A stretch of 64,000 nucleotides of DNA from Shimia sp. (lineage in GTDB: Bacteria > Pseudomonadota > Alphaproteobacteria > Rhodobacterales > Rhodobacteraceae), in assembly GCF_022448905.1 (NCBI RefSeq), contig NZ_JAKVCW010000006.1, positions 62,001 to 126,000 of the forward strand, written 5' to 3'. A program made the position numbers and the translations under genes. Below are positions 1 through 64,000 of this stretch, one piece after another; position 1 is the first letter of the stretch; each line of letters begins with the position of its first letter. Below the pieces are notes generated by a model. The model was not told the origin of the DNA. It was given only the letters and a program-made list of their open reading frames with translations, and did no database searches.

Positions 1-48
1 GGAATACCTGCGAAGGTCTTGAAATTGAAGCCGGGATACGGCGACTAA
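1..48 (+). CDS. 3' end of a gene, possibly a hexapeptide-repeat acyltransferase (partial)
   Basis: The first 48 bases read in frame 1 as a 15-residue C-terminus (GIPAKVLKLKPGYGD) ending in TAA at 46-48. A G-x-P-A-K-V-[IL] ending is characteristic of left-handed beta-helix (hexapeptide repeat) acetyltransferases, which are common in polysaccharide loci and O-acetylate sugars or serine. The gene would converge on the Wzy-like gene with one base between the stops, which fits the compact layout. Only 15 residues are visible, so the family call rests on one short motif. Confidence 0.35.
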   Translation, partial: GIPAKVLKLKPGYGD

Positions 49-49
49 G

Positions 50-1633
50 TCACAGAATGGTACGGCGCTTTGATGGCGCGGGCTGCTTGGTGGCCACGGA
101 CTGCGGTTCTTCTTCGCCCTCTTCCCGGCGGCTCATCGGGCTGCGGCGAAACGCCGATTCCGCCCCGCGTCGAATTTGCGCCAGCCGCTCCGCGTGGCCA
201 AACAACGTGCCCGCAATCAGCCAGGTGGTGGGCGTGAGCGTGGCGTTGGGCAGCATATCGATCATGTTGAACCCCAGCATCAAGGCCAACGGCCCAAGGT
301 AGGGTGATAGCCCACGATCGTCGCGCTCCTGGAGATGCTGCTCGTCCAGCAGCGCAAAAGACGCATCGCGTTTGAAACTGTCCCGCTCTGCTATCCTGAT
401 CCGGCTTAGTTCCCGGTGCACCAGGAAGATCGGCAGAGCCATCAGGCCAAACTGGGCGATGTATCCGGCCCAGCCCCAGACCCCCATCACGATGATCCAG
501 TATCCGTCAGTGACCGAGGTGATTAGCCCTGTGGTGGGGTTGTGGATGTGGTTGCGCCCCCAGATGCCCCAGCCAAACAGCGGTTTCTCCAATGCCCGAT
601 CCAGCAGCACGTCCTCGTTCTCGATCCGGAAGCTCAGGGAATGGGCACGCTCGGCACTGACCTTTTCGGCTTGGGCAATGATGGCGTCGCTTGGCACCAA
701 CCCGGAAGTTTTGAGCACCGGATAGGCCAGCATCATCAGCGCCAGTATGGCCGCTACTTTCACCTGCGCGCGGGTGTTGAGGAAGACAATCAACAGGCCC
801 GCCGCCCCGGCATAAACCAATGTCGCCAGTGTTTTGCAGAGCACCAGCACCGCTGCGAAATAGAAGGCGGCAATCAGGTATTTGGCGCGGGTGCGGCTGG
901 TGTCGGCCTTCCACAGGGTCAGCGCGGCCAACAGCGCCGTGAGTACAAAATAGGCCAGCCAGATGCCATGGTAGAGGAACACCATCGGGCGATAGCCATT
1001 GCCACGAATGGTCTGGCTGAACAGGTGTTGATAATAGCCATAGACCCAATTGTTAAGCTGCGGGCTGAGCCGCACTTCGATCAGGATCGGCAGGGAATAA
1101 GCCAGCCCGGCAATCATCAGCGCCAACAGTAGGTCGCGCTGATCCTCGCGGGTGCGCAGAAGGGCGCGGGCCATCAAGAAGCCAATGATGCCAATGAACT
1201 GGTTGATTGGCTGGGCAATGGCGTCCTGAAAATACAGGCCACGCACATAATTCTCGGTGAAGACCAGTGGCTCGCCATTGGTGAACACGGTGAGCACCGG
1301 GCTGAAAATCATGATGCCCAACAGCCAGCGTGCCAGAATATTGTCCGGCAACAGCTTGGGGCGTTGCGGCAGCACAAAGAACACCACAATCAGGATCGCC
1401 AGATTGGGCAGGCTGCCTTTATCCAATGCCGGCATCAGCGGGAAGTCAAACTCCGCTGGCGGTGGGGGCAGCAGCAGGTAGGCTCCCAACAAGGACCAAA
1501 TCAGCGCCCGGCCCGGCGACAGGCTGACAAACAGCCGCCAAATGACCACCGGCCAAAGCATCAGCATCAACGTGGCGAGCATGTTGGGCATAGGGGGCAG
1601 GTCTTCCTTTGTCAGCGGCGTGGTCAGGGCCAC
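50..1633 (-). CDS. Wzy/WaaL-like polysaccharide polymerase (O-antigen ligase superfamily)
   Basis: A 527-aa polytopic inner-membrane protein with about ten hydrophobic segments over residues 15-470 and a charged, Arg/Glu-rich cytoplasmic tail. It has a large central periplasmic loop and the late motif EKPLFGWGIWGRN followed by TDGYWI, which resembles the P-x-x-G-x-G signature of the O-antigen ligase/polymerase family. Family members polymerise undecaprenyl-linked repeat units or ligate glycans on the periplasmic side. It lies 62 bp downstream of the ExoY-like sugar transferase and is probably co-transcribed with it. A flippase and a Wzz-like gene in the same locus favour polymerase over ligase. 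Substrate unknown. Confidence 0.75.
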   Translation of the reverse strand: MALTTPLTKEDLPPMPNMLATLMLMLWPVVIWRLFVSLSPGRALIWSLLGAYLLLPPPPAEFDFPLMPALDKGSLPNLAILIVVFFVLPQRPKLLPDNILARWLLGIMIFSPVLTVFTNGEPLVFTENYVRGLYFQDAIAQPINQFIGIIGFLMARALLRTREDQRDLLLALMIAGLAYSLPILIEVRLSPQLNNWVYGYYQHLFSQTIRGNGYRPMVFLYHGIWLAYFVLTALLAALTLWKADTSRTRAKYLIAAFYFAAVLVLCKTLATLVYAGAAGLLIVFLNTRAQVKVAAILALMMLAYPVLKTSGLVPSDAIIAQAEKVSAERAHSLSFRIENEDVLLDRALEKPLFGWGIWGRNHIHNPTTGLITSVTDGYWIIVMGVWGWAGYIAQFGLMALPIFLVHRELSRIRIAERDSFKRDASFALLDEQHLQERDDRGLSPYLGPLALMLGFNMIDMLPNATLTPTTWLIAGTLFGHAERLAQIRRGAESAFRRSPMSRREEGEEEPQSVATKQPAPSKRRTIL

Positions 1634-1695
1634 ACAAACGCAAAACGCGCGCCATGACTATAGCGCGCGTGTCTCAAACTGTCAGGGTGTGGCGT

Positions 1696-2361
1696 TCACA
1701 CGCCGGTGCCGGCCATCACCACGGCCACGGTGCGCCAGACAACCGAGACATCGGTGCGCAGGCTCAGCGCGCGGTCATAGTGGCTGTCGTGAATGGCACG
1801 CTCGGCAAAGGAACACTCGTTGCGCTCGGAAATCTGCCAGAAACCGGTGATGCCTGGGCGCATGCGGTAATAAGCCGTGCCCGGGTACAGTGCGGTCTGT
1901 TGCGGCATCATCGGGCGCGGGCCAACCACGGACATGTCGCCCATCAGCACGTTCAGGAACTGTGGCAGCTCGTCCAGCGAGGTTTTGCGGATGATGCGGC
2001 CAATCGGTGTGATGCGCGGATCATGCGTCAGCTTTTGCTTTTCGTTCCACTCCAGACGGGCGGCTGGATTGGCGCGCAGATAGGCCTCCAGCTTACGGTC
2101 TGCATTGGGCACCATGGAGCGCAGCTTCAGCATGGAGAAGCGCTTGCCGTTTTTGCCAACACGTTCCTGACGGTAGAACGGAGACGCGCCATCCAGAGAG
2201 ATGAACAGGGCGAGCAGCAGTACAACCAGCGTGACGGGCACCGCAATGATCAGGACAAACAGGATGTCGAACGCCCGTTTGAACACGCTGCGGTAAACGC
2301 TGTAGCGCACCGGCGTGACCTCAAAGGCCTGTTCAAAATCTTCACGCGAAAAAATCGCCAT
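1696..2361 (-). CDS. ExoY-like undecaprenyl-phosphate sugar phosphotransferase
   Basis: A 221-aa bacterial sugar transferase of the ExoY/short WbaP type. It should transfer a sugar-1-phosphate from a UDP-sugar to undecaprenyl phosphate and so start repeat-unit synthesis on the cytoplasmic face of the inner membrane. One N-terminal membrane segment lies at about residues 30-55. The family core follows: KLRSMVPNAD, the DELPQFLNVLMGDMSVVGPRP signature in the middle, and RPGITGFWQ near residue 175. Length is typical of single-TM family members. It is followed by the polymerase gene and preceded by a 485-bp non-coding stretch that probably holds its promoter. Whether it transfers galactose, glucose or another sugar cannot be told. 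Confidence 0.9.
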   Translation of the reverse strand: MAIFSREDFEQAFEVTPVRYSVYRSVFKRAFDILFVLIIAVPVTLVVLLLALFISLDGASPFYRQERVGKNGKRFSMLKLRSMVPNADRKLEAYLRANPAARLEWNEKQKLTHDPRITPIGRIIRKTSLDELPQFLNVLMGDMSVVGPRPMMPQQTALYPGTAYYRMRPGITGFWQISERNECSFAERAIHDSHYDRALSLRTDVSVVWRTVAVVMAGTGV

Positions 2362-2846
2362 TCGGTGTCATCCCCGTAACCCAACCAGAAGGGCATCAAA
2401 TTGAAACGCAACATCGGTTCGCCGGACCAGACATGGCCCGAACGTGTGTCTCACGTACCTTGTTTGCTTAAGCACCCCGGCAGCAGGGGCTGATCACATA
2501 GGTCCTTGCGACGTCGCTCTTTTTGATGCTCCTTCATAAGAAGCGCCCACCCAGGACTTACATTAGTCGCAAATTTACAGAAATCCACCTTATCTTTCGG
2601 ATAGTTTTGTCTAAGTAATTGATAATAAACGATTTGATGAATTCCGTTTTTGGCGTTTTTTGCAAACTTGGTTAAAATTTGTGGCAACCCTGCCATTTTG
2701 TGGTTCGTGTTTGGAAACGGTGATGTAGGCCACTTTTTGATTGTTTCTTAGGGTGAAAAATTGACTTGGCGTCACCCAAACAAAACTTGGCAGCGATTCG
2801 CCGAAAACTGGCGTAAGCGGGGTGAAATGTGGCGCAATTGTGGCCG
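2362..2846. other. 485-bp non-coding gap upstream of the ExoY-like gene
   Basis: No convincing gene is seen. The stretch is visibly richer in A and T than its flanks, especially 2560-2800. It includes an imperfect hairpin GGGTGA (2751-2756) / TCACCC (2772-2777) about 70 bp past the wzz stop, without a T tract. An 81-codon reading frame on the minus strand (2451-2696) has no recognisable domain and no good ribosome site. The likely role is promoter and control region for the minus-strand sugar transferase-polymerase pair. No regulator site was identified. Confidence 0.5.
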
Positions 2847-4118
2847 CTATTTGCCCAATTTCAGGATCATTGCCGCCAATCCTCCTGACACCGCCAGCAG
2901 GCCAAACACTTTCGTCAGACGTGTCAGCTTGCGCCGTCGCCGCTGGCGCGGAGTTTCCAGAACCGGAATGGCCGCCACGGCGCGCAGGCGCAATTGGCGC
3001 TCCAACTGGCCACGGGTCCAGATCACAGGGCTGCGCATCTCCAGCACAAACACCAGGCTTAAGGCGACCATGACAGACAGCACGCCACCCATCGCCAAAA
3101 TGCGTTTGCGCGAGGGCGCAATCGGCCAATCCGGCGGCAGCGCTTTTTCCAAAACGGTGAAACTGTCGGTTTGCTGGCTGGCCTCCAGCATCTGCTGCAT
3201 CTCCGCCTCGGCCTTGCCTGCGGTGATCGCCTGATACTGTTCTTCCAGCTTGGTCAGCTGCCGTTCCAGACGGTTGTATTGTTGTTCAATACGCGGCGTG
3301 TCTTTGAGCGCGGCCTCAATCTCGGCAATCTCGATTTGATAGAGTTCGCTCTCTTCCTGCAGCCGGCGCAGGCGCTGGGCACGCACGGAATTGCCACCGC
3401 TGGAAATACCCACGTTCTCCAGAAGTTGGCGCTGCACTTCCAATTCGATCTGCTGCAAATCCACCAGACGGGTGCGCAGGGCTTCCACGCCGCCGGGCAA
3501 TAGCACCGCGTTTTCCTGTTTATAATCGGCGATCTGCTGTTCCAGGTTGGTGATCGCCGCGCCAATGCGGCGCTCTTCGCCATCAAAGAAGGACAGGGTC
3601 TCGCTCACCTGTTCGGTGCGGCGCTTCTCTTCCTGCTCCAGCACATTGTTCACCAACTCGTTGGCCACATTGGCCGCCAGAACCGGATCGGTCATGCGCA
3701 CAGAGACCAACAGCGCGGAGGGGCTGATGTCCTGACGCCAGCGGAAGTCGGGGTTGGTGATGTGGATCACGCCGGCCGCTTTGCGCAGCAGCTCCACCTT
3801 TTGCAGCTCGCTCAAAGGGGCGTCATTGTAGAGGCCAAACTTGTCGATGATGGTCAGCAGGTTGTCCCGCGCCATTACCCGCTGCTCCACAATTTGCAGC
3901 TTTTGCAGTATGTCCGCGTTCAACGCACCGGGGGAGGTGGCGCCGGTTTTGATCGAGGGCTGCTCGATCTGGATGGTGGCATAGGTCTCATAATCGCGTG
4001 GCAGACCCAGCACGTAGGCCAGCGAGATCAACCCGCCGATGACAATGATGCTTGCCCACAGGAAGAACCTCCTGCGCAGCATGCTCAGCACCTCGCCAAA
4101 TGATTGGAACTTGTCCAT
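2847..4118 (-). CDS. Wzz/GumC-like chain-length determinant protein
   Basis: A 423-aa polysaccharide co-polymerase of the inner membrane that sets glycan chain length. It starts MDKFQSFGEVL, with a first membrane helix at about residues 17-37, a long periplasmic part containing heptad-like coiled coil (residues about 180-320, rich in E, Q, L and R), a second membrane helix at about 340-365 and a last hydrophobic stretch near the C-terminus. There is no Walker-type tyrosine kinase domain, so it is a stand-alone Wzz-type protein. The ATG at 4118 has GAGG six bases upstream and is preferred over an upstream TTG. It lies 73 bp downstream of the PPTase gene, so it may be the tail of the PKS-NRPS operon. 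Confidence 0.85.
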   Translation of the reverse strand: MDKFQSFGEVLSMLRRRFFLWASIIVIGGLISLAYVLGLPRDYETYATIQIEQPSIKTGATSPGALNADILQKLQIVEQRVMARDNLLTIIDKFGLYNDAPLSELQKVELLRKAAGVIHITNPDFRWRQDISPSALLVSVRMTDPVLAANVANELVNNVLEQEEKRRTEQVSETLSFFDGEERRIGAAITNLEQQIADYKQENAVLLPGGVEALRTRLVDLQQIELEVQRQLLENVGISSGGNSVRAQRLRRLQEESELYQIEIAEIEAALKDTPRIEQQYNRLERQLTKLEEQYQAITAGKAEAEMQQMLEASQQTDSFTVLEKALPPDWPIAPSRKRILAMGGVLSVMVALSLVFVLEMRSPVIWTRGQLERQLRLRAVAAIPVLETPRQRRRRKLTRLTKVFGLLAVSGGLAAMILKLGK

Positions 4119-4191
4119 GCCCGTCCTCAATATCGTCTTGGCGCGACTCGGATTCGCGCTCTTGAAGACAATTTATGACAAGCGAATGTGG

Positions 4192-4926
4192 TTATCCCGT
4201 GGCGCAAACCGGAAAATTTGCGTTCTCCATACCCGCCTGCGCGCCCAAAGTGACCATGGCCAACACATGTTCCCCGCCGGTGCCGCATTGCCCGGACAGC
4301 ACCGTGCCCTCGGGCACCTCGCCTACAGACTGCATAAAGCGCGCGGTAAACCCGGTGCTGCGCACGTTGAGCGTGACTTGAATGGTGTCAAAGCCAAACA
4401 GGGTCTGGGTCAGGGGATATTGCGCCTTATACACCGCCTCTTTGGCGCAAAACAGCCGCCGCGCCATCAACGCGCGACGCGGTGTCGGCACCTCCATCAA
4501 CCAGGCGCGTTCCTGCGGCAGGCAGATTTCTGCGGTCAGGTCATCATGTAGCGGCGCATCCGGTTCCACATCCACGCCGAGCGCGCGGAAGTGCCCTCCT
4601 GAGCCCACAATGGCGACACAGCTGGTGGCATCATGGGTGATCGAACCGGTCAGACCCTTGGGCCACTGCGGCGCACGGTCGGGGCGTGTCGGCACCGCTT
4701 GCTCCGGTCGTCCCAAAGACCGCATCGCCAGCCGCGCGGCTTGCCGTCCGGCGGCAAACTCGCGCCGCCGTTTGGGCACCGCGCGGGCAATGGCCGGGGC
4801 TTCTTGCGGCCAGACAACGGCCACGCCACGCGCAGGGTCGGTCACGGCCACGGCAACTTGTGGCGGGGCAATACGCTCCGCCAGAGATTTTAGGGCCACA
4901 AGGTGCTGGTTGGGTGACAGGCTCAT
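4192..4926 (-). CDS. 4'-phosphopantetheinyl transferase (EntD/Sfp superfamily)
   Basis: A 244-aa enzyme that moves the phosphopantetheine arm of CoA to the conserved Ser of carrier-protein domains, converting them to holo form. Family motifs are GSITHD (residues 94-99), GVDVEP with the Mg-binding Asp/Glu (117-122) and [12 protein letters not shown] with the catalytic W/F-x-x-K-E-x-x-x-K pattern (159-170). Its ATG overlaps the NRPS stop (ATGA, 4923-4926), so it is translationally coupled to its probable client. The neighbouring PKS ACP and NRPS PCP are the obvious substrates. Length is usual for the EntD-like group. Confidence 0.93.
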
Positions 4927-7900
4927 GTCCGCGCCCTCCGACGTGCGCGCATGGCGCGGCGCTTGCTCATGGTTTCCGCGCGGCTCTGCGCTTGGTCGCT
5001 GACCTCTTCGGCGGCCTTGGCTTCCGGCGCATCCGCTGGTTTGGGCGTGCCGGTCAACTCCTGCACCCGGCCTGCCAGCGCATTCAGCGTGGGGAAGCGG
5101 AACACATCGGTGATCGACAATTTCGCCGCGCCGGACCGTGCCCGTATTTCGCGGTGGGCCTGTACCGCCAGGAGGCTGTGCCCGCCAAGGTCAAAGAAGT
5201 TGTCGGTTGCCACCACTTCGCGCACGCCAAGCACCTCGGCCCAGACATCGGCCACCAGTTTGGCAATGTCACCACCGGCGGCAACGGGCGCTGCTGGTGC
5301 CGCCGTCTCCACTTTGGGCGTGGTGATCTTGCGGGTCTCTTCGGGCCGAGGCAGCGCCTTGCGATCAACTTTTTTGTTCGGTGTCAGTGGGAACTCTTTT
5401 AGCGTGACATAGTGCTGCGGCCGCATGAAACTTGGCAGGTTCTCGCGCAACTGCGCCCGAATGTCGGCCTCCACAGGCACATCACCTCGCAGATAGGCCA
5501 CCAGCCGCACGTCGCCCTCGGTATCTTCACGCGCCATGACCACCGCCTGCGCCACGCCGGGCACCTCTTCCAGCCGGGTTTCAATCTCACCCAGTTCAAT
5601 GCGATAGCCGCGCAGCTTCACCTGATGATCGACACGGCCAAGGAAGTCGAGCTTGCCATCCGCACGCCATCGCACAAGGTCACCGGTTCGATACAGTCGC
5701 CCATCCCCAAACGGATTGGCAATGAACCGCTCCGCCGTCAGCTCCTCCCGCCGCCAGTACCCACGGGTCACCCCCGCGCCACCAATCAGCAACTCACCCG
5801 CCACGCCCACCGGCACCGGAGCGCCCGCGTCGTCCACCACATAGACCTGCGTGTTGGCAATGGGATCACCGATGTTGGCCACGCCCTCGCTGGCACCCGC
5901 TATCGATGTGGTCGACCAGATTGTGGTCTCAGTCGGCCCATACATGTTCTGCACGCGGGCACCGCTGGCCGCATTCAGATCGGCCACCAGACTGCCAGAC
6001 AGCGCCTCGCCGCCCACCATCATCTGCTGCACACCCGAGAGCGCAAACCGCGCCTCTTCGTTGTCGGTCAAAAGCCGCGCCATCGACGGGGTGCACTGCA
6101 GGTGGCTGACCTCATGGCGGATCATCTGCGCCGCAATTGAGATATCCTCGGGGTCCAGCTCGCCGCCCTCATTGGCGCGTTTCAGCACCTCGGCCAATGG
6201 CTTCAGCCCTTCCAAAACGGTCGCGCTATCGATGCCGTAATCGATCAGACAGGCAATCTCGGTCACACCAATGCGCTTGACCTGTTCCACCCGATCCAAG
6301 GCATCCTCAACCGTGCCAAACAACCCGCTGTCCTCAAAATACCGCAGGAAGGCAAAGTCGAGGATTTCTTCGAGTTCGTCTTCGCTCAGAATGCCGAGGT
6401 CCAGCTCAAAGGCGTTGTTCACCCCTTCGGGTTTCTTGAACGCGGGAAACGCCCAGGCATAGCTTTTGATCAAGCCCGCCGCCGCGCGCAGGTAGTCTTT
6501 CATCGGCTCACGCGCGATCTCGCGCGCTTTTTCCCGGTCTTCGGCCAGGAAGCTGTGCAGCATCAACGTAACGCTAAAGTCATCCGGGTTGTGCCCCGCC
6601 TCGCGCAGCGCATCATGATACAGCGCGATCTTTGCGCCCACTTCTTCCACGCTTTGCCCCAACAGGTGCGTCAGCACGTTACAGCCATTCCGCCCCGCAT
6701 CTTTCCAGGTCTCCGGGTTGCCGGCCGTGGTCACCCACAATGGCAACTCTTTGGACACCGGGCGCGGCTGCGTCATCACCGGATGCATCGAGCCGTCTTT
6801 TTTCGGGAATTCCACCTCTTCGCCGCGCCAAAGTTTGCGCAGGTCGTCCATCTGCTCAAACATCACATCGCGGTTGCGCGGCGGGGTGTTTTCGGGCCGC
6901 AACACAAAATCATCCGGCTGCCAGCCGCTGGCAATCGCCAGGCCTGCGCGGCCATTGGTGAGGTTGTCGATCACCGCCCATTCTTCTGCGATGCGCGCGG
7001 TGTGGTGCAGCGGCGACACGCAGGATCCAGCGCGCACGCCGATCTGTTTGGTCACAGCCGCCACCGCCGCGCCGGTCACCGACGGGTTGGGGTAGGGGCC
7101 GCCAAAGGCGTGGAAATGCCGCTCCGGCGTCCAGACCGCGCAGAACCCATGGGCATCGGCAAACTTCGCGCCTTCCAGCAGCAATTCGTATTTCTTTGAG
7201 CCCTGACCATCGTCGTTGCCCCAATAATAGATCGAGAAATCCATTCCGCCAGCCGTGGCTGGCAAACGGCCACCAGAAATCTGCGTGGTGGTTTCATCGC
7301 CTGACAGCACCAGCTTAAAGCCGCGCGACAGGGTCCAGAACAGTTCCAGAACCGAAATGTCAAACGACAGCGACGTGACCGCCATCCAAGTATCACCGGC
7401 CTGATGGGGCACCCGCGCGTCCATCCCGGCAAAGAAGTTGGCCACGTTTCCATGCTCGACCATCACGCCTTTGGGCGTGCCAGTGGAGCCAGATGTGTAG
7501 ATCAAATAGGCGAGGTCGCCGCCGGAGACGATGGCCTCTGGATTGTCCGCCGAGGCCGTCGAGAGCCGCGCGTCGCTGTCCATCTCCAGCACTTGTGCGC
7601 TGTGGTCTGGCAAGTCGCGTGTCAGCGCCGCTTGCGTCACAATTACGGCTGCGCCACTGTCGCTGATGTAATGGGCCAAACGGTCAGCGGGGTAGGCCGG
7701 GTCCATCGGCACATAGGCCCCTCCGGCTTTCAAGATCGCCAGCGCGGCCACCACCAGATCGGGCGACCGGCGCAAACAAAGACCAACCAGCGCGCCGCGG
7801 GTCACGCCCATGTCACGCAACACATGCGCGGCGCGGTTGGCCCGCGCGTTCAGATCGGCGTAGCTGAGCACTTCATGCTCAAACACCAACGCGGGGGCGT

Positions 7901-9584
7901 CCGGTGTCTTGGCAACCTGCGCCTCAAACTGCGCCGCCATGGTGAAATCCGGGTCAAACGGCGCATCGGTGGCGTTCCAGCCCGTCAACACCTCGGCGCG
8001 CTCTGCCTCTGGCAGCACATTTAGATCCGCCACATTGGCCGCGGTGCCAATCTGTGTGCAGATCAGCTCCAACCGCGCAACCAAACGCGCGGCGTGTTCT
8101 GGGGATACCCGCGCCGCATCAAAATGCAGCACAGCACCCGCTGCGCCAATGGCCACGGTCATCGCCGCGCCGTCGATTGGACCAGCCAAGCCGCCAGTCG
8201 TCACCGCCAAGTCCGGCATGGTCGGTGCAGACAGCGCCGGATCGCGGGCGATCAGGTCGCTGGCAAAGCTGCCTTTGGCATCTGCCTGCGCCACACGCTC
8301 GGCCATCGCGGTATTGGCCTCGGCCACTGTGTCATGCAGCAGCTCGGCTCCCACACGCAGCGGTACCCATGGCGAAATCAGCCCGGCGGCTTGCGGATGC
8401 TCCGCGCCGCGATAGGCCACATCACAGACCTCCGGAAGGCCTGACCGCAGCGCCCAAATGGCGACCGCGGTCAGGATACTCTTGGAGGGAGTCTCGGAAA
8501 TCTCAAGCGGCAACTGCCGCATATCGGCCAGATCACCTGCGCCACGGATCAGCGGCAGGGTGGCTGGCACAAATTCACCCAAACGCGCGCGCCAGAACGG
8601 CTCGGCTTTGGCAATGGGGGTCATGGTGGCGGACAGCGCCTCACTCGCGGCTTTGTCCAAAAGCGGCAGGCGTTCACCGGCACGGATCACATGGCTGGCG
8701 GTCTCTTCTTGACCTGCCCCATCGCTCAAACCGCTCAACACCACGGCTCCCCGTCCACAGGCCACGGTCACATTGTCTTCTCCAACGGCTAGAACCGCGC
8801 CCGGCTCTCCCCGGCCCGCGCTTTCGGCGACTTCGGCAGATGTCACCAGCAGCACGCGTCCGGCGGCGACCATCTTGGGCGCAAACAGCGGGTTGAAGTA
8901 ATCGCCATGATCCAGCGCGCGCACGAGTGCCACCACATCCTGTGCATCGCGGCGGAAATCAATCCGACCTGCAGCCTCTGGCCGTTTGGCACGGCCAAAA
9001 TAGCTGCGTTGGCTCATGTCCTGCGCCCGCGTGTTGGCGAGGTCTTCGCCCAAGGCGCGCATCACGTCCGGGAAGCTTTCAATGGCGGCGGCGTAACATT
9101 TGGTATTCAGTGTCAGCGCGGTGTCCGCCTGCCCAATGTCAAACATGCGCTGGGCAACAATCTCGCCGGTGTCCGCGCCCACTTCCATCTTGTGCCATGT
9201 GATGCCGTGGCGCGGCTCCTGAGCCAGGCGCGCCCAGACCGGTGCATTCAAGCCCGCATAACGGGGTAGTGGCCCATCGTGGAAGTTCACCGCACCTTTG
9301 GCGGGCAGCTTCAGCACGGTGTCTGACAGCATGTCCAAGTTGGCGACACTCAACAGCCAGTCAAACCGCTCCCCCAGCAGTTCACCCGCAATATCGCTGT
9401 CCGATGATATCACCCGCAGCCCGGCCTCGGTTGCCCAGTCGCGGATCTCTGGCGCGCGCGTGACCACAGCGGCCAGCGTGTTGCCAGTGTCGAGCCACAA
9501 CGTGGCACATTGGATCAGCAGACTCTCGTTGCCAATCATTACGGCAGACATCGGCGCGGCGTTGGTGAAACTATCAAGGCTCAT
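4923..9584 (-). CDS. Formyltransferase-NRPS with inserted luciferase-like monooxygenase (FT - half C - A[LLM]A - PCP)
   Basis: A 1553-aa multidomain enzyme. Residues about 10-290 form a formyl-transferase domain with [12 protein letters not shown] (N100, H102) and GADTGEIV (D138). Residues about 325-550 match only the C-terminal half of a condensation domain (FWRAR, then [10 protein letters not shown]); no HHxxxDG is present. An adenylation domain follows ([23 protein letters not shown]), interrupted at about 775-1140 by a flavin-dependent luciferase-like monooxygenase of the MupA/Atu3671 type, then resumes ([33 protein letters not shown]). The PCP has LGGHSLLA with Ser1470, and the protein ends in an Arg-rich tail. 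The ATG at 9584 sits in an ATGA overlap with the upstream glycosyltransferase and follows AAGGAGG. It probably loads, N-hydroxylates and/or formylates one amino acid. The substrate cannot be predicted. Confidence 0.9.
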
Positions 9585-10591
9585 GAGGAGGCCTCCTTGC
9601 GAACAGACAAAGTGGGGATTTTGGACGGTTCGCGCTGCGTCCGAGTGAAGAGAGATTTCAGGTAGTGGCTGATCAGATCCCGCAGAAAATGATCCGGGTC
9701 CCGCTTGGGTTTGCCGCCAATCACACGGCGCAGTTTCCACAGGCAGGCACCTGTGACATGCGCCAAAGTGGCGGCAAAGGCGTACGCCCCACCGTGGTTT
9801 TTGCGGAAGTAATGCAGGCGGCTGTCAAACCAGTACTGCGGCATGCGCTGCCAGGTTTTCATGCCGGTAGACACGGACCCGATATGGGTCACAGAGCTGG
9901 GGCGCACATAATCCGTATGCCACCCCGCGCGCTGGGCACGCAGGCAGAGGTCGGTTTCCTCAAAATAGAGAAAGAAGGTCTCGTCAAAGAGGCCAATCTG
10001 TTCCAACACCTCACGCCGCATCAACATGGACGCCCCCGCCAGCCAATCCACCCGTGTGGTTTCCGCCGGGATCGGCAAGGGCACGATGTGTGTGTGCAAA
10101 GCACGGCTGATCAGCCCGACCCGCGCCGCGCCTTCCAGTTCACTTCCAATGGTATGGAAGCGAAAGGCGGTCAGGTGCGGTTCGTTATCTTCGCCGTGAA
10201 TATAGCTGCCCGCGAAGCCGCAGGTGGGCATCTGCGCCATATGATCCAGCAACGCGGTGATGCTGCCCGCGTCGGGAAAGGCGTCGGAGTTTAGGATGTA
10301 GACAAAGTCAAAATCGCGCTGCACCAAGCCATGGCGGATGCCAAAGTTGTTGCCCGCGCCAAAGCCACCATTGCGACCCGACTGCACCACTTCCACGCGG
10401 CCCGCAGCCCAATCGGCCTCAGCAATGCCCGCCGTCATAGCCTCAAACGAGCCATCGCCGCTGTCATTGTCGACAATCACAATCTGCCCGTCGATGCCCG
10501 CCATCTCGCGCGCCGCCGCCTCGGCCGCTTTCAGCGTCATCTCCGGCGTGCGCCAGTTCAGGATCACGGTCAAAAGGGATGAGTCACTCAT
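9581..10591 (-). CDS. GT2 family glycosyltransferase (rhamnosyltransferase-like)
   Basis: A 336-aa cytoplasmic GT-A glycosyltransferase. The N-terminus has the GT2 fold start ([18 protein letters not shown]), [10 protein letters not shown] for nucleotide binding, [11 protein letters not shown], and the metal-binding acidic stretch YILNSDAFP at about residues 95-103. Mid-protein there is [22 protein letters not shown] and [19 protein letters not shown], which are typical of WcaA/RfbF-like rhamnosyltransferases. It overlaps the PKS upstream and the NRPS downstream by ATGA (10588-10591 and 9581-9584). A sugar transferase therefore lies inside the PKS-NRPS operon, implying that glycan and polyketide/peptide synthesis are linked. 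Donor and acceptor are unknown. Confidence 0.9.
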
Positions 10592-13500
10592 TCTGCCGCC
10601 CTCCGCGCCGCGCGTTTGGGCAGGTCTTTCTCCGCCGCCGCAATCACCTTTTTCATGCGGGTTGCCAGTACCCGCACGTTGGGTTCCAGCACCATGCTGT
10701 CATGATCGCCCGGCACCTCAAACACCTGCACATCGGGCACCCATTGGCTCCAGTCATTGTCTTGGAACACATAGGCGCGGTCGGCGTCCACCAAACGCCC
10801 GTCGCCCATGTCCCATTTGCCCACCAGCGGCGGACGGAACAGCACCAAATTGCCCTGCCAAGCGTGCATCGGGTATTGCGCCACAGCCCGCAGGAAAGCC
10901 GCCTCGATATCGGCATCATGGAACTGCTGCCCCTGCGCCTCGGCTTCGGTTTCCTCTGTCGGGCGACGCTTCTCGATCTCCCAGGCAATGCGGTTTTTGG
11001 CCCAGATCAACGGATAGGCCGCGCCTTTGGATTTGAGCTCTTGCATCTGGATGCGCATCCGGTCCTGGCGCGACAGCGGGCGACGCACAGGTAAGGGCGT
11101 ATCAAGCATCGCCACCAGCGCAACCTCGTCGCCGTGCGCCTCTAGCTGTCGAGCAATCTCATACGCGGTGATGCCGCCCCCGGAGAAACCACCCAACAGG
11201 TAAGGCCCTTCAGGCTGCACCTGTTTCATCTCCGCAATGTAATCCGTGGCCGCCTCGACAAGGTCATCATGCGGCGCGGCATCGCCAAACAGGCCGCGCG
11301 CTTGCAGGCCATAGAATGGCCGATCCGCACCGATCAGATGCGCCAGATGGCGCAGGTTCAACACGTTGCCAAACATGCCCGCCACCAGGAAGAACGGCGT
11401 GCGGTGCCCGCCTTCACCCTGATGCATCGGCACCAGATGGGTGAATCGGCTTTGCGGACGCGCCTCTGACTCCGCAGGACTATCCCCAGTCGCAACCTCC
11501 CCCAGCGCCGTGTCACCTACCCGCTCCGCAATCATCGCGGCGCAGGTTTCAATGGTGGGTGCCTCAAACAGCACCGAAATCGGGAACTCAATCGCCCAGG
11601 CCTTTTTGACCATGGCAAACAGGCGCACTGCGATCAGGCTGTGCCCGCCGAGATCAAAGAAACTGTCGCGGATGCCAACCAGCTCCACGCCCAGCAAATC
11701 CTGCCAGAAGCCCGCCAACGTGCGCTGAATATCGGTTTCCGGCGCGACATAATCGGTTTCCAACTCTGGCCGCTCAAAGCTCTGGCTTGGCCCATTGTCC
11801 TCATCCGCGCCCGCCTCGGCCTGTGCAATCAAGGCTGCCAGATCCAGCGAGGAGATCACCACCTGCGACCGGTCCCCGCGCAGCGCGGCTTCAAACAGAT
11901 CGGCCCCCATGTCCGGCGGAATGCCTTGAGACAGATTGTGCGCCAGTCGCTCTTCGGCGGTGGACAGCGGCGCTTGCGCCTGCGCGTCTTCGTCAAAGGT
12001 GACTTCTGCCTTGCTCAACGGTTGCGCCTTGGCAAAGCCCGCGGCGGTTTCCACCTGCCGCAACGACAGGCCTTTGACCTCAATGCTCACTGCGCCATTG
12101 GCATCGGACAGCACCACGTCAAACCGGGCGGAGCCAGCATCGCTGCTGCCCTCGACCAAGGTCACATGGCTCATCACCTCGGCGGGCAATGCGCCATGGC
12201 GAACCAGCCGGTCATAGCCCACGGGCACCCACAAATGCTCCTGCGCATAGCCGGGGATCAGGTCCATGGCCCAGCCAGTGGCGATGTCCAGCAGGCCAGG
12301 GTGCAGCTGCAAGCCGTCGCCGTCAAACTGCGCGTCCAAACTCAGCCGCGCGAGGCCCTGTTGCGCCCCAAGCGCGGTTTCGCGCAGCACTTTCCAACGC
12401 GGCCCAAAGCGCATGTGCGCTTCTTGTGGGGCGCTCAATGCCGCGCCAAAGCCGTTCTGCTGCACCGGGCAGTCCGCCTTGAGCGCGTCCAGATCCAACG
12501 CCGCCGGCGCACCGGATCGCACCGGTGCCAGCCGTGCCTCGGCGTGGGTTTGCCAGCCGGGACGGCCGTCAAAGCTCACCGCTGTTTGCACCTCAAACCG
12601 ATAGCCTTCATCCGAGCGGATCAGGCGCAGGCGCATCTCCGTGCCGCTGTCGCTCACGCGCATCGGGCGCAGGAACAGCAGGTCATGTATCGCGAAGGGT
12701 GCGCTCTCGCCCTGCGCCTTCAGCGCCTCATAGGCCAAGGAAATGTATCCGGTGCCGGGCATAACCGCGTCGCCATCCAGCGTGCGGTGCTCGTCCAAAA
12801 TCCAATCTTTGGCAGACAGGCTTGCGGTGAAAATCCGGTTGCCCTGTGCGTCAAATCCCGCGCCTTGCAGCAGCGGATTGTCGATCGCCTCAGTCGGCAC
12901 ATCGACAACATGGCCCTGCCGTGCCGCAACCGCCTCGGCGGCCATGCCAACCTCGGCCCAAAGACCCCAGTTGATCGCCCGCACGCGGGTTTTGTCGGTT
13001 TGACGCGATTGCGCGTAGGCGTTCAGATAGGCGTTGGCGGCGACATAATCGATCTGCCCTGCCGGTGCGGTGGCCGTGGAAGACGACGCAAACAGCAACA
13101 GCCAATCCAGACTGCCATCCGGGAATAGTTGCTCGAGCACCTGCGTACCGTGCAGCTTGGGCGCCAACACATCGTCGATGCCCGCCGAGGTTTTGGCCAG
13201 CAGTGGCCCGTCGTCGATCACACCGGCGGCGTGGATCACGCCGTTGATGTCGCCAAAGGCCTCGCGCGCGGCATCTATAGCCTCCGCCATTTCATCCACG
13301 TTGCACACGTCTGCCGCCAGCGGCAGCACCTTGCCGCCCAGGCTTTCCAGCCGCTCCACCGCGCGGATGCGTTGGGCCACGCGATCATGCGGCGCGTGCC
13401 CTCGCAGGTAATCGCCCCACTTCTCGCGCGCCGGCAAGCCTTCGCGGGCCAAAAGCACCACGTTGGCGCCGGCGCTTTGGATCATGCGCTCCGCCAGCGT

Positions 13501-16500
13501 CAGGCCAATGCCGCCAAAGCCACCGGTGATCAGATAGGTGCCGCCGTCTTTGAAAACCGGCATCTCCGCGCCGTCCATCGCCACCTTGCGATAGCCGCGC
13601 TCAAACCGTTTCTCCCCCCGCCAGGCCGCGATCTGCCCCCGGGGGGCGGCCAGAATGTCTTCGAGCAGTTTGCCCACCAACCCACCGCGCGCTTTCTTCG
13701 CGGGTGGCTCCACATCCAGCAGGGCGCAAGTCACGCCGGGCAACTCCCGCCCAATCACCTGCACCGCGCCCAGCACCGTGGATTTCTCCGGATAGGGCAG
13801 CGCCTCTTTGCGCACCTGCACTGCGCCAGAACTCACCGTGGTGATGTGCAAAGGCGTGGGGAGATTCTCGTCGCTCACCGCTTGCGCAAGGAAGAACAGG
13901 CTCATCAGCCCCTGTTCCTGATTGCGGTGGAAAAAGCTCGACCCCGGACGGTGGCTTTCATTCTCGGTCAGCAGCCACAAATGCACAACGCGATCCGGCA
14001 CGCGGCCTTTGCTCATCAAGCTGTGAATCAGCGCGTCATACCCATCGCGCCCGCGTTCCGGCGCCAGTGCGTAGCTGTCCGGGCCGGTCTCGGCAAAGGC
14101 GTCGCCAGTGGTCACGGTCACCACATCCTGACCCGCGTCGCGCAGGCGGCTGGCCAGCGCCGTGCCAGTGCCGCCTTGGTCAATAAAGATCAACCAGCTG
14201 TGCTTTTCCGCGTCGCTCAGCTCGGTCTCGATATCAATCTCACATTCCGCCAACCGTGGAGTCCACACCGGCGCATAGCTCCAATCCGCTGTGTCCTCGA
14301 GCCGCATCAACAACTCGTCTTGCGCCTCAATCTGACCCTGACCCGGCTCAATGAAATAGCGGCTGCGTTGGAAGGCATAAGTCGGCAGCACCACCTTTTG
14401 GCGCGGGACGTCCCCCCAATATTGGTCAAAGTCCACATCGACCCCGCAGGCCCAAAGCTGGCCCAAGACGGTGAGGAAATAGGCATCATCGCCAATGTCA
14501 TCTTCTGGGTGGCGCAGGGAGGACAGAACTTTGTCGGCCTTCACCTGTCCGTGCATTTTTACCAGCGACGACAGTGCCTTGCCCGGGCCGACCTCCAGAA
14601 ACACCCGCCCGCTTTCCTGCGCGAGGGTGGTGATGCCGTCGGCAAAGAACACGGTGTTGCGCAGGTGCCCAACCCAATACTCGGGATCGGTCGCTTCGCT
14701 GTCGAGCAACGTGGCGCCCGTGCGGTTGGAAATGATCGGCAGGCGCGGCGCGTGAAGCTGAATTGTGCGCAGGTAATCCCCGAACCGTCCCAGTATCGGC
14801 TCCAACATACGCGAATGTGCGGCGATGTTGATCGGCACGCGCTGCGTTTCAGTCTCCTGATCCGCCAGCTTGGCCGCCAAAGCATCCAGCGCCTCATCCG
14901 GCCCGGACACCACGGTCAGCGCAGGCGCATTCACCGAGGCAATATCAATCTCGTCGCTCAGGTGGGTTTCCACTTCGGCCAATGGCAGCGGAATCGACAA
15001 CATCCCGCCCGCCGGTACCGTGTCAAACAGCTGCCCGCGCAGCTGCACCAGCCCCAGACAATCCTCAAACGACATCACACCGGCCAAACAGGCCGCTGTG
15101 TTTTCGCCCATGGAGTGGCCCACCAGCGCGGCAGGTTTTACGCCCCAACTCATCCAAAGCTGCGCCAGCGCATATTCCACCATCATGATCAGCGGCAGTT
15201 GCAGGCTGGGTTGTTTCAGACGCTCCTCAGCCTCGGCAACAGCCTCCCCTTCGGCCAGCCACAGCGCGCGCAATTCCTCGCCGCCTTTGCCCGCCAAATG
15301 GGCAAATCCGCGCTCCATCCACTCTTCAAAGACCGGTTCGGTCTCAAACAGATCGCGCCCCATGCCCACATACTGCGCCCCGCCACCGGGGAACATGAAG
15401 ACCACTTCCGGCGATTCCGCCTCAGCCGTGTGCGTGAACACCCGCCGCAGATTGCCGCTCTCCAGATAGTCCGCCGCCTGTTCATGGCTCTCCGCCACAA
15501 CCACACGTCGTTTCTCAAACGCCCGCCGTCCGTTCAGCAACGTATGTGCCACATCGGCCAGCGGCTGTTCCGGATTGGCCTGCAGATGCGCCGCGAGGTT
15601 GGCCGCATTGGCGTCCAGCGCCTTGGTCGAGCGGCCCGACACCGCAATCAGTTGAAACGGCCAGTCGCTCTCTTGGCTCTCGGCCCGCACTGGCGCTTCC
15701 TCGACCACCACATGCGCATTGGTGCCGCCCACGCCAAGGCTGTTCACCCCAGCCCGTCGTGGCCCTTTGTGGCTCTCCCACGCCCGCAAGCTGGCGTTCA
15801 CCGCAAACGGGCTGCTCTCAAAATCAATCGCCGGATTGGGCTTCTCAAATCCTAGGCTTGGCGGCATCTCTTTGTGGTGCAGCGCCAAAGACGTCTTGAT
15901 CAAGCTCGCCGCCCCAGCTGCCGTGTCCAAATGGCCAATGTTGGTTTTCACCGAGCCAATGCGACAAAACCCGGTCTCCTCGGTGGTTTCGCGAAACGCC
16001 TCGGTCAGGGCCGCCACCTCAATTGGATCGCCCAAATATGTCCCGGTCCCGTGGCACTCGATGTAATCCACCGTGTCCGCGGGCACATCCGCAATCGCCA
16101 AAGCATCGGCGACCGCCGCCGCCTGTCCGCCCACGGATGGTGCCAGATAGCCCGCTTTCTCAGAGCCATCATTGTTGACCGCAGAGCCTTTGATGACGGC
16201 CCAGATGTGATCGCCCTCGGCAATCGCATCCTCCAGCCGCCGCAACACAACCACACCTGCGCCGGAGCCAAACACGGTCCCCTGAGCGCGATGGTCAAAG
16301 GCGTGGCACTCGCCGTCCGGGGACAGGATTTCGCCATCCTCAAACACATAGCCGCGCCCATGGGGCAACTCGAGGGTCACCCCCCCAGCCAGCGCCATGT
16401 CGCATTCGCCGTTCAGGATCGACTGCGCGGCATAATGCACCGCCACCAGCGACGTCGAGCAGGCGGTCTGCAATCCAAGGCTTGGCCCATTCAAATCCAG

Positions 16501-17022
16501 AATGTGGCTCAGCCGCGTGGTCATGAAATCCTTGTCGTTGCCCGTATGGCGCAACAAGAACATGCCGGTGCTGTCCACCAGATCGCGGTTGGAGCAGATG
16601 TTGAAATAGAAATAGCTGCCCATTCCGCAGCCGCCAAACACCCCAATAGGACCGCCGAAGTTCTCCGGCATATGGCCCGCGTTTTCGAGTGCCTCCCAGC
16701 TCACCTCTAGAAACTGGCGGTGCTGCGGGTCCATGATCGCGGCCTCTTTTGGCGACAGCCCAAAAAACTCCGCGTCAAAATCGGCAAAGCCGTCCACTGT
16801 GGCGGCGGCGGGCACATAGTTGCGATGCGCCATCTTGGCCCGGCTCTCGCCATTGGCCAGAAGCTCGTCTTCACTCAGCTTGCGGATGGAACGGATGCCG
16901 TTGCGCAGGTTGTGCCAATACTGATCAATCCCGCCCGCGCCGGGCAGGTGGGCCGCCATGCCCACAATTGCAATATCCGTCTCTGCGACCGGTTGGTCCG
17001 TCGGGCTTGTCACCACATCCAC
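10588..17022 (-). CDS. Type I polyketide synthase, KS-AT-KR-DH-ACP-TE
   Basis: A 2144-aa single-module PKS. The ketosynthase (about 13-440) has Cys188 (TACSTS), His324 (ECHGTGT) and His364 (NIGH). The acyltransferase (about 540-830) has GHSMGE with Ser637 and AAHSRM near 734-739. A structural Rossmann half (about 915-1100) precedes the catalytic KR (TYLITGGFGGIG at about 1163, with Ser/Tyr in FASSSTATAP and QIDYVAANAY). A DH-like double hotdog (about 1400-1655) has His1412 and Asp1579. The ACP carries Ser1795 (LGGHSL). The thioesterase (about 1875-2130) has GFSGGG Ser1947, Asp1974 and His2107. Start is GTG at 17022. KR before DH is not the usual cis-AT order. Product probably a short reduced or unsaturated acyl group released by the TE; chain length unknown. 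Confidence 0.93.
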   Translation of the reverse strand: MDVVTSPTDQPVAETDIAIVGMAAHLPGAGGIDQYWHNLRNGIRSIRKLSEDELLANGESRAKMAHRNYVPAAATVDGFADFDAEFFGLSPKEAAIMDPQHRQFLEVSWEALENAGHMPENFGGPIGVFGGCGMGSYFYFNICSNRDLVDSTGMFLLRHTGNDKDFMTTRLSHILDLNGPSLGLQTACSTSLVAVHYAAQSILNGECDMALAGGVTLELPHGRGYVFEDGEILSPDGECHAFDHRAQGTVFGSGAGVVVLRRLEDAIAEGDHIWAVIKGSAVNNDGSEKAGYLAPSVGGQAAAVADALAIADVPADTVDYIECHGTGTYLGDPIEVAALTEAFRETTEETGFCRIGSVKTNIGHLDTAAGAASLIKTSLALHHKEMPPSLGFEKPNPAIDFESSPFAVNASLRAWESHKGPRRAGVNSLGVGGTNAHVVVEEAPVRAESQESDWPFQLIAVSGRSTKALDANAANLAAHLQANPEQPLADVAHTLLNGRRAFEKRRVVVAESHEQAADYLESGNLRRVFTHTAEAESPEVVFMFPGGGAQYVGMGRDLFETEPVFEEWMERGFAHLAGKGGEELRALWLAEGEAVAEAEERLKQPSLQLPLIMMVEYALAQLWMSWGVKPAALVGHSMGENTAACLAGVMSFEDCLGLVQLRGQLFDTVPAGGMLSIPLPLAEVETHLSDEIDIASVNAPALTVVSGPDEALDALAAKLADQETETQRVPINIAAHSRMLEPILGRFGDYLRTIQLHAPRLPIISNRTGATLLDSEATDPEYWVGHLRNTVFFADGITTLAQESGRVFLEVGPGKALSSLVKMHGQVKADKVLSSLRHPEDDIGDDAYFLTVLGQLWACGVDVDFDQYWGDVPRQKVVLPTYAFQRSRYFIEPGQGQIEAQDELLMRLEDTADWSYAPVWTPRLAECEIDIETELSDAEKHSWLIFIDQGGTGTALASRLRDAGQDVVTVTTGDAFAETGPDSYALAPERGRDGYDALIHSLMSKGRVPDRVVHLWLLTENESHRPGSSFFHRNQEQGLMSLFFLAQAVSDENLPTPLHITTVSSGAVQVRKEALPYPEKSTVLGAVQVIGRELPGVTCALLDVEPPAKKARGGLVGKLLEDILAAPRGQIAAWRGEKRFERGYRKVAMDGAEMPVFKDGGTYLITGGFGGIGLTLAERMIQSAGANVVLLAREGLPAREKWGDYLRGHAPHDRVAQRIRAVERLESLGGKVLPLAADVCNVDEMAEAIDAAREAFGDINGVIHAAGVIDDGPLLAKTSAGIDDVLAPKLHGTQVLEQLFPDGSLDWLLLFASSSTATAPAGQIDYVAANAYLNAYAQSRQTDKTRVRAINWGLWAEVGMAAEAVAARQGHVVDVPTEAIDNPLLQGAGFDAQGNRIFTASLSAKDWILDEHRTLDGDAVMPGTGYISLAYEALKAQGESAPFAIHDLLFLRPMRVSDSGTEMRLRLIRSDEGYRFEVQTAVSFDGRPGWQTHAEARLAPVRSGAPAALDLDALKADCPVQQNGFGAALSAPQEAHMRFGPRWKVLRETALGAQQGLARLSLDAQFDGDGLQLHPGLLDIATGWAMDLIPGYAQEHLWVPVGYDRLVRHGALPAEVMSHVTLVEGSSDAGSARFDVVLSDANGAVSIEVKGLSLRQVETAAGFAKAQPLSKAEVTFDEDAQAQAPLSTAEERLAHNLSQGIPPDMGADLFEAALRGDRSQVVISSLDLAALIAQAEAGADEDNGPSQSFERPELETDYVAPETDIQRTLAGFWQDLLGVELVGIRDSFFDLGGHSLIAVRLFAMVKKAWAIEFPISVLFEAPTIETCAAMIAERVGDTALGEVATGDSPAESEARPQSRFTHLVPMHQGEGGHRTPFFLVAGMFGNVLNLRHLAHLIGADRPFYGLQARGLFGDAAPHDDLVEAATDYIAEMKQVQPEGPYLLGGFSGGGITAYEIARQLEAHGDEVALVAMLDTPLPVRRPLSRQDRMRIQMQELKSKGAAYPLIWAKNRIAWEIEKRRPTEETEAEAQGQQFHDADIEAAFLRAVAQYPMHAWQGNLVLFRPPLVGKWDMGDGRLVDADRAYVFQDNDWSQWVPDVQVFEVPGDHDSMVLEPNVRVLATRMKKVIAAAEKDLPKRAARRAAE

Positions 17023-17047
17023 CTGCTATTCCATTACGCCTTCGTCG

Positions 17048-17068
17048 GTCCCCTTCTGATAGGGGGAC
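17048..17068 (-). promoter_or_regulatory. Leader hairpin upstream of the PKS start
   Basis: A perfect 6-bp inverted repeat, GTCCCC / GGGGAC with a 9-base loop, lies 26 bases upstream of the PKS GTG. It would be in the 5' leader of the PKS mRNA if transcription starts upstream. It may affect translation or stability. No T tract follows, so it is not an intrinsic terminator. Confidence 0.3.
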
Positions 17069-17120
17069 TCTTACACTTGGCTTAAAGATAGAATCCCATC
17101 GGACCAGTAGGAAGGTGAAA

Positions 17121-18488
17121 TCAGGGCAAATTGAGGGCAGAAAGCTTAACAATCGCGCTCTGATATAGCCAAAAGGCAAGGCCGCCTATGCCAATGCCCA
17201 CGGTCCAAAACACCGCATCATGGCGCGCATCCCAGGCATCATGTGCCCGCGCCAGACAGACCACCGCCGGATAGGCCAGCACCATCGCCAATCCCTGTCC
17301 CAGCAAGGCACCGGTGAGGCCATACTGGCTTGCTCCGATCATCAGGCCCACCATCATGAGCGCCGCCCGTGTCGCGGCCAACAGGAAGAAACCACGGCTG
17401 TCCCCGGCGGCCAAAGCGGCCTGGTCGTAGGTCAGGGCAATCACCTGCGGGATTTGCATCACCGCCAAAAGCACCACCACCCCCCCGGCCAGCGCATAGC
17501 GCGGATCATAGAGCGCGGCGACCAGCCAGACGCCGATCAAGGCAAACAGCGTCAAAAGTCCCATCAACCCGCCGCTCAAGAGCATGCGCATCTTGTGCAA
17601 TTTGGCGCGGTTCTCGGCGCTCTCGCTTGGGGGCTTTTCGCGGTAGATCGGGATCATGATCCGCCGCATCAACATCCCGCCCAGCAACAGCGGGAAGGAT
17701 GCCAGGAAGTAGCCGATGTTGTAGACCCCTAGCGCGCCAAGGCTGAGGTGTTTGCCCAGCACAATTTTGTCACCTTGAGACAGCAGAAAACCGGCGGCGG
17801 TGGAGAGGAAAATCCACTTGCCAAAGTGGATTAGTTCTCCGGCGGCGGGCTTGTCCCAGCGCGGCTTATTGATCGCGCCGGGCAGGAAAATATAGTAGAA
17901 AATCAACTGCATGACCGTGGTGGTCACCGCATTGGCCACCAAGGCCCAGACCGATCCCGTGGCCCAGGCAATGGCCACGCCGACCACCAGTCCTATCACT
18001 TGCGCTGACAGGTCGATCATCGTGATCCGCCCCAGCGCAAGGTGCCGGTTGGCGCTGTCTTTTTTGGTGGGGAACAACCCCATGATCAACAGGGTCAGGC
18101 CGACCACCGGTAGAATCTCGGCCAGCTCCGGCGCGTCATAAAACGCCGCCGCTGGCACAGCCAAGGCCCAGGTCAGGATCAGCAGGAACACGCCGCGCAA
18201 CACCTGGATGGTCCAGGCGGTGTCGAGGAAGGCGCGATCCTCGCCGCGTTTGCTTTGCAGGATCGACTGGGTCACGCCCATGTCCGACAGGTTGGACAGC
18301 CCCTGCAAGAAGACCCAAACAAGGCTCATCAGGCCAAAAGCTTCTGGAAAGAGCAGGCGAGTGAGGATCAGGTTGGAGGCCAGTCGCAGCGCTTGAGACC
18401 CGCCATACCCAAGGATGGTCCAGCCGCCACTGCGAATGGCGCGTGCGGCAAGCGAATTGCCCTGCGTGAGGCTTTTGAGGCGGCTCAT
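17121..18488 (-). CDS. Wzx-like polysaccharide flippase (MOP superfamily)
   Basis: A 455-aa polytopic inner-membrane protein with about 12-14 helices. It begins with the family-like stretch SLAARAIRSGGWTILGYGGSQ, has LILTRLLFPEAFGLMSL early on, and ends with a hydrophobic pair. This is the Wzx/PST group of the multidrug/oligosaccharidyl-lipid/polysaccharide exporter superfamily, which moves undecaprenyl-linked repeat units across the inner membrane. Its ATG overlaps the stop of the upstream GT2 gene (18485-18488), and it lies 98 bp ahead of the PKS. It completes an inner-membrane Wzx/Wzy/Wzz set. No outer-membrane Wza-type gene is present in the window. Confidence 0.88.
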   Translation of the reverse strand: MSRLKSLTQGNSLAARAIRSGGWTILGYGGSQALRLASNLILTRLLFPEAFGLMSLVWVFLQGLSNLSDMGVTQSILQSKRGEDRAFLDTAWTIQVLRGVFLLILTWALAVPAAAFYDAPELAEILPVVGLTLLIMGLFPTKKDSANRHLALGRITMIDLSAQVIGLVVGVAIAWATGSVWALVANAVTTTVMQLIFYYIFLPGAINKPRWDKPAAGELIHFGKWIFLSTAAGFLLSQGDKIVLGKHLSLGALGVYNIGYFLASFPLLLGGMLMRRIMIPIYREKPPSESAENRAKLHKMRMLLSGGLMGLLTLFALIGVWLVAALYDPRYALAGGVVVLLAVMQIPQVIALTYDQAALAAGDSRGFFLLAATRAALMMVGLMIGASQYGLTGALLGQGLAMVLAYPAVVCLARAHDAWDARHDAVFWTVGIGIGGLAFWLYQSAIVKLSALNLP

Positions 18489-19309
18489 CTTCCGCGCTCC
18501 CAGGCACTGGATTTCTGGGGCGAAAACTTCACCACAATCGAGACCGCCGCATAAACTGCAAAGCCCAACGTATCGCGCACCATCATGGTTAGTTTTGTGC
18601 CTAAACTGAGGGTGAATTTATCGTCGTTTTGCAGCAGGTCCGGGAACCGTGCCTTAATTTCGTCTACACCTGCGTTTTGGCGTCGCCGAACTTTGACCAA
18701 GGCGGCGAATCCCTCAACCAGCGGCCAGTCATAACCCGCTTCGGTGCCGATCCGTTCTTCTGGCGTGAAGTTCAGCCGCACAAAGGTGTCGTCCGAAATG
18801 ATACCGGGAAACTCATCCCAGCGCGCGCGACCGGCGGCGTTCACCGCAAACAAGCCAGCCCCCGGCACGCCGTGAGTGATGAAAGGCACTTTGCTGTAGG
18901 TGCGTGCATAGGCCCGCGTAGCCCATGTCTTGGCGCGCGGCAGTCGCAACTTGCCGCTGGCATATCGTGGCGCATCTGTGTTCAGCGCTTCGGCAATTTG
19001 TCCCATCAGAGCTGGGTCGACCCGAACATCGGCATCCAGATAGGCGCGGGTGCCAAAATTGGCAGCGTCATCGGCGGCATTGAGCGCGCCCATTTTGCCC
19101 AAAGCGGGCAGGTCCAGAACCGTGAGGCTCCAGCCTTTGTCTTTAGCTTGTGTACGGAAGCCCTCGGCAATCTGCACCGTGTCGTCCTCACAGCCATTGG
19201 CCGCCACCACAATCTGCGCCACCGCTGGCCCGTCAGAGGCCAAAACGGCTTCCAAACAAGGGCCGATATGGGCGGCCTCATTGTTGGCCGGAATGAGAAT
19301 GCTCAACAC
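18485..19309 (-). CDS. GT2 family glycosyltransferase with C-terminal membrane segment
   Basis: A 274-aa GT-A glycosyltransferase beginning MLSILIPANNEAAHIGPCL, the classic GT2 start. It has VVAANGCEDDTVQIA for the nucleotide site, LGKMGALN, and the metal-binding acidic motif AYLDADVRV near residue 93. A hydrophobic segment close to the C-terminus (about residues 243-262) suggests membrane attachment. The 3' end overlaps the flippase start by ATGA. It probably adds a sugar to the lipid-linked repeat unit. Linkage and donor are unknown. Confidence 0.87.
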   Translation of the reverse strand: MLSILIPANNEAAHIGPCLEAVLASDGPAVAQIVVAANGCEDDTVQIAEGFRTQAKDKGWSLTVLDLPALGKMGALNAADDAANFGTRAYLDADVRVDPALMGQIAEALNTDAPRYASGKLRLPRAKTWATRAYARTYSKVPFITHGVPGAGLFAVNAAGRARWDEFPGIISDDTFVRLNFTPEERIGTEAGYDWPLVEGFAALVKVRRRQNAGVDEIKARFPDLLQNDDKFTLSLGTKLTMMVRDTLGFAVYAAVSIVVKFSPQKSSAWERGR

Positions 19310-19402
19310 GGAAATGGCTCGCCTCTGACGTCACGTTTGGCGCAACCTATCAGATCGGCTAGGGTCGGGGCAGGGGGATTTCCCTTTCACATCAACCCTG
19401 TG

Positions 19403-22375
19403 TCACAAAAGCCCGCTCAGCGGCAGCACCAGCGCAGGGGCGTCTTCAAAGGCCACGGCCTCCATCTCGGTCAAAAGATAGCTGCGACCGTCCGCAATGG
19501 CCCGCACCTGCGCGCCCTCGCGGCTGAATTCATACTCGCTCTGTGTCCCCGGCAAGATCGCCCGATCGGTACCCGGCCCACCATGCAGCAGATCGCCCGG
19601 ACCCCGCGCCACCAGCACATCGTTGCCGCCCATGCCCAACAGCACATCGCGTTTGCCGGTGCCTTCCAGCCGGTTGGTTTCGTCGTCACCAAGGTAAATT
19701 CCGCCGTGCAGGAAAGTATCTTCGGCGCGGTCCTCACTCCAATGTGGGCCGGTGAGGTTATACTCCATCAGCACGTCATGCCGGGGCGTCTTGTCCCCTA
19801 AATACCGCAGATGCCCCCAGCTGCCCCATTTGCTCGGCTTGCCCACATCGGTAAATGCATTGAAGCTCTGCCCGCCCAAACTGCGCCAGCTTGCCAGCAG
19901 CTCTTCATACATCGCGCCCATCTCGGCGCTGGTGCTGAACTCCATGAAAAACGCCGTCAGCGCCGCGTCATTTGCCTCAACACCCACACCCACCGCATGG
20001 TTGCCGCCTTCATACATCACCAGTTTCAGACCATTCTTGCGCGCCACATCGCGGTGATACGGCAGCAGCTTCCCGGTCAGTTCCTTCAACTCCCCCTTGC
20101 GCAGCCACGCCGCCGCCTGCGCCGCCACGCCGTCATGCGCGTGGTCCTCTACATAAGCCGTTAGCGCCGCCCGTTGCAGCCCTTCTGCCGCCCCCGCAGC
20201 CTCGGCCTTTTTGCGCGCGTCCGCCAGCCAGCCGTGCAGCTCTTGCGCGCCTTCATCTTCCAGCCCCAACGTCACGCCAAAATAGCCTGTCACACCGTAA
20301 GCCTCAAACAAGCTCACCGGCGCCGGATTGCCCTCCGCCTGCCACAGCGGCGCCTGCAGAAGTCCCTCTTCAAAGCCGGGCCAGTTGGTGTGTGTCGCAA
20401 TCACACGCGTCAACCGCCCTTCGGCCGCCTCGCCATAAACCTCGCCCCAAATGCGCGCCATCTCTGCGGCGCGCATGCCGGCAAACTGCATCTGCACGTC
20501 CTGGCCTTTACCCCAACGCGCTTCGCCCTCTTTCAAGGCCCATTGCGCCTGCTCAAAGCCCCAGTTCCACATCTCGTTGGAGTATTCGACATGGGCGTTG
20601 AGCGCGGCATCCAGATGGTCGTGCACATAGCTGGCAAAAGCGGTCAGGTAGCCCTCATCCGCCAGATGCGGCATGGTGAACCACGGGTCCGCGCCAATCT
20701 CATTGGCCAGCCGCACCATCACCTCCACCGGCACCCCGCGCCAGCCATAGGTGAAGTCACTCTGCAAAGGCCGCCCGTCCCAGCTGGACTGGGTAGAGCC
20801 ATTCGTCTTCATCCAATCCATAAATCGCACAAGGCGCAGGTCATCGACCACGTTGAGCCAGGCCGGGTTGAACACCGCCCCGGCCTCCGCCAGCATAATG
20901 TAGGGCTGCGCCATCACCTGAATGTCGCGCACATAATCGCCGGTCATATCCGGGTCCGGTTGGCGGATCTTGATGCCCACCGGTCCTTCGCCGGGCGTGA
21001 AGTCAAACCAGATCTCCCCTGGAACCTTGGAGGTCACCCGTGCCCGCCCAGTGAGCTCAATCTCCCCCACGCCTTGCCACGTCACCCGATAGCGCCCGGC
21101 GAGACCGCTGGCCTCTTCCGGCAGGTCGGTCAGGATAAGCGCCTCAACCGACTCGATGTCCTCCGGCACGCCCCAGACCCAGCCATCCTCGTCCAGCAAG
21201 CCGCGCGCATCCAACTCTTCGAAGCTCACGCCGCCCCATTGGCCGGGCAGATGCCCCACCCAAGGCCGTGCAGTTTTCATCACATCGATAAACGGCCGCT
21301 GCGTGGACCAATCGCTGATCCCGCTCAACCCCATGGCCAGCGCCGGATCGGCCAATCCAAGCCCGGCTAGCTGCGGCGCATCTCCCTCTGGCGTGCGAAA
21401 GGGCACACCGGACGGCACCTCCCGGGCCGCCGCTTGCTGCAAAGGTTTCAACACCAGCCGGTGAATTTCATCGCGCACCGCTTCCCAATAGGTGAGCACA
21501 TCCGCATGGATGCTCTCCGGAATATCCAGCACCAAGGGCAGCTCCGCCTCATAGAGACCCACATAAGTGATCGCGGCGGCCAGGAAATAGGTGGTTGGCG
21601 TGCCATGGGGCGCGTCGTCGGTGTAAAACACTTCCGCGTCCAACCCATCCAGCACGCCGCCTTCAATCAGCTCCGCCAAGGTGCTCGCCACCGGGATCAG
21701 GTCAATCTCCGCATCCGGCCGGGCCTCGCGCAGCGCGTCGACATAGTCCTCAAACCACTCATGGTAATCGCCGCTATTGAACCGCTGATACTTGCGCATC
21801 TGCCGCGCACTGGGCGGGAACTTTTTGACCTGACCGCCCATGTCAGCCCAGCCTTCATAGATCGCAATCCGTATCGGTCCCACGGCACTCTGCATGGTGT
21901 CGATCACCTCCAGCGTGGCCGACAGCGGCGAAGCATTGTCCGGGTTGTCGCCATGGAAGGCTTTGTCGGCGTCTTGATACTGAATGAAGTTCGCCGGGGT
22001 GATCACAATCGTATCCCAGTCCACGTCGGCAAAGTTGCGATAGTCCCGCGTCCAGCCACGTTCTACATCGCCAAATCGCCATCCGGCGCTGGGTGTTTCA
22101 CTCTTTGCAAAATCGCGCAGAAAGCCCCATTGCCCGTCCAGTTTTAATTCCGTGCCTGCCGCCACTGCCATTTGGCTTAACCAATGTGGCACAGCGGTTT
22201 CATCGGTGTCGGTCAGGTGATGCACCAGGCTGTTGCCAAACACATAAACCGTCTGCGGGGCAGGGGGCTCTGTGGTTTGGGCTGTGTCCTGCGCCGTGGC
22301 AATCTGCGCCGTCACCAAAAGGGAGACCGCCGCAACCGCCGCCCCAAGTCTCTGTTTCAAGGTCTTTGTGAACAC
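19403..22375 (-). CDS. Secreted SGNH-esterase / clan GH-A-like glycosidase / RTX-repeat protein
   Basis: A 990-aa exported protein. The GTG at 22375 follows AGGAGG and gives a clean signal peptide (about residues 1-29, ending ATAQ); an upstream TTG at 22435 would extend the N-terminus by 20 residues. Residues about 40-280 look like an SGNH/GDSL hydrolase: FGNS with Ser49, TPAN with Asn129, and D254-A-P-H257. Residues about 510-860 resemble a clan GH-A barrel: VEYSNEMWN with Glu601 as likely acid/base and MYEGGNH with Glu789 as likely nucleophile. Residues about 889-940 are RTX/hemolysin-type Ca-binding repeats (GMGGNDVL, GGPGTD). It heads the polysaccharide locus, so it may trim or de-esterify the polymer. 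Both catalytic assignments are inferred from motifs only. Confidence 0.65.
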   Translation of the reverse strand: MFTKTLKQRLGAAVAAVSLLVTAQIATAQDTAQTTEPPAPQTVYVFGNSLVHHLTDTDETAVPHWLSQMAVAAGTELKLDGQWGFLRDFAKSETPSAGWRFGDVERGWTRDYRNFADVDWDTIVITPANFIQYQDADKAFHGDNPDNASPLSATLEVIDTMQSAVGPIRIAIYEGWADMGGQVKKFPPSARQMRKYQRFNSGDYHEWFEDYVDALREARPDAEIDLIPVASTLAELIEGGVLDGLDAEVFYTDDAPHGTPTTYFLAAAITYVGLYEAELPLVLDIPESIHADVLTYWEAVRDEIHRLVLKPLQQAAAREVPSGVPFRTPEGDAPQLAGLGLADPALAMGLSGISDWSTQRPFIDVMKTARPWVGHLPGQWGGVSFEELDARGLLDEDGWVWGVPEDIESVEALILTDLPEEASGLAGRYRVTWQGVGEIELTGRARVTSKVPGEIWFDFTPGEGPVGIKIRQPDPDMTGDYVRDIQVMAQPYIMLAEAGAVFNPAWLNVVDDLRLVRFMDWMKTNGSTQSSWDGRPLQSDFTYGWRGVPVEVMVRLANEIGADPWFTMPHLADEGYLTAFASYVHDHLDAALNAHVEYSNEMWNWGFEQAQWALKEGEARWGKGQDVQMQFAGMRAAEMARIWGEVYGEAAEGRLTRVIATHTNWPGFEEGLLQAPLWQAEGNPAPVSLFEAYGVTGYFGVTLGLEDEGAQELHGWLADARKKAEAAGAAEGLQRAALTAYVEDHAHDGVAAQAAAWLRKGELKELTGKLLPYHRDVARKNGLKLVMYEGGNHAVGVGVEANDAALTAFFMEFSTSAEMGAMYEELLASWRSLGGQSFNAFTDVGKPSKWGSWGHLRYLGDKTPRHDVLMEYNLTGPHWSEDRAEDTFLHGGIYLGDDETNRLEGTGKRDVLLGMGGNDVLVARGPGDLLHGGPGTDRAILPGTQSEYEFSREGAQVRAIADGRSYLLTEMEAVAFEDAPALVLPLSGLL

Positions 22376-22560
22376 GCGCCGCGTCCTCCTGGCCTGTTGT
22401 TGGGTCCAATATGGGCGATTTAGGGGGCTGTTCAAAGGGGATTGCTCGGGAATAGGGACCTAGGGTTAGGGTTGAACGAACTACGTAGTCTTACCACCTT
22501 GCCCGTGGCCCCACCCAAAAGGCACTGTTGGTGTCAGATCAGGCAGTTTGGGAGGCATCC

Positions 22561-23805
22561 ATGATCGGCACAGCTCTACCGCAGGACCGGGGGTTTGACA
22601 CCAACCGCTTGGCGCAGCTGTCGGGCTGGATGGATCGATTGGTCACGGATCGCAAATATGCCGGCTGCGGCGCTTTGATTGCGCGCGACGGCGACGTGGT
22701 GTTTGACCACGCCACCGGTCTGCGCAGCATCGCCTCCGGTGCGCCATTTGAGCGGGACACCGTGGCGCGGATTTATTCCATGACCAAACCAGTCACCACA
22801 GTTGCACTGATGATGCTGGTGGAGCGCGGCCTTGTGCATCTGGATGCGCCGGTGTCCAATTTCATTCCCGCCTTCAAAGACTGTCACGCGCTGGTGCCCG
22901 GCGCGTCGACGATGGATCAGGTGGAGCCCTGCGCCACGCCCACGTTGCATCAGTTGGCGACACACACCAGCGGTCTGAGCTACCCGTTTAATCCCGGCCT
23001 GTTGGCCAATCAGATGGACGCGCAGGACCTGATGTTCAAAGCCAACCAGGGCGCACTGGCCGATATGGCGGATCAGGTGGCGGCCCTGACATTGGCGTTT
23101 CAGCCCGGCACGCGCTGGGAGTATTCCGTCAGCATCGACATTCTGGGCCGCGTGATCGAAGTCATCACTGGGCAAAGCCTTGCCGAGTTTTTGCAAAGTG
23201 AAGTTCTCGACCCGCTGGGCATGTCGGAAACTGGATTCTCGGTCATTCCCGGCACAGAGGAGCGGTTTGCCGATCTCTACACGCCGCTTGAGGGCGACGC
23301 GATGGCGCTTAATCAGGCGAAGATCGGCGCGGACACCCTGCGCCTTGTGGACACAACCGACGGCTCGCCCTTCCTCAACGCTTCCATGCACTCTGGCGGC
23401 GGCGGTTTGGTTGGCACCATGGACGATTACCTGCGCTTTGCCGAAATGCTGCGCCGGGGTGGCGCGCTGGGCGACGTGCGTCTGCTGTCCCCGCGCACCG
23501 TGCGCTTCATGACCTCCAATCACCTGCCCGGCGACATCGCCTCCATGGGGCCGATGAGTTTTGCAGAACAGCCGATGGACGGCATGGGCTTTGGTCTCGG
23601 CGGGGCCATCGTGCTTGACCCGGCCCGCGCCCGCTGTCCGGGCAGTGTTGGCGACTTCAGCTGGGGCGGCATGGCCTCGACTTTCTTCTGGATTGATCCG
23701 GTTGAAAAGTTGTCGGTGGTGTTCTTCACACAGCTCTCGCCGTCGAGTTCTTATCCGACCAGGCCACAGCTCAAAGCTTTGGTACATGCGGCTCTGACGG
23801 ACTAA
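22561..23805 (+). CDS. Beta-lactamase-family serine hydrolase
   Basis: A 414-aa class C beta-lactamase / esterase-like protein. The nucleophile motif is SMTK (S-x-x-K) near residue 75; the second motif is Y-S-V in WEYSVSIDILGR near residue 193, in place of the usual Y-x-N. The C-terminal part has GGMASTFFWIDPVEKLSVVFF, which is typical of EstB-like family members. The ATG at 22561 follows GGGAGG by six bases and is chosen over a TTG 33 bases upstream. No clear signal peptide is seen, so it is probably cytoplasmic. It is divergent from the secreted SGNH/GH gene across about 185 bp. Substrate unknown; carboxylesterase activity is the common guess for such proteins. Confidence 0.88.
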   Translation: MIGTALPQDRGFDTNRLAQLSGWMDRLVTDRKYAGCGALIARDGDVVFDHATGLRSIASGAPFERDTVARIYSMTKPVTTVALMMLVERGLVHLDAPVSNFIPAFKDCHALVPGASTMDQVEPCATPTLHQLATHTSGLSYPFNPGLLANQMDAQDLMFKANQGALADMADQVAALTLAFQPGTRWEYSVSIDILGRVIEVITGQSLAEFLQSEVLDPLGMSETGFSVIPGTEERFADLYTPLEGDAMALNQAKIGADTLRLVDTTDGSPFLNASMHSGGGGLVGTMDDYLRFAEMLRRGGALGDVRLLSPRTVRFMTSNHLPGDIASMGPMSFAEQPMDGMGFGLGGAIVLDPARARCPGSVGDFSWGGMASTFFWIDPVEKLSVVFFTQLSPSSSYPTRPQLKALVHAALTD

Positions 23806-23850
23806 AGGTTAACGGCGGGCGAGTGCCAAAATATGCACCTCCGCAAAACA

Positions 23851-23879
23851 GACGTGATACCGACGTAATACCGACGTGG
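23851..23879. repeat. Two and a half tandem copies of an 11-bp repeat
   Basis: GACGTGATACC (23851-23861) is followed directly by GACGTAATACC (23862-23872) and a partial GACGTGG. The array sits in the 85-bp gap between two convergent genes, flanked by an 8-bp inverted repeat, GCCAAAAT (23825-23832) / ATTTTGGC (23880-23887). The set could fold as a bidirectional 3'-end structure. Confidence 0.6.
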
Positions 23880-23890
23880 ATTTTGGCGGG

Positions 23891-24691
23891 TTAACGGGCG
23901 CTTCTCAGCACCACCCGCGCCACCAGATTGAGCGCCAGAAAGAGCACCGCCGCCGCGCAGACAATCGACGGTCCGGCAGGGGTGTCCATCTGATAAGACA
24001 ATCCCAATCCGCCCACTGCCGCCAGCGCCCCAATGCCCGCCGCGCCAAAAGCCATCGCCTCTGGGGAGCGTGCCAACGCGCGCGCCGCAGCCGCCGGAAT
24101 GATCAGCATCGCCACAATCAACAACGCGCCGACAACCTTGATCGCGACAGCCACCACAATGGCGAGGCCGAGCGTCATAAGTTGTTGTTCTCGCTTAGGA
24201 TTGATCCCGCTTGCATAGGCCAGTCCACGGTTCACAGTCGAGGTCAAAAGCGCCTGCCAGCGCCAGGCCATCAGCCCGATTACAATAGCCGCGCCGATCC
24301 AGATCACCAGCAGGTCAACCTTGCTCACTGCGAGGATGTCGCCGAACAGATAGGAGTTCAGATCCAGCCGAATACCCCGCAAAAACGACACCGCCACTAG
24401 GCCAAACGCCAGCGCAGAATGCGCCAAAACGCCCAGAATCGTGTCCACGCCATAGCCTTTTTCCGACAGGTTGGACACGGTCAACGCCATCGCCAAAGCC
24501 ACCCCAAGCGCCCCGATGAAAACCGATACACCAAACCCCAAAGACAGCGCCACCCCAAGGATCGCCGCATGCGCCGTCGCGTCGCCAAAATAGGCCATGC
24601 GGCGCCACACAACAAAGCAGCCCAAGGGGGCAGCCGCCAAGGCGACGCCCACGCCTGCAAAGAGCGCGCGGATCAGGAAGTCGTCAAACAT
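23891..24691 (-). CDS. znuB: High-affinity zinc ABC transporter, membrane permease
   Basis: A 266-aa ABC-3 family permease with about eight membrane helices. The ATG at 24691 (MFDDFLIRALFAGVG) lies one base past the ZnuC stop; earlier in-frame ATGs fall inside znuC and give a non-homologous extension. Family features are PLGCFVVWRRMAYFGDATAHAAILGVAL near the N-terminus, the ATP-binding-protein contact loop typical of ZnuB/TroC, and ALLIVAMLIIPAAAARALA late in the protein. It imports zinc together with ZnuC and ZnuA. It is the last gene of the zur-znuC-znuB operon. Confidence 0.95.
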   Translation of the reverse strand: MFDDFLIRALFAGVGVALAAAPLGCFVVWRRMAYFGDATAHAAILGVALSLGFGVSVFIGALGVALAMALTVSNLSEKGYGVDTILGVLAHSALAFGLVAVSFLRGIRLDLNSYLFGDILAVSKVDLLVIWIGAAIVIGLMAWRWQALLTSTVNRGLAYASGINPKREQQLMTLGLAIVVAVAIKVVGALLIVAMLIIPAAAARALARSPEAMAFGAAGIGALAAVGGLGLSYQMDTPAGPSIVCAAAVLFLALNLVARVVLRSAR

Positions 24692-24692
24692 A

Positions 24693-25451
24693 TCAATAGG
24701 ATCCGTGGTCGTGCCCGCAATCATGCGCATCGTCATGATCGTGGTGATGGTGGTGGTCATGCTCGTGCCGATAGAGCGCGAGCGCGCCATGGGTGCCGGT
24801 GCCAAAAAGCGCGCGATATTCTGGTGCCGAGGCGACAATTTCCGGCGTGCCGTGACAGCACACATGGCCATTCAGACAGACCACACGGTCCGACGCGCTC
24901 ATCACCACATGCAGCTCGTGACTGACCATGAGCACCGCCGCCCCGGTGTCTTGGCGCACTTGCTCGATTTGGGTGTAAAGATCCGCTGACCCCGGTTGGT
25001 CCAAGCCAGTGGTCGGCTCATCCAGAATGAGCAGGTCCGGCTTGTCCATCAACGCTCGCGCCAACAGCACACGCTGAAACTGCCCGCCGGACAGGCCAGC
25101 CATCGGACGATCCTGCAACCCATCCGCGCCAACCTGTTGCAGCGCCGCTTGAATGTCCGCCGCACTGCGCCGCTTGGGCAGAGACAAAAAACGCGCCGCC
25201 GTAAGTGGCATGGTCGCATCAATGGCAAGTTTCTGCGGCACATAGCCAATCCGCATGCCTGCGGCTTTCAGAATGGTGCCGCTGTCCGGTTTCAGGGCCC
25301 CGATGATACAGCGCAGCAAGGTCGACTTGCCGCTGCCGTTGGGCCCCACAATGGTGACAATCTCACCCTTGTCTATTGTCAGCGCAACGTTGGCCAAGGC
25401 CTGATGGTTGCCCTGTTGCACCGACAAGCCGTTGACAGTCACCAGCCTCAT
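24693..25451 (-). CDS. znuC: Zinc ABC transporter, ATP-binding protein
   Basis: A 252-aa ATPase of the zinc importer. The Walker A is GPNGSGKSTLL (about residue 38), the signature is LSGGQFQRVLLARAL, and the Walker B is PDLLILDEPTTGLD. The C-terminal tail is rich in His and Asp (HEHDHHHHHDHDD), which suggests intracellular metal sensing or buffering and is common in ZnuC. The ATG at 25451 overlaps the Zur stop (ATGA), so translation is coupled; an upstream in-frame start would lie inside zur. Confidence 0.96.
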   Translation of the reverse strand: MRLVTVNGLSVQQGNHQALANVALTIDKGEIVTIVGPNGSGKSTLLRCIIGALKPDSGTILKAAGMRIGYVPQKLAIDATMPLTAARFLSLPKRRSAADIQAALQQVGADGLQDRPMAGLSGGQFQRVLLARALMDKPDLLILDEPTTGLDQPGSADLYTQIEQVRQDTGAAVLMVSHELHVVMSASDRVVCLNGHVCCHGTPEIVASAPEYRALFGTGTHGALALYRHEHDHHHHHDHDDAHDCGHDHGSY

Positions 25452-25930
25452 ACGGCGGTCTCCGTGTCGCGACAGGTCGGGCACATTCCCTCAGCCTCAA
25501 CAATGGTGTTTTCGATCTTAAATCCAATTTTTTCAGCCACTTCGCCGAGTGTGGACTGCAAAGGTGCTGCGGTTTCAGCTACAGTTTCACATTCGCGGCA
25601 GATCAAGAAAACCGGGGTGTGAGAGTCTCCCGGATGGGCACAGGCGATGTAGGCGTTGAGCTTTTGGATTTTGTGGGCAAAGCCATTGGCCACCAGGAAA
25701 TCCAGCGCGCGGTAGACCACCGGTGGCTGCGCGGCGAAGCCTTCATCTGACAACATGCCAAGGATGTCATAGGCTCCCATAGCGCGATGTTCCTGCAGCA
25801 GGATTTCCAGCACACGCCGCCGGCCTTTGGTGAGCCGCAGCCCTTGCGCTTCGCAGGCGTCCTCGGCGGCTTTCATACCACCGCCGACACAGGCTGCGTG
25901 ATCGTGCTGTCCAAAGCCCACTGTTTGCAT
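25448..25930 (-). CDS. zur: Zinc uptake regulator (Fur family)
   Basis: A 160-aa Fur-family repressor that in the zinc-bound form shuts off uptake genes. The winged helix spans about residues 25-95 (GLRLTKGRRRVLEILL, PPVVYRALDFLVANG), followed by the dimerisation domain. Two CxxC pairs, C111/C114 and C150/C153, are placed as in Zur structural zinc sites. It is the first gene of zur-znuC-znuB and divergent from znuA with an operator-like palindrome between, so it is probably autoregulated. Confidence 0.95.
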   Translation of the reverse strand: MQTVGFGQHDHAACVGGGMKAAEDACEAQGLRLTKGRRRVLEILLQEHRAMGAYDILGMLSDEGFAAQPPVVYRALDFLVANGFAHKIQKLNAYIACAHPGDSHTPVFLICRECETVAETAAPLQSTLGEVAEKIGFKIENTIVEAEGMCPTCRDTETAV

Positions 25931-25957
25931 GTCGCCTCTCCACTCAAAAGGATGACT

Positions 25958-25972
25958 TGATATAGTATAACA
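25958..25972. promoter_or_regulatory. Putative Zur operator between zur and znuA
   Basis: TGATATA-G-TATAACA is an odd-centred inverted repeat with six of seven arm positions matching. It is the most AT-rich part of the 87-bp divergent intergenic region and resembles the AT-rich palindromic Zur boxes known in bacteria. Placement 28 bases before zur and 46 before znuA would let one site control both directions. Confidence 0.6.
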
Positions 25973-26017
25973 TTTGCACTAGAGCCAGCGCAAATATTCA
26001 AACCAGAGGATACCCTC

Positions 26018-27157
26018 ATGCGAATCATCAGCGCGGCCCTCGCGGCCTCTCTTGTAGCATTTTCCGCGCAGGCCGATGCCCCAAAGGTGGTGACAGATAT
26101 TGCGCCGATTCAAGCGCTTGTTGCCAAGGTGATGGACGGGGTCGGCACCTCCAAGCAGCTTCTTCCTGCCAATGTCTCACCGCATGACTACGCCATGCGC
26201 CCATCCGAGGCTCGCGCGCTGCAAAACGCCGAGCTGGTGATTTGGGTTGGGGCCGAACTGACCCCAATGCTGGAGGATTCGATTGAGTCTTTGGCGAGTG
26301 AGGCTGCGACGCTGGAACTGCTGCATCTGAATGGCACGCGCGAATTGGAGTTCCGGGAAAGCGAGACCTTTATCGAGATGTCTCTGGGTGGCAAAGATCC
26401 TCACAATCACGGTGATGATCACCACGACGAGCATGAAGAACATACAGATCATGGCGACCACGACGACCACGACGAGCATGATGATCACGATAAGCATAAT
26501 GACCATGCTCATGAGGATCACGCTGATGAGGATCACGACGATCATGAAAAGCATGAAGATGAAGAACATGCGGAGCACAAAGAAGGTCACGACGATCATC
26601 ACGATGAACACGACGCACATGGTTCCCATGACGGTCACAGCCACGAGGGTGTCGACCCACACGCCTGGCTTGATCCTGAAAACGCCCGTTTCTGGGCCAG
26701 CGCAATTGCCTTGAAGCTTTCTGAAATCGACCCGGGCAACGCGGCGGCCTATCGCGCCAACGCCGCGGATCTGGATGCGGAACTGGCCGCTCTCACGACA
26801 TCGATTTCAGAACAACTGGCGCCGCTTCAGGGCAAAGGCTTTGTGGTGTTTCACGATGCCTACCAGTATTTCGAAACCCGGTTTGACCTCGCGGCGTCCG
26901 GTGCTTTCTTGAACGGCGATGGCGCATCGCCAAGTGCAGCGCGTTTGGCGTCCATCCGAGATGTGCTGACCGACAACAACATCACCTGTGTCTTCACAGA
27001 GCCGCAGTTCAATGACGACATCGTGAAAGCGATCAGCGAAGGTCTCGATCTGCATTCTGAGGAGTTGGACCCAACCGGCGCCAAGCAGGACGCACCAAAT
27101 TATGTGGACCTGATCCAGACTTTGGCCAACCAGTTTGAGGCCTGCCTGTCGCACTAA
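26018..27157 (+). CDS. znuA: Zinc ABC transporter, periplasmic zinc-binding protein
   Basis: A 379-aa cluster A-I substrate-binding protein with a signal peptide (residues 1-19). Conserved zinc ligands appear as NVSPHDY near residue 56, the His of GVDPHAWLDP (about 215), FHDAYQYF, and the late FTEPQFND. Between the lobes, residues 129-209 form a charged loop containing 28 His among 81 residues with Asp and Glu filling most of the rest, far longer than usual ZnuA loops. GAGG lies eight bases before the ATG. It is divergent from zur-znuCB and ends five bases before the stop of the convergent peptide-binding protein gene. Confidence 0.96.
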   Translation: MRIISAALAASLVAFSAQADAPKVVTDIAPIQALVAKVMDGVGTSKQLLPANVSPHDYAMRPSEARALQNAELVIWVGAELTPMLEDSIESLASEAATLELLHLNGTRELEFRESETFIEMSLGGKDPHNHGDDHHDEHEEHTDHGDHDDHDEHDDHDKHNDHAHEDHADEDHDDHEKHEDEEHAEHKEGHDDHHDEHDAHGSHDGHSHEGVDPHAWLDPENARFWASAIALKLSEIDPGNAAAYRANAADLDAELAALTTSISEQLAPLQGKGFVVFHDAYQYFETRFDLAASGAFLNGDGASPSAARLASIRDVLTDNNITCVFTEPQFNDDIVKAISEGLDLHSEELDPTGAKQDAPNYVDLIQTLANQFEACLSH

Positions 27158-27161
27158 GGCG

Positions 27162-28823
27162 TCAGGTCCAATGCAACGCTGCGGGGCGGATCTCAAACGA
27201 GATGTGGTGCGCCCCGCCTTCTAGCCCATCCACTGTGTGGTTCGCCAAGGCACGCCAATAAGGCTGGATGGTTACCGCGTCGTCTTGCAGGATTTTTTCG
27301 CCCTGCGCGACCAACGCGCGGCGTTTGTCGATGTCCACGGTGCCCAAGGCCTCGTCTAGGATGGCGTCAAACGCGGGGTTTGAATAGCCAAACTCGTTCC
27401 ACGCCTCGCCGCTGCGATAGGCCAGAGCCCAGATTTGCACGCCAAGAGGGCGGTGGTTCCAGTCCGTGGCGCTAAACGGGAAGCTGTCCCAGTTGTCCCA
27501 ATAGGTGTTGCCGGGCACGACACGGGTTTTGGCTTTGAAACCAGCGTCCCGCAGTTGTGCCACCACGGCGTCGGTGGTGTTTTTGCGCCAGGCGTCGTCG
27601 ATGGTGTGAATTTCCATCTCGAAATCCTCGGCGCCCACCTCTTTTAACAATGCCCTTGCGCCTTCGGGGTCGTATTCCGGCACACCAATGTCGGCGTATT
27701 CCGGATGGGCTGGTCCAATGTGGTGGTTTTGCGCCACCTCGCCACGTCCATCGTTGCCCAGTTCCAGCAAAATGCCATTGTCCACGGCTTTCATAATCGC
27801 TTGGCGAACCCGCGCGTCCGCGTAGGGTTTGATGCCGCCTACCTCGGCTGTCTGATTGGGGCGGACTACAACCGTGGCCATGGAAATCACATCGTGTTTG
27901 GTCCAGCCGCCAAAGCTGCCAATCAGATCGGCGTATTCGCCATCAACGGAGTAGGTCATATCGATGTCCCCGTCCTGCGCCGCGCGGGCCCAGGCGGCAG
28001 GGTCGGTGCCAAAATCAAGAAACTCGATCCGGTCCAGCCAAGCGCCATTGCCCGCGTTCCACCAGCTATGATTGGCATTGCGCACAAGCACGCCTTTTTC
28101 ACCAGGGAGCAAACTCTCGGGCAGGTAAGGTCCTGTGCCAATGGGGTTTTCCAACATCTTCGCCGCATCAAATCCGTCCGGCACAATCGCGGCAGGGTAA
28201 TCCGCCATGCCGGGGATCAGGGAGATGTCAGGTTTGGGCAGGTTGAGCCGTACCGTGTGGTCATCGACAACCTCTATGGCGCCTTCCAGCGCTTGGTTGG
28301 TGTTTGGATCAATCAGTGTGGCAAAGCGCCCGGCCATGGAGTTGCCAGCCATGTCGCGGTCACACCAGCAGTGGATGTTGCGGGCCACATCCTCTGCGGT
28401 GAAGGCGGTGCCGTTGTTCCATGTCACGCCTTTGCGCACAAAGAGCGTGTAGGTTTTGGCATCGTCAGAAATCTCCCAGCTTTCTAATAGCGCGGGCTTG
28501 AACGTGCCGTCGCTTTCATAAGTGATCAGCGTTTCAAGCCAGCCACGTGTGAAATTGGCGATCTGTGGCCAGTCAAACAGGCGCGGATCTTTCAGCGCGC
28601 GCACCTCTTGCTGAATGCGGACCGTACCGCCTTGTTTTGGCGCGGTTTGCGCGGCCGCGGGCGTGGACAAGCCCAACATTCCATACGCGGTGGCGGAGGT
28701 GGCCCCAAACGCGCTCGCCAGGGCCAGGAACTCCCGCCGGTCCACGCCGCGTCGTCGCACCCTGTCCGCGTGGTGCAGAAGGTGGGAGGGTAGCGGCTGT
28801 CCGTTGCGTTTGGTAAAAGTCAT
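27162..28823 (-). CDS. ABC transporter substrate-binding protein, family 5 (peptide/opine type), Tat-exported
   Basis: A 553-aa periplasmic solute receptor. The ATG at 28823 follows GAGGA; a start 17 codons upstream adds an unlikely leader. A twin-arginine signal (RRGVDRREFLALAS) lies at about residues 24-37, with cleavage near TPAAAQ. The SBP_bac_5 core is visible as TYTLFVRKGVTWNNGTAFTA, GTGPYLPE and VRQAIMKAVDN. No permease or ATPase gene is next to it, so it is an orphan receptor or works with a system elsewhere. Ligand unknown: peptides, opines and sugars are all possible in this family. Confidence 0.92.
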   Translation of the reverse strand: MTFTKRNGQPLPSHLLHHADRVRRRGVDRREFLALASAFGATSATAYGMLGLSTPAAAQTAPKQGGTVRIQQEVRALKDPRLFDWPQIANFTRGWLETLITYESDGTFKPALLESWEISDDAKTYTLFVRKGVTWNNGTAFTAEDVARNIHCWCDRDMAGNSMAGRFATLIDPNTNQALEGAIEVVDDHTVRLNLPKPDISLIPGMADYPAAIVPDGFDAAKMLENPIGTGPYLPESLLPGEKGVLVRNANHSWWNAGNGAWLDRIEFLDFGTDPAAWARAAQDGDIDMTYSVDGEYADLIGSFGGWTKHDVISMATVVVRPNQTAEVGGIKPYADARVRQAIMKAVDNGILLELGNDGRGEVAQNHHIGPAHPEYADIGVPEYDPEGARALLKEVGAEDFEMEIHTIDDAWRKNTTDAVVAQLRDAGFKAKTRVVPGNTYWDNWDSFPFSATDWNHRPLGVQIWALAYRSGEAWNEFGYSNPAFDAILDEALGTVDIDKRRALVAQGEKILQDDAVTIQPYWRALANHTVDGLEGGAHHISFEIRPAALHWT

Positions 28824-29021
28824 GGCGTCCTCTTGAGCAGGCGGAGGTCGAGGTGGCGTGTATCTATTCTTCACTGTGTGTGTTGCAGGGGCAAGACATA
28901 AGCCTGTGATCTGACAGGTGTTTCCGGCAAGACTCAGCGTAGGATGTTTTTCTTAAGGGCTGTTTAGCCGTGCCTGCGCGCTGTGGTATGCACAGTTCAA
29001 ACAAACCTTGAGGCCAGTTCG

Positions 29022-30074
29022 TTGCGCATTTTGAGCGTCACATCGGTGCGAAATGAAGCGCCCTACCTGTTGGAGTGGATCGCGCACCATCGCGGCGCGG
29101 GGCTGACGGATTTTCTGATCTACTCAAATGACTGTGATGATGGCACGGATCAGATGTTGTCATTGCTGGCGGACGCAGGCGAAGTGGTGCATGTGCCGCA
29201 TGTGCCAGAGCCGGACAAAAGCATCCAATGGCAGGCGTTGCGACAGGCCTGGAAACATCCGCTGCGCAAGGTGGCAGACTGGATCATGGTCACGGATGTG
29301 GATGAGTTCCTCAACATCCATGTGCCGGGACATCAAATTCCTGATCTGCTGGGCAAAGTGCCAACAGACACCGATGCGATCATCATGCCGTGGCGCCTAT
29401 ATGGCAACAATGAACGTGTCGCCATTGACGATGTGTCGGTCACCGAACAGTTCATCCGCTGCATCCCGGCGGAAGCGCAATACCCGGTGGCGGCCAGCCT
29501 GTTCAAAACCCTGTTTCGCGCCAAGGGGCCTTTCAACCAGCTGGGCGTGCATCGTCCCAAGCAGAAAGACCCGGACAAGGCTGGTTGGCCCAAAATGGTC
29601 GATGGCTCTGGCCAACCCGTGCATCCGTTTCTGGCCAAGACCCCGCAGCGCTTGTCACTCTATGACCTAGGCGTCGCGCGGGACTTGGTGGAGTTGAACC
29701 ACTACGCGGTGCGCTCGGCAGCGGCCTTTGTCGTGAAGCGCGACAGGGGGCTGCCCAACCGCGCGACCAAAAAGGTCGACCTCGCTTATTGGGTGGAGCG
29801 CAATTTCAACACCGAAGAAGACACCTCCATCGCAAAGATGCGCCCGGCAACGGAGCGGGAGCTGCAGCGATTACTGGCCATTGAAGGCGTCGCAGAGGCG
29901 CATGCCGCTGGTGTCCGTTGGCATCAAGAGCGATTTCAGGCGTTGATCGCGCAGCCGGAGGTGCAGGAACTGATGTCGCAAATTCTTTGTGCCGGCAGCA
30001 GTCAGGTGCCCCCTCGCGATTTGCAGCGGCAGTTGGTAAAGTGGTATCAATTGGCCAACTATAAGAATTCCTGA
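29022..30074 (+). CDS. GT2-like glycosyltransferase (Glyco_tranf_2_4 type)
   Basis: A 350-aa protein starting MRILSVTSVRNEAPYLLEWI, the usual opening of this family. The TTG at 29022 is chosen because it has GAGG eight bases upstream and matches the family start; a GTG at 28983 has no ribosome site. The acidic motif TDVDEFLN (residues 91-98) is the probable metal/nucleotide site. Late motifs LNHYAVRSA and NTEEDTSI are shared almost exactly with the next gene, so the two are paralogues. It is the first of four plus-strand genes with carbohydrate-type features. Acceptor unknown. Confidence 0.8.
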   Translation: MRILSVTSVRNEAPYLLEWIAHHRGAGLTDFLIYSNDCDDGTDQMLSLLADAGEVVHVPHVPEPDKSIQWQALRQAWKHPLRKVADWIMVTDVDEFLNIHVPGHQIPDLLGKVPTDTDAIIMPWRLYGNNERVAIDDVSVTEQFIRCIPAEAQYPVAASLFKTLFRAKGPFNQLGVHRPKQKDPDKAGWPKMVDGSGQPVHPFLAKTPQRLSLYDLGVARDLVELNHYAVRSAAAFVVKRDRGLPNRATKKVDLAYWVERNFNTEEDTSIAKMRPATERELQRLLAIEGVAEAHAAGVRWHQERFQALIAQPEVQELMSQILCAGSSQVPPRDLQRQLVKWYQLANYKNS

Positions 30075-30115
30075 CACAAACGTGCAGGCAGGCAGGGTAA
30101 AACAAGGGCCACAGC

Positions 30116-32380
30116 ATGGGCAAAGCAGCGTTTCATTATCGCGAATTGTCACACACGCAGGTGTCGGGCAGCACGGTGTTGTCATGCCTAAAGCTGGATG
30201 AGGCCAAACAGCCCGAATGCATGGCCTTCTTTAAAACAGGCCTCACAGAGAACGCTCTGAAGGCCGGAACAAAAACCAAAATTTCAAACCTTCGCAGCGT
30301 TGGCAATGGGTTGATCGTGAACCTGACCTACGAAAGCGACGCGCCAGCGGTCAAGGTGAATGGCCAAGAAGTCAGCCTGCCGATGCAGCCTCAAGAGCTG
30401 GATGTCTTTGCCGCGCTCAATGTGATGCTAGCAGTGCGCACCGGCGAGACCGCACAGGCCACCTTGGACTGGCTGCGCTACCACGCCCGCTATCACAACC
30501 TGCAAGGCGCGGTGATCTTGGATCGGGCCGAACCGGGCACCGACGCGGCCTATCTCGAAGAGTTGGAGGCCGGTGTGTCCATCATTGCCGGGCTCAAGCA
30601 GGTCATGGTGCTGCGTGCTGACACGCCATTGGGCGCTTTGGACTTGCCGTCGGAAGCTCATCCTTTCAACGCCCCTGATGCACCTGGCAAAGACCGGATG
30701 GAGATTCCGTCTCCCAGCCCATGGGACTCGCCGCTGGCCGAATTGCAACTGATCGAGATGATCCGCTACCGCTGGCTCAACACCGCGCGCGCCATTGCTC
30801 TGTTGGATATTTCCGATCTGGTCATGCAGATCAAAGGCAAGGGTACCAAAGGCCGGACTCTGTTTGATATGGCAGTGAAGTCTTCGTCCGGTGTGGTGAC
30901 ATTGGTCGGGCAGCACTGCTACCCATGGCGGGTGCGCAATGACGACGCGGTCAGCCATGGTGACCACATCTGCGTGCAGTTTGACGCGGCCAAAATGCGC
31001 CGCCGCTGGGTGGTGGCCCCGCAGAAGACCGGACCTGAGGTGGTCTGGCGCTTGATCCGCGTGGTTGGCGCGAAACCCGAAGCAGACGAATGGGTCAAAT
31101 TCTACCGCTGCATGGGCCTGCGCCACCCCACTGACAGTGTCGGGCAGATTGTGCCCAAGACCTCGCTGATTGAAGAGGCGGAGCTGATCAAACTGTCTAA
31201 AAAGAAGTTTGACCACAAACCGATCCGCATGCCGGAAATCGCCGCCCCCAAGGTAAACCCGGCGGCCAACGATGTGGCGATAATCACCTGTATGAAAAAC
31301 GAAGGGCCGTTTATCCTTGAGTGGCTGGCCTATCACCGCGCCATCGGGGTGAAGGACGTGCTGGTCTACACCAATGACTGTAACGATGGCACCGATACCT
31401 TCTTGGATCTGTTGCAGGACAAAGGCTTTGTGCAGCACCGGGAAAATCCGTTCAAAGGCACCAATCTCAAACCGCAACACGCCGCGCTTCAGGCCGGGGA
31501 GAAAGAAGAGATCATCCAAAACGCCGATTGGGTGATTTCCATGGATGTGGATGAGTTCATCAACGTCAAAGTGGGGGACGGTACGCTGCCCGCGCTGTTT
31601 GAGGCGGTGGGCGATGCCAATTTGATTTCCTGTACGTGGCGGTTGTTTGGCAACTCAGATGTGCATGAGTATGCGGACGAACCGTTGATGGCGCAATTCA
31701 CCCGCTGTGCCCGTGAAATGACGCGCAAACCGCATCAGGCGTGGGGCTTCAAAACGCTTTACCGCAACATTGGCCTGTTTAAGAAGCTGGGTGTGCACCG
31801 GCCCAAAGGGCTCAATCCCCAGCTTTGGTCCCACATCAACTGGGTGAACGGCTCCGGCCAACCGCTGCCCAAGGACATGTACCGCAACGCCTGGCGCTCC
31901 ACGACTGACACCATCGGCTATGATCTCGTGCAGCTTAACCACTACGCCGTGCGTTCGGCTGAGAGCTTCTTGGTGAAGCGGGACCGAGGCCGCGTGAACC
32001 ATGTCGATCGCGATCAGGGCATGGCTTATTGGTTCCGGATGAACAACAACACCGAAGAAGACACCTCGATCCAGCGCATGATCCCGGCGATGCAGGCGGA
32101 GATGGATCGGCTGTTGTCGGACCCTGAGATTGCCGAGGCACATGCGTTTTCCGTGGATCGCCACCGCGCCAAAATCGATGCGCTCAAGGAAACTTCCAAC
32201 TACAGCAAGTTCTATGACGACCTGACCAGCGCCCGTCAGGAACGTCTGGCACGCCTGCATCCGCATTTTGGCGCCAACGTCTTCTTGGCTGGTCCTGAGG
32301 TCATCCCCGATTGGGTGGTGGAACGCGATTTGCCGGAGGACTTCTTCTTCACCGTCGAGAAGCAAGACACGGCGCACTAG
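30116..32380 (+). CDS. Two-domain glycosyltransferase: N-terminal pseudo-GT half plus C-terminal active GT2-like domain
   Basis: A 754-aa protein. The C-terminal half (about 385-700) is a Glyco_tranf_2_4 domain: IITCMKNEGPFILEWLAYHR, YTNDCNDGTD, SMDVDEFIN (residues 475-483), then LNHYAVRSAESFLVKRDRG and NTEEDTSI. The N-terminal half (about 100-290) seems to follow the same plan in degenerate form: LAVRTGETAQATLDWLRYHAR, ILDRAEPGTDAAYLEEL, and LLDISDLVM (229-237) where the acidic DVDEF should be. It looks like an internal duplication in which one copy has lost the metal site. It starts 41 bp after the preceding GT gene. Substrates unknown. Confidence 0.75.
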   Translation: MGKAAFHYRELSHTQVSGSTVLSCLKLDEAKQPECMAFFKTGLTENALKAGTKTKISNLRSVGNGLIVNLTYESDAPAVKVNGQEVSLPMQPQELDVFAALNVMLAVRTGETAQATLDWLRYHARYHNLQGAVILDRAEPGTDAAYLEELEAGVSIIAGLKQVMVLRADTPLGALDLPSEAHPFNAPDAPGKDRMEIPSPSPWDSPLAELQLIEMIRYRWLNTARAIALLDISDLVMQIKGKGTKGRTLFDMAVKSSSGVVTLVGQHCYPWRVRNDDAVSHGDHICVQFDAAKMRRRWVVAPQKTGPEVVWRLIRVVGAKPEADEWVKFYRCMGLRHPTDSVGQIVPKTSLIEEAELIKLSKKKFDHKPIRMPEIAAPKVNPAANDVAIITCMKNEGPFILEWLAYHRAIGVKDVLVYTNDCNDGTDTFLDLLQDKGFVQHRENPFKGTNLKPQHAALQAGEKEEIIQNADWVISMDVDEFINVKVGDGTLPALFEAVGDANLISCTWRLFGNSDVHEYADEPLMAQFTRCAREMTRKPHQAWGFKTLYRNIGLFKKLGVHRPKGLNPQLWSHINWVNGSGQPLPKDMYRNAWRSTTDTIGYDLVQLNHYAVRSAESFLVKRDRGRVNHVDRDQGMAYWFRMNNNTEEDTSIQRMIPAMQAEMDRLLSDPEIAEAHAFSVDRHRAKIDALKETSNYSKFYDDLTSARQERLARLHPHFGANVFLAGPEVIPDWVVERDLPEDFFFTVEKQDTAH

Positions 32381-32464
32381 CGCAAATTGTCGTGGAATTT
32401 CCGAAGACAGCCCAATGGTTTCCGGGTAAACTGTTTCCAAAGTAAGAACAAAGGTTGAGGTAAA

Positions 32465-33472
32465 ATGGCCAAACTTCCCGAAATCGCGTCCCTATGGATT
32501 GGCGGGCAGCTTTCCTGGTTGGAGCAGCTCTGTCTGAAATCCTTTGCGGATGCGGGCCATCACACCACGCTTTACAGCTACGAAGAGATCCCAAATGTAC
32601 CTGAAGGGGTGCATGCGGCGGATGCGGCGGAGATTTTCCCGGGCGAGCCAATGCACCGCCACGCGCGCACCGGCAGCCCGGCAATTCATGCCGATCTGTG
32701 GCGGCTCAACATGCTGAAAAAGACCGACAAGATTTGGGTGGACGCGGATGTCTATTGCTACCGCCCGTTCAACTACACCCGCAAATCAGTGTTTGGCAGG
32801 GAAAAAGAGGGGCTGGTCTGCAATGCCGTGCTTGGTCTGCCAAAAACCTCCAAAGCGCTCGATGCGATGTTGACGTTTTTTGAAGACGAATACGCGATTG
32901 GCCCGTGGTTGAAGCCTTGGCAACAAAAAGAGCTTCAGGCGGAGAAGGACGCAGGGCGTCCGGTGCACATGACCGAGCAAAACTGGGGCTTTACCGGCCC
33001 AGCGGCGGTGACCTATTTCCTGCAGCAGTCCGGCGAAATCAAATATGCGGAGCCTGAAACGGCGTTCTATCCGGTGTCGTTCAAAGACCGCAACAAGATG
33101 ATCCGCAGCGCGTTTGACATTGAGAAAGACTGGCTGACCGAGGAGACCAAGGCGGTGCATTTCTGGGCGCGTCGGATGAAGCCGCGTTTGGAAGAGAAAG
33201 AGAACAACCGCCCGCGGCGCGGCTCGTTTATGCACAAGGTCATGCAAAAGCACGACATTGAACCGGATGCGGCCCTGATCCCACCCAAGAAGAAAACCGC
33301 CAAAGCCCCGATCACCGATCCGGAGTTTCAGGCCAAGGTGGCCATTGAGTCGCTGAAAGGTGAGGCTTCGGTCGAAAAACTGTCGCGCGATTTCCTGGTG
33401 GAAACCGGGCAAATCAAACAATGGCGAAACCAGCTGATCGAGGGCGCACCCAGCCTTTTTCGGGAGGGCTGA
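32465..33472 (+). CDS. DXD-type glycosyltransferase-like protein
   Basis: A 335-aa protein beginning IASLWIGGQLSWLEQLCLKSF, which resembles Gly_transf_sug / capsular polysaccharide glycosyltransferases. The DXD motif is WVDADVYCYRPF (D93-x-D95), preceded by IHADLWRLNMLK. The C-terminal 60-70 residues are basic, with KKKTAKAP and a short helix-turn region of unknown role. GAGG precedes the ATG. It is the third gene in the plus-strand run, 84 bp after the two-domain GT and 2 bp before the hydrolase start. The donor sugar is not predictable. Confidence 0.72.
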   Translation: MAKLPEIASLWIGGQLSWLEQLCLKSFADAGHHTTLYSYEEIPNVPEGVHAADAAEIFPGEPMHRHARTGSPAIHADLWRLNMLKKTDKIWVDADVYCYRPFNYTRKSVFGREKEGLVCNAVLGLPKTSKALDAMLTFFEDEYAIGPWLKPWQQKELQAEKDAGRPVHMTEQNWGFTGPAAVTYFLQQSGEIKYAEPETAFYPVSFKDRNKMIRSAFDIEKDWLTEETKAVHFWARRMKPRLEEKENNRPRRGSFMHKVMQKHDIEPDAALIPPKKKTAKAPITDPEFQAKVAIESLKGEASVEKLSRDFLVETGQIKQWRNQLIEGAPSLFREG

Positions 33473-33474
33473 GC

Positions 33475-34392
33475 GTGGCGGACGGTGATACAAAACCCGA
33501 CGCGCCCAGCCAAACCGACTGGCAAAGCAATCTGAAAGAGATCGGCGCAGAACGCGGGTTTTTTGAGGAGTTGGGCGAGGAACACTCAGCGCTATATATC
33601 AAACAGGGCAAAACCCTGATTGTGACCTTTGAAAACCTCGACCATGTCTATGAGGACAGTGCCGAGCGCATGCCGTGGGGCTACAACTTCGTTACCGCGC
33701 GCGGCTGGTCGATGCTGGGCATGATGGCGCATGGTTGGTCGTGGTATCGTGACGAGGCGGTGTTTGATTTCTTTGACCGGCTGCGCGACGAATGTTTTTT
33801 CGAGCAATTCGACAAAGTGGTGTTTTACGGCGCGTCGATGGGCGCCTATGCGGCCTCAGTCTTTTCTGCGGCGGCCCCCGGCGCAACGGTCATTTGTATC
33901 TCCCCACAGGCGACGTTGGATCGCGAGATTGCCAGTTGGGAAACCCGCTACCGCAAAGCCTGGCACCGGGACTTCAGCGGGCGCTATGCCTATGGGCCGG
34001 ACATGATTGCCGAGGCCGGTGAGGTGAATATCTTCTACGATCCTCGCATGGGTCTGGACGCAATGCACGCCGCGCTGTTCCGTGGCGACAACGTACGCAA
34101 ATACCGCTGCCGCTATATGGGGCACCGGATTGCCTCGCTCTGGATTATGTTGGGACTGTTAAAGCCGGTCATCGAGAGCTGCGTGGCCGGGGACATGACC
34201 GCGCCCAAGTTCTACAGCATGATGCGAGCGCGGCGCGATGTAGGGCGGTACCAGAAAGAGATGCTCAAAACGGTTCTGGCGGACGGGCGACCGTGGCTGA
34301 TCGCCACCTACTGCTCAGCCGTGCTTGCGCGCCGACGCGGGCCAAACTTCCGCAAAGCCTTGCGGGCTGCCCGCGCCAAAATGGGGGGCTAA
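33475..34392 (+). CDS. Alpha/beta-hydrolase-like protein, function unknown
   Basis: A 305-aa protein. The GTG at 33475 has GGGAGGG six bases upstream and lies just after the preceding stop, so it is chosen over an ATG 54 bases earlier inside that gene. VVFYGASMGAYAASVFS (S121 in G-x-S-x-G) is a nucleophile elbow, and CISPQATLD with a downstream Asp (NIFYDPRMG) fits the fold. The last about 80 residues are basic and helical. No signal peptide is seen. Co-occurrence with three glycosyltransferases suggests a job in glycan modification, but nothing in the sequence proves it. Confidence 0.6.
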   Translation: MADGDTKPDAPSQTDWQSNLKEIGAERGFFEELGEEHSALYIKQGKTLIVTFENLDHVYEDSAERMPWGYNFVTARGWSMLGMMAHGWSWYRDEAVFDFFDRLRDECFFEQFDKVVFYGASMGAYAASVFSAAAPGATVICISPQATLDREIASWETRYRKAWHRDFSGRYAYGPDMIAEAGEVNIFYDPRMGLDAMHAALFRGDNVRKYRCRYMGHRIASLWIMLGLLKPVIESCVAGDMTAPKFYSMMRARRDVGRYQKEMLKTVLADGRPWLIATYCSAVLARRRGPNFRKALRAARAKMGG

Positions 34393-34398
34393 GCCCCC
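34384..34398. terminator. Short GC hairpin between convergent stops
   Basis: GGGGGC (34384-34389) and GCCCCC (34393-34398) flank a three-base loop that is the TAA stop of the hydrolase-like gene. It lies exactly between the converging hydrolase-like and LacI genes and could end transcription in both directions, but T tracts are minimal. Confidence 0.35.
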
Positions 34399-35415
34399 TT
34401 ACACGCCACGCAACGTATCGCCAAAGCTGATGGTGGGGGCTAAGGTCACCTGACCCTCTTTTTCCACGTCGTTCACCCGCGCGGCGATGATCTCCGCCGC
34501 CTTGGTGCCAATCTCGCGGCGGCAGGCGTCCATCGTGGCCAGCTGTCGTGGCAAGCCTTGCAACAGCTCGACACCGTTGAAGCCCGCCAGACCAATCTGG
34601 CCCGGGACGTCGATGCCTTTCTCCAAAAGGTAGAGCAGACCGCCCGCGCCAATCATGTCGTTGCTGTAGTAGATGAAATCCACATCCGGGCTGCGCTCCA
34701 GCACCGCTTCGGTCATCTCGCGGCCTTTCGCCAGCGCGGACCCGCCGGAATAAAATTCTCGATCCACCACCTCAACGCCGGATTTGGCCAGCACTTCGGT
34801 AAAGCCTTCAAAGCGTTTGCGAGCGCGGTGATCGAGCGGCATTTTGGTGCCTAGGAAGGCGATTTTCTTATAGCCGGCTTTCAGGATTGCGGCGGCCATT
34901 TCTCGGCCAGCGCGGCGGTGCGATATGCCCACCATGGCGTCCACAGGATCACCATCGGTGTCCATGATTTCCACCACTGGAATGCCGCTGGCGTTGAGCA
35001 TCGCACGGGAGGCTTCGGTGTGCTCCAGTCCAGCGATGATCACACCAGAGGGCCGCCAGGACAGCATTTCGTAGAGAACTTTCTCTTCTTTTTCAGGGAG
35101 GTAATCTGTCACGCCGACAACCGGCTGCAACTCGGTGTCTTCCAGAACCTGGCTGATCCCACTCAGAACTTCAGGAAAGACCATATTTGACAGGGACGGG
35201 ATGATCACCGCCACAAGGTTCACCCTCTGACTGGCCAGCGCCCCGGCGATTTTGTTGGGCACATATCCCAGCTCTTTGGCCGCTGTCAGTACCTTGTCGC
35301 GTGTGGCTGCGGACACGTCCCCGCGGTTGCGCAACACGCGGCTGACCGTCATCTCGGACACCCCCGAAGCTTCAGATACGTCACGAAGGGTCAAGGAACG
35401 GTTTTTCTGAGTCAC
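34399..35415 (-). CDS. LacI family transcriptional regulator
   Basis: A 338-aa repressor. The N-terminal helix-turn-helix (residues about 9-30: TLRDVSEASGVSEMTVSRVLRN) and hinge helix (about 50-62, KIAGALASQRVN) are followed by a periplasmic-binding-protein-like effector domain (VAVIIPSLSNMVFPEVLSG, then YYSNDMIGAGGL and GFNGVELLQ). The GntR-type subgroup of LacI is suggested by the effector domain pattern, so a sugar-acid or polyol ligand is possible but unproven. No obvious target operon is adjacent. A palindrome just upstream may be its own operator. Confidence 0.9.
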   Translation of the reverse strand: MTQKNRSLTLRDVSEASGVSEMTVSRVLRNRGDVSAATRDKVLTAAKELGYVPNKIAGALASQRVNLVAVIIPSLSNMVFPEVLSGISQVLEDTELQPVVGVTDYLPEKEEKVLYEMLSWRPSGVIIAGLEHTEASRAMLNASGIPVVEIMDTDGDPVDAMVGISHRRAGREMAAAILKAGYKKIAFLGTKMPLDHRARKRFEGFTEVLAKSGVEVVDREFYSGGSALAKGREMTEAVLERSPDVDFIYYSNDMIGAGGLLYLLEKGIDVPGQIGLAGFNGVELLQGLPRQLATMDACRREIGTKAAEIIAARVNDVEKEGQVTLAPTISFGDTLRGV

Positions 35416-35426
35416 TGATATTCTTC

Positions 35427-35442
35427 CCGATAAGACTATCGG
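35427..35442. promoter_or_regulatory. Perfect inverted repeat upstream of the LacI gene, candidate operator
   Basis: CCGATAagacTATCGG has 6-bp perfect arms around a 4-base spacer and ends 12 bases before the LacI ATG. Autoregulation through such a site is common for LacI repressors. The centre is not the CG step usual for the family, so the assignment is tentative. Confidence 0.35.
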
Positions 35443-35515
35443 AATGTTACCGCGATCAGTTGCGCCTGTTCAAGCACTCGCTGCCTGCGCACATGCGCAC
35501 AGTTAACAGGACTGG

Positions 35516-37069
35516 TTACATGTCCGCCGAAATAGCAAAGCTCTCTACTGGCTCCTTTACGTTGTGCAAGGAGACAGGCCCAAGTGGTTTGCTGTCAGGG
35601 GCGTGTTGCGCTACGCGGCCGGAGGCCACGATGCGGTGACCCACGGTCTTACCGTAGTCGCCGAGGCGGGCCGCGATGTTGGCCGGGCGGCCAATCACGG
35701 TGAAATCCAGCCGTTCCTGAGAGCCAACGTTGCCGTAGGTGACCTGCCCGTAGCAGATGCCAATCGAGCATTCACAACAACGATTTGGGTCTTCCTCGCG
35801 CAATTCAGCCAGCTTGGTAACAATGTCGCGCGCGGCCTGCAAAGCCTCGGCGCCTGCATCGGTGCCATCTTCGGTGTCGGGGAATACCGCGAGCACAGCG
35901 TCGCCGATGAATTTCAGAACCTCGCCGCCATGGGCATGCACAATCGAAGACGCGGTATCAAAGAAGGTATTGAGCAACTCGATGTAATCCTTGCGCCCCA
36001 GTTCTTCTTCCAGTCGGGTGGAGCCGCGCAGGTCGCAGAACATGATCGCGGCGTCGATGTCATCGCCATCGCCCCGCCGGATTTCGCCGCCCAGTACCCG
36101 TGCCCCGGTGCGGCGTCCAACGTAAGTCTCTAGCAGGGACTGGGCGTTTTCTTTCTGGGTAAACACCTCAAAGAAGCGGCTGATCACGGTGGAGACTTCA
36201 AAGATCAGTCCAAGGTTGGCGGTGGTGAAGCCTTCGGGATGGTCGCTGGTCAGCGTCAGCACGTTGATTTGCCCATCGCTAAAAAACAGCGGCATCGCCA
36301 CATAGTCCGTCGCGCCTTCGGCTTTCAGGTCCTCCATCACCGGAAACTGCATCTCCGATTTGGCGCAGGTGAGTTTCTGCCGCACACCTCCAAGTCCCTT
36401 GGAGACATAGCTCAACGGGCTGTTTTTGAAGGACGGGTGGTCATAAAGTTCGTAGGACGGCGCAAAGGTGGTGATCTCTTCTTCGTCGCGTTTCCAGATG
36501 TAGTTCTTCCCGGCAATCATTGGGTGCAGCGACCAGATCATCGCGCTCATCCGGGCCACGGCAATGCCGTGCTCGACCATCTTTTTGCCCAAGGTACCAA
36601 TGAAGTCCTCCGGCGTGGTCTCAAACGCCGCCCCGCGCATCAGCCAATCCACCAGCGGCCCGGTGATATTGCCATCCGCCACCGGATCAAGCTCCACGCC
36701 GCCCAGGTCAAACTCCACCTGCGCACCAGGCATAAAGCCGATATGCCCATTGATCGCGCGGCTTTCCGGCATGGCGTCGTCGTAACACCAGACGCCATTG
36801 TAAATAGTCTCGCCATCTAGCATCAGGTCATGATAGCGCGCCGTGCCTTTGAACGGGCAAAAGGTCTGCAACTCGGTCTCATTCGAAAGTGGCGTCAGAA
36901 TGTCTTCTCTAGGAATGTAGATCTGAGGCGCCAGCCGGGTCTCATACATCACCTTGGCATTGGTGCTTTCCGCCAGAACCTGCCCGTTTCGCAAAACCCG
37001 CACCGTGGAGGCAATCGGTTTGATCTCAATCCCGTAGCCCGCGTTGGCGCCAAAACGTGAACCTTCCAT
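35516..37069 (-). CDS. DUF427 domain fused to class III adenylate/guanylate cyclase
   Basis: A 517-aa soluble protein. Residues about 15-115 match DUF427 (VRVLRNGQVLAES, then TFCPFKGTARYHD and GVWCYDDAMPES). A middle section, about 130-330, has no clear motif; parts (YVAMPLFFSDGQINVLTLTS) are GAF-like. Residues about 340-510 are a class III cyclase: AAIMFCDLRGSTRLEEELG with the first metal Asp, GEVLKFIGDAVLAVFP with the second, and VIGRPANIAARLGDYGKT. It should make cAMP or cGMP under control of the N-terminal parts. The gene lies 100 bp upstream of the LacI gene on the same strand. Confidence 0.87.
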   Translation of the reverse strand: MEGSRFGANAGYGIEIKPIASTVRVLRNGQVLAESTNAKVMYETRLAPQIYIPREDILTPLSNETELQTFCPFKGTARYHDLMLDGETIYNGVWCYDDAMPESRAINGHIGFMPGAQVEFDLGGVELDPVADGNITGPLVDWLMRGAAFETTPEDFIGTLGKKMVEHGIAVARMSAMIWSLHPMIAGKNYIWKRDEEEITTFAPSYELYDHPSFKNSPLSYVSKGLGGVRQKLTCAKSEMQFPVMEDLKAEGATDYVAMPLFFSDGQINVLTLTSDHPEGFTTANLGLIFEVSTVISRFFEVFTQKENAQSLLETYVGRRTGARVLGGEIRRGDGDDIDAAIMFCDLRGSTRLEEELGRKDYIELLNTFFDTASSIVHAHGGEVLKFIGDAVLAVFPDTEDGTDAGAEALQAARDIVTKLAELREEDPNRCCECSIGICYGQVTYGNVGSQERLDFTVIGRPANIAARLGDYGKTVGHRIVASGRVAQHAPDSKPLGPVSLHNVKEPVESFAISADM

Positions 37070-37151
37070 GCCCTGATCCTTCCCTGATCGTCACCCCTGT
37101 CACGCAGTCTCCCCTATGTGGGGAGTGAACAAAAGGCAAACAAGAGGATGG

Positions 37152-37178
37152 GCGGCACATCAAGAAATTGTGTGCCGC
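37152..37178 (-). terminator. Hairpin after the membrane winged-helix gene
   Basis: GCGGCACA (37152-37159) and TGTGCCGC (37171-37178) form a perfect 8-bp stem with an 11-base loop, starting five bases past the stop of the minus-strand gene. The following bases are only moderately T-rich, so it may be a weak terminator or an mRNA-stabilising stem. Confidence 0.5.
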
Positions 37179-37183
37179 ACCTG

Positions 37184-37921
37184 TTAGAGCACTTCTATCA
37201 CATCTTTGTCGATCGAGAGCACATAGCCTTTGCGGGCGATGTTCTTGACGAGGAGCTGGCTCACCATCTGATTACCCAGGGAGTCCCGCAGGCGTTTGAT
37301 GCGCGTTGCTCCGGCGGCCTCTTCGCAATCGGTGGCCGGTTTGCCGGAGATCATGCTTTCCAGCTCAATACCCGACAGCACGTCATCATCCATACGCGCC
37401 TCGGCCAGCACCGACAACGTCTCCATCGCCGCGTCGGTCAGCTTGAAGCCCATCTCGTTGAGGTACACGGTTTTCTCCTCGCGGCTGACAATCAGCGAGG
37501 TTACCTGAATGCCCGCACGCTCGATCTGTGCCATGCGGCGGTTCATGGTGATGAGCCCAACCAGAAACACCAGCGCAGCAATCATCATGCCGGTGGCGAA
37601 CACTAAGAGCACCAAAATCACCATGCGATAGCTGGCAAGCGTGTCGGCAAAGGCGGTGCCGGATTGTGCAAGAATTTCGAGCAGTTTGATTTCCGCCTGA
37701 CCGGTCAGGTCATCATTGGCCAGAAACAGCGCCTCGACGCGGGCGTTAAACGCATTGGCATCCGGCAAGGTCAGCAGCAACAGCGCTGCGCAGGCCAAAA
37801 GGATCAGAACAATCGCCCCAATCCCAAGTGCCACGATCCGCCCACCGCTGCGCCGTGTTTCAATAACGGAGGTAGAATTGTCCTGCACTGTCTTCCTTTC
37901 CGGAGAGCTCTGAGGCGTCAA
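37184..37921 (-). CDS. Membrane-tethered winged-helix protein (OmpR/PhoB-type DNA-binding fold)
   Basis: A 245-aa protein with two membrane helices (about 29-51 and 100-125), a roughly 48-residue extracytoplasmic loop and a C-terminal cytoplasmic domain (about 145-238). That domain, with VYLNEMGFKLTDAAMETLSVLAEA, a helical middle and GYVLSIDKDVIEV, resembles the OmpR-type winged helix with its C-terminal beta hairpin. Such proteins (compare CadC/ToxR, which have one helix and the DNA-binding domain first) regulate genes from the membrane. The ATG at 37921 overlaps the upstream gene by 62 bp; a GTG at 37888 has a better ribosome site (AAAGGA, five bases) and would give 234 aa. Fold call is by eye. 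Confidence 0.55.
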   Translation of the reverse strand: MTPQSSPERKTVQDNSTSVIETRRSGGRIVALGIGAIVLILLACAALLLLTLPDANAFNARVEALFLANDDLTGQAEIKLLEILAQSGTAFADTLASYRMVILVLLVFATGMMIAALVFLVGLITMNRRMAQIERAGIQVTSLIVSREEKTVYLNEMGFKLTDAAMETLSVLAEARMDDDVLSGIELESMISGKPATDCEEAAGATRIKRLRDSLGNQMVSQLLVKNIARKGYVLSIDKDVIEVL

Positions 37922-38162
37922 ACACCGAGAGCACGTTTAACAAGGTCCATCCGTCTTTCCCAATGCGGGCGGCAACTTCTTGCTTTGCAGATCCGGCGTC
38001 ACAGCCGTTTTTGAGATCGATCACACCGTAGTGCAGGCGCAACGGGGCGTCTTTCTTGGCTTTGTAATCGGCATAGCAGTCGGCCGCATGCGCCGCATCA
38101 GGCGCTGCAAGGGCGGCGACCAGCGCGGCAATACAAAGGCTATATGTCATGAGCTGTTTCAT
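37860..38162 (-). CDS. Small secreted protein of unknown function
   Basis: A 100-aa protein beginning MKQLMTYSLCIAALVAALAA with a signal peptide cleaved near AHAAD (residue about 28). The mature part is about 70 residues with two Cys (ADCYADY and LKNGCDAG) that could form a disulfide. A longer in-frame extension upstream reaches into the divergent intergenic region and is not protein-like. Its 3' end overlaps the possible ATG of the next gene by 62 bp. No family is recognised. Confidence 0.6.
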   Translation of the reverse strand: MKQLMTYSLCIAALVAALAAPDAAHAADCYADYKAKKDAPLRLHYGVIDLKNGCDAGSAKQEVAARIGKDGWTLLNVLSVFDASELSGKEDSAGQFYLRY

Positions 38163-38330
38163 GAGCCGACCTTGGCGCAAAGACGCCCTGTTATTCAATA
38201 ACCAAGTTGGTTTGAGTACCTGATATCTCATAACAAGATGCTGATATTGTGAGATTTTTGGAGTTGCGGCGAAAACGGATGGGCAAACCGGCGCACAGCC
38301 CGGACAACATTCAAAAAACAGGACTTCGCC

Positions 38331-38789
38331 ATGACTTCCAAGACGTTTATCGCCTCCGTACTGAGTATCGCCATCATCCTCACCGGCGCCACAGCCCCGC
38401 GTGCCCACGCTATGGATGAAGACGCCATCGCCGCGCTGCTGTTTGGTGTGACCGCGCTGGCTGTGATCGGAGCCGCCGTGGCGGACAACAAGAAATCAGA
38501 CCCGGCTCCGGTGGTGTCTAAACCAGCGACCAAGCCGAAACCCAAAAAGACCCACAAACCCAAGAAGAAGCACAAAGCCTGGCTGCCAAGCCACTGTGCC
38601 AAGCGGTTTCAAACTCCAAAAGGTCGCATCATCCAAGGCTACGGCCAGCGCTGTCTGTTTCGCGCCCAATACCCGGCCTACCGCCTGCCAGAGCAGTGCT
38701 ACTTCAAGCGCAAAAGCGCCCATGGCCGGATTGCTGGCTACCGCAGCCAGTGCCTGAGCAACAACGGTTACAAAGTGGTTTGGCGTTAA
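38331..38789 (+). CDS. Small secreted basic Cys-containing protein of unknown function
   Basis: A 152-aa exported protein. The signal peptide is at about residues 1-27 (ending AHA). A hydrophobic, Ala-rich stretch follows (about 32-50), then a Lys/Pro-rich linker (KPKPKKTHKPKKKHK, about 68-82) and a C-terminal domain with four Cys (SHCAKRF, QRCLFRA, EQCYFKR, SQCLSNN) spaced for two disulfides. The basic linker suggests binding to peptidoglycan, lipopolysaccharide or another acidic polymer. It is divergent from the other small secreted gene (168 bp between) and followed by a strong terminator. Confidence 0.7.
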   Translation: MTSKTFIASVLSIAIILTGATAPRAHAMDEDAIAALLFGVTALAVIGAAVADNKKSDPAPVVSKPATKPKPKKTHKPKKKHKAWLPSHCAKRFQTPKGRIIQGYGQRCLFRAQYPAYRLPEQCYFKRKSAHGRIAGYRSQCLSNNGYKVVWR

Positions 38790-38841
38790 CCTGATCCCCA
38801 CCATCGAGCGGTGTGCAAGCCGACAGTAAGATCGGCAACTG

Positions 38842-38873
38842 GCCGGGCAGACGAGGGGCTGCCCGGCTTTTTT
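38842..38873 (+). terminator. Intrinsic terminator
   Basis: GCCGGGCAG (38842-38850) and CTGCCCGGC (38859-38867) form a perfect 9-bp stem with an 8-base loop followed by six T. It ends the transcript of the small basic secreted protein and separates it from rnhB. Confidence 0.9.
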
Positions 38874-38910
38874 CTTGCCTTTGGCCCCATGGAATGCTTC
38901 TCAACACAGC

Positions 38911-39546
38911 ATGACAAAAGAGATCACCGCCCCCGACTTTTCCCTAGAAGAAGCTGCCTTTGCCCGTGGCCTAACCCGCGTGGCCGGCGTGGACGAAGTC
39001 GGGCGAGGTCCACTGGCCGGACCCGTGACGGCGGCGGCGGTGGTGCTGAACCCGAACAATATCCCTGCCGGTCTCAACGACTCCAAGAAACTGACCGCCA
39101 AACGGCGCGAGGCACTGACCGAAGAAATCCTGGACGTGGCCGATGTCTGCATCGCCCATTGCACGGTCGAAGAGATCGACGAACACAACATTTTGCGCGC
39201 TAGCCACATCGCCATGGAACGGGCCGTCGCGGGGTTGAACTCGGCGCCGGATCACCTGCTGATCGATGGCAATTTGATCCCCTCTGGATTGCAAATCTCA
39301 TCCGAAGCAATCGTCAAAGGGGACGCGCGGTCACTCTCGATTTCTGCCGCGTCCATCGTGGCAAAAACGGCGCGTGACACCATCATGATGGATTTGGCGC
39401 AACAGTTCCCTGGTTACGGATGGGAAACAAACGCCGGATACCCGTCCAAAAAGCACAGAGAGGCGCTGGTCGAACTGGGGGTGACCCCACATCATAGGCG
39501 TTCGTTTAAGCCTGTGCACAATATCTTGTATCAAGCGAAAAACTAA
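38911..39546 (+). CDS. rnhB: Ribonuclease HII
   Basis: A 211-aa RNase HII that cuts the RNA strand of RNA-DNA hybrids and single ribonucleotides in DNA. Motifs are GVDEVGRGPLAGPV with the catalytic Asp-Glu pair, LNDSKKLTAKRRE, LLIDGN with the third acidic residue, SAASIVAKTARD and GYPSKKH. The ATG at 38911 (MTKEITAPDF) is preferred over one 36 bases upstream because it fits the family start. It is next to ccrM, an arrangement common in alphaproteobacteria. Confidence 0.95.
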   Translation: MTKEITAPDFSLEEAAFARGLTRVAGVDEVGRGPLAGPVTAAAVVLNPNNIPAGLNDSKKLTAKRREALTEEILDVADVCIAHCTVEEIDEHNILRASHIAMERAVAGLNSAPDHLLIDGNLIPSGLQISSEAIVKGDARSLSISAASIVAKTARDTIMMDLAQQFPGYGWETNAGYPSKKHREALVELGVTPHHRRSFKPVHNILYQAKN

Positions 39547-39552
39547 CTCTCT

Positions 39553-39604
39553 GATTCAAAAAAGAAATTGACGCCGAATCACGTTTGACTCAAACTTATC
39601 CACA
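39553..39604 (+). promoter_or_regulatory. ccrM upstream control region: three GANTC sites and a DnaA box
   Basis: GATTC (39553-39557), GAATC (39576-39580) and GACTC (39587-39591) are three CcrM methylation sites within 39 bp. The third is at the centre of a longer perfect palindrome, GTTTGA-C-TCAAAC (39583-39595). Directly after it is TTATCCACA (39596-39604), identical to the consensus high-affinity DnaA box. The block ends 42 bases before the ccrM start. In Caulobacter, GANTC sites in the ccrM promoter couple expression to methylation state; a DnaA site here would add replication-initiation input. Confidence 0.65.
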
Positions 39605-39607
39605 TAA

Positions 39608-40762
<1,155 letters not shown>

Positions 40763-40968
40763 CCTGCTTTGCGTTATCCCAAGACCCGGGTCGTCTGTTG
40801 CCCTTGCCAGAATGGCAAACCCGCGCACAGACGATCCGGACCCAACGCAAAGCGCTCTGGGGCGCGTCAACTTCCATACCACAGATAACCAATACCGCCG
40901 GATGCCTGTAGCCGAACTGACTACGCAGGTATCCAGACTTCCCCGCCGAACTCCGGCGGGGTTTTTTT
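40763..40968 (+). ncRNA. Candidate structured RNA downstream of ccrM (3'-UTR RNA or sRNA)
   Basis: The stretch is unusually rich in paired elements. Nested stems are: GCTTTGCGTT (40766-40775) with AACGCAAAGC (40844-40853), 10 bp perfect; 40788-40798 with 40827-40837, 11 bp with one G-U; and TTGCCA-gaa-TGGCAA (40804-40818). A second hairpin pairs GGATGCCTG (40900-40908) with CAGGTATCC (40926-40934), nine pairs including one G-U. An intrinsic terminator follows. No protein-coding potential is evident. It could be a processed ccrM 3'-UTR RNA or an independent small RNA with its promoter inside ccrM. No known RNA family was recognised. Confidence 0.5.
40941..40968 (+). terminator. Intrinsic terminator
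   Basis: CCCCGCCG (40941-40948) and CGGCGGGG (40954-40961) form a perfect 8-bp stem with a 5-base loop, followed by seven T. It closes the rnhB-ccrM or ccrM-RNA transcript ahead of the membrane cyclase gene. Confidence 0.92.
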
Positions 40969-41037
40969 GTGCGGCGCAGGGGGTGTAAGCTGCCCCATGG
41001 TCACCTATCTCAGCCGAGGACAACGGAGAGCCAGCCA

Positions 41038-42432
41038 ATGGTCGAGCAGACTCAACAAGACAAGCCGGTGTATCTGGATCGGTTTGAGGACGGCGAAGAG
41101 CGCACCGACAGCTACACCGAGGCGGTTCTTGAACGTCACAAGCGGGAAGGTCTGGACTTGGCTGTAAAAGCCCGCTGGGTGGCGATGTCCATCATTGGCG
41201 TCTTCCTGCTGTTCACCGTGCATTGGCCGGAAGTCTTCTATTACGAGTTCATCCTTTTTCTGCTTTGCGTGAACGGCTGGCTCATTCGTCGTGCCGGTCG
41301 GGTGGGGCGCTCCAAGCTGGAACTCTTCCTGATCTTTGTGGATCTCCTGCTGATGGTGGTTGGCATCATTGGTCCCAATCCGATTGGGCTGGATGATTGG
41401 CCGCAGGCGATGCAGTACCGCTTTGGTAATTTCCAGTACCTCTTCTTGATCTTGGCGATGGGCACTTTGGCCTATTCCTGGCGCACGGTGATTGCGATTG
41501 GCACCTGGACGGCTGGCATGTGGGCTGCGGCTTTGGCGCTGTCGATCTGGCTCACTGATCCGGTGCCGGTCATGAGCGATGCCATTAAGTTTGCGCTCCC
41601 CGGCTGGCCGGACCTCGCGCATATTCTCGACCCGAATAACTTCAATGTCCGCCTCCGCATTCAGGAGATAGTGGTCTTCCTTCTGGTCGCGTTGACGCTG
41701 GGCATCTCCATGCGGCGTTTCAACGGGCTGCTGAGGTCCAATGCGGCGCTGGAACGGGAGCGCACCAACCTGTCACGCTACTTCTCTCCCAACGTGGTGG
41801 AGGAGTTGAGCCAAAACGACGAACCGCTCAAACAAATCCGCTCCCACAACATCGCCGTGCTTTTTGTGGATATTGTCGGCTTCACCGAGTTCGCCGCGAC
41901 CCGCAAACCGGAAGAGGTGATCGAAACCCTACGCGACTTCCACGGGCTGATGGAGCGCGCGGTGTTTGCCCATGAAGGCACGTTGGACAAATATCTTGGC
42001 GACGGTTTGATGGCCACCTTTGGCACGCCCAGCCCGTCTGATCACGACGCGCAAAACGCGCTGCGGTGTGTGCGACAGATGATGGCGGATGTAGACGTCT
42101 GGAATGACGCGCGCATCGTCAAAGGCCAGCCGCCGCTAAGGGTCGGTTTTGGCGCGCACTATGGTCCCGCGGTTCTCGCCGACATTGGCGCCAACCGGTT
42201 AGAGTTTGCCGTGGTCGGCAACACCGTGAATGTGGCGTCCCGTCTGGAAAGCATGACACGCGGTCTGAACGCCCGACTGGTGATCAGTGATGGCATGCGC
42301 TCCGAAGTGCTCAAAGAGGGTGGTGACGAATGTCTGGATGGCCTCCAGAGGTTCACCGATCAGGACGTGCGCGGCGTGGCGGAGAAGCTCACCGTCTGGG
42401 CCTTTGAGCGGCCGGATGACCACAACGTCTGA
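41038..42432 (+). CDS. Membrane-bound class III adenylate/guanylate cyclase
   Basis: A 464-aa inner-membrane cyclase. Six or so hydrophobic helices lie between about residues 40 and 225 (for example SIIGVFLLFTVHWPEVFYY, LFLIFVDLLLMVVGII). After a short linker containing LSRYFSPNVVEELSQN, the catalytic domain (about 275-450) has AVLFVDIVGFTEFAA with the first metal Asp, LDKYLGDGLMATFG with the second, and VGNTVNVASRLESMT. The ATG at 41038 follows GGAGAG; an upstream start would overlap the terminator. The membrane part probably senses an unknown signal. The gene converges on alkB with three bases between. Confidence 0.92.
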   Translation: MVEQTQQDKPVYLDRFEDGEERTDSYTEAVLERHKREGLDLAVKARWVAMSIIGVFLLFTVHWPEVFYYEFILFLLCVNGWLIRRAGRVGRSKLELFLIFVDLLLMVVGIIGPNPIGLDDWPQAMQYRFGNFQYLFLILAMGTLAYSWRTVIAIGTWTAGMWAAALALSIWLTDPVPVMSDAIKFALPGWPDLAHILDPNNFNVRLRIQEIVVFLLVALTLGISMRRFNGLLRSNAALERERTNLSRYFSPNVVEELSQNDEPLKQIRSHNIAVLFVDIVGFTEFAATRKPEEVIETLRDFHGLMERAVFAHEGTLDKYLGDGLMATFGTPSPSDHDAQNALRCVRQMMADVDVWNDARIVKGQPPLRVGFGAHYGPAVLADIGANRLEFAVVGNTVNVASRLESMTRGLNARLVISDGMRSEVLKEGGDECLDGLQRFTDQDVRGVAEKLTVWAFERPDDHNV

Positions 42433-42435
42433 TCC

Positions 42436-43575
42436 CTATCTAGGCATCGGATTCTTGGCCTTGTTGTAGGGCTGCCAATTGGTGATTTCCGGATAATACA
42501 TGTCCCGCCACTTGCGCACGCGCGGGTTCATCACCCGTTTCCACACGGGCGGGATCATCGCCGCGATTGTCATAATCGGATAGCCAAAGGGCAACTGCGG
42601 CGCCTCTTCGTCCGTATAGTTTTGCAAAAGCGGAAAACGACGGTCCGGTTTGTAGTGGTGGTCTGAATGGCGCTGCAAGTTGATCAACAACCAGTTTGAG
42701 GCTTTATGAGCCGCGTTCCAGCTGTGATGCGGTTTGACATGCTCATATTTACCTTCGCCAAGGTGTTTTCGTGTGAGCCCATAGTGCTCCACGTAGTTCA
42801 CCAACTCGAGTTGCCAAATTGCAATCCACGCCTGCCAGATGAACAAGGCAACTCCCAGCCAACCGCCAAGGAGAAGCGCCAGCAACAGCATCCCGCCCTG
42901 CAGCGCCCAGTAACGGAAAAACGGATTGGACAGGTCGGTCCAAGGCAGCTTTTTACGCGCCAGCATGGCTTTTTCGGCATTGAAGGACGATTTTAGTGAC
43001 CCAATCAAAACACGTGGAAAGAACCGGTGAAAGCCCTCGTTGTAGCGCGCCGTGACCGGGTCTCGCGGCGTGCCAACATACCGATGATGCACCAACAGGT
43101 GCTCGCTGCGGAAGTGCGAATACAGCACCATCGACAATAGGATGTCTCCGAGCCAGCGTTCCGCTTTGGGTTTTTGATGCATCAGCTCATGGCTGTAATT
43201 GATGCCGATTGTACCACTGATCACACCAACCCCAAAGAACAGGCCAATAAGCGCGCCGGTGCTGAGGTGGTCCGCCCGTGTGGCATAGAAGATCAGGCCA
43301 AAGATCGTGATGAACTGCACCGGCGCCCAAATCAAAGTGACCAGTTGATACCACTTTAGCTGGTCATCGCTTGTGTCGAGATCCGCGTTCTCAAGGTTGA
43401 GCCCTGTGACTGCGTCCAGCGCCGCAAACAGATACCAGGTGGTGATCGGCACCAGCACCACCCACCAGCCGCCCAATCCGGCGGTGGTCCAAACGAGTGG
43501 CACGAGAAGAAGCGAGCACCAAAAGGGCAAAGCGCTGGTGAACTTGGCAACGTGAGAGGAGGCGATCATAACCAC
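42436..43575 (-). CDS. alkB: Alkane 1-monooxygenase (AlkB-type membrane di-iron hydroxylase)
   Basis: A 379-aa integral-membrane non-haem di-iron hydroxylase that oxidises n-alkanes at the terminal carbon. Histidine boxes are HELMH (129-133), HLLVHH (159-164), NYVEHYG (260-266) and QRHSDHH (301-307), in the spacing of AlkB rather than acyl-lipid desaturases. The C-terminus has LPFGYPIM, another AlkB feature. Rubredoxin and rubredoxin reductase are not in the window. It is 57 bp downstream of mutY on the same strand. Chain-length preference cannot be read from the sequence. Confidence 0.93.
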   Translation of the reverse strand: MVMIASSHVAKFTSALPFWCSLLLVPLVWTTAGLGGWWVVLVPITTWYLFAALDAVTGLNLENADLDTSDDQLKWYQLVTLIWAPVQFITIFGLIFYATRADHLSTGALIGLFFGVGVISGTIGINYSHELMHQKPKAERWLGDILLSMVLYSHFRSEHLLVHHRYVGTPRDPVTARYNEGFHRFFPRVLIGSLKSSFNAEKAMLARKKLPWTDLSNPFFRYWALQGGMLLLALLLGGWLGVALFIWQAWIAIWQLELVNYVEHYGLTRKHLGEGKYEHVKPHHSWNAAHKASNWLLINLQRHSDHHYKPDRRFPLLQNYTDEEAPQLPFGYPIMTIAAMIPPVWKRVMNPRVRKWRDMYYPEITNWQPYNKAKNPMPR

Positions 43576-43632
43576 AGTCCTTTGACTTCATTGCGCAAAC
43601 TATGCGGCGAACCGCGCGTATGTGCAATGAGG

Positions 43633-44685
43633 TCAAGTGCCGCGATAGAGATCAAAAGCTTTGCGCATTGCCGTGGGTAAATTGCCCGCATCAAATTGTT
43701 CGGCGTCAACAAACCCACCAACGGTGGCTTCGCGGTCCATTGGCACCAGCGCGGTTTTCACCGTTAGGCGCAGATGGAAATGCGTAAATGTATGCCGCGC
43801 CTCAGCGTTCAGCGTTTTCCACTCCGCCTTGATGGGGGCGTCATGTTTGGGCGCTTCCCCTTCGGTCCACTCTGACCCGGGCCATCCCAGCATACCGCCC
43901 AGCAAGCCACTGTCGGGCCGCGTTTCCAGCAAGAAAGCCCCGTCCACACGTTTGGCGATGTAGACAACGCCGTGGCGGATGGGTTTGGGTTTCTTGGGCG
44001 TTTTCTTCGGCAATTCCGCTGCTGTTCCAGCCGCCTGTGCTTGACACGGGGAGCGCCACGGGCACAGCCCACAAGCCGGATTGCGCGGCGTGCAAATTGT
44101 TGCGCCAAGGTCCATCACCGCCTGCGCATAGTCTCCGGGGCGTTCGTTTGGGGTGAGTTCAGCGGCTTTCTCGGTCAACTCGGGCTTCGCCGCAGGCAAT
44201 GGCGTATGAATGTCAAACAGCCGCGCCATGACGCGTTCGACATTGCCATCCACCACCGTGGCGGGTTGGTCAAAGGCAATTGCCGCCACAGCGCCCGCTG
44301 TGTAAGGCCCCACGCCCGGCAGTTTGAGCAACTCTTCCACAGTGCCCGGAAACACGCCGTCATATTCCGCCACCACGAACCGCGCGCATTTCAATAGGTT
44401 GCGGGCCCTCGCGTAGTATCCAAGCCCCGCCCATTCCGCCATGACATCCGCATCTTCTGCCGCCGCCAAATCCCGCACCGTGGGCCATTTCGCTGTGAAC
44501 CGCTCAAAGTAGTCCTTCACCGCCGCCACAGTGGTCTGCTGCAACATGATCTCCGACATCCAAACCCGATACGGGTCCGGCTGTACCCCTCTGGCGCGGT
44601 CTTTTGGCCCCACCCGCCACGGCATCTTCCGCGCGTTGTGATCATAGAACGTCAGCAGGTCGGCGCTGTTTGGCCTATCACGCAA
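43633..44685 (-). CDS. mutY: A/G-specific adenine DNA glycosylase
   Basis: A 350-aa glycosylase that removes adenine mispaired with 8-oxoguanine. Visible are SEIMLQQT with catalytic Glu45, the helix-hairpin-helix LPGVGPYTAGA (122-132), VDGNVERV with Asp146, and four Cys for the [4Fe-4S] cluster (C198, C205, C208, C214). The C-terminal part is the Nudix-like 8-oxoG recognition domain. It is divergent from the DUF721 gene, a gene order common in Rhodobacteraceae. Confidence 0.96.
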   Translation of the reverse strand: MRDRPNSADLLTFYDHNARKMPWRVGPKDRARGVQPDPYRVWMSEIMLQQTTVAAVKDYFERFTAKWPTVRDLAAAEDADVMAEWAGLGYYARARNLLKCARFVVAEYDGVFPGTVEELLKLPGVGPYTAGAVAAIAFDQPATVVDGNVERVMARLFDIHTPLPAAKPELTEKAAELTPNERPGDYAQAVMDLGATICTPRNPACGLCPWRSPCQAQAAGTAAELPKKTPKKPKPIRHGVVYIAKRVDGAFLLETRPDSGLLGGMLGWPGSEWTEGEAPKHDAPIKAEWKTLNAEARHTFTHFHLRLTVKTALVPMDREATVGGFVDAEQFDAGNLPTAMRKAFDLYRGT

Positions 44686-44771
44686 GTTTTATCCTCACTT
44701 GGGTTGGGTTTCACTGGCGCCCTCGCGCCGAGCCACTAAAATAGCGACCGACCAAAGGATGCAAGACCAAC

Positions 44772-45290
44772 ATGCGCAAAGCCTCAACCAAAGGGTTTTC
44801 CCGCACCTCTTCGCTGCTGCAAGAGCGCATCCGCAAAGCCAGCGAAAGCAGGGGTTTTGCGGAATCTCGTGTGTTGACCCATTGGGCAGAGATCGTTGGC
44901 GAAGACACCGCGCGCATCTGTCAGCCGGTGGATGTGAAATATGGCCGCCAAGGGTTTGGCGCCACGTTGACGGTGCTGACCACTGGCGCGCAGGCACCGA
45001 TGCTGGAAATGCAAAAAGAAACCCTGCGCACGCGCATCAACGCGGCTTACGGCTACAACGCCATCACCCATATGCGCATCACCCAAACCGCGCCCACTGG
45101 CTTTGCCGAAGGGCAGGCGGTCTTTGGCGCGGCGCCCAAGGCCGAAAAGCCCAAACCCGATGCCGCCACCTGTGCTGAGGCCGCCGAAGTGGCCGCGCCG
45201 GTGGGCGACGATGACCTACGGCAAGCGCTGGAACGCCTTGCGCAAAACGTAATCTCAAAGAACAAAAACGCAAAGAGAGGCTCTGAATGA
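44772..45290 (+). CDS. DUF721 (DciA-like) protein
   Basis: A 172-aa protein. Residues about 10-105 form the DUF721 domain (VLTHWAEIVGEDTARICQPV, LTVLTTGAQAPMLEMQKETLRTRINAAYGY). DciA is the ancestral loader of the replicative helicase in bacteria lacking DnaC/DnaI, so a role in replication start is likely. The C-terminal 60 residues are Ala/Lys-rich and probably disordered. The stop overlaps the DsbA-family start (ATGA, 45287-45290). Confidence 0.85.
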   Translation: MRKASTKGFSRTSSLLQERIRKASESRGFAESRVLTHWAEIVGEDTARICQPVDVKYGRQGFGATLTVLTTGAQAPMLEMQKETLRTRINAAYGYNAITHMRITQTAPTGFAEGQAVFGAAPKAEKPKPDAATCAEAAEVAAPVGDDDLRQALERLAQNVISKNKNAKRGSE

Positions 45291-45973
45291 ACCGTTTTAT
45301 CCCTGCAATCGCCGCTGCGGCTGTCGCCGTTGCTGGCGGGGCTTACTGGCTGAGCAACACGCAAACGTCCGCAACCGAGACGGCGTTTAGCCTGCCGGAA
45401 ATCAGCAACATCCAAACGGTGTCTTCCGAAGGCGCAGCCAACGAGCACGGCATTGTCGAAATGGTCATGGGCTCTGAAGACGCGCCAATCACCATCATTG
45501 AATATGCGTCCTTCACCTGTCCGCATTGTGCGAGCTTCCACGAAAATGTGTTGGAGCCGTTGAAGGCAGACTACGTTGACACTGGTAAAGTGAAGTTCGT
45601 ATTCCGCGACGTGTATTTTGACCGCTACGGCCTCTGGGCCTCTATGGTGGCGCGCTGTGGTGGTCAGGAGAAATTCTTCGGCATGACCGACATCCTGATG
45701 AAAACCCAGAAAGACTGGACCCGTGCCGGTGATCCTGTGGCGATCTCTGACAGCCTGCGCAAAACCGGCCGTCTGGCAGGTCTGGAAGACGATCAACTGC
45801 AGGCCTGCCTGCAGGACGAAGACAAAGCCAAAGCGCTGGTGGCCTGGTTCCAGGAAAACGCCGCAGCTGATGACGTGAACTCCACGCCAACGCTGATCAT
45901 CGACGGCGAGAAACACTCCAACATGAGCTACAATGATCTGAAAGAGATCCTTGACGGCAAACTCGGCGGCTAA
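45287..45973 (+). CDS. DsbA-family thiol-disulfide oxidoreductase
   Basis: A 228-aa exported protein with an N-terminal hydrophobic signal or anchor (residues about 5-22). The thioredoxin-fold active site is FTCPHCASFH (C78-P-H-C81), and the cis-Pro loop is STPTLIIDG near residue 205. It is like the DsbA/DsbG group used for disulfide formation in the periplasm. Translation is coupled to the DUF721 gene. In many relatives smc follows this pair; here lpxK converges instead. Confidence 0.9.
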   Translation: MNRFIPAIAAAAVAVAGGAYWLSNTQTSATETAFSLPEISNIQTVSSEGAANEHGIVEMVMGSEDAPITIIEYASFTCPHCASFHENVLEPLKADYVDTGKVKFVFRDVYFDRYGLWASMVARCGGQEKFFGMTDILMKTQKDWTRAGDPVAISDSLRKTGRLAGLEDDQLQACLQDEDKAKALVAWFQENAAADDVNSTPTLIIDGEKHSNMSYNDLKEILDGKLGG

Positions 45974-45985
45974 GCCATATCCATT

Positions 45986-46014
45986 TGACCGGGCGGGTTA
46001 CGCTTGCCCGGTCA
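45986..46014. terminator. GC hairpin between convergent dsbA-like and lpxK genes
   Basis: TGACCGGGC (45986-45994) and GCCCGGTCA (46006-46014) form a perfect 9-bp stem with an 11-base loop. It lies 13 bases after the dsbA-like stop and overlaps the last codons of lpxK. It may end transcription in both directions, though T tracts are weak. Confidence 0.5.
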
Positions 46015-47002
46015 CCCCGATGCGTTCCAGAAGCGCATCAATCGGCGTCCACTCCTGCAATTCCAACCGCACCGGTAAGGTCAGCACCTGTGGCCGCACT
46101 TCTAGTGGCAGGCGCACGGCGTCCTTTTCAGTTGTGACCAATTGCGCGCCCATCTTTTGGGATTCCGCGTAAAGCCGTGAGAGCATGGCAGGTGGCAGCG
46201 CCTGATGATCGGCCAGAGCTTCCGTGTGCACCAATGTGGCACCGAGGCTGCGCAGGGTCTCAAAGAATTTTTCCGGATGTCCAATACCGGCAAAGGCAAA
46301 AAACGGTGTTTCCGTCCAATCCATGCCGGTTTGCAGCGGCACCAATGCGCCTTTAGCGTGTGGCAAGGTCACTTGCGTGCCCCAGGTTTCGGCAAATCTG
46401 ACCTGTGCGGCATCGTTACCAATCGACAGAACCACGTCGCCTCGCGCCATGCCTGCTGCCACCGGCTCGCGCAAGGGTCCCGCCGGGATGCAGCGCCCGT
46501 TGCCAAATCCGCGATGCGCATCCACGACAATCACGCTGGCGTCTTTCTGCACGGAGGCGTTCTGAAAGCCGTCGTCCAGCAGGATGACATCCGCCCCAGC
46601 CGCCTCTGCTGCCCGCACGCCCTCGGCGCGGTCTTTCGACACCCAAGTGGGGGCAAAGGCCGCCAGCAAAAGCGGCTCATCCCCAGTTTCTTCCGCCTTG
46701 TGTGTGCGTTCGCTAACCTGCACCGGACCTTCAAGCGTTCCGCCATAACCGCGCGAGACCACATGCGGGGTCTTTCCCATGCCAATCAGCCGTTGCGCCA
46801 AAGCGATGGTGGTGGGCGTCTTGCCAGTCCCACCCGCATTGATGTTGCCGATACAGATCACCGGCACCGAGGCCTTATAGCCATCCGTTTTGTTAACGCG
46901 TGATTGGGTGGCCTTGGCGTAAATCCCCCCCAAGGGGGCCAAAAGCCGGGCTTGCCAGCCGGGGCGGTTGGGGGTGTTGGACCAGAACAGTGGCTCCCTC
47001 AT
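45998..47002 (-). CDS. lpxK: Tetraacyldisaccharide 4'-kinase
   Basis: A 334-aa membrane-associated kinase that phosphorylates the 4' position of the lipid A disaccharide. The N-terminal amphipathic region is followed by the P-loop GNINAGGTGKTPTTIALA (about 53-70), the GYGG motif after VVSRG, and DVILLDDGFQNASVQKD with the catalytic Asp pair. Its ATG overlaps the kdtA-like stop (46999-47002), so the two are coupled. Confidence 0.95.
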   Translation of the reverse strand: MREPLFWSNTPNRPGWQARLLAPLGGIYAKATQSRVNKTDGYKASVPVICIGNINAGGTGKTPTTIALAQRLIGMGKTPHVVSRGYGGTLEGPVQVSERTHKAEETGDEPLLLAAFAPTWVSKDRAEGVRAAEAAGADVILLDDGFQNASVQKDASVIVVDAHRGFGNGRCIPAGPLREPVAAGMARGDVVLSIGNDAAQVRFAETWGTQVTLPHAKGALVPLQTGMDWTETPFFAFAGIGHPEKFFETLRSLGATLVHTEALADHQALPPAMLSRLYAESQKMGAQLVTTEKDAVRLPLEVRPQVLTLPVRLELQEWTPIDALLERIGVTGQA

Positions 47003-48216
47003 GCAGGCTCCTCCTGCGTGTCCATCAACATATGCGCGTGCTCAAGTACTTTGTCTGACACCGCCGCGCTGTCTGACACCACTTGCCAGCCCGCGTGGGC
47101 CATGGCCGCCACCTGATCCGGTGCGGCCAAAAACATCAAGGCGGCGGTCAAACTGTCGGCGTCTTTCACAATGCGCGCGGCACCAACATTGGCCAGCCTT
47201 GTGTAACTTCCCAAATAGCGCCGCACCGATGGTCCATAGAGGATCGCGCTGCCCAGAGCCGCAGGCTCCAGTGGATCGCGCCCACCGGCACCGGCGATCA
47301 ATGAGCTGCCCACAAAACTGATCGGCGCAATGCGATACCACAAGCCCAACTCGTCGGGCGTTTCGGCAAAGAGCACCTGCGTGTTTTCTTCGGGAAAATC
47401 GCCATTGTCCCAATCCGCCACGCGCCAGCCGCCTGCCGCGATGGTGTCGCGCATACTCTGCGCATTAGCCGGATTGTCCGGCACCACCACCAGCAACATC
47501 CGGAACGACAGTCGTAAAACCGCGCGATAGGCGTTGAGCACGGTTTCCAGTTCTTCCGGCTGCAAACGCGCTGCCAGCCAGACCGGTCGCCCGGCCAAAC
47601 AACCGCGCAGCTCGTCCAGATCGCTTTCACGCACCGGCAAGGCCGGGGCTTCTTCCATCAAGGTCCCGCTGATCTCGACTTTGGAGCTGTCGCCGAGCAG
47701 CTTGCGCAGGCGAATGGCTGTGGCCTTGTCTTGTGCGAAGACCGTGTTGAACCGCGACAAAGTTCCGCGAATAGGCTCCGGTCCCCAACGCCGTTTTTGA
47801 TCCAGCTTGGGGCGATGCACTTCCAGCATCATCGAGGGGATATCGCGTGTGCGCACCGCATCAATCAGCGCGGGGCGAATGCTGGACCCTAGCCAGATCA
47901 TGATTTCCGGCTGCCAATGCGCCAGAAACACGGCGATGTCGGCAGGGCTTTCAGAGGGGCAAGGTTGCCAGATCACACCATCAGGCAGCGTCTGGGTCAG
48001 CGGCACATCATGAGGGGTGGTCAATAGCACCCGCGCATCTGTGCGCTGCGCTGCCAGTCGTAGGCCCAATTTGGCCAGGGTGCGCGCGCGTGTGGGATCG
48101 GTGCTGTGCAGCCAGATGACCGCGCCTTTGGGGCGCGGACAGTCAATTGCGGCCAGCCTTGGGGGCTGGCGGCGCGCAAACGCAAGATACGCCGCAAGGC
48201 CAAGCGAGCGCGCCAT
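46999..48216 (-). CDS. KdtA/WaaA-like glycosyltransferase lacking the usual catalytic Glu
   Basis: A 405-aa protein of the 3-deoxy-D-manno-octulosonate transferase family (GT30), which adds Kdo to lipid A precursors. Support comes from the C-terminal half (FAETPDELGLWYRIAPISFVGSSLI, GGRDPLEPAALGSAILYGP), characteristic of KdtA. In the N-terminal half, the usual H-x-x-S-x-G-E motif carrying the catalytic Glu is replaced by HSTDPTR (residues 37-43). It may be a divergent paralogue with another role or a changed mechanism. It is in an operon with DUF4170 upstream and lpxK downstream. Confidence 0.8.
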   Translation of the reverse strand: MARSLGLAAYLAFARRQPPRLAAIDCPRPKGAVIWLHSTDPTRARTLAKLGLRLAAQRTDARVLLTTPHDVPLTQTLPDGVIWQPCPSESPADIAVFLAHWQPEIMIWLGSSIRPALIDAVRTRDIPSMMLEVHRPKLDQKRRWGPEPIRGTLSRFNTVFAQDKATAIRLRKLLGDSSKVEISGTLMEEAPALPVRESDLDELRGCLAGRPVWLAARLQPEELETVLNAYRAVLRLSFRMLLVVVPDNPANAQSMRDTIAAGGWRVADWDNGDFPEENTQVLFAETPDELGLWYRIAPISFVGSSLIAGAGGRDPLEPAALGSAILYGPSVRRYLGSYTRLANVGAARIVKDADSLTAALMFLAAPDQVAAMAHAGWQVVSDSAAVSDKVLEHAHMLMDTQEEPA

Positions 48217-48225
48217 CCGGAAATC

Positions 48226-48468
48226 TTACCCGAGTTCTTCGGTGGAGGAGGCCGCCGCCTGCTCATCCCGCAGACGGTGCAGGTGCGCAATGAAGTAGCG
48301 CATGTGGGCGTTGTCCACGGTCTTCTGCGCTTCGGCTTTCCACGCGTCATAGGCGCTTTTGTAGTTCGGGAAGATGCCAACCACATGGATGTCATCCACA
48401 TCTTTAAAGGCGGTTTTTGTCGGATCGATCAGTTCGCCACCAAAGACGAGGTGCAGTCGTTGTGCCAT
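48226..48468 (-). CDS. DUF4170 family protein
   Basis: An 80-aa soluble protein (MAQRLHLVFGGELIDP, then DVDDIHVVGIFPNYKSAYDAWK and ARMRYF-like AHMRYFIAHLH). It matches the DUF4170 pattern found in alphaproteobacteria, typically beside kdtA-like and inositol-phosphatase genes as here. Function is unknown. It lies nine bases upstream of the KdtA-like gene and is probably co-transcribed with it. Confidence 0.85.
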   Translation of the reverse strand: MAQRLHLVFGGELIDPTKTAFKDVDDIHVVGIFPNYKSAYDAWKAEAQKTVDNAHMRYFIAHLHRLRDEQAAASSTEELG

Positions 48469-48632
48469 TTGTGGGCCACTCCTGTGAGGTGCTGAATTGG
48501 CCGCAACCTACGGCGCTTGGGCCAAAGCCTCAAGGGGAGGAACGCGCCCCTTGGCGCAAGTTTGACAGGAATTGCCCCCCATTGCGCCGTGTCGCATGGC
48601 TTTGAGCTGCGCTTTTTGCTAGAGCGCGCGGC

Positions 48633-49373
48633 ATGAAACCATTTTTGATCCTGCAATTGCGCCCCGAAACCGTTGCCTCGGATGCGGAGTTCCGCGCCTT
48701 TCTTGAGAAAGGCGGGCTTGCGTCAAGCGAGGTACACCGCGTGTCGCTGGATCAGGAAAGTTTGCCAGCGGATCTGGATTTGCACAGCTACTCCGGCGTG
48801 ATTGTTGGCGGCGGTCCCGGGTGTGTCAGCGATTGCCCGACCAGCCGCGATCCGCTGGAGGCCAAAATGGAAGCGCAGGTGATGTCACTCATGCCGCAGA
48901 TTGTCGGCGAGGACATTCCGTTTCTTGGCTGTTGCCTTGGCATTGGCGTTTTGGGCCACCACCTGGCGCAAGCTGTTTCCAAGGATCGCTATGGGGAAGA
49001 AGCGGGACTGGCGCGTTGTTCCCTGACGCCGGATGGGCAAAACGACCCGCTGCTCGAGGAGGTGCCGCAAGAGTTTGACGCGTTTGTTGGCCACAAGGAG
49101 GCACTGCAACACTTGCCCGAAGGCTGCACCCATCTTGTGCAATCTCCGTTTTGCCCATTCCAGATGATCCGCTATCGACGAAACGTCTATGCCACACAGT
49201 TCCATCCTGAAGCGGATGGTGCGGAGTTTGCCAACCGGCTCAACATGTATCGGGACAAAGGCTACTTCCCGCCGGAAGAAGTGGACCGGCTTATGGCCTT
49301 ATGTCGCGCGGCAGATGCGTCCGCCCCACCCAGGATTGTTGCCAACTTTGTGCGCCGTTACCGGGCGGCGTGA
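48633..49373 (+). CDS. Class I glutamine amidotransferase-like protein
   Basis: A 246-aa protein with the GATase triad: nucleophile Cys in PFLGCCLGIGVLGHHL (about residue 92) and His/Glu in ATQFHPEADG (about residue 190). GVIVGGGPGCVSD is the oxyanion region. It is of the GMP-synthase-like stand-alone type, lacks a synthetase domain, and its acceptor substrate is unknown. The 3' end overlaps the convergent CysQ-like gene by 16 bp. Confidence 0.87.
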   Translation: MKPFLILQLRPETVASDAEFRAFLEKGGLASSEVHRVSLDQESLPADLDLHSYSGVIVGGGPGCVSDCPTSRDPLEAKMEAQVMSLMPQIVGEDIPFLGCCLGIGVLGHHLAQAVSKDRYGEEAGLARCSLTPDGQNDPLLEEVPQEFDAFVGHKEALQHLPEGCTHLVQSPFCPFQMIRYRRNVYATQFHPEADGAEFANRLNMYRDKGYFPPEEVDRLMALCRAADASAPPRIVANFVRRYRAA

Positions 49374-50149
49374 GCCGGAGCCAGCGCTGCACAAATCTGA
49401 TCTTTTAATGGTTTTGGCGCTGCAATCACACCGGCCAAGCGCGGATCGGGATTGTTGAACCGCAGCGGTGCGCCATTGCGGTCTGCCGTCGCAGCGCCCG
49501 CCTCACGGATGATCAAATCGCCTGCGGCCACGTCCCATTCCCAGGTGGGGCGCAGTGTGACCATGGCGTCAAATCTTCCCTCCGCCACCAGCGCGGTGCG
49601 ATAGGCCAGCGATGGGCGATAGCCGCGTTTAAAGTCTGGCGGCGTCCCTTGCCAATGGGACGCGTCCATCACCGGACGGGCCACCAAAACTTTGGCCCCT
49701 GTCATGTCAGACCGCGCGCCAGAGGTGATCGACGTGCCATTCAAAAACGCGCCCTGACCTTGTGCCGCGCTATAAAGCTTGTTCCTGCGCGGCAGGAACA
49801 CCACGGCTGCCGTGACAACACCGCGCTCGGCTATGGCCAACGCATGGGCCCAAGTGTCGGAGCCTTCGATAAAGCTGCGGGTGCCATCAATGGGATCAAC
49901 AATGAAGGTTTTCTCCGCGTGGACGCGGTCACCTTCATCCAAAGATTCCTCGCTCAGCCAGCCATAATCTGGCCGTGCGGTGCGCAGCGTGTCTTCCAGC
50001 ATGTCGTTGACCGCGAGGTCGGCCTCGGTAACTGGTCCCGCCCCTTCCGGCTTGTGCCACGCCTTGGCGTCCGGCCCGCTGAAGCGGGTGGCAATCTCGC
50101 CCGCCCGCTGCGCCGCCACGATCAGCAGATCAAGATCAGTTTCCGGCAA
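49358..50149 (-). CDS. cysQ: CysQ/inositol monophosphatase family phosphatase
   Basis: A 263-aa Mg-dependent, Li-sensitive phosphatase. Motifs are GPVTEADLAVND, WLSEES, VDPIDGTRSFIEG (metal site) and WEWDVAAGDLIIREAG. CysQ members hydrolyse 3'-phosphoadenosine 5'-phosphate to AMP; inositol-1-phosphate is an alternative substrate. It overlaps the pmbA stop by 14 bp and is co-directional with it, so the two are probably coupled. Confidence 0.85.
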   Translation of the reverse strand: MPETDLDLLIVAAQRAGEIATRFSGPDAKAWHKPEGAGPVTEADLAVNDMLEDTLRTARPDYGWLSEESLDEGDRVHAEKTFIVDPIDGTRSFIEGSDTWAHALAIAERGVVTAAVVFLPRRNKLYSAAQGQGAFLNGTSITSGARSDMTGAKVLVARPVMDASHWQGTPPDFKRGYRPSLAYRTALVAEGRFDAMVTLRPTWEWDVAAGDLIIREAGAATADRNGAPLRFNNPDPRLAGVIAAPKPLKDQICAALAPAHAAR

Positions 50150-51482
50150 GAGTCATCCCCGGAATGAGCAGCGATGGCACGACGCGCGACAGATAGCTGC
50201 GGGCATCATTAGCAGGCACAATCGACATCATCATGTCGTGCAGGTTTCCTGCGATTGTGCATTCGTTCACCGGATAGGCAATCTCGCCGTTCTCGATCCA
50301 GAACCCAGCTGCGCCACGGGAATAATCACCCGTTGTCGGGTTGATGGTGGAGCCAATCAGCGAGGTCACCAGAAGGCCGGTGCCCATGTCCTTGAGCAAA
50401 TCATCGCGGCTCTTGTCCCCTTGGGTCAGCGACACGTTCCAGCTGCTTGGGGAGGGCGGCGAAGAAATCCCACGGGCGGCATTGCCGGTGGAGGCCATGC
50501 CTAACTTGCGTGCGGTGGCCAGATCCAAGGTCCAGCCGGTCAACACCCCGTTGTCGATGATCGCACGGCGCTGAGTTGGCAGGCCTTCGGCATCAAACGG
50601 ACGGGAGCCGGACACACGTGGGCGTTTTGGGTCTTCGATCAGCGACAGTCCGTCCGGCAACACCTGCTGACCCAGCTTCTCCCGCAACCAGGAAGAGCCA
50701 CGCGCCACCATGCCGCCGTTGGCTGCGGCCAGGACATGGCCGATCAGCGACGATGAAATACGCTCATCAAACAGCACCGGAAAGCTGCCGGTTTCCGGCT
50801 TGCGGGCGTTCAGCCGCTCCACCGCGCGTTGCCCCGCGGAGGTGCCAATTTCGGTTGGATCGCGCAGGTCGTTTTGAAAAATCCGGGAGTCGCCATCATA
50901 GTCGCGTTCCATGGCCTCGCCTTCACCGGCAATGGCGGTGGCGTAGATGCCCCGGCTGCTGCGAGTATAGCCGGCGGCAAACCCGTTTCTGGCGGCCAAA
51001 AACACTTCGCTGCTGCTGTAGCCGCCGGTGGCTGATTGCACTTGCGTCACGCCCTCAACTGCCATGGCGGCGGCTTCGGCGGCCATCGCATCCGCTTGCA
51101 GACTGGCTGCGGCAGGCTCATCCGTCGGATCGTTGAGTTCCAGCGCGGCGATGTCCAAATCCTGCGCCAGCTGGTCTGTATCGGCCAAACCCACATAGGG
51201 GTCTTCCGGCGCTTCCTTGGCCATCGCCACCGCACGTTCCGCCATGACGGCGATGCTTTCCGCACGAGTGTCGGAGATCGAGACATTGGCCTGTCGCTGA
51301 CCAATCAGCACGCGCAACCCAAGGTCCACACCTTCGGAGCGTTCCGCCTGTTCCAACTTGCCTTCGCGCACATCAATCGACACAGACGTGCCGCGCATCA
51401 CCATTGCATCTGCCGCTTCGGCCCCAGCCGCCTTGGCCGCGTCCAACATGATCTCTGCAAGCTGCTCGGGAGTCTGCGCCAT
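50136..51482 (-). CDS. pmbA: TldD/PmbA family metalloprotease-like protein
   Basis: A 448-aa protein of the TldD/PmbA family (TldE), partner of TldD in a peptide-degrading complex. The ATG at 51482 (MAQTPEQLAEIMLD) is used; an upstream start adds an unlikely leader. N-terminal MVMRGTSVSIDVREGKLEQAERSEGVDLGLRV and C-terminal GAAGFWIENGEIAYPVNECTIAGNL are family hallmarks. In this subfamily the metal-binding HExxxH of TldD is absent, as seen here. Confidence 0.92.
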   Translation of the reverse strand: MAQTPEQLAEIMLDAAKAAGAEAADAMVMRGTSVSIDVREGKLEQAERSEGVDLGLRVLIGQRQANVSISDTRAESIAVMAERAVAMAKEAPEDPYVGLADTDQLAQDLDIAALELNDPTDEPAAASLQADAMAAEAAAMAVEGVTQVQSATGGYSSSEVFLAARNGFAAGYTRSSRGIYATAIAGEGEAMERDYDGDSRIFQNDLRDPTEIGTSAGQRAVERLNARKPETGSFPVLFDERISSSLIGHVLAAANGGMVARGSSWLREKLGQQVLPDGLSLIEDPKRPRVSGSRPFDAEGLPTQRRAIIDNGVLTGWTLDLATARKLGMASTGNAARGISSPPSPSSWNVSLTQGDKSRDDLLKDMGTGLLVTSLIGSTINPTTGDYSRGAAGFWIENGEIAYPVNECTIAGNLHDMMMSIVPANDARSYLSRVVPSLLIPGMTLAGN

Positions 51483-51550
51483 AAAATGCCTCGTGTTTGG
51501 TTTCGTGACAGGTAGTCGGCCTACGCCAAAGGCGCAAGCCTGCTGACAAG

Positions 51551-52312
51551 TTAGCGCCGCTGCAACACCTGGAAGGCCGCCGAGGCCATCCAACCCGCCG
51601 CAATGGCAATAGCCAATGACATCAAACCGTAAAGCAGCGGTTGATTGCGGGACATGTCAAACAGCCAACGTTCCAACCCCACCTTGTTCACATTGATCAC
51701 GGTCTCGTAGTTCGAAATCACTTTGCCGCCGCGCGTCAGGAAAATCCGCGTGGGATAGTCCCCTTCGGTCAGGTTTGCCGGCATTTTGATCGAGGTACGG
51801 AACAGGGTTTGCTCATCCACCGACACCGAGTTTTCGAGCACCTGATAAGCGCCTTCGTCAGTACGGATACGGATCACTGCCTCGCTGAAGCTCTGCGCAT
51901 CCTCAATGCCCATTGGCGCGCCAACCGAGCGGATCGCACGCGGGATCGACACGCTGTGGCGTTGGTCCTCCACGTTTGACATCGCTTCGTTGAAGGGGGC
52001 AGACGTGGCAACGGCATAAAAACTTGGCGCGTGGTCAATCTCCACCGCGTCGGTGTTCACCCAAATACCAAACTTGCGTTCCTTGCGGCGCACGGTCAGC
52101 GGACCACTGGGGCCGGACACCGCAATCACCACCTCAAGCGGCGGGTCCTGCAAGATCGGGCTTTCGCGTTTCACCGCGCCAAACAACAGGATTTCGGAGC
52201 CATCAAAGTCGGCCGTGATGGCCACCTGATCTTGGCTCAAGCCCAGCACAACCTCTTCGGCCACAACCGGCGTTGCAACCAAGAGCAACAGGGACAATAG
52301 CAAGCGTTTCAT
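51551..52312 (-). CDS. TIGR02186 family exported protein
   Basis: A 253-aa protein with a signal peptide (MKRLLLSLLLLVATPVVAEE) and one C-terminal membrane helix (about 225-245), so it probably faces the periplasm and is anchored at its end. The central region (VVLGLSQDQVAITADFDGSEILLFGAV, VRRKERKFGIWVNTDAVEI) matches TIGR02186, an alphaproteobacterial family of unknown function. The ATG at 52312 is two bases after the TauE stop. Constant pairing with TauE suggests a role in anion or sulfite export. Confidence 0.85.
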   Translation of the reverse strand: MKRLLLSLLLLVATPVVAEEVVLGLSQDQVAITADFDGSEILLFGAVKRESPILQDPPLEVVIAVSGPSGPLTVRRKERKFGIWVNTDAVEIDHAPSFYAVATSAPFNEAMSNVEDQRHSVSIPRAIRSVGAPMGIEDAQSFSEAVIRIRTDEGAYQVLENSVSVDEQTLFRTSIKMPANLTEGDYPTRIFLTRGGKVISNYETVINVNKVGLERWLFDMSRNQPLLYGLMSLAIAIAAGWMASAAFQVLQRR

Positions 52313-52314
52313 GC

Positions 52315-53232
52315 TCAATGCCCTCCCGCCGCGCCGATGGAGAACAATTCGCTGGGCTCCAGCAACAGATCCAGCGCCAGTTTGGCGCACACCAAGATGA
52401 CCAAAAGCGCCAGCAAAATCCGCAGTTGCTCCGCTTTCAGGTATGTCCCCAGTCGCGTGCCAATCTGCGCGCCAATCACGCCGCCAACCAGCAGCAGGAC
52501 CGCAAGCGCGATGTCCACCGTGTAGTTGGTGGTTGCGTGCAGCAATGTGGTGAAGCCGGTCACAAAGATAATTTGGAACAGTGACGTGCCCACAACCACT
52601 TTGGTTGGCATGCCCAGCAGGTAGATCATTGCAGGCACCATGATGAAGCCGCCGCCGACACCCATGATGGCCGAGAGGATACCCACCAGAACTCCCACCA
52701 TCAGCGGCGGGATCACCGAAATATACAGCCCGGACACACGGAACCGCATCTTGAGCGGCAGGCCATGCACCCAGTTGTGCTTTTTGCGTTTGGGAGGCCC
52801 GGCGTTTTTACGCGACTTGCGGATGGCGTTCAGGCTTTCAATGAACATCAAGGAGCCAATCACGCCCAAGAAAACAACGTAGCAAAGCCGCACCAACAGG
52901 TCGACCTGACCTTGAGATTTCAAATAGTTGAAGATCACCACACCCAGCGCCGCGCCTATGAGGCCGCCGGAAAGCAGCACCGTGCCCATCTTCAAATCTA
53001 CGGTCTTGCGCCTGAGATGCGCCAACACGCCACTGAAGGACGAGGCCACAATCTGGTTGGCCTCGGTGGCGACGGCCACGGCGGGCGGGATGCCGATGAA
53101 AAACAGCAGGGGCGTCATCAAAAAACCGCCGCCAACCCCGAACATACCGGACAAAATCCCAACCATGCCGCCCAACCCGAGCAGCAAAAAGGCATTTACG
53201 GAGACTTCGGCGATGGGGAGGTAGATCTGCAT
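52315..53232 (-). CDS. TauE/SafE family anion exporter
   Basis: A 305-aa membrane protein with about eight helices in two related halves, as in TauE/SafE. Each half carries a GxGGGFxMxP motif (MFGVGGGFLMTPLLFF and MGVGGGFIMVPAMIY). Family members export sulfite or sulfoacetate during taurine and sulfonate breakdown; the actual ion is inferred. It is co-directional with and two bases from the TIGR02186 gene. About 195 bp upstream is the terminator of the ABC operon. Confidence 0.88.
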   Translation of the reverse strand: MQIYLPIAEVSVNAFLLLGLGGMVGILSGMFGVGGGFLMTPLLFFIGIPPAVAVATEANQIVASSFSGVLAHLRRKTVDLKMGTVLLSGGLIGAALGVVIFNYLKSQGQVDLLVRLCYVVFLGVIGSLMFIESLNAIRKSRKNAGPPKRKKHNWVHGLPLKMRFRVSGLYISVIPPLMVGVLVGILSAIMGVGGGFIMVPAMIYLLGMPTKVVVGTSLFQIIFVTGFTTLLHATTNYTVDIALAVLLLVGGVIGAQIGTRLGTYLKAEQLRILLALLVILVCAKLALDLLLEPSELFSIGAAGGH

Positions 53233-53368
53233 ATTTTTTGATAGCGCCAGTGGGGCCGCAAAAGCAACCTGTCTGGATCGCTAAATCACTGACAGGCCAG
53301 ATCAATGCCCGCAAACTGGACTCAATCAGGTTTGATTTTTGGAAAGTGGTGCCGCTTTGGGACGCGTC

Positions 53369-53403
53369 AAAAAGAAAACCCCGCCAACATCGCTGCGGCG
53401 GGG
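53369..53403 (-). terminator. Intrinsic terminator of the nucleoside ABC operon
   Basis: CCCCGCC (53379-53385) and GGCGGGG (53397-53403) form a 7-bp stem with an 11-base loop. On the minus strand this is followed by TTTTCTTTTTG. It lies 25 bases past the stop of the last permease gene. Confidence 0.88.
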
Positions 53404-53427
53404 CTTTGCGTGTGTATGCACTGTGTT

Positions 53428-54438
53428 TTAGCGCTCTTTGATGTACGGCTCCGCGCTAGCTTTTGGCGGGATCGCTTTGCCCACAAAACCTGCGAGGATC
53501 ACCACTGTCAGGATGTAGGGCAGGGCGCCCAACAGCTGGACCTGTACCTTGATGCCAGAGACGTTCTCGATGATGTCGGGACGCAGTTCCAGTGCTTGGA
53601 ACAGACCAAACAGCAAGCAGGCCCAGAGCGCATAAACCGGACGCCATTTTGCGAAGATCAGCGCGGCCAGCGCGATGAACCCACGGCCGGCAGTCATGTC
53701 TTTCACAAAGCCAGCTTGCAACGCGGACGACAGGTAAGCGCCGGCAACACCGCAGAGCACGCCACAAATCAGAACCGCCGCATAGCGCAGCCAGACCACG
53801 GATACGCCCGCTGTGTCCACCGCAGCCGGGTTTTCCCCAACGGCACGCAGACGCAGACCAAAGCGGGTGCGGAACAACAACCACCATGTGAGCGGAACGG
53901 TAAGCAGCGCCAGATACACCAGCGAGGAATGGCCAGAGATCAGTTCCGAATAGAACTGCTGCAATGGGCCTGCCTCAGAAATCATCTGGCTGAGTGGTTT
54001 GCCCGCCGCCTCGGCATCCTTTGGGCCAATCGCAAACGGCAGTTCAATTGGGTTGAAACGCGCGTCCCCTTCCAGTGGAGGCGTACGGCCCCCCTGCCGG
54101 AACCAGCTTTGCGCCACCAGAACGGTCATGCCCGCCGCGAGGAAGTTGATCGCCACACCGGAGATCAACTGGTTGCCGCGGAAAGTGACCGAGGCCAATC
54201 CGTGGATCACCGCCAGAGCCACAGAGGCACCCACACCGGCCAGCAAGCCAACCCAGGCACTGCCTGAGTAGAAGGCCACAGCAGCAGAGAAAAACGCCGC
54301 TGCCAGCATTTTGCCCTCAAGGCCAATGTCGACCACGCCGGAACGTTCCGAATACAAGCCTGCCAAACAGGCTAGCAGGAGCGGGGTCGCCAGACGCACA
54401 GAGGTGTCCAGCACCTGAAGTAGGGTCAGAAAATCCAT
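53428..54438 (-). CDS. ABC transporter permease, nucleoside/BMP type (second permease)
   Basis: A 336-aa membrane protein of the BPD_transp_2 family with about nine helices. Diagnostic is LACLAGLYSERSGVVDIGLEGKMLAAAF near the N-terminus, and the cytoplasmic GENPAAVDTAGVSVVWLRYAA loop (the ATPase contact). This is the NupQ/YufQ-like partner of the preceding permease. Its ATG shares one base with the upstream stop (TGATG), so it is coupled. It is the last gene before the terminator. Confidence 0.92.
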   Translation of the reverse strand: MDFLTLLQVLDTSVRLATPLLLACLAGLYSERSGVVDIGLEGKMLAAAFFSAAVAFYSGSAWVGLLAGVGASVALAVIHGLASVTFRGNQLISGVAINFLAAGMTVLVAQSWFRQGGRTPPLEGDARFNPIELPFAIGPKDAEAAGKPLSQMISEAGPLQQFYSELISGHSSLVYLALLTVPLTWWLLFRTRFGLRLRAVGENPAAVDTAGVSVVWLRYAAVLICGVLCGVAGAYLSSALQAGFVKDMTAGRGFIALAALIFAKWRPVYALWACLLFGLFQALELRPDIIENVSGIKVQVQLLGALPYILTVVILAGFVGKAIPPKASAEPYIKER

Positions 54439-55532
54439 CAGGCGTTCCTCCGGCGCATCGCAATGAAGAGTTTTTCAAGCGGCTCGCGCACCATGTTGTC
54501 CAGCGCCCCGGTGAACAGGATCACCAGCGCTTGAATAACCACAATCAGCTCGCGAGGAATGCTGGTCCACAGCGCCAGTTCTGCGCCGCCCTGATAGAGG
54601 AAACCAAATAGGATCGCGGCCAGCAGCACGCCAAACGGATGGTTGCGCCCCATCAGCGCCACGGCGATGCCGATAAAGCCTGCGCCCTCGGTGCTGTTCA
54701 GGATCAGGCGTTCGCTCTCGCCCATGGTGGTGTTGACCGACATCATGCCCGCCAGCGCACCCGAGATCAGCATCGCAATCACGGTGATGCGCACCGGGTT
54801 GATGCCTGCATATAGCGCGCCGGACTCGGAGTGCCCAAAGGCGCGGATTTGATACCCCAGCTTGGTGCGCCACATCAGCAGCCAGACAAACACACTCGCG
54901 GCCAGCGCCAGGAAGAAGGTCACGTTAGCAGGTGCGCCACGGAACATCTTGTTGCTCTCGGTGGAGAACATGTCTTGGAACGACGGCAGATGCGTCGCAT
55001 CCGGGAATTTGGCAGACGCAGGATCCATTGCGCCCACAGGGCGCAGCAGTTCAACCAGCACATAGTTCAGGATCGCTGCCGCGATGAAGTTGAACATGAT
55101 GGTGGTGATCACGATGTGGCTGCCGCGTTTGGCCTGCAGATACGCCGGGATCAAAGCCCAAAGCGCACCAAACAAGGCGGCGCCCACCGAAGCACCGAGG
55201 ATCGCAAGCGACCAATGGGGCCACGGCACGTAGAGGCAGCACAGCGCCACGCCCAGACCGCCCAGCATTGCCTGACCTTCGCCACCGATGTTGAACAGAC
55301 GTGCGTGGAAGGCGACCGACACCGCCAGACCGGTGAAGATGAAGTTGGTTGCGTAGTAAAGCGTGTAGCCCCAACCGGACGACCGCATCAGCGCGCCATC
55401 AACCATCAATTTCAGCGCTTCAATTGGATTTTCGCCAATGGCCAAAATCACAAGCGCAGAGAAAAACGCCGCCAAGAGCAGCGAAATCAAGGGGATCAGG
55501 ACGATGTCAGCCCATTTAGGCATCTTATCCAT
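54438..55532 (-). CDS. ABC transporter permease, nucleoside/BMP type (first permease)
   Basis: A 364-aa membrane protein of the same family (NupP/YufP-like). FIFTGLAVSVAFHARLFNIGGEGQAMLGGLG and the ATPase-contact GHSESGALYAGINPVRITVIAM identify it. The ATG at 55532 follows AGGAGG and overlaps the end of the ATPase gene by eight bases; an earlier in-frame ATG lies further inside that gene. It pairs with the next permease to form the channel of a purine-nucleoside importer. Confidence 0.92.
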   Translation of the reverse strand: MDKMPKWADIVLIPLISLLLAAFFSALVILAIGENPIEALKLMVDGALMRSSGWGYTLYYATNFIFTGLAVSVAFHARLFNIGGEGQAMLGGLGVALCCLYVPWPHWSLAILGASVGAALFGALWALIPAYLQAKRGSHIVITTIMFNFIAAAILNYVLVELLRPVGAMDPASAKFPDATHLPSFQDMFSTESNKMFRGAPANVTFFLALAASVFVWLLMWRTKLGYQIRAFGHSESGALYAGINPVRITVIAMLISGALAGMMSVNTTMGESERLILNSTEGAGFIGIAVALMGRNHPFGVLLAAILFGFLYQGGAELALWTSIPRELIVVIQALVILFTGALDNMVREPLEKLFIAMRRRNA

Positions 55533-57111
55533 CGGCGGGAACCTCCTGTTGTGTGGTGTCGTTGCCGCCATTGCCATTGGCCACGGCGGATGTGTCGGTG
55601 ATCCCGGCCATCAACAGGCCCAGTTCTTTTTCGTTGGTCTGTGCCGCGTCGCGCTCACCGGTGATATGGCCGTCAAACATCACAACCACTCGGTCTGCCA
55701 AGGACAGGATCTCTTCCAGCTCCACAGACACAAGCAGGATCGCCTTGCCCTGATCGCGCAGGTTCACAACCTGCTGGTGGATGAATTCAATCGCGCCGAT
55801 GTCCACGCCGCGCGTCGGTTGCCCGATCAACAGCAGGTCGGGGTTGCGCTCAATCTCACGGGCCAGAACGATCTTCTGCTGGTTACCGCCAGAGAAGTTT
55901 TTTGCAGCCAGTTTGGGATCGGGCGGACGCACATCAAAGCGCTGCATCTTGGCTTCGGCTTCGGTGTAGATGCCTTTGTTGTCCATCAGCAGGCCGTTCT
56001 GAATTTCCGGCGAATGATGATAGCCAAACACCGTGTTTTCCCAGGCGGCGAATTCCATGATCAGACCTTCGCGTTGCCGGTCTTCCGGCACGTGGCTGAT
56101 ACCCGCGGCACGACGGGCCTGCCCATCGGCACCATGGCCGCTGAGCGGGATTTCCGCGCCGTTCATGGTGATGGTGCCGGTGCCATCGGCAAAGCCACCG
56201 AGCACTTCGAGCAACTCAGACTGCCCGTTGCCAGCCACGCCTGCGATGCCAACAATCTCGCCCGCGCGCACTGTCAGGTCGATGCCCTTAACACGTTCCA
56301 CGCCTGCTTCATCCACAACCCGCAGGCCTTTGATGTCCAGCACGGTCGCACCTGGCTCCGCAGGCTTTTTGTCCACGCGCAGCAGAACCTTCCGGCCCAC
56401 CATCAGCTCTGCCAGATGCTCCGGCGAGGTCTCGGCGGTTTTCACCGTCGCAGTCATCTCACCACGGCGCATCACAGACACAGTGTCAGTATATTCCATG
56501 ATCTCGCGCAGCTTGTGCGTGATCAGGATGATGGTTTTGCCCTCTTCGCGCAGACGATCCAGAATGCGGAACAGCTGATCCGCCTCCGCGGGCGTCAAAA
56601 CGCCAGTGGGCTCGTCCAGAATGAGGATTTCCGCCTTGCGATACAGCGCCTTGAGGATTTCCACCCGTTGCTGGTGCCCAACGGAGAGGTTCTCGATCAC
56701 CTCATCCGGGTCCACGTTCAGCCCGTATTCTTCGGCCAGATGTTTGAGCTCTTTGCGGGCGTTGCCCAGCGAGCTGTTCAGCATCGCGCCATCTTCGGCC
56801 CCCAAAATGATGTTCTCCAGCACGGTGAAGTTCTCCACCAGTTTGAAGTGCTGAAACACCATGCCGATGCCCGCGCGGATCGCGGCCTGGCTGTCCGGGA
56901 TCAAGGTCTTCTGCCCCTTGATGAAAATCTCCCCGGCGTCGGCTTTATAGAAGCCATACAAAATCGACATCAGCGTGGATTTGCCCGCGCCGTTTTCGCC
57001 GATGATGCCGTGGATGGTGCCCGGTTGCACCGAAATCGAAATGTCCTTGTTTGCCTGGACAGGGCCAAAGGCTTTGGAAATGCCTTTGAGTTCAATGGCA
57101 GGCGCCGTCAT
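55525..57111 (-). CDS. ABC transporter ATP-binding protein with two ATPase domains, nucleoside type
   Basis: A 528-aa tandem ATPase. The first half has Walker A GENGAGKSTLM, signature LSVGHQQRVEILKAL and Walker B LILDEPTGVLTP. The second half has the degenerate loop GVAGNGQSELLEVL and signature FSGGNQQKIVLARE, as in sugar and nucleoside (RbsA/YufO-like) importers. ISHVPEDRQREGLI is another hallmark. Its ATG overlaps the stop of the NTF2-like gene (57108-57111). Confidence 0.95.
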   Translation of the reverse strand: MTAPAIELKGISKAFGPVQANKDISISVQPGTIHGIIGENGAGKSTLMSILYGFYKADAGEIFIKGQKTLIPDSQAAIRAGIGMVFQHFKLVENFTVLENIILGAEDGAMLNSSLGNARKELKHLAEEYGLNVDPDEVIENLSVGHQQRVEILKALYRKAEILILDEPTGVLTPAEADQLFRILDRLREEGKTIILITHKLREIMEYTDTVSVMRRGEMTATVKTAETSPEHLAELMVGRKVLLRVDKKPAEPGATVLDIKGLRVVDEAGVERVKGIDLTVRAGEIVGIAGVAGNGQSELLEVLGGFADGTGTITMNGAEIPLSGHGADGQARRAAGISHVPEDRQREGLIMEFAAWENTVFGYHHSPEIQNGLLMDNKGIYTEAEAKMQRFDVRPPDPKLAAKNFSGGNQQKIVLAREIERNPDLLLIGQPTRGVDIGAIEFIHQQVVNLRDQGKAILLVSVELEEILSLADRVVVMFDGHITGERDAAQTNEKELGLLMAGITDTSAVANGNGGNDTTQQEVPADG

Positions 57112-57464
57112 TCAGGCTCTCCCAGTCCTGCGAAGCCAACCATCCGCGTTGCGCGGTTTTCGGCATCAAGTTCCACATAGTATTGGCCCAGCTGTTCCTT
57201 GCCGTCAGCCATGCGAAAGGCAACCGTCAGGCGGTAGTGGCCCTTAGTCTCGCTGGTGTTCACCACCGCCGCTGTCGCGCCAGGCGCGTATTGCGAATAC
57301 ATCCCGATATATCCGTTCAGCGCATCCAAATCGGAGATAGGCGCTTCGGATCGTGGGTCGATGTATGTGAAATTGTCCGCAAGCGCTCCTTTGAGAGCTT
57401 CTGCGCGTTTTGTGGCGTCGGTTTCCCCCCACGCGACAAAGAATGCGTTTAACGCATCTACCAT
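57108..57464 (-). CDS. NTF2/SnoaL-like protein inside the nucleoside ABC operon
   Basis: A 118-aa soluble protein with the cone-shaped NTF2/SnoaL pattern: an N-terminal helix (FFVAWGETDATKRAEALKGALADNFTYIDP), then GYIGMYSQYAPGA and beta strands (HYRLTVAFRMADGKEQLGQYYVELD). Members of this fold include isomerases, hydrolases and non-catalytic binding proteins, so function is open. It lies between the binding-protein gene and the ATPase gene and overlaps the latter by ATGA, so it is part of the operon. It might act on the imported ligand. Confidence 0.75.
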   Translation of the reverse strand: MVDALNAFFVAWGETDATKRAEALKGALADNFTYIDPRSEAPISDLDALNGYIGMYSQYAPGATAAVVNTSETKGHYRLTVAFRMADGKEQLGQYYVELDAENRATRMVGFAGLGEPE

Positions 57465-57487
57465 CTACGGGTCCCCCTTTAAGGTTT

Positions 57488-57542
57488 GAGGGCCGCACCG
57501 CGATGGTACGGCCCTCATAAAGAGCTCCGGGTTCAAGCCCGG
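57488..57542 (-). promoter_or_regulatory. Two stem-loops between the binding-protein gene and the rest of the ABC operon
   Basis: CCGGG / CCCGG (57527-57531 and 57538-57542) and GAGGGCCG / CGGCCCTC (57488-57495 and 57509-57516) form two hairpins right after the binding-protein stop. No T run follows, so they are more likely mRNA-stabilising or processing elements that keep the binding protein more abundant than its membrane partners, as in other ABC operons. Confidence 0.55.
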
Positions 57543-57549
57543 AATCTGC

Positions 57550-58539
57550 TTATTCTACTGGGCAGGTGTTGTCGCTCATGTAGTCGTGTACGGCCAGCTC
57601 ACCGGACGCGATGGCGTCTTTTGCCATGTCCACTTTCGCTTTCATGTCCGCGGACACGAGGGAAGCGTTGTGCTCGTCCATGGCGTAGTCGATGCCGCCG
57701 TTGGCCACACCCATCACGTTGAAGCCGGTTTCTAGGTCAACGCCTGCCTTCATGGCTTCGTAAACCGCGTTGTCCACGCGCTTCATCATGGAGGTCAGAA
57801 CTTTGCCGGAGTGCAGGTGGTTCTGGTTGCTGTCCACACCCACAGACAGGATGCCTTCATCCGCTGCGGTCTGCAGAACACCAACACCGGTGCCGCCAGC
57901 CGCTGCGTATACAACGTCCGCGCCCTGTGCGATCTGTGCTTTGGTCAGCTCAGAGCCTTTTACCGGGTCGTTCCATGCGGCAGGGGTGGTGCCGGTCATG
58001 TTCTGGATCACGGTGGCGTCTGGGTTCACAGCTTTTACGCCCTGAACGTAGCCACAGGCAAACTTACGGATCAGCGGGATGTCCATGCCGCCGATGAAGC
58101 CCACGGTGCCGGACTTGGACGCTTGCGCGGCCATCATGCCAACCAGGTAGGAGCCTTCGTGCTCGTTGAACACCACGGAACGCACGTTTGGCGCGTCCAC
58201 AACCATGTCGATGATGGCGAATTTGGTGTCAGGGTAGTCAGGTGCCACTTCGCTCAGCACGTTGCCGAAAGCAAAGCCGGTCATCACGATTGGGTTTGCA
58301 CCCGCTTCTGCAAAACGACGCAGAGCCTGCTCACGCTGAGCTTCGGACTGCAGTTCGATTTCGCGGAAGGTGCCGCCGGTTTCATCCGCCCAACGGGTCG
58401 CACCACCAAAGGCCGCTTCGTTGAAGGATTTGTCGAATTTGCCGCCGAGGTCAAAGATCAGCGCTGGCTCTGCCAGAGCTGCGCCTGCGGACAGGGCTGC
58501 GGCTGCGGCTGCGCCGAGGAATTTGTGCATGAGGCTCAT
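57550..58539 (-). CDS. BMP family ABC substrate-binding protein (nucleoside type)
   Basis: A 329-aa periplasmic receptor with a signal peptide (residues 1-23, ending ALAE). BMP family motifs include LIFDLGGKFDKSFNEAAF and TGFAFGNVLSEVAPDYPDTKFAIID, GGMDIPLIRKFACGY and ADVVYAAAGGTGVGVLQTA. BMP/PnrA proteins usually bind purine nucleosides. GGGAGA precedes the ATG. It is the first gene of the operon and has a 170-bp upstream region with repeated GACCG motifs. Confidence 0.93.
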   Translation of the reverse strand: MSLMHKFLGAAAAAALSAGAALAEPALIFDLGGKFDKSFNEAAFGGATRWADETGGTFREIELQSEAQREQALRRFAEAGANPIVMTGFAFGNVLSEVAPDYPDTKFAIIDMVVDAPNVRSVVFNEHEGSYLVGMMAAQASKSGTVGFIGGMDIPLIRKFACGYVQGVKAVNPDATVIQNMTGTTPAAWNDPVKGSELTKAQIAQGADVVYAAAGGTGVGVLQTAADEGILSVGVDSNQNHLHSGKVLTSMMKRVDNAVYEAMKAGVDLETGFNVMGVANGGIDYAMDEHNASLVSADMKAKVDMAKDAIASGELAVHDYMSDNTCPVE

Positions 58540-58642
58540 AAATGTCTCCCATATATTGAGCGGGTCGGTCGTTGTTTTGGCGAGCTGCCGTCCCGTCTGT
58601 TGTTTAGATCCCGCCGGATCATCGTGTTACTAAGGCGATTGA

Positions 58643-58691
58643 GACCGTTAGCGTCAACGATTTTTTGACCGTTTGGGCAAAAATGACCGCT
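58643..58691. promoter_or_regulatory. Repeated GACCGYT motifs upstream of the nucleoside ABC operon
   Basis: GACCGTT occurs at 58643-58649 and 58667-58673, and GACCGCT at 58686-58692. The second overlaps an inverted repeat, GTCAA-N7-TTGAC (58653-58669). The cluster is 104-153 bases before the bmp start and could hold operator or activator sites. No regulator is identified. Confidence 0.35.
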
Positions 58692-58709
58692 CTCGAATCA
58701 CACCTACGA

Positions 58710-59123
58710 CTACCTTAACGCCTTTTTCATAAGGCTGGCAGTGATTTGCTCTCCGTCCGGTCTGCTGTAGTAGCCAGGCCGCTCACCGCAGATTTCGTAG
58801 CCCGCCCGCTGATAGAGCGCAAGCGCCGCTGCGTTGTCCTGCGCGACCTCCAAAATCGCCCAACACGCTCCGCGTGTTTTTGATTCGGCTTCGAATTGAT
58901 TCAATAAAATAAGGCCCAGGCCCTTGCGCTGGTGGTGCGGGTCCACCGCGATGGTCAGCAACTCCGCCTCATCCGCGATCACCCGACCCAAAGCGAACCC
59001 CACGTCACCTTCGATGGCAAAGGTCAGGCGTGAGGCCAACATGTCTGAAATTTCAGCAGCACTCCACACGCGGCTGTGGGGGAAAGCGGCAGCATAGATC
59101 GCCGCCATCGCCTCTGGCGTCAT
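58710..59123 (-). CDS. rimI: Ribosomal-protein S18-alanine N-acetyltransferase-like GNAT protein
   Basis: A 137-aa GNAT acetyltransferase. Acetyl-CoA binding is at LLTIAVDPHHQRKGLGLILLNQF (about residues 54-76), followed by AILEVAQDNAAALALYQRAGYEICGERPGYY, which is the RimI pattern. It overlaps tsaB by ATGA (59120-59123); the tsaB-rimI pairing is widespread and supports the name. Confidence 0.9.
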   Translation of the reverse strand: MTPEAMAAIYAAAFPHSRVWSAAEISDMLASRLTFAIEGDVGFALGRVIADEAELLTIAVDPHHQRKGLGLILLNQFEAESKTRGACWAILEVAQDNAAALALYQRAGYEICGERPGYYSRPDGEQITASLMKKALR

Positions 59124-59710
59124 GGCAGGATCACCGGTGCCGGATCTTTGGGCGGGGCTGCGTCCGCTGGCTTGATGTAGAGCGGGGCAGGGCGCGCCGG
59201 GCTGTCTTGGTATCGTTGCATCGCCAAACGCGCGATCTGTTCCACCAAGCTGGCGGCTTCTGGTGTCACCAGAGGCGTTTCTTGGGCGACCTGCGCCAGC
59301 TCCTCTTCGGAGGCCAGATAGGGCGTGCCGCCTTTCAAGAACAAATACCCTTGGCCACGCGGCGCGCTCACCATGGCCACACCGTCGCCACTCAATCCGG
59401 CTTCAATTGCGTCAAAGCTGTTCACGCCAACGGCTGGAATGCCCAGCCCAAGCGCCAAGCCGCGCGCCGCAGACACTGAAATCCGAATGCCGGTAAAGTT
59501 GCCCGGCCCAACGCCGACGCCAATCGCATCCAAATCGGCAAAAGCCTTGCTGCCTTCAGCCAGAACCTCTTCCAGCAGCGGCACCAGCCGTTCTGCCTGT
59601 CCGCGTTTCATCTCTTCGACCTTACGCGCGATGATCTCATCTCCGCACAGCAAAGCGGCCGCGACATGCGCGGCCGATGTATCGAAACTCAAAACCAAAG
59701 GGTTGGTCAT
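59120..59710 (-). CDS. tsaB: tRNA threonylcarbamoyladenosine biosynthesis protein TsaB
   Basis: A 196-aa ASKHA-fold protein (LVLSFDTSAAHVAAALL, then GVGVGPGNFTGIRISVSAARGLALGL), the scaffold that works with TsaD and TsaE to make t6A in tRNA. It lacks the metal-binding His pair of TsaD, as expected. It is coupled to rimI and lies nine bases after the NifU-like gene. Confidence 0.95.
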   Translation of the reverse strand: MTNPLVLSFDTSAAHVAAALLCGDEIIARKVEEMKRGQAERLVPLLEEVLAEGSKAFADLDAIGVGVGPGNFTGIRISVSAARGLALGLGIPAVGVNSFDAIEAGLSGDGVAMVSAPRGQGYLFLKGGTPYLASEEELAQVAQETPLVTPEAASLVEQIARLAMQRYQDSPARPAPLYIKPADAAPPKDPAPVILP

Positions 59711-59719
59711 GCCCGTGGC

Positions 59720-60283
59720 TTACACCGCAACAGGGCGCACTTCGGTCACTTCAGGAATGTAGTGACGCAGCAGGTTCTCGATGCCCATTTTCAGGGTCAG
59801 CGTGGAGGAGGGGCAACCGGCGCAGGCACCTTGCATGTGCAGGTACACGACGCCGCGATCAAACCCGTGGAAAGTGATATCGCCACCGTCCTGTGCCACA
59901 GCCGGACGCACACGGGTGTCCAGAAGCTCTTTAATCTGACCCACAATCTCGCCGTCTTCGCCGGTGTGTTCTGCATGGCCGGAAGACGCCGCCGCATCGC
60001 CCGCCATCACAGGCTGACCGGACTGGAAGTGCTCCATGATCGCGCCCAGAATGGAGGGTTTGATGTGGTCCCATTCAATGCCGTCTGCCTTGGTTACGGT
60101 GACAAAGTCATTGCCAAAGAACACGCCAGACACGCCGTTCACTGCAAAAATCCGCGTGGCCAGCGGGGACGCTGCTGCGCCTTCGGCTGTTGGGAAGTCG
60201 GCGGTGCCCACCTCCAGCACAGTTTGGCCGGGCAGGAATTTCAGAGTGGCGGGGTTCGGTGTGGATTCCGTTTGAATAAACAT
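59720..60283 (-). CDS. NifU-like Fe-S scaffold/carrier protein (Nfu type)
   Basis: A 187-aa protein with an N-terminal Nfu_N domain (MFIQTESTPNPATLKFLPG, GVFFGNDFVTVTK) and a C-terminal NifU domain carrying the cluster-binding C154-x-x-C157 (GACAGCPSSTLTLKMGIE). It delivers [4Fe-4S] clusters to target proteins. A 95-bp gap separates it from the UspA gene upstream. Confidence 0.94.
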   Translation of the reverse strand: MFIQTESTPNPATLKFLPGQTVLEVGTADFPTAEGAAASPLATRIFAVNGVSGVFFGNDFVTVTKADGIEWDHIKPSILGAIMEHFQSGQPVMAGDAAASSGHAEHTGEDGEIVGQIKELLDTRVRPAVAQDGGDITFHGFDRGVVYLHMQGACAGCPSSTLTLKMGIENLLRHYIPEVTEVRPVAV

Positions 60284-60378
60284 TGGCAGACCTTTCCTAT
60301 CGCATTTGATATGCGCCTGCCTTGGTCATTAGTCAAGGTTTAGATTCATTCTAAACTGAGGTTTGTAAAAGCGCGACG

Positions 60379-60834
60379 TCAGGTCACAGCTTCCAGCTGC
60401 TCCTTGGTCAAATCACCGGGCACGACCGTGATCGGCACCGGAAGGCTACCGGAGTTGCGCGAAAGCTGAGACACCAGTGGTCCAGGCCCCTTGCGGTCAT
60501 TACCTGCGCCCAGCACCAAGACGCCGATCTCTTCGTCTTCTTTGATCTCTGCCAAGATCTCGTTCACCGCTTCGCCCTCACGGATTTTCAGCTCCGGATC
60601 AACCCCCTGCCGATCCCGCATCCACTTGGCAAAGACCTCGTAGTGCACCTCGATCCGCTCACGCGTTTCTTCGCGCATCAAGTCACTCACGCCAATCCAG
60701 TGGTTGAACTCTTCCGGCGGAATGATCGACAGGATTTTGACACCACCACCGGTCCGCGCGGCCCGCATCGCTGCAAACCGCATCGCATTCAGACATTCCC
60801 GGCTGTCATCCAGCACCACGAGAAACTTGCGCAT
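60379..60834 (-). CDS. Universal stress protein (UspA family)
   Basis: A 151-aa single-domain UspA protein (MRKFLVVLDDSRECLNAMRFA, then LVLGAGNDRKGPGPLVSQL and PVPITVVPGDL near the C-terminus). The G-x2-G-x9-G-S/T pattern for ATP binding is partly changed, so nucleotide binding is uncertain. Function is likely stress survival; target unknown. Confidence 0.9.
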   Translation of the reverse strand: MRKFLVVLDDSRECLNAMRFAAMRAARTGGGVKILSIIPPEEFNHWIGVSDLMREETRERIEVHYEVFAKWMRDRQGVDPELKIREGEAVNEILAEIKEDEEIGVLVLGAGNDRKGPGPLVSQLSRNSGSLPVPITVVPGDLTKEQLEAVT

Positions 60835-60909
60835 AAGGCCCCTCCGTTTCCGCGATCATGACGTTTGCGACAGGAGCACGCAACAAGTCTTTGTCTTTGT
60901 GTGTAAAAC

Positions 60910-61317
60910 TCAATCGCCATTTCTACGCATGAAAACACTCGGATCCACCATGCGGAACCCGTATTTCTCATAAAGCCCATGCGCATCGTTTGTCGCTAGC
61001 ATCCAGCCTTTGACGTCTTTCAATTGCGGATGCTGCAACAACCCGTCGACCAACTGGTGGCTCAATCCTTGTCCCCGATGCGAGTGCAGTACAAAGAGGT
61101 CCATGATATAGCCGAAGTATACCTGATCCGACACCGCACGTGCAAAACCTACTTGCCGAGGTCCGTCGTGCACCGATACGCAATAACTGTGGGCAAGCGC
61201 TTTTCGTATGTCTTCCGGTCTTCGGTCCTTGCCCCAATAACTGCCCGAAATGAACCCGCACACCATTGGCAGGTCCAGATCATCTTGCGAACGGCTGAGC
61301 CGTATTTTGGTCATCAA
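60910..61317 (-). CDS. GNAT family N-acetyltransferase
   Basis: A 135-aa acetyltransferase with the acetyl-CoA loop MDLFVLHSHRGQGLSHQLVDGLL (about residues 72-94) and the typical late LATNDAHGLYEKYGFR. DDLDLPMVCGFISGSYWGKDR at the N-terminus is a pattern of a widely spread GNAT subgroup. Substrate unknown. It starts six bases after the aminotransferase stop, so the two are probably co-transcribed. Confidence 0.85.
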   Translation of the reverse strand: MMTKIRLSRSQDDLDLPMVCGFISGSYWGKDRRPEDIRKALAHSYCVSVHDGPRQVGFARAVSDQVYFGYIMDLFVLHSHRGQGLSHQLVDGLLQHPQLKDVKGWMLATNDAHGLYEKYGFRMVDPSVFMRRNGD

Positions 61318-61323
61318 ATGTCC

Positions 61324-62187
61324 TTATGCGGTGGTCGCGGCCCAGTCCCAATACATCTCGCGCACGCGGCGTGTCATCGGGCCAATCTGATACTGGCGCT
61401 TCTCAAAAGCTTTCACCGGCGTGACCTTGTTCATATTGCCTGACAGGAACACCTCGTCCGCCTCTTCAAAGTCGCCATAGCCCAGAATGGTTTCATGTAC
61501 CGTCACACCATCTGCGCGCAGGTTTTCGATGTGCCGCGCGCGGGTGATGCCCGCTAGGAAAGTTCCATTTGGAATTGGCGTAAACACTTCGCCATCGCGC
61601 ACCATGAACACGTTGGCGGTGGCGGTTTCCGCCACATTGCCCATCGCGTCACAGGTCAGCGTGTTGTTGAACCCTTTGGCGCGGGCTTCGCGCAACATGC
61701 GTGCATTGTTGGGATAGAGGCAGCCTGCCTTGGCATTCACCACGGCGCTTTCCAGAACCGGGCGGCGGAACTGGGTTTTGCAAAGTGATACTGCCGCATC
61801 CGGAGACGCCATCGGAATTTCTTCAAGACAGACGGCAAAACCGGTGGTGTCCGCACTGGGAACAATAGCCGTCGCGTCGCCGTCCAGTCCCCAGTACATC
61901 GGGCGGATATAAACCGCCGCGCCCGGCGCGTAGGCTTTCAAACCCTCTTTTACAATCTCAACCATATCGTCGGTGGAAACTGTTGGTGTGAGCATCAGGG
62001 CCTCGGCAGAGCGATTGGTCCGCGCGCAATGCTTGTCCAAGTCTGGCGTCAGACCATTCACCAGCCGCGCCCCGTCAAACACATTGGAGCCCAGCCACGC
62101 GCCATGATCGGCGGCGCGGATGATCGACAGATCTCCGTCATGCCAAGAGCCGTTGTAATAGGTGCGGATGTTCGTGCCGGTCGCCAT
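61324..62187 (-). CDS. Class IV (branched-chain-type) aminotransferase
   Basis: A 287-aa PLP enzyme of fold type IV. Lys in SAVVNAKAGCLYPNNARMLREA (about residue 152) is the likely PLP lysine site region, and LAGITRARHIENLRADGV and DEVFLSGNMNKVTPV are family features. IlvE (branched-chain) is the best fit, but D-amino acid and aminodeoxychorismate lyase relatives are similar and this copy is short. It follows a strong terminator. Confidence 0.82.
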   Translation of the reverse strand: MATGTNIRTYYNGSWHDGDLSIIRAADHGAWLGSNVFDGARLVNGLTPDLDKHCARTNRSAEALMLTPTVSTDDMVEIVKEGLKAYAPGAAVYIRPMYWGLDGDATAIVPSADTTGFAVCLEEIPMASPDAAVSLCKTQFRRPVLESAVVNAKAGCLYPNNARMLREARAKGFNNTLTCDAMGNVAETATANVFMVRDGEVFTPIPNGTFLAGITRARHIENLRADGVTVHETILGYGDFEEADEVFLSGNMNKVTPVKAFEKRQYQIGPMTRRVREMYWDWAATTA

Positions 62188-62287
62188 GGCGCAGGTCCTT
62201 TTGCTGATTTGAGCGCGAGACTAGGCCGCGCTTGCCGCAACGTCCAGTGGGTCGCGACAGGAAGGAACGCGACGTTTCGGCCCAAGC

Positions 62288-62317
62288 AAAAAGGCCGCAG
62301 GAAAATCCTGCGGCCTT
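62288..62317 (-). terminator. Intrinsic terminator
   Basis: AAGGCCGCAGGA (62291-62302) and TCCTGCGGCCTT (62306-62317) form a perfect 12-bp stem with a 3-base loop; on the minus strand five T follow (62292-62288). It ends the DUF2125 transcript 24 bases past its stop. Confidence 0.93.
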
Positions 62318-62341
62318 GAATGCTTTGTGATGGTGAAGCGC

Positions 62342-63850
62342 TTACTTAAGGCGCTGCCCATTGGCCAGAACCTGACCTTTGTCGTTGACTTCAATCTTGG
62401 AGACCAGCGTGTCGTCACCGTCACCCGGCTGGGTGAACATGCCCATCATCATGCGCGCGCCCATCGCCTGATCTTCTGGCAGTAGGCCCATGGAGATCAG
62501 CTTGTCCATCAGGCCATTGATACCTGCAATCTTGATATCAACGCTGCCTTGAGGACGGGGCAGGCCGTCAAAGCTCTCCAGATCAGTGTTGTCGAAGGTG
62601 AAGCTGCCCGCGCCTTCCACAGCCGCACCGGCCAGGTTCAGCTGGATGTCGTTGATGCTCAGGGAGTTCAGCTCACCCGGGATTTCCGGGCTGTCTTCGT
62701 CCAGTGTCAGGATGTCCATCGCCACGGTGGCCAGACCGCTCACATCAACAATCAGGTTGGCCGGATCACGCGGCAGCACCTGTCCAGGGTCAAACATGCC
62801 CCAAAGCATCTCGGACACGCTCAGGTCCAACAGTTTAACGGTCAGGCCAAAGTCCTGCTGTTCTTCCGAGGCGGCCAGTGGCACGGAGAAACCATAGCCC
62901 ATTTCGCCAAAGCTCACATCAATCGGCAGCGGGAACTCGCTGCTGGAGATGTTCACGGCCACATCGGAGATCGTGCCGTCATAAGACATGATGTCGCTGT
63001 TCATCTCGACACCTACGACACCGGCACCGCTGGTGTAGGACATCGCCACAGGGTCATCGCCGTCCATGGCGTTCATGCTGAAGGTCGAAGACTCCAGCGC
63101 GTAGCTGCCATCCACATCAAACCCATCCGCAAAGAACGCCGCAACATCCTCACCGTATTCGCCGGTTGGCACGCTGGCGGAACCGTCCAATTTCAGCCCC
63201 GCAACGGAGAGGTTCACGTCAAAGGCGTCACCGGAATCCGGGTCCGTACCTTTGGCCACAAGGCTCACGTTGCCAATGGTGCCGGTTTGGACGCTCTTGA
63301 TCACGTCTCCAAACGTGGTCTGCGAGCGACCAGCCAGATCGGCCATGGTCAGCGCAATATCCATGTCCGGCACGGTCTCGCCGTCCACAACAATGCTGTC
63401 CACGGTCAGGTCCAGCTTGCTGGCGGCATAATCATAGACCATGGCGTCAACGGTACCGGACACGATGTTGTTCATGTCGGCAGAGCTCATGGTCAGGGTG
63501 ATTTCGACGTTTTCATCGTCCTCAACCACATTCACCTTGATCGGCGCGTTTTCTGGTAGAAGCACGCGCACGGTGCCGTCGCCCACGTTCTCAAAGGACA
63601 TGGTGCCCATGTCGATGGCCACGGTAACGTCCTCTTCAGGAACCGCCACGGTCATCACCAGATCATTCACGCTCAGCACGTCGCCACTGGTGCTTTCGTT
63701 TGCGGTGATCTCGTAGCCAAAACCGGTCATCGAGTCGCGCCAGCTGCCCCAGACTTCCTCTGCGGTGACATCTGCCCAGGCGGCCTGAGCGCAAAATACC
63801 GTGGCCAAAGCCGTGGTTGTGAAAATGCGGGGTGCTGAAATCTGCATCAA
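62342..63850 (-). CDS. DUF2125 family periplasmic protein
   Basis: A 502-aa exported protein with a signal peptide (residues 1-26, ending AWAD). Long beta-rich repeats follow, with recurring Asp/Val/Thr-rich strands, as in DUF2125. The family is found in alphaproteobacteria and has no established function; the fold suggests an outer-membrane or envelope lipid-related role, but this is inference. It is monocistronic, ending in a strong terminator. Confidence 0.85.
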   Translation of the reverse strand: MMQISAPRIFTTTALATVFCAQAAWADVTAEEVWGSWRDSMTGFGYEITANESTSGDVLSVNDLVMTVAVPEEDVTVAIDMGTMSFENVGDGTVRVLLPENAPIKVNVVEDDENVEITLTMSSADMNNIVSGTVDAMVYDYAASKLDLTVDSIVVDGETVPDMDIALTMADLAGRSQTTFGDVIKSVQTGTIGNVSLVAKGTDPDSGDAFDVNLSVAGLKLDGSASVPTGEYGEDVAAFFADGFDVDGSYALESSTFSMNAMDGDDPVAMSYTSGAGVVGVEMNSDIMSYDGTISDVAVNISSSEFPLPIDVSFGEMGYGFSVPLAASEEQQDFGLTVKLLDLSVSEMLWGMFDPGQVLPRDPANLIVDVSGLATVAMDILTLDEDSPEIPGELNSLSINDIQLNLAGAAVEGAGSFTFDNTDLESFDGLPRPQGSVDIKIAGINGLMDKLISMGLLPEDQAMGARMMMGMFTQPGDGDDTLVSKIEVNDKGQVLANGQRLK

Positions 63851-64000
63851 CTTATCTACCTTTTCAAAGCCTTCCTCCTAAGACTGGGTCTTCGGTGGGG
63901 CAGGGTCAAGGGTCAAACCAGCGGGTTTTTTCGCTGGGGGTGGACGCCTTGCCTTGATCGCCTTACTTCAAGGGAAATCAAACATTCCAAAGGGTTGTTT
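63851..64000. other. Right-edge non-coding sequence
   Basis: No gene is supported in the last 150 bases. It should hold the promoter of the DUF2125 gene. A hairpin CCAGCG / CGCTGG surrounds a T-rich loop near 63919-63938, but it has no terminator-like T tract outside the stem. Confidence 0.5.

What the first reader, a model, noticed from the sequence alone, without database searches (positions are those of the whole stretch)
4192..17022. PKS, glycosyltransferase, NRPS and PPTase as one translationally coupled unit inside a Wzx/Wzy polysaccharide locus
Seen: three consecutive ATGA overlaps (10588-10591, 9581-9584, 4923-4926) join a single-module PKS with its own TE, a GT2 glycosyltransferase, a one-module formyltransferase-NRPS and a PPTase. 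Wzx, GT2 and a secreted esterase/glycosidase lie on one side; Wzz, ExoY-like transferase and Wzy lie on the other, all on the same strand. Known: Wzx/Wzy systems build glycans on undecaprenyl; PKS/NRPS lines make acyl or peptidyl groups. Inference: the product may be an exported glycan with a polyketide- or amino-acid-derived substituent, or an acylated, formylated sugar.
Basis: partly seen in the sequence, partly recalled or inferred. Interest (0 to 1): 0.82.

Follow-up and report, generated by a model that had tools for sequence, protein, structure and literature searches.

The report
Antibiotic-type assembly line in polysaccharide locus
Many marine bacteria of the Roseobacter group carry a small antibiotic-like assembly line of unknown purpose; here it is found to travel with genes for a surface polysaccharide, so it probably makes a chemical decoration for that coating, perhaps for the glue that cells use to attach.

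Summary
In detail: PKS, GT2, NRPS and PPTase joined by three ATGA overlaps, between wzx/GT2/secreted enzyme and wzz/sugar-transferase/wzy, all on the minus strand. The four-gene block is a known orphan roseobacter cluster. What is new here is its bond to a polysaccharide pathway. In 295 family genomes, NRPS and wzx co-occur (100 both, 7 wzx only, 9 NRPS only, 179 neither); so do a WecG gene just past the window (99/7/10/179) and an SGNH hydrolase (55 of 55 carriers have the NRPS). The seven plasmid records read, two of them Hyphomicrobiales, place the block among polysaccharide genes. Against: Methylobacterium and one other genome carry the bare NRPS-PKS pair without such genes nearby. Best reading: the NRPS loads N-formylated, oxidised glycine, the PKS adds one malonyl unit, and the product decorates a Wzx/Wzy-type surface glycan, perhaps an adhesin. 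The chemistry is inferred.

The parts
10588..17022 (-). Single-module type I PKS, KS-AT-KR-DH-ACP-TE (KR before DH)
   Evidence: Pfam domains; KS, AT, KR, DH, ACP and TE active-site residues 61/61, with G (60/61) four residues after the DH Asp
9581..10591 (-). GT2-family glycosyltransferase, ATGA-coupled to PKS and NRPS
   Evidence: Pfam; junctions; homologue in 76 of 80 named loci
4923..9584 (-). NRPS loading-type module: formyltransferase - partial condensation domain - A domain with inserted monooxygenase - PCP, Arg-rich tail
   Evidence: Pfam and NCBIfam; start taken at ATG 9584 rather than the mechanical GTG at 9740
8664..9560 (-). Formyltransferase domain (residues 9-307), ArnA/Fmt-type fold
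7965..8657 (-). C-terminal lobe of a condensation domain; the HHxxxDG lobe is absent
6189..7244 (-). MupA/Atu3671-family FMN-dependent luciferase-like monooxygenase inserted between A-domain motifs a4 and a5
   Evidence: TIGR04020 E 6e-143; matches PuwE 6ket over residues 781-1132; WTPERHF 67/67
5349..7937 (-). Adenylation domain (two parts around the monooxygenase), predicted glycine-specific
   Evidence: Pocket positions D-I-L-Q-(M/L/F)-G-M-I-W-K, nearly invariant except the fifth; part after the insertion scores higher with the second A domain of LgrA (215 bits) than with the first (172); glycine code and LgrA substrate recalled
5067..5258 (-). Peptidyl carrier domain
   Evidence: Pfam PP-binding; S1470 67/67
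4192..4926 (-). 4'-phosphopantetheinyl transferase
   Evidence: Pfam 4PPT_N and ACPS; ATGA overlap
2847..4130 (-). Wzz-type chain length determinant
   Evidence: Pfam Wzz 1.4e-7; TIGR03007 below its cutoff
1696..2361 (-). Undecaprenyl-phosphate sugar-phosphate transferase (initiating enzyme)
   Evidence: Pfam Bac_transf 6e-58
50..1633 (-). Multi-membrane-span protein, probable Wzy polymerase
   Evidence: Wzy_C E 0.0053; homologue in 42 of 80 named loci
17121..18488 (-). Wzx flippase
   Evidence: Pfam Polysacc_synt_3 2e-47; co-occurs with NRPS
18485..19309 (-). GT2-family glycosyltransferase, ATGA-coupled to wzx
   Evidence: Pfam, junction
19403..22435 (-). Probably secreted protein: SGNH-like N terminus, conserved central domain with glycosidase-like motifs, weak RTX repeat
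   Evidence: Conservation map of the window protein and 22 homologues; SGNH motif alignment; HemolysinCabind E 0.007

Best explanation
A Wzx/Wzy-dependent surface polysaccharide locus with a built-in two-protein acyl assembly line. Proposed steps: the PPTase arms both carrier domains; the NRPS A domain loads (predicted) glycine, the fused formyltransferase N-formylates it, and the embedded monooxygenase oxidises the alpha carbon; the unit passes to the PKS, which adds one malonyl unit, reduces and probably dehydrates it; the TE releases it, directly or via an acyltransferase, onto a sugar of an undecaprenyl-linked repeat that Wzx flips and Wzy polymerises. SGNH hydrolases of the locus then move or trim the acyl group. 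The WecG gene suggests that the glycan is of the holdfast/rosette adhesin kind. Shown: gene order, domain make-up, intact catalytic residues, co-occurrence. Inferred: substrate, every chemical step, attachment to the glycan, adhesin role.
For: Co-occurrence in 295 family genomes, given as both/gene only/NRPS only/neither: wzx 100/7/9/179 (93/0/16/186 at 410 bits or more), WecG 99/7/10/179, SGNH hydrolase 55/0/54/186. Recounted with the best place of each gene: wzx and NRPS on one contig in 78 of 100 genomes, 73 within 25 kb; WecG and NRPS on one contig in 84 of 99, 81 within 25 kb; SGNH and NRPS on one contig in 40 of 55, 31 within 2 kb. 70 of 80 named loci hold a wzx, wzy, wzz or sugar-transferase homologue in the flanks held. 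Seven plasmid records with gene tables (of 15 that cover 80% of the NRPS) all show the block among polysaccharide genes: Ruegeria (2), Parasedimentitalea, Paracoccus (2), Aminobacter, Shinella. The NRPS gene lies directly upstream of the PKS gene, same strand, 22 and 54 nt apart, in L102 and L195, which fits loading then extension. Monooxygenase insertion between a4 and a5 of a glycine A domain is as described for myxothiazol/melithiazol (PMC10204066, passages). Catalytic residues conserved. The P. inhibens wecG restores holdfast to a Caulobacter hfsJ mutant (PMC11340318, section 11), and P. inhibens carries PKS and NRPS genes that its genome paper links to Martens et al. (PMC4062626, passages).
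Against: The NRPS-PKS pair exists without recognised polysaccharide genes in Methylobacterium bullatum (L102), G574 (L194) and G632 (L195). G144/L098 has a distant version in what looks like a multi-module NRPS/PKS line. L066 and L166 show no polysaccharide gene in the stretch seen. 54 of 109 NRPS genomes, the window's own among them, lack the SGNH hydrolase that was searched. No enzyme that would transfer an acyl group from carrier to sugar was identified. Glycine specificity rests on a recalled code; the F domain folds most like ArnA and Fmt, so an amino sugar could be its substrate. In PMC11340318 the P. inhibens initiating enzyme has a plasmid locus tag (PGA1_262p00380) while the PKS/NRPS tags in PMC4062626 are chromosomal, and the tag of its wecG was not in the passages seen, so adhesin and PKS/NRPS genes may be separate there. 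In G034 and G055 the only listed wzx lies more than 1 Mb away and may be a paralogue.
Confidence: 0.55

Rival explanations
1. The block makes a separate small secreted metabolite (signal, antibiotic or metallophore), perhaps glycosylated by the coupled GT2, and merely shares a locus or regulation with the surface polysaccharide.
For: NRPS-PKS pairs without polysaccharide neighbours in Methylobacterium and G632; TE release; the block has its own PPTase; in 65 of 69 loci wzx and PKS are not within -40..+60 nt of each other (98 nt gap here). Earlier authors list it among secondary metabolite clusters (PMC4337385, PMC5014874, passages).
Against: Co-occurrence with wzx, WecG and SGNH in the family, including SGNH genes 160-580 kb away from the NRPS in three genomes; no small-molecule exporter or resistance gene among the block's neighbours that were scanned in the window.
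Confidence: 0.22
2. The PKS makes a lipid anchor or primer for the polysaccharide, in the manner suggested for RkpA/WcbR of capsule loci (recalled), with the PKS working iteratively.
For: Type I PKS genes wcbR/rkpA lie in clusters for capsule biosynthesis and export (PMC3908369, passages); KR-before-DH order without ER would fit an iterative maker of unsaturated chains (inference).
Against: No loading domain other than the NRPS; a formyl-glycine starter and a TE do not suit a membrane lipid. RkpA itself was not compared here.
Confidence: 0.12
3. The formyltransferase acts on an amino sugar rather than on glycine, and the line builds an N-acyl group for that sugar.
For: The F domain superposes best on ArnA, which formylates UDP-Ara4N, and on sugar N-formyltransferases; a DegT-type aminotransferase gene lies in the Ruegeria locus.
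Against: F is fused to A-PCP in all 67 aligned proteins, as in the gramicidin initiation module; no aminotransferase was seen in the window's block.
Confidence: 0.08

Closest known systems
Orphan roseobacter PKS/GT/NRPS/PPTase cluster (Martens et al.; PMC4337385, PMC5014874)
   Same: Same four gene types; found in 28 of 57 roseobacter genomes in PMC4337385; product unknown (passages). The window's block is most likely a member.
   Different: The passages seen do not mention polysaccharide genes, the embedded monooxygenase or the truncated condensation domain.
RkpA/WcbR type I PKS in rhizobial and Burkholderia capsule clusters (PMC3908369)
   Same: A type I PKS encoded among polysaccharide biosynthesis and export genes (passages).
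   Different: No NRPS partner appears in the passages seen; RkpA sequence was not compared here.
MtaG/MelG glycine modules with monooxygenase between a4 and a5 (myxothiazol, melithiazol; PMC10204066)
   Same: Glycine A domain split by a flavin monooxygenase domain at the same place.
   Different: There a condensation step comes first (recalled) and the outcome is a C-terminal amide; here a formyltransferase replaces the catalytic half of C and a PKS follows.
Gramicidin LgrA F-A-PCP initiation module
   Same: Formyltransferase fused to A-PCP.
   Different: F matches LgrA weakly in sequence (15.5 bits); as recalled, LgrA has neither the monooxygenase nor a condensation remnant before its first A domain.
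Holdfast-like polar adhesin pathways of Alphaproteobacteria (PMC11340318)
   Same: Initiating sugar transferase, WecG/HfsJ-type GT, Wzx, Wzz and an OafA-type acyltransferase in the locus.
   Different: No PKS or NRPS is mentioned for these pathways in the section and passages read.

Membership tests
Roseobacter PKS/GT/NRPS/PPTase cluster | Four genes PKS, GT, NRPS, PPTase together | tested here: met
   described so in PMC4337385 and PMC5014874
Roseobacter PKS/GT/NRPS/PPTase cluster | Sequence identity to the originally described genes | not tested
   Those sequences were not fetched; Leisingera sp. JC1, one of the strains described, has the block on contig L134
Wzx/Wzy-dependent polysaccharide locus | Flippase, initiating transferase, chain length regulator, glycosyltransferases | tested here: met
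Wzx/Wzy-dependent polysaccharide locus | Wzy polymerase | tested here: inconclusive
   Only a weak Wzy_C match
Wzx/Wzy-dependent polysaccharide locus | A glycan is made | not testable with these tools
   Needs chemistry
Myxothiazol-type glycine/monooxygenase module | Flavin monooxygenase inserted between a4 and a5 of the A domain | tested here: met
Myxothiazol-type glycine/monooxygenase module | Glycine activation | tested here: inconclusive
   Pocket residues fit a recalled glycine code; no assay
Myxothiazol-type glycine/monooxygenase module | Complete upstream condensation domain | tested here: not met
   Only the C-terminal lobe remains; requirement itself recalled
F-A-PCP initiation module | Formyltransferase with catalytic Asn/His/Asp fused to A-PCP | tested here: met
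RkpA/WcbR PKS | Orthology to RkpA/WcbR | not tested
   No RkpA sequence was fetched
Holdfast/unipolar adhesin pathway | WecG-family glycosyltransferase in the locus | tested here: met
   Pfam Glyco_tran_WecG 3e-44 at G000:C31:56054-56845; HfsJ-type activity of this protein not tested
Holdfast/unipolar adhesin pathway | Polar adhesive polysaccharide, rosettes | not testable with these tools
   Reported for P. inhibens (PMC4641667, abstract), not for this organism

The most novel reading that the evidence does not exclude
The line makes a masked-aldehyde acyl group: N-formylglycine is hydroxylated at its alpha carbon to a carbinolamide, or cleaved to a glyoxylyl unit, extended once to a 4-oxo or 4-formamido-4-hydroxy butenoyl group, and mounted on the polar adhesin polysaccharide, where the hidden aldehyde forms covalent cross-links that make the glue set; SGNH hydrolases tune the number of groups.
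Probability: 0.1. Interest if true: 0.88.

Novelty: new variant of a known kind. Interest (0 to 1): 0.68.

Why it matters
A widespread orphan PKS/NRPS cluster of roseobacters has been listed as a secondary metabolite cluster of unknown product. If it decorates a surface polysaccharide, the search for its product should move from culture extracts to the cell surface, and assembly-line chemistry would become part of how abundant marine bacteria attach to algae and surfaces. It would also be an unusual case of a hybrid NRPS-PKS supplying a glycan substituent, with an unusual module (formyltransferase in place of half a condensation domain, ahead of an oxygenase-split glycine domain).

Tried and rejected
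Rejected: chance clustering (co-occurrence). Rejected: ORF 22576-23787 as a gene of the locus; no Pfam or NCBIfam match, looks spurious. Rejected: the neighbouring znu/zur genes as part of the system; of 153 loci compared, znuB and zur matched only L195. Nothing usable: promoter scan (4 found, 4.7 expected). The paper search for the glycine code found none. LgrA is not among the 50 rows listed for the F-domain model, which excludes nothing.

Limits of the counts. Dropped before counting: one NRPS row below 1400 aa and three PKS rows below 1900 aa. The contig distances left out some genomes by oversight; one search repeats them with all 109 NRPS genomes and replaces them. Only the best place per gene and genome was used, and different contigs are partly broken assemblies. 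The SGNH profile found a match in 69 of 151 loci, many of them cut short. Part of the profile match (last 30 of 84 positions) covers the start of the A domain; searches test the lobe itself.

Literature: searches; in the rows listed (titles and abstract starts) I saw none that ties this cluster to a polysaccharide, but lists were cut at 6-20 rows and most subscription papers are not held. Martens et al. 2007 and Michael et al. 2016 were not read.
Full report
What is in the window. On the minus strand, in order of transcription: a protein with SGNH-like and glycosidase-like parts (19403-22435), GT2 (18485-19309), Wzx (17121-18488), PKS (10588-17022), GT2 (9581-10591), NRPS (4923-9584), PPTase (4192-4926), Wzz (2847-4130), initiating sugar transferase (1696-2361) and a probable Wzy (50-1633). 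The ATGA overlaps are exact, and wzx/GT2 overlap likewise. The PKS is a single module in the order KS-AT-KR-DH-ACP-TE. The NRPS carries a formyltransferase, an A domain split by a MupA/Atu3671-type monooxygenase (TIGR04020, E 6e-143) and a PCP; no TE was matched in it. The closest named relatives are a Rhodobacteraceae MAG and an uncultured Shimia (96% and 95% identity in the best NRPS segment, L108 and L109).

The block and the polysaccharide genes travel together. NRPS homologues, fragments included, occur in 109 of 295 family genomes. PKS matches are found in 108 of these 109; the 15 genomes with PKS but no NRPS match have only 37-46% identical, partial matches. In 78 of the 100 genomes both lie on one contig, 73 within 25 kb; in G034 and G055 they are more than 1 Mb apart, so that wzx may be a paralogue there. 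Past the window start the locus continues with an AT3-SGNH acyltransferase, GMC oxidoreductase, SDR, epimerase and oxidoreductase genes, two glycosyltransferases and a WecG-family gene. WecG matches are bimodal (about 238 bits or more, or 94 or less): both 99, WecG only 7, NRPS only 10, neither 179; 84 of 99 on one contig with the NRPS, 81 within 25 kb. An SGNH hydrolase that follows the PPTase in other genera, with Ser 66/66, Asp 61/66 and His 64/66 in the rows aligned, is found in 55 genomes, all 55 with the NRPS: 40 on one contig with it, 31 within 2 kb, three at 160-580 kb. The window's own genome has no match to that query; its weak SGNH relative is the N terminus of 19403-22435 (23% identity, E 0.003). 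Pairwise distances of NRPS and wzx correlate (r 0.60; NRPS-PKS 0.89) over 66 loci, which also reflects shared ancestry.

Named loci. Of the 80 best contigs in the GTDB collection, 76 keep a PKS, 76 the GT2, 71 the PPTase, and 70 a wzx, wzy, wzz or sugar-transferase homologue in the flanks held. Of the ten others, seven show other glycosyltransferase or export-type genes (one of them, L141, only a weak Wzz match), two only SGNH or UbiA-type genes, and one (L166) none. I read seven plasmid records with gene tables, of 15 that cover at least 80% of the NRPS: Ruegeria sp. SCSIO 43209, R. conchae, Parasedimentitalea marina, Paracoccus liaowanqingii and P. marcusii, and the Hyphomicrobiales Aminobacter sp. 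MSH1 and Shinella zoogloeoides. All seven have the block among flippases, sugar transferases or glycosyltransferases; in Aminobacter and Shinella the PKS is on the opposite strand and the coupled GT2 is missing. Two further records, Rhizobium sp. BG6 (L101) and M. bullatum (L102), had no gene table; L101 shows Wzx, WecB and GT2 homologues, L102 only weak ones. In Ruegeria sp. SCSIO 43209 the plasmid also carries a dTDP-rhamnose operon and a PPTase beside WecG. R. denitrificans plasmid pTB2 has the WecG and no PKS or NRPS among the 28 features seen in 40.7 of its 69 kb.

Results against. In a sample of 385 genomes of the class only 7 carry the NRPS, and two of these are outside the family. Those two (G574, G632) and M. 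bullatum have the NRPS-PKS pair beside a LuxR-type regulator and unknown proteins, or beside transport, GST and TPP-enzyme genes; apart from an epimerase gene near G574's pair no polysaccharide gene was recognised among the ORFs scanned. So the pair can exist, and presumably work, without the glycan genes; recruitment to polysaccharide loci would then be a lineage-specific event. Which enzyme would transfer the acyl group to a sugar is not settled: the TE, the AT3-SGNH acyltransferase and the SGNH hydrolase are candidates.

What is known. PMC4337385 reports the four-gene cluster in 28 of 57 roseobacter genomes with an uncharacterised product, and PMC5014874 repeats this for Leisingera sp. JC1; both cite Martens et al. 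(passages). P. inhibens carries PKS and NRPS genes that its genome paper links to Martens et al. (PMC4062626, passages). PKS genes in capsule loci have a precedent in RkpA/WcbR (PMC3908369, passages). PMC11340318 (section 11 read whole, other passages) shows that WecG-family enzymes of several Alphaproteobacteria, P. inhibens among them, restore holdfast in a Caulobacter hfsJ mutant; P. inhibens forms rosettes held by a polar polysaccharide (PMC4641667, abstract). Whether that wecG is the orthologue of the one found here is not stated in what I read, and the initiating enzyme tested there has a plasmid tag while the PKS/NRPS tags are chromosomal.

Verdict. The finding turns an orphan natural-product cluster into a directly testable question about a surface glycan. 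The recount and the new structure result did not change my odds.

Noticed in passing
window 23891-25930 and L195 3908-5933: A zur-znuC-znuB zinc uptake operon lies next to the locus in the window and also close to the NRPS-PKS pair of genome G632 (L195); among 153 compared loci znuB and zur matched only there.
   Followed up: partly
window 4923-5000 (NRPS C terminus): The NRPS ends in a short Arg-rich tail (consensus M.RRR.MRARR) conserved across the family; it could be a docking or membrane-binding segment.
   Followed up: no
L196 and L197 (G144): A distant NRPS relative lies in what looks like a multi-module NRPS/PKS assembly line, a possible outgroup with an ordinary natural-product role.
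   Followed up: no
L181 and L121: The block also appears on contigs labelled Myxococcales MAG and Hydrogenophaga pseudoflava; mislabelled or contaminated assemblies are as likely as gene transfer.
   Followed up: no
L188 (Streptomyces sp. NBC_01343 plasmid): A gene annotated as MupA/Atu3671-type monooxygenase, matching residues 516-1504 of the NRPS, is followed by a flavin reductase gene, a likely FMNH2 supplier; none was recognised in the window's locus.
   Followed up: no
L103, L190, L192 and L198: GMC oxidoreductase and SDR genes recur side by side in these polysaccharide loci; their role in the glycan is unknown.
   Followed up: no
G073, G213, G031 and others: The SGNH hydrolase gene is often followed at once by a second SGNH match in a large open frame of about 830-1000 aa, like the window's 19403-22435 product.
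   Followed up: partly
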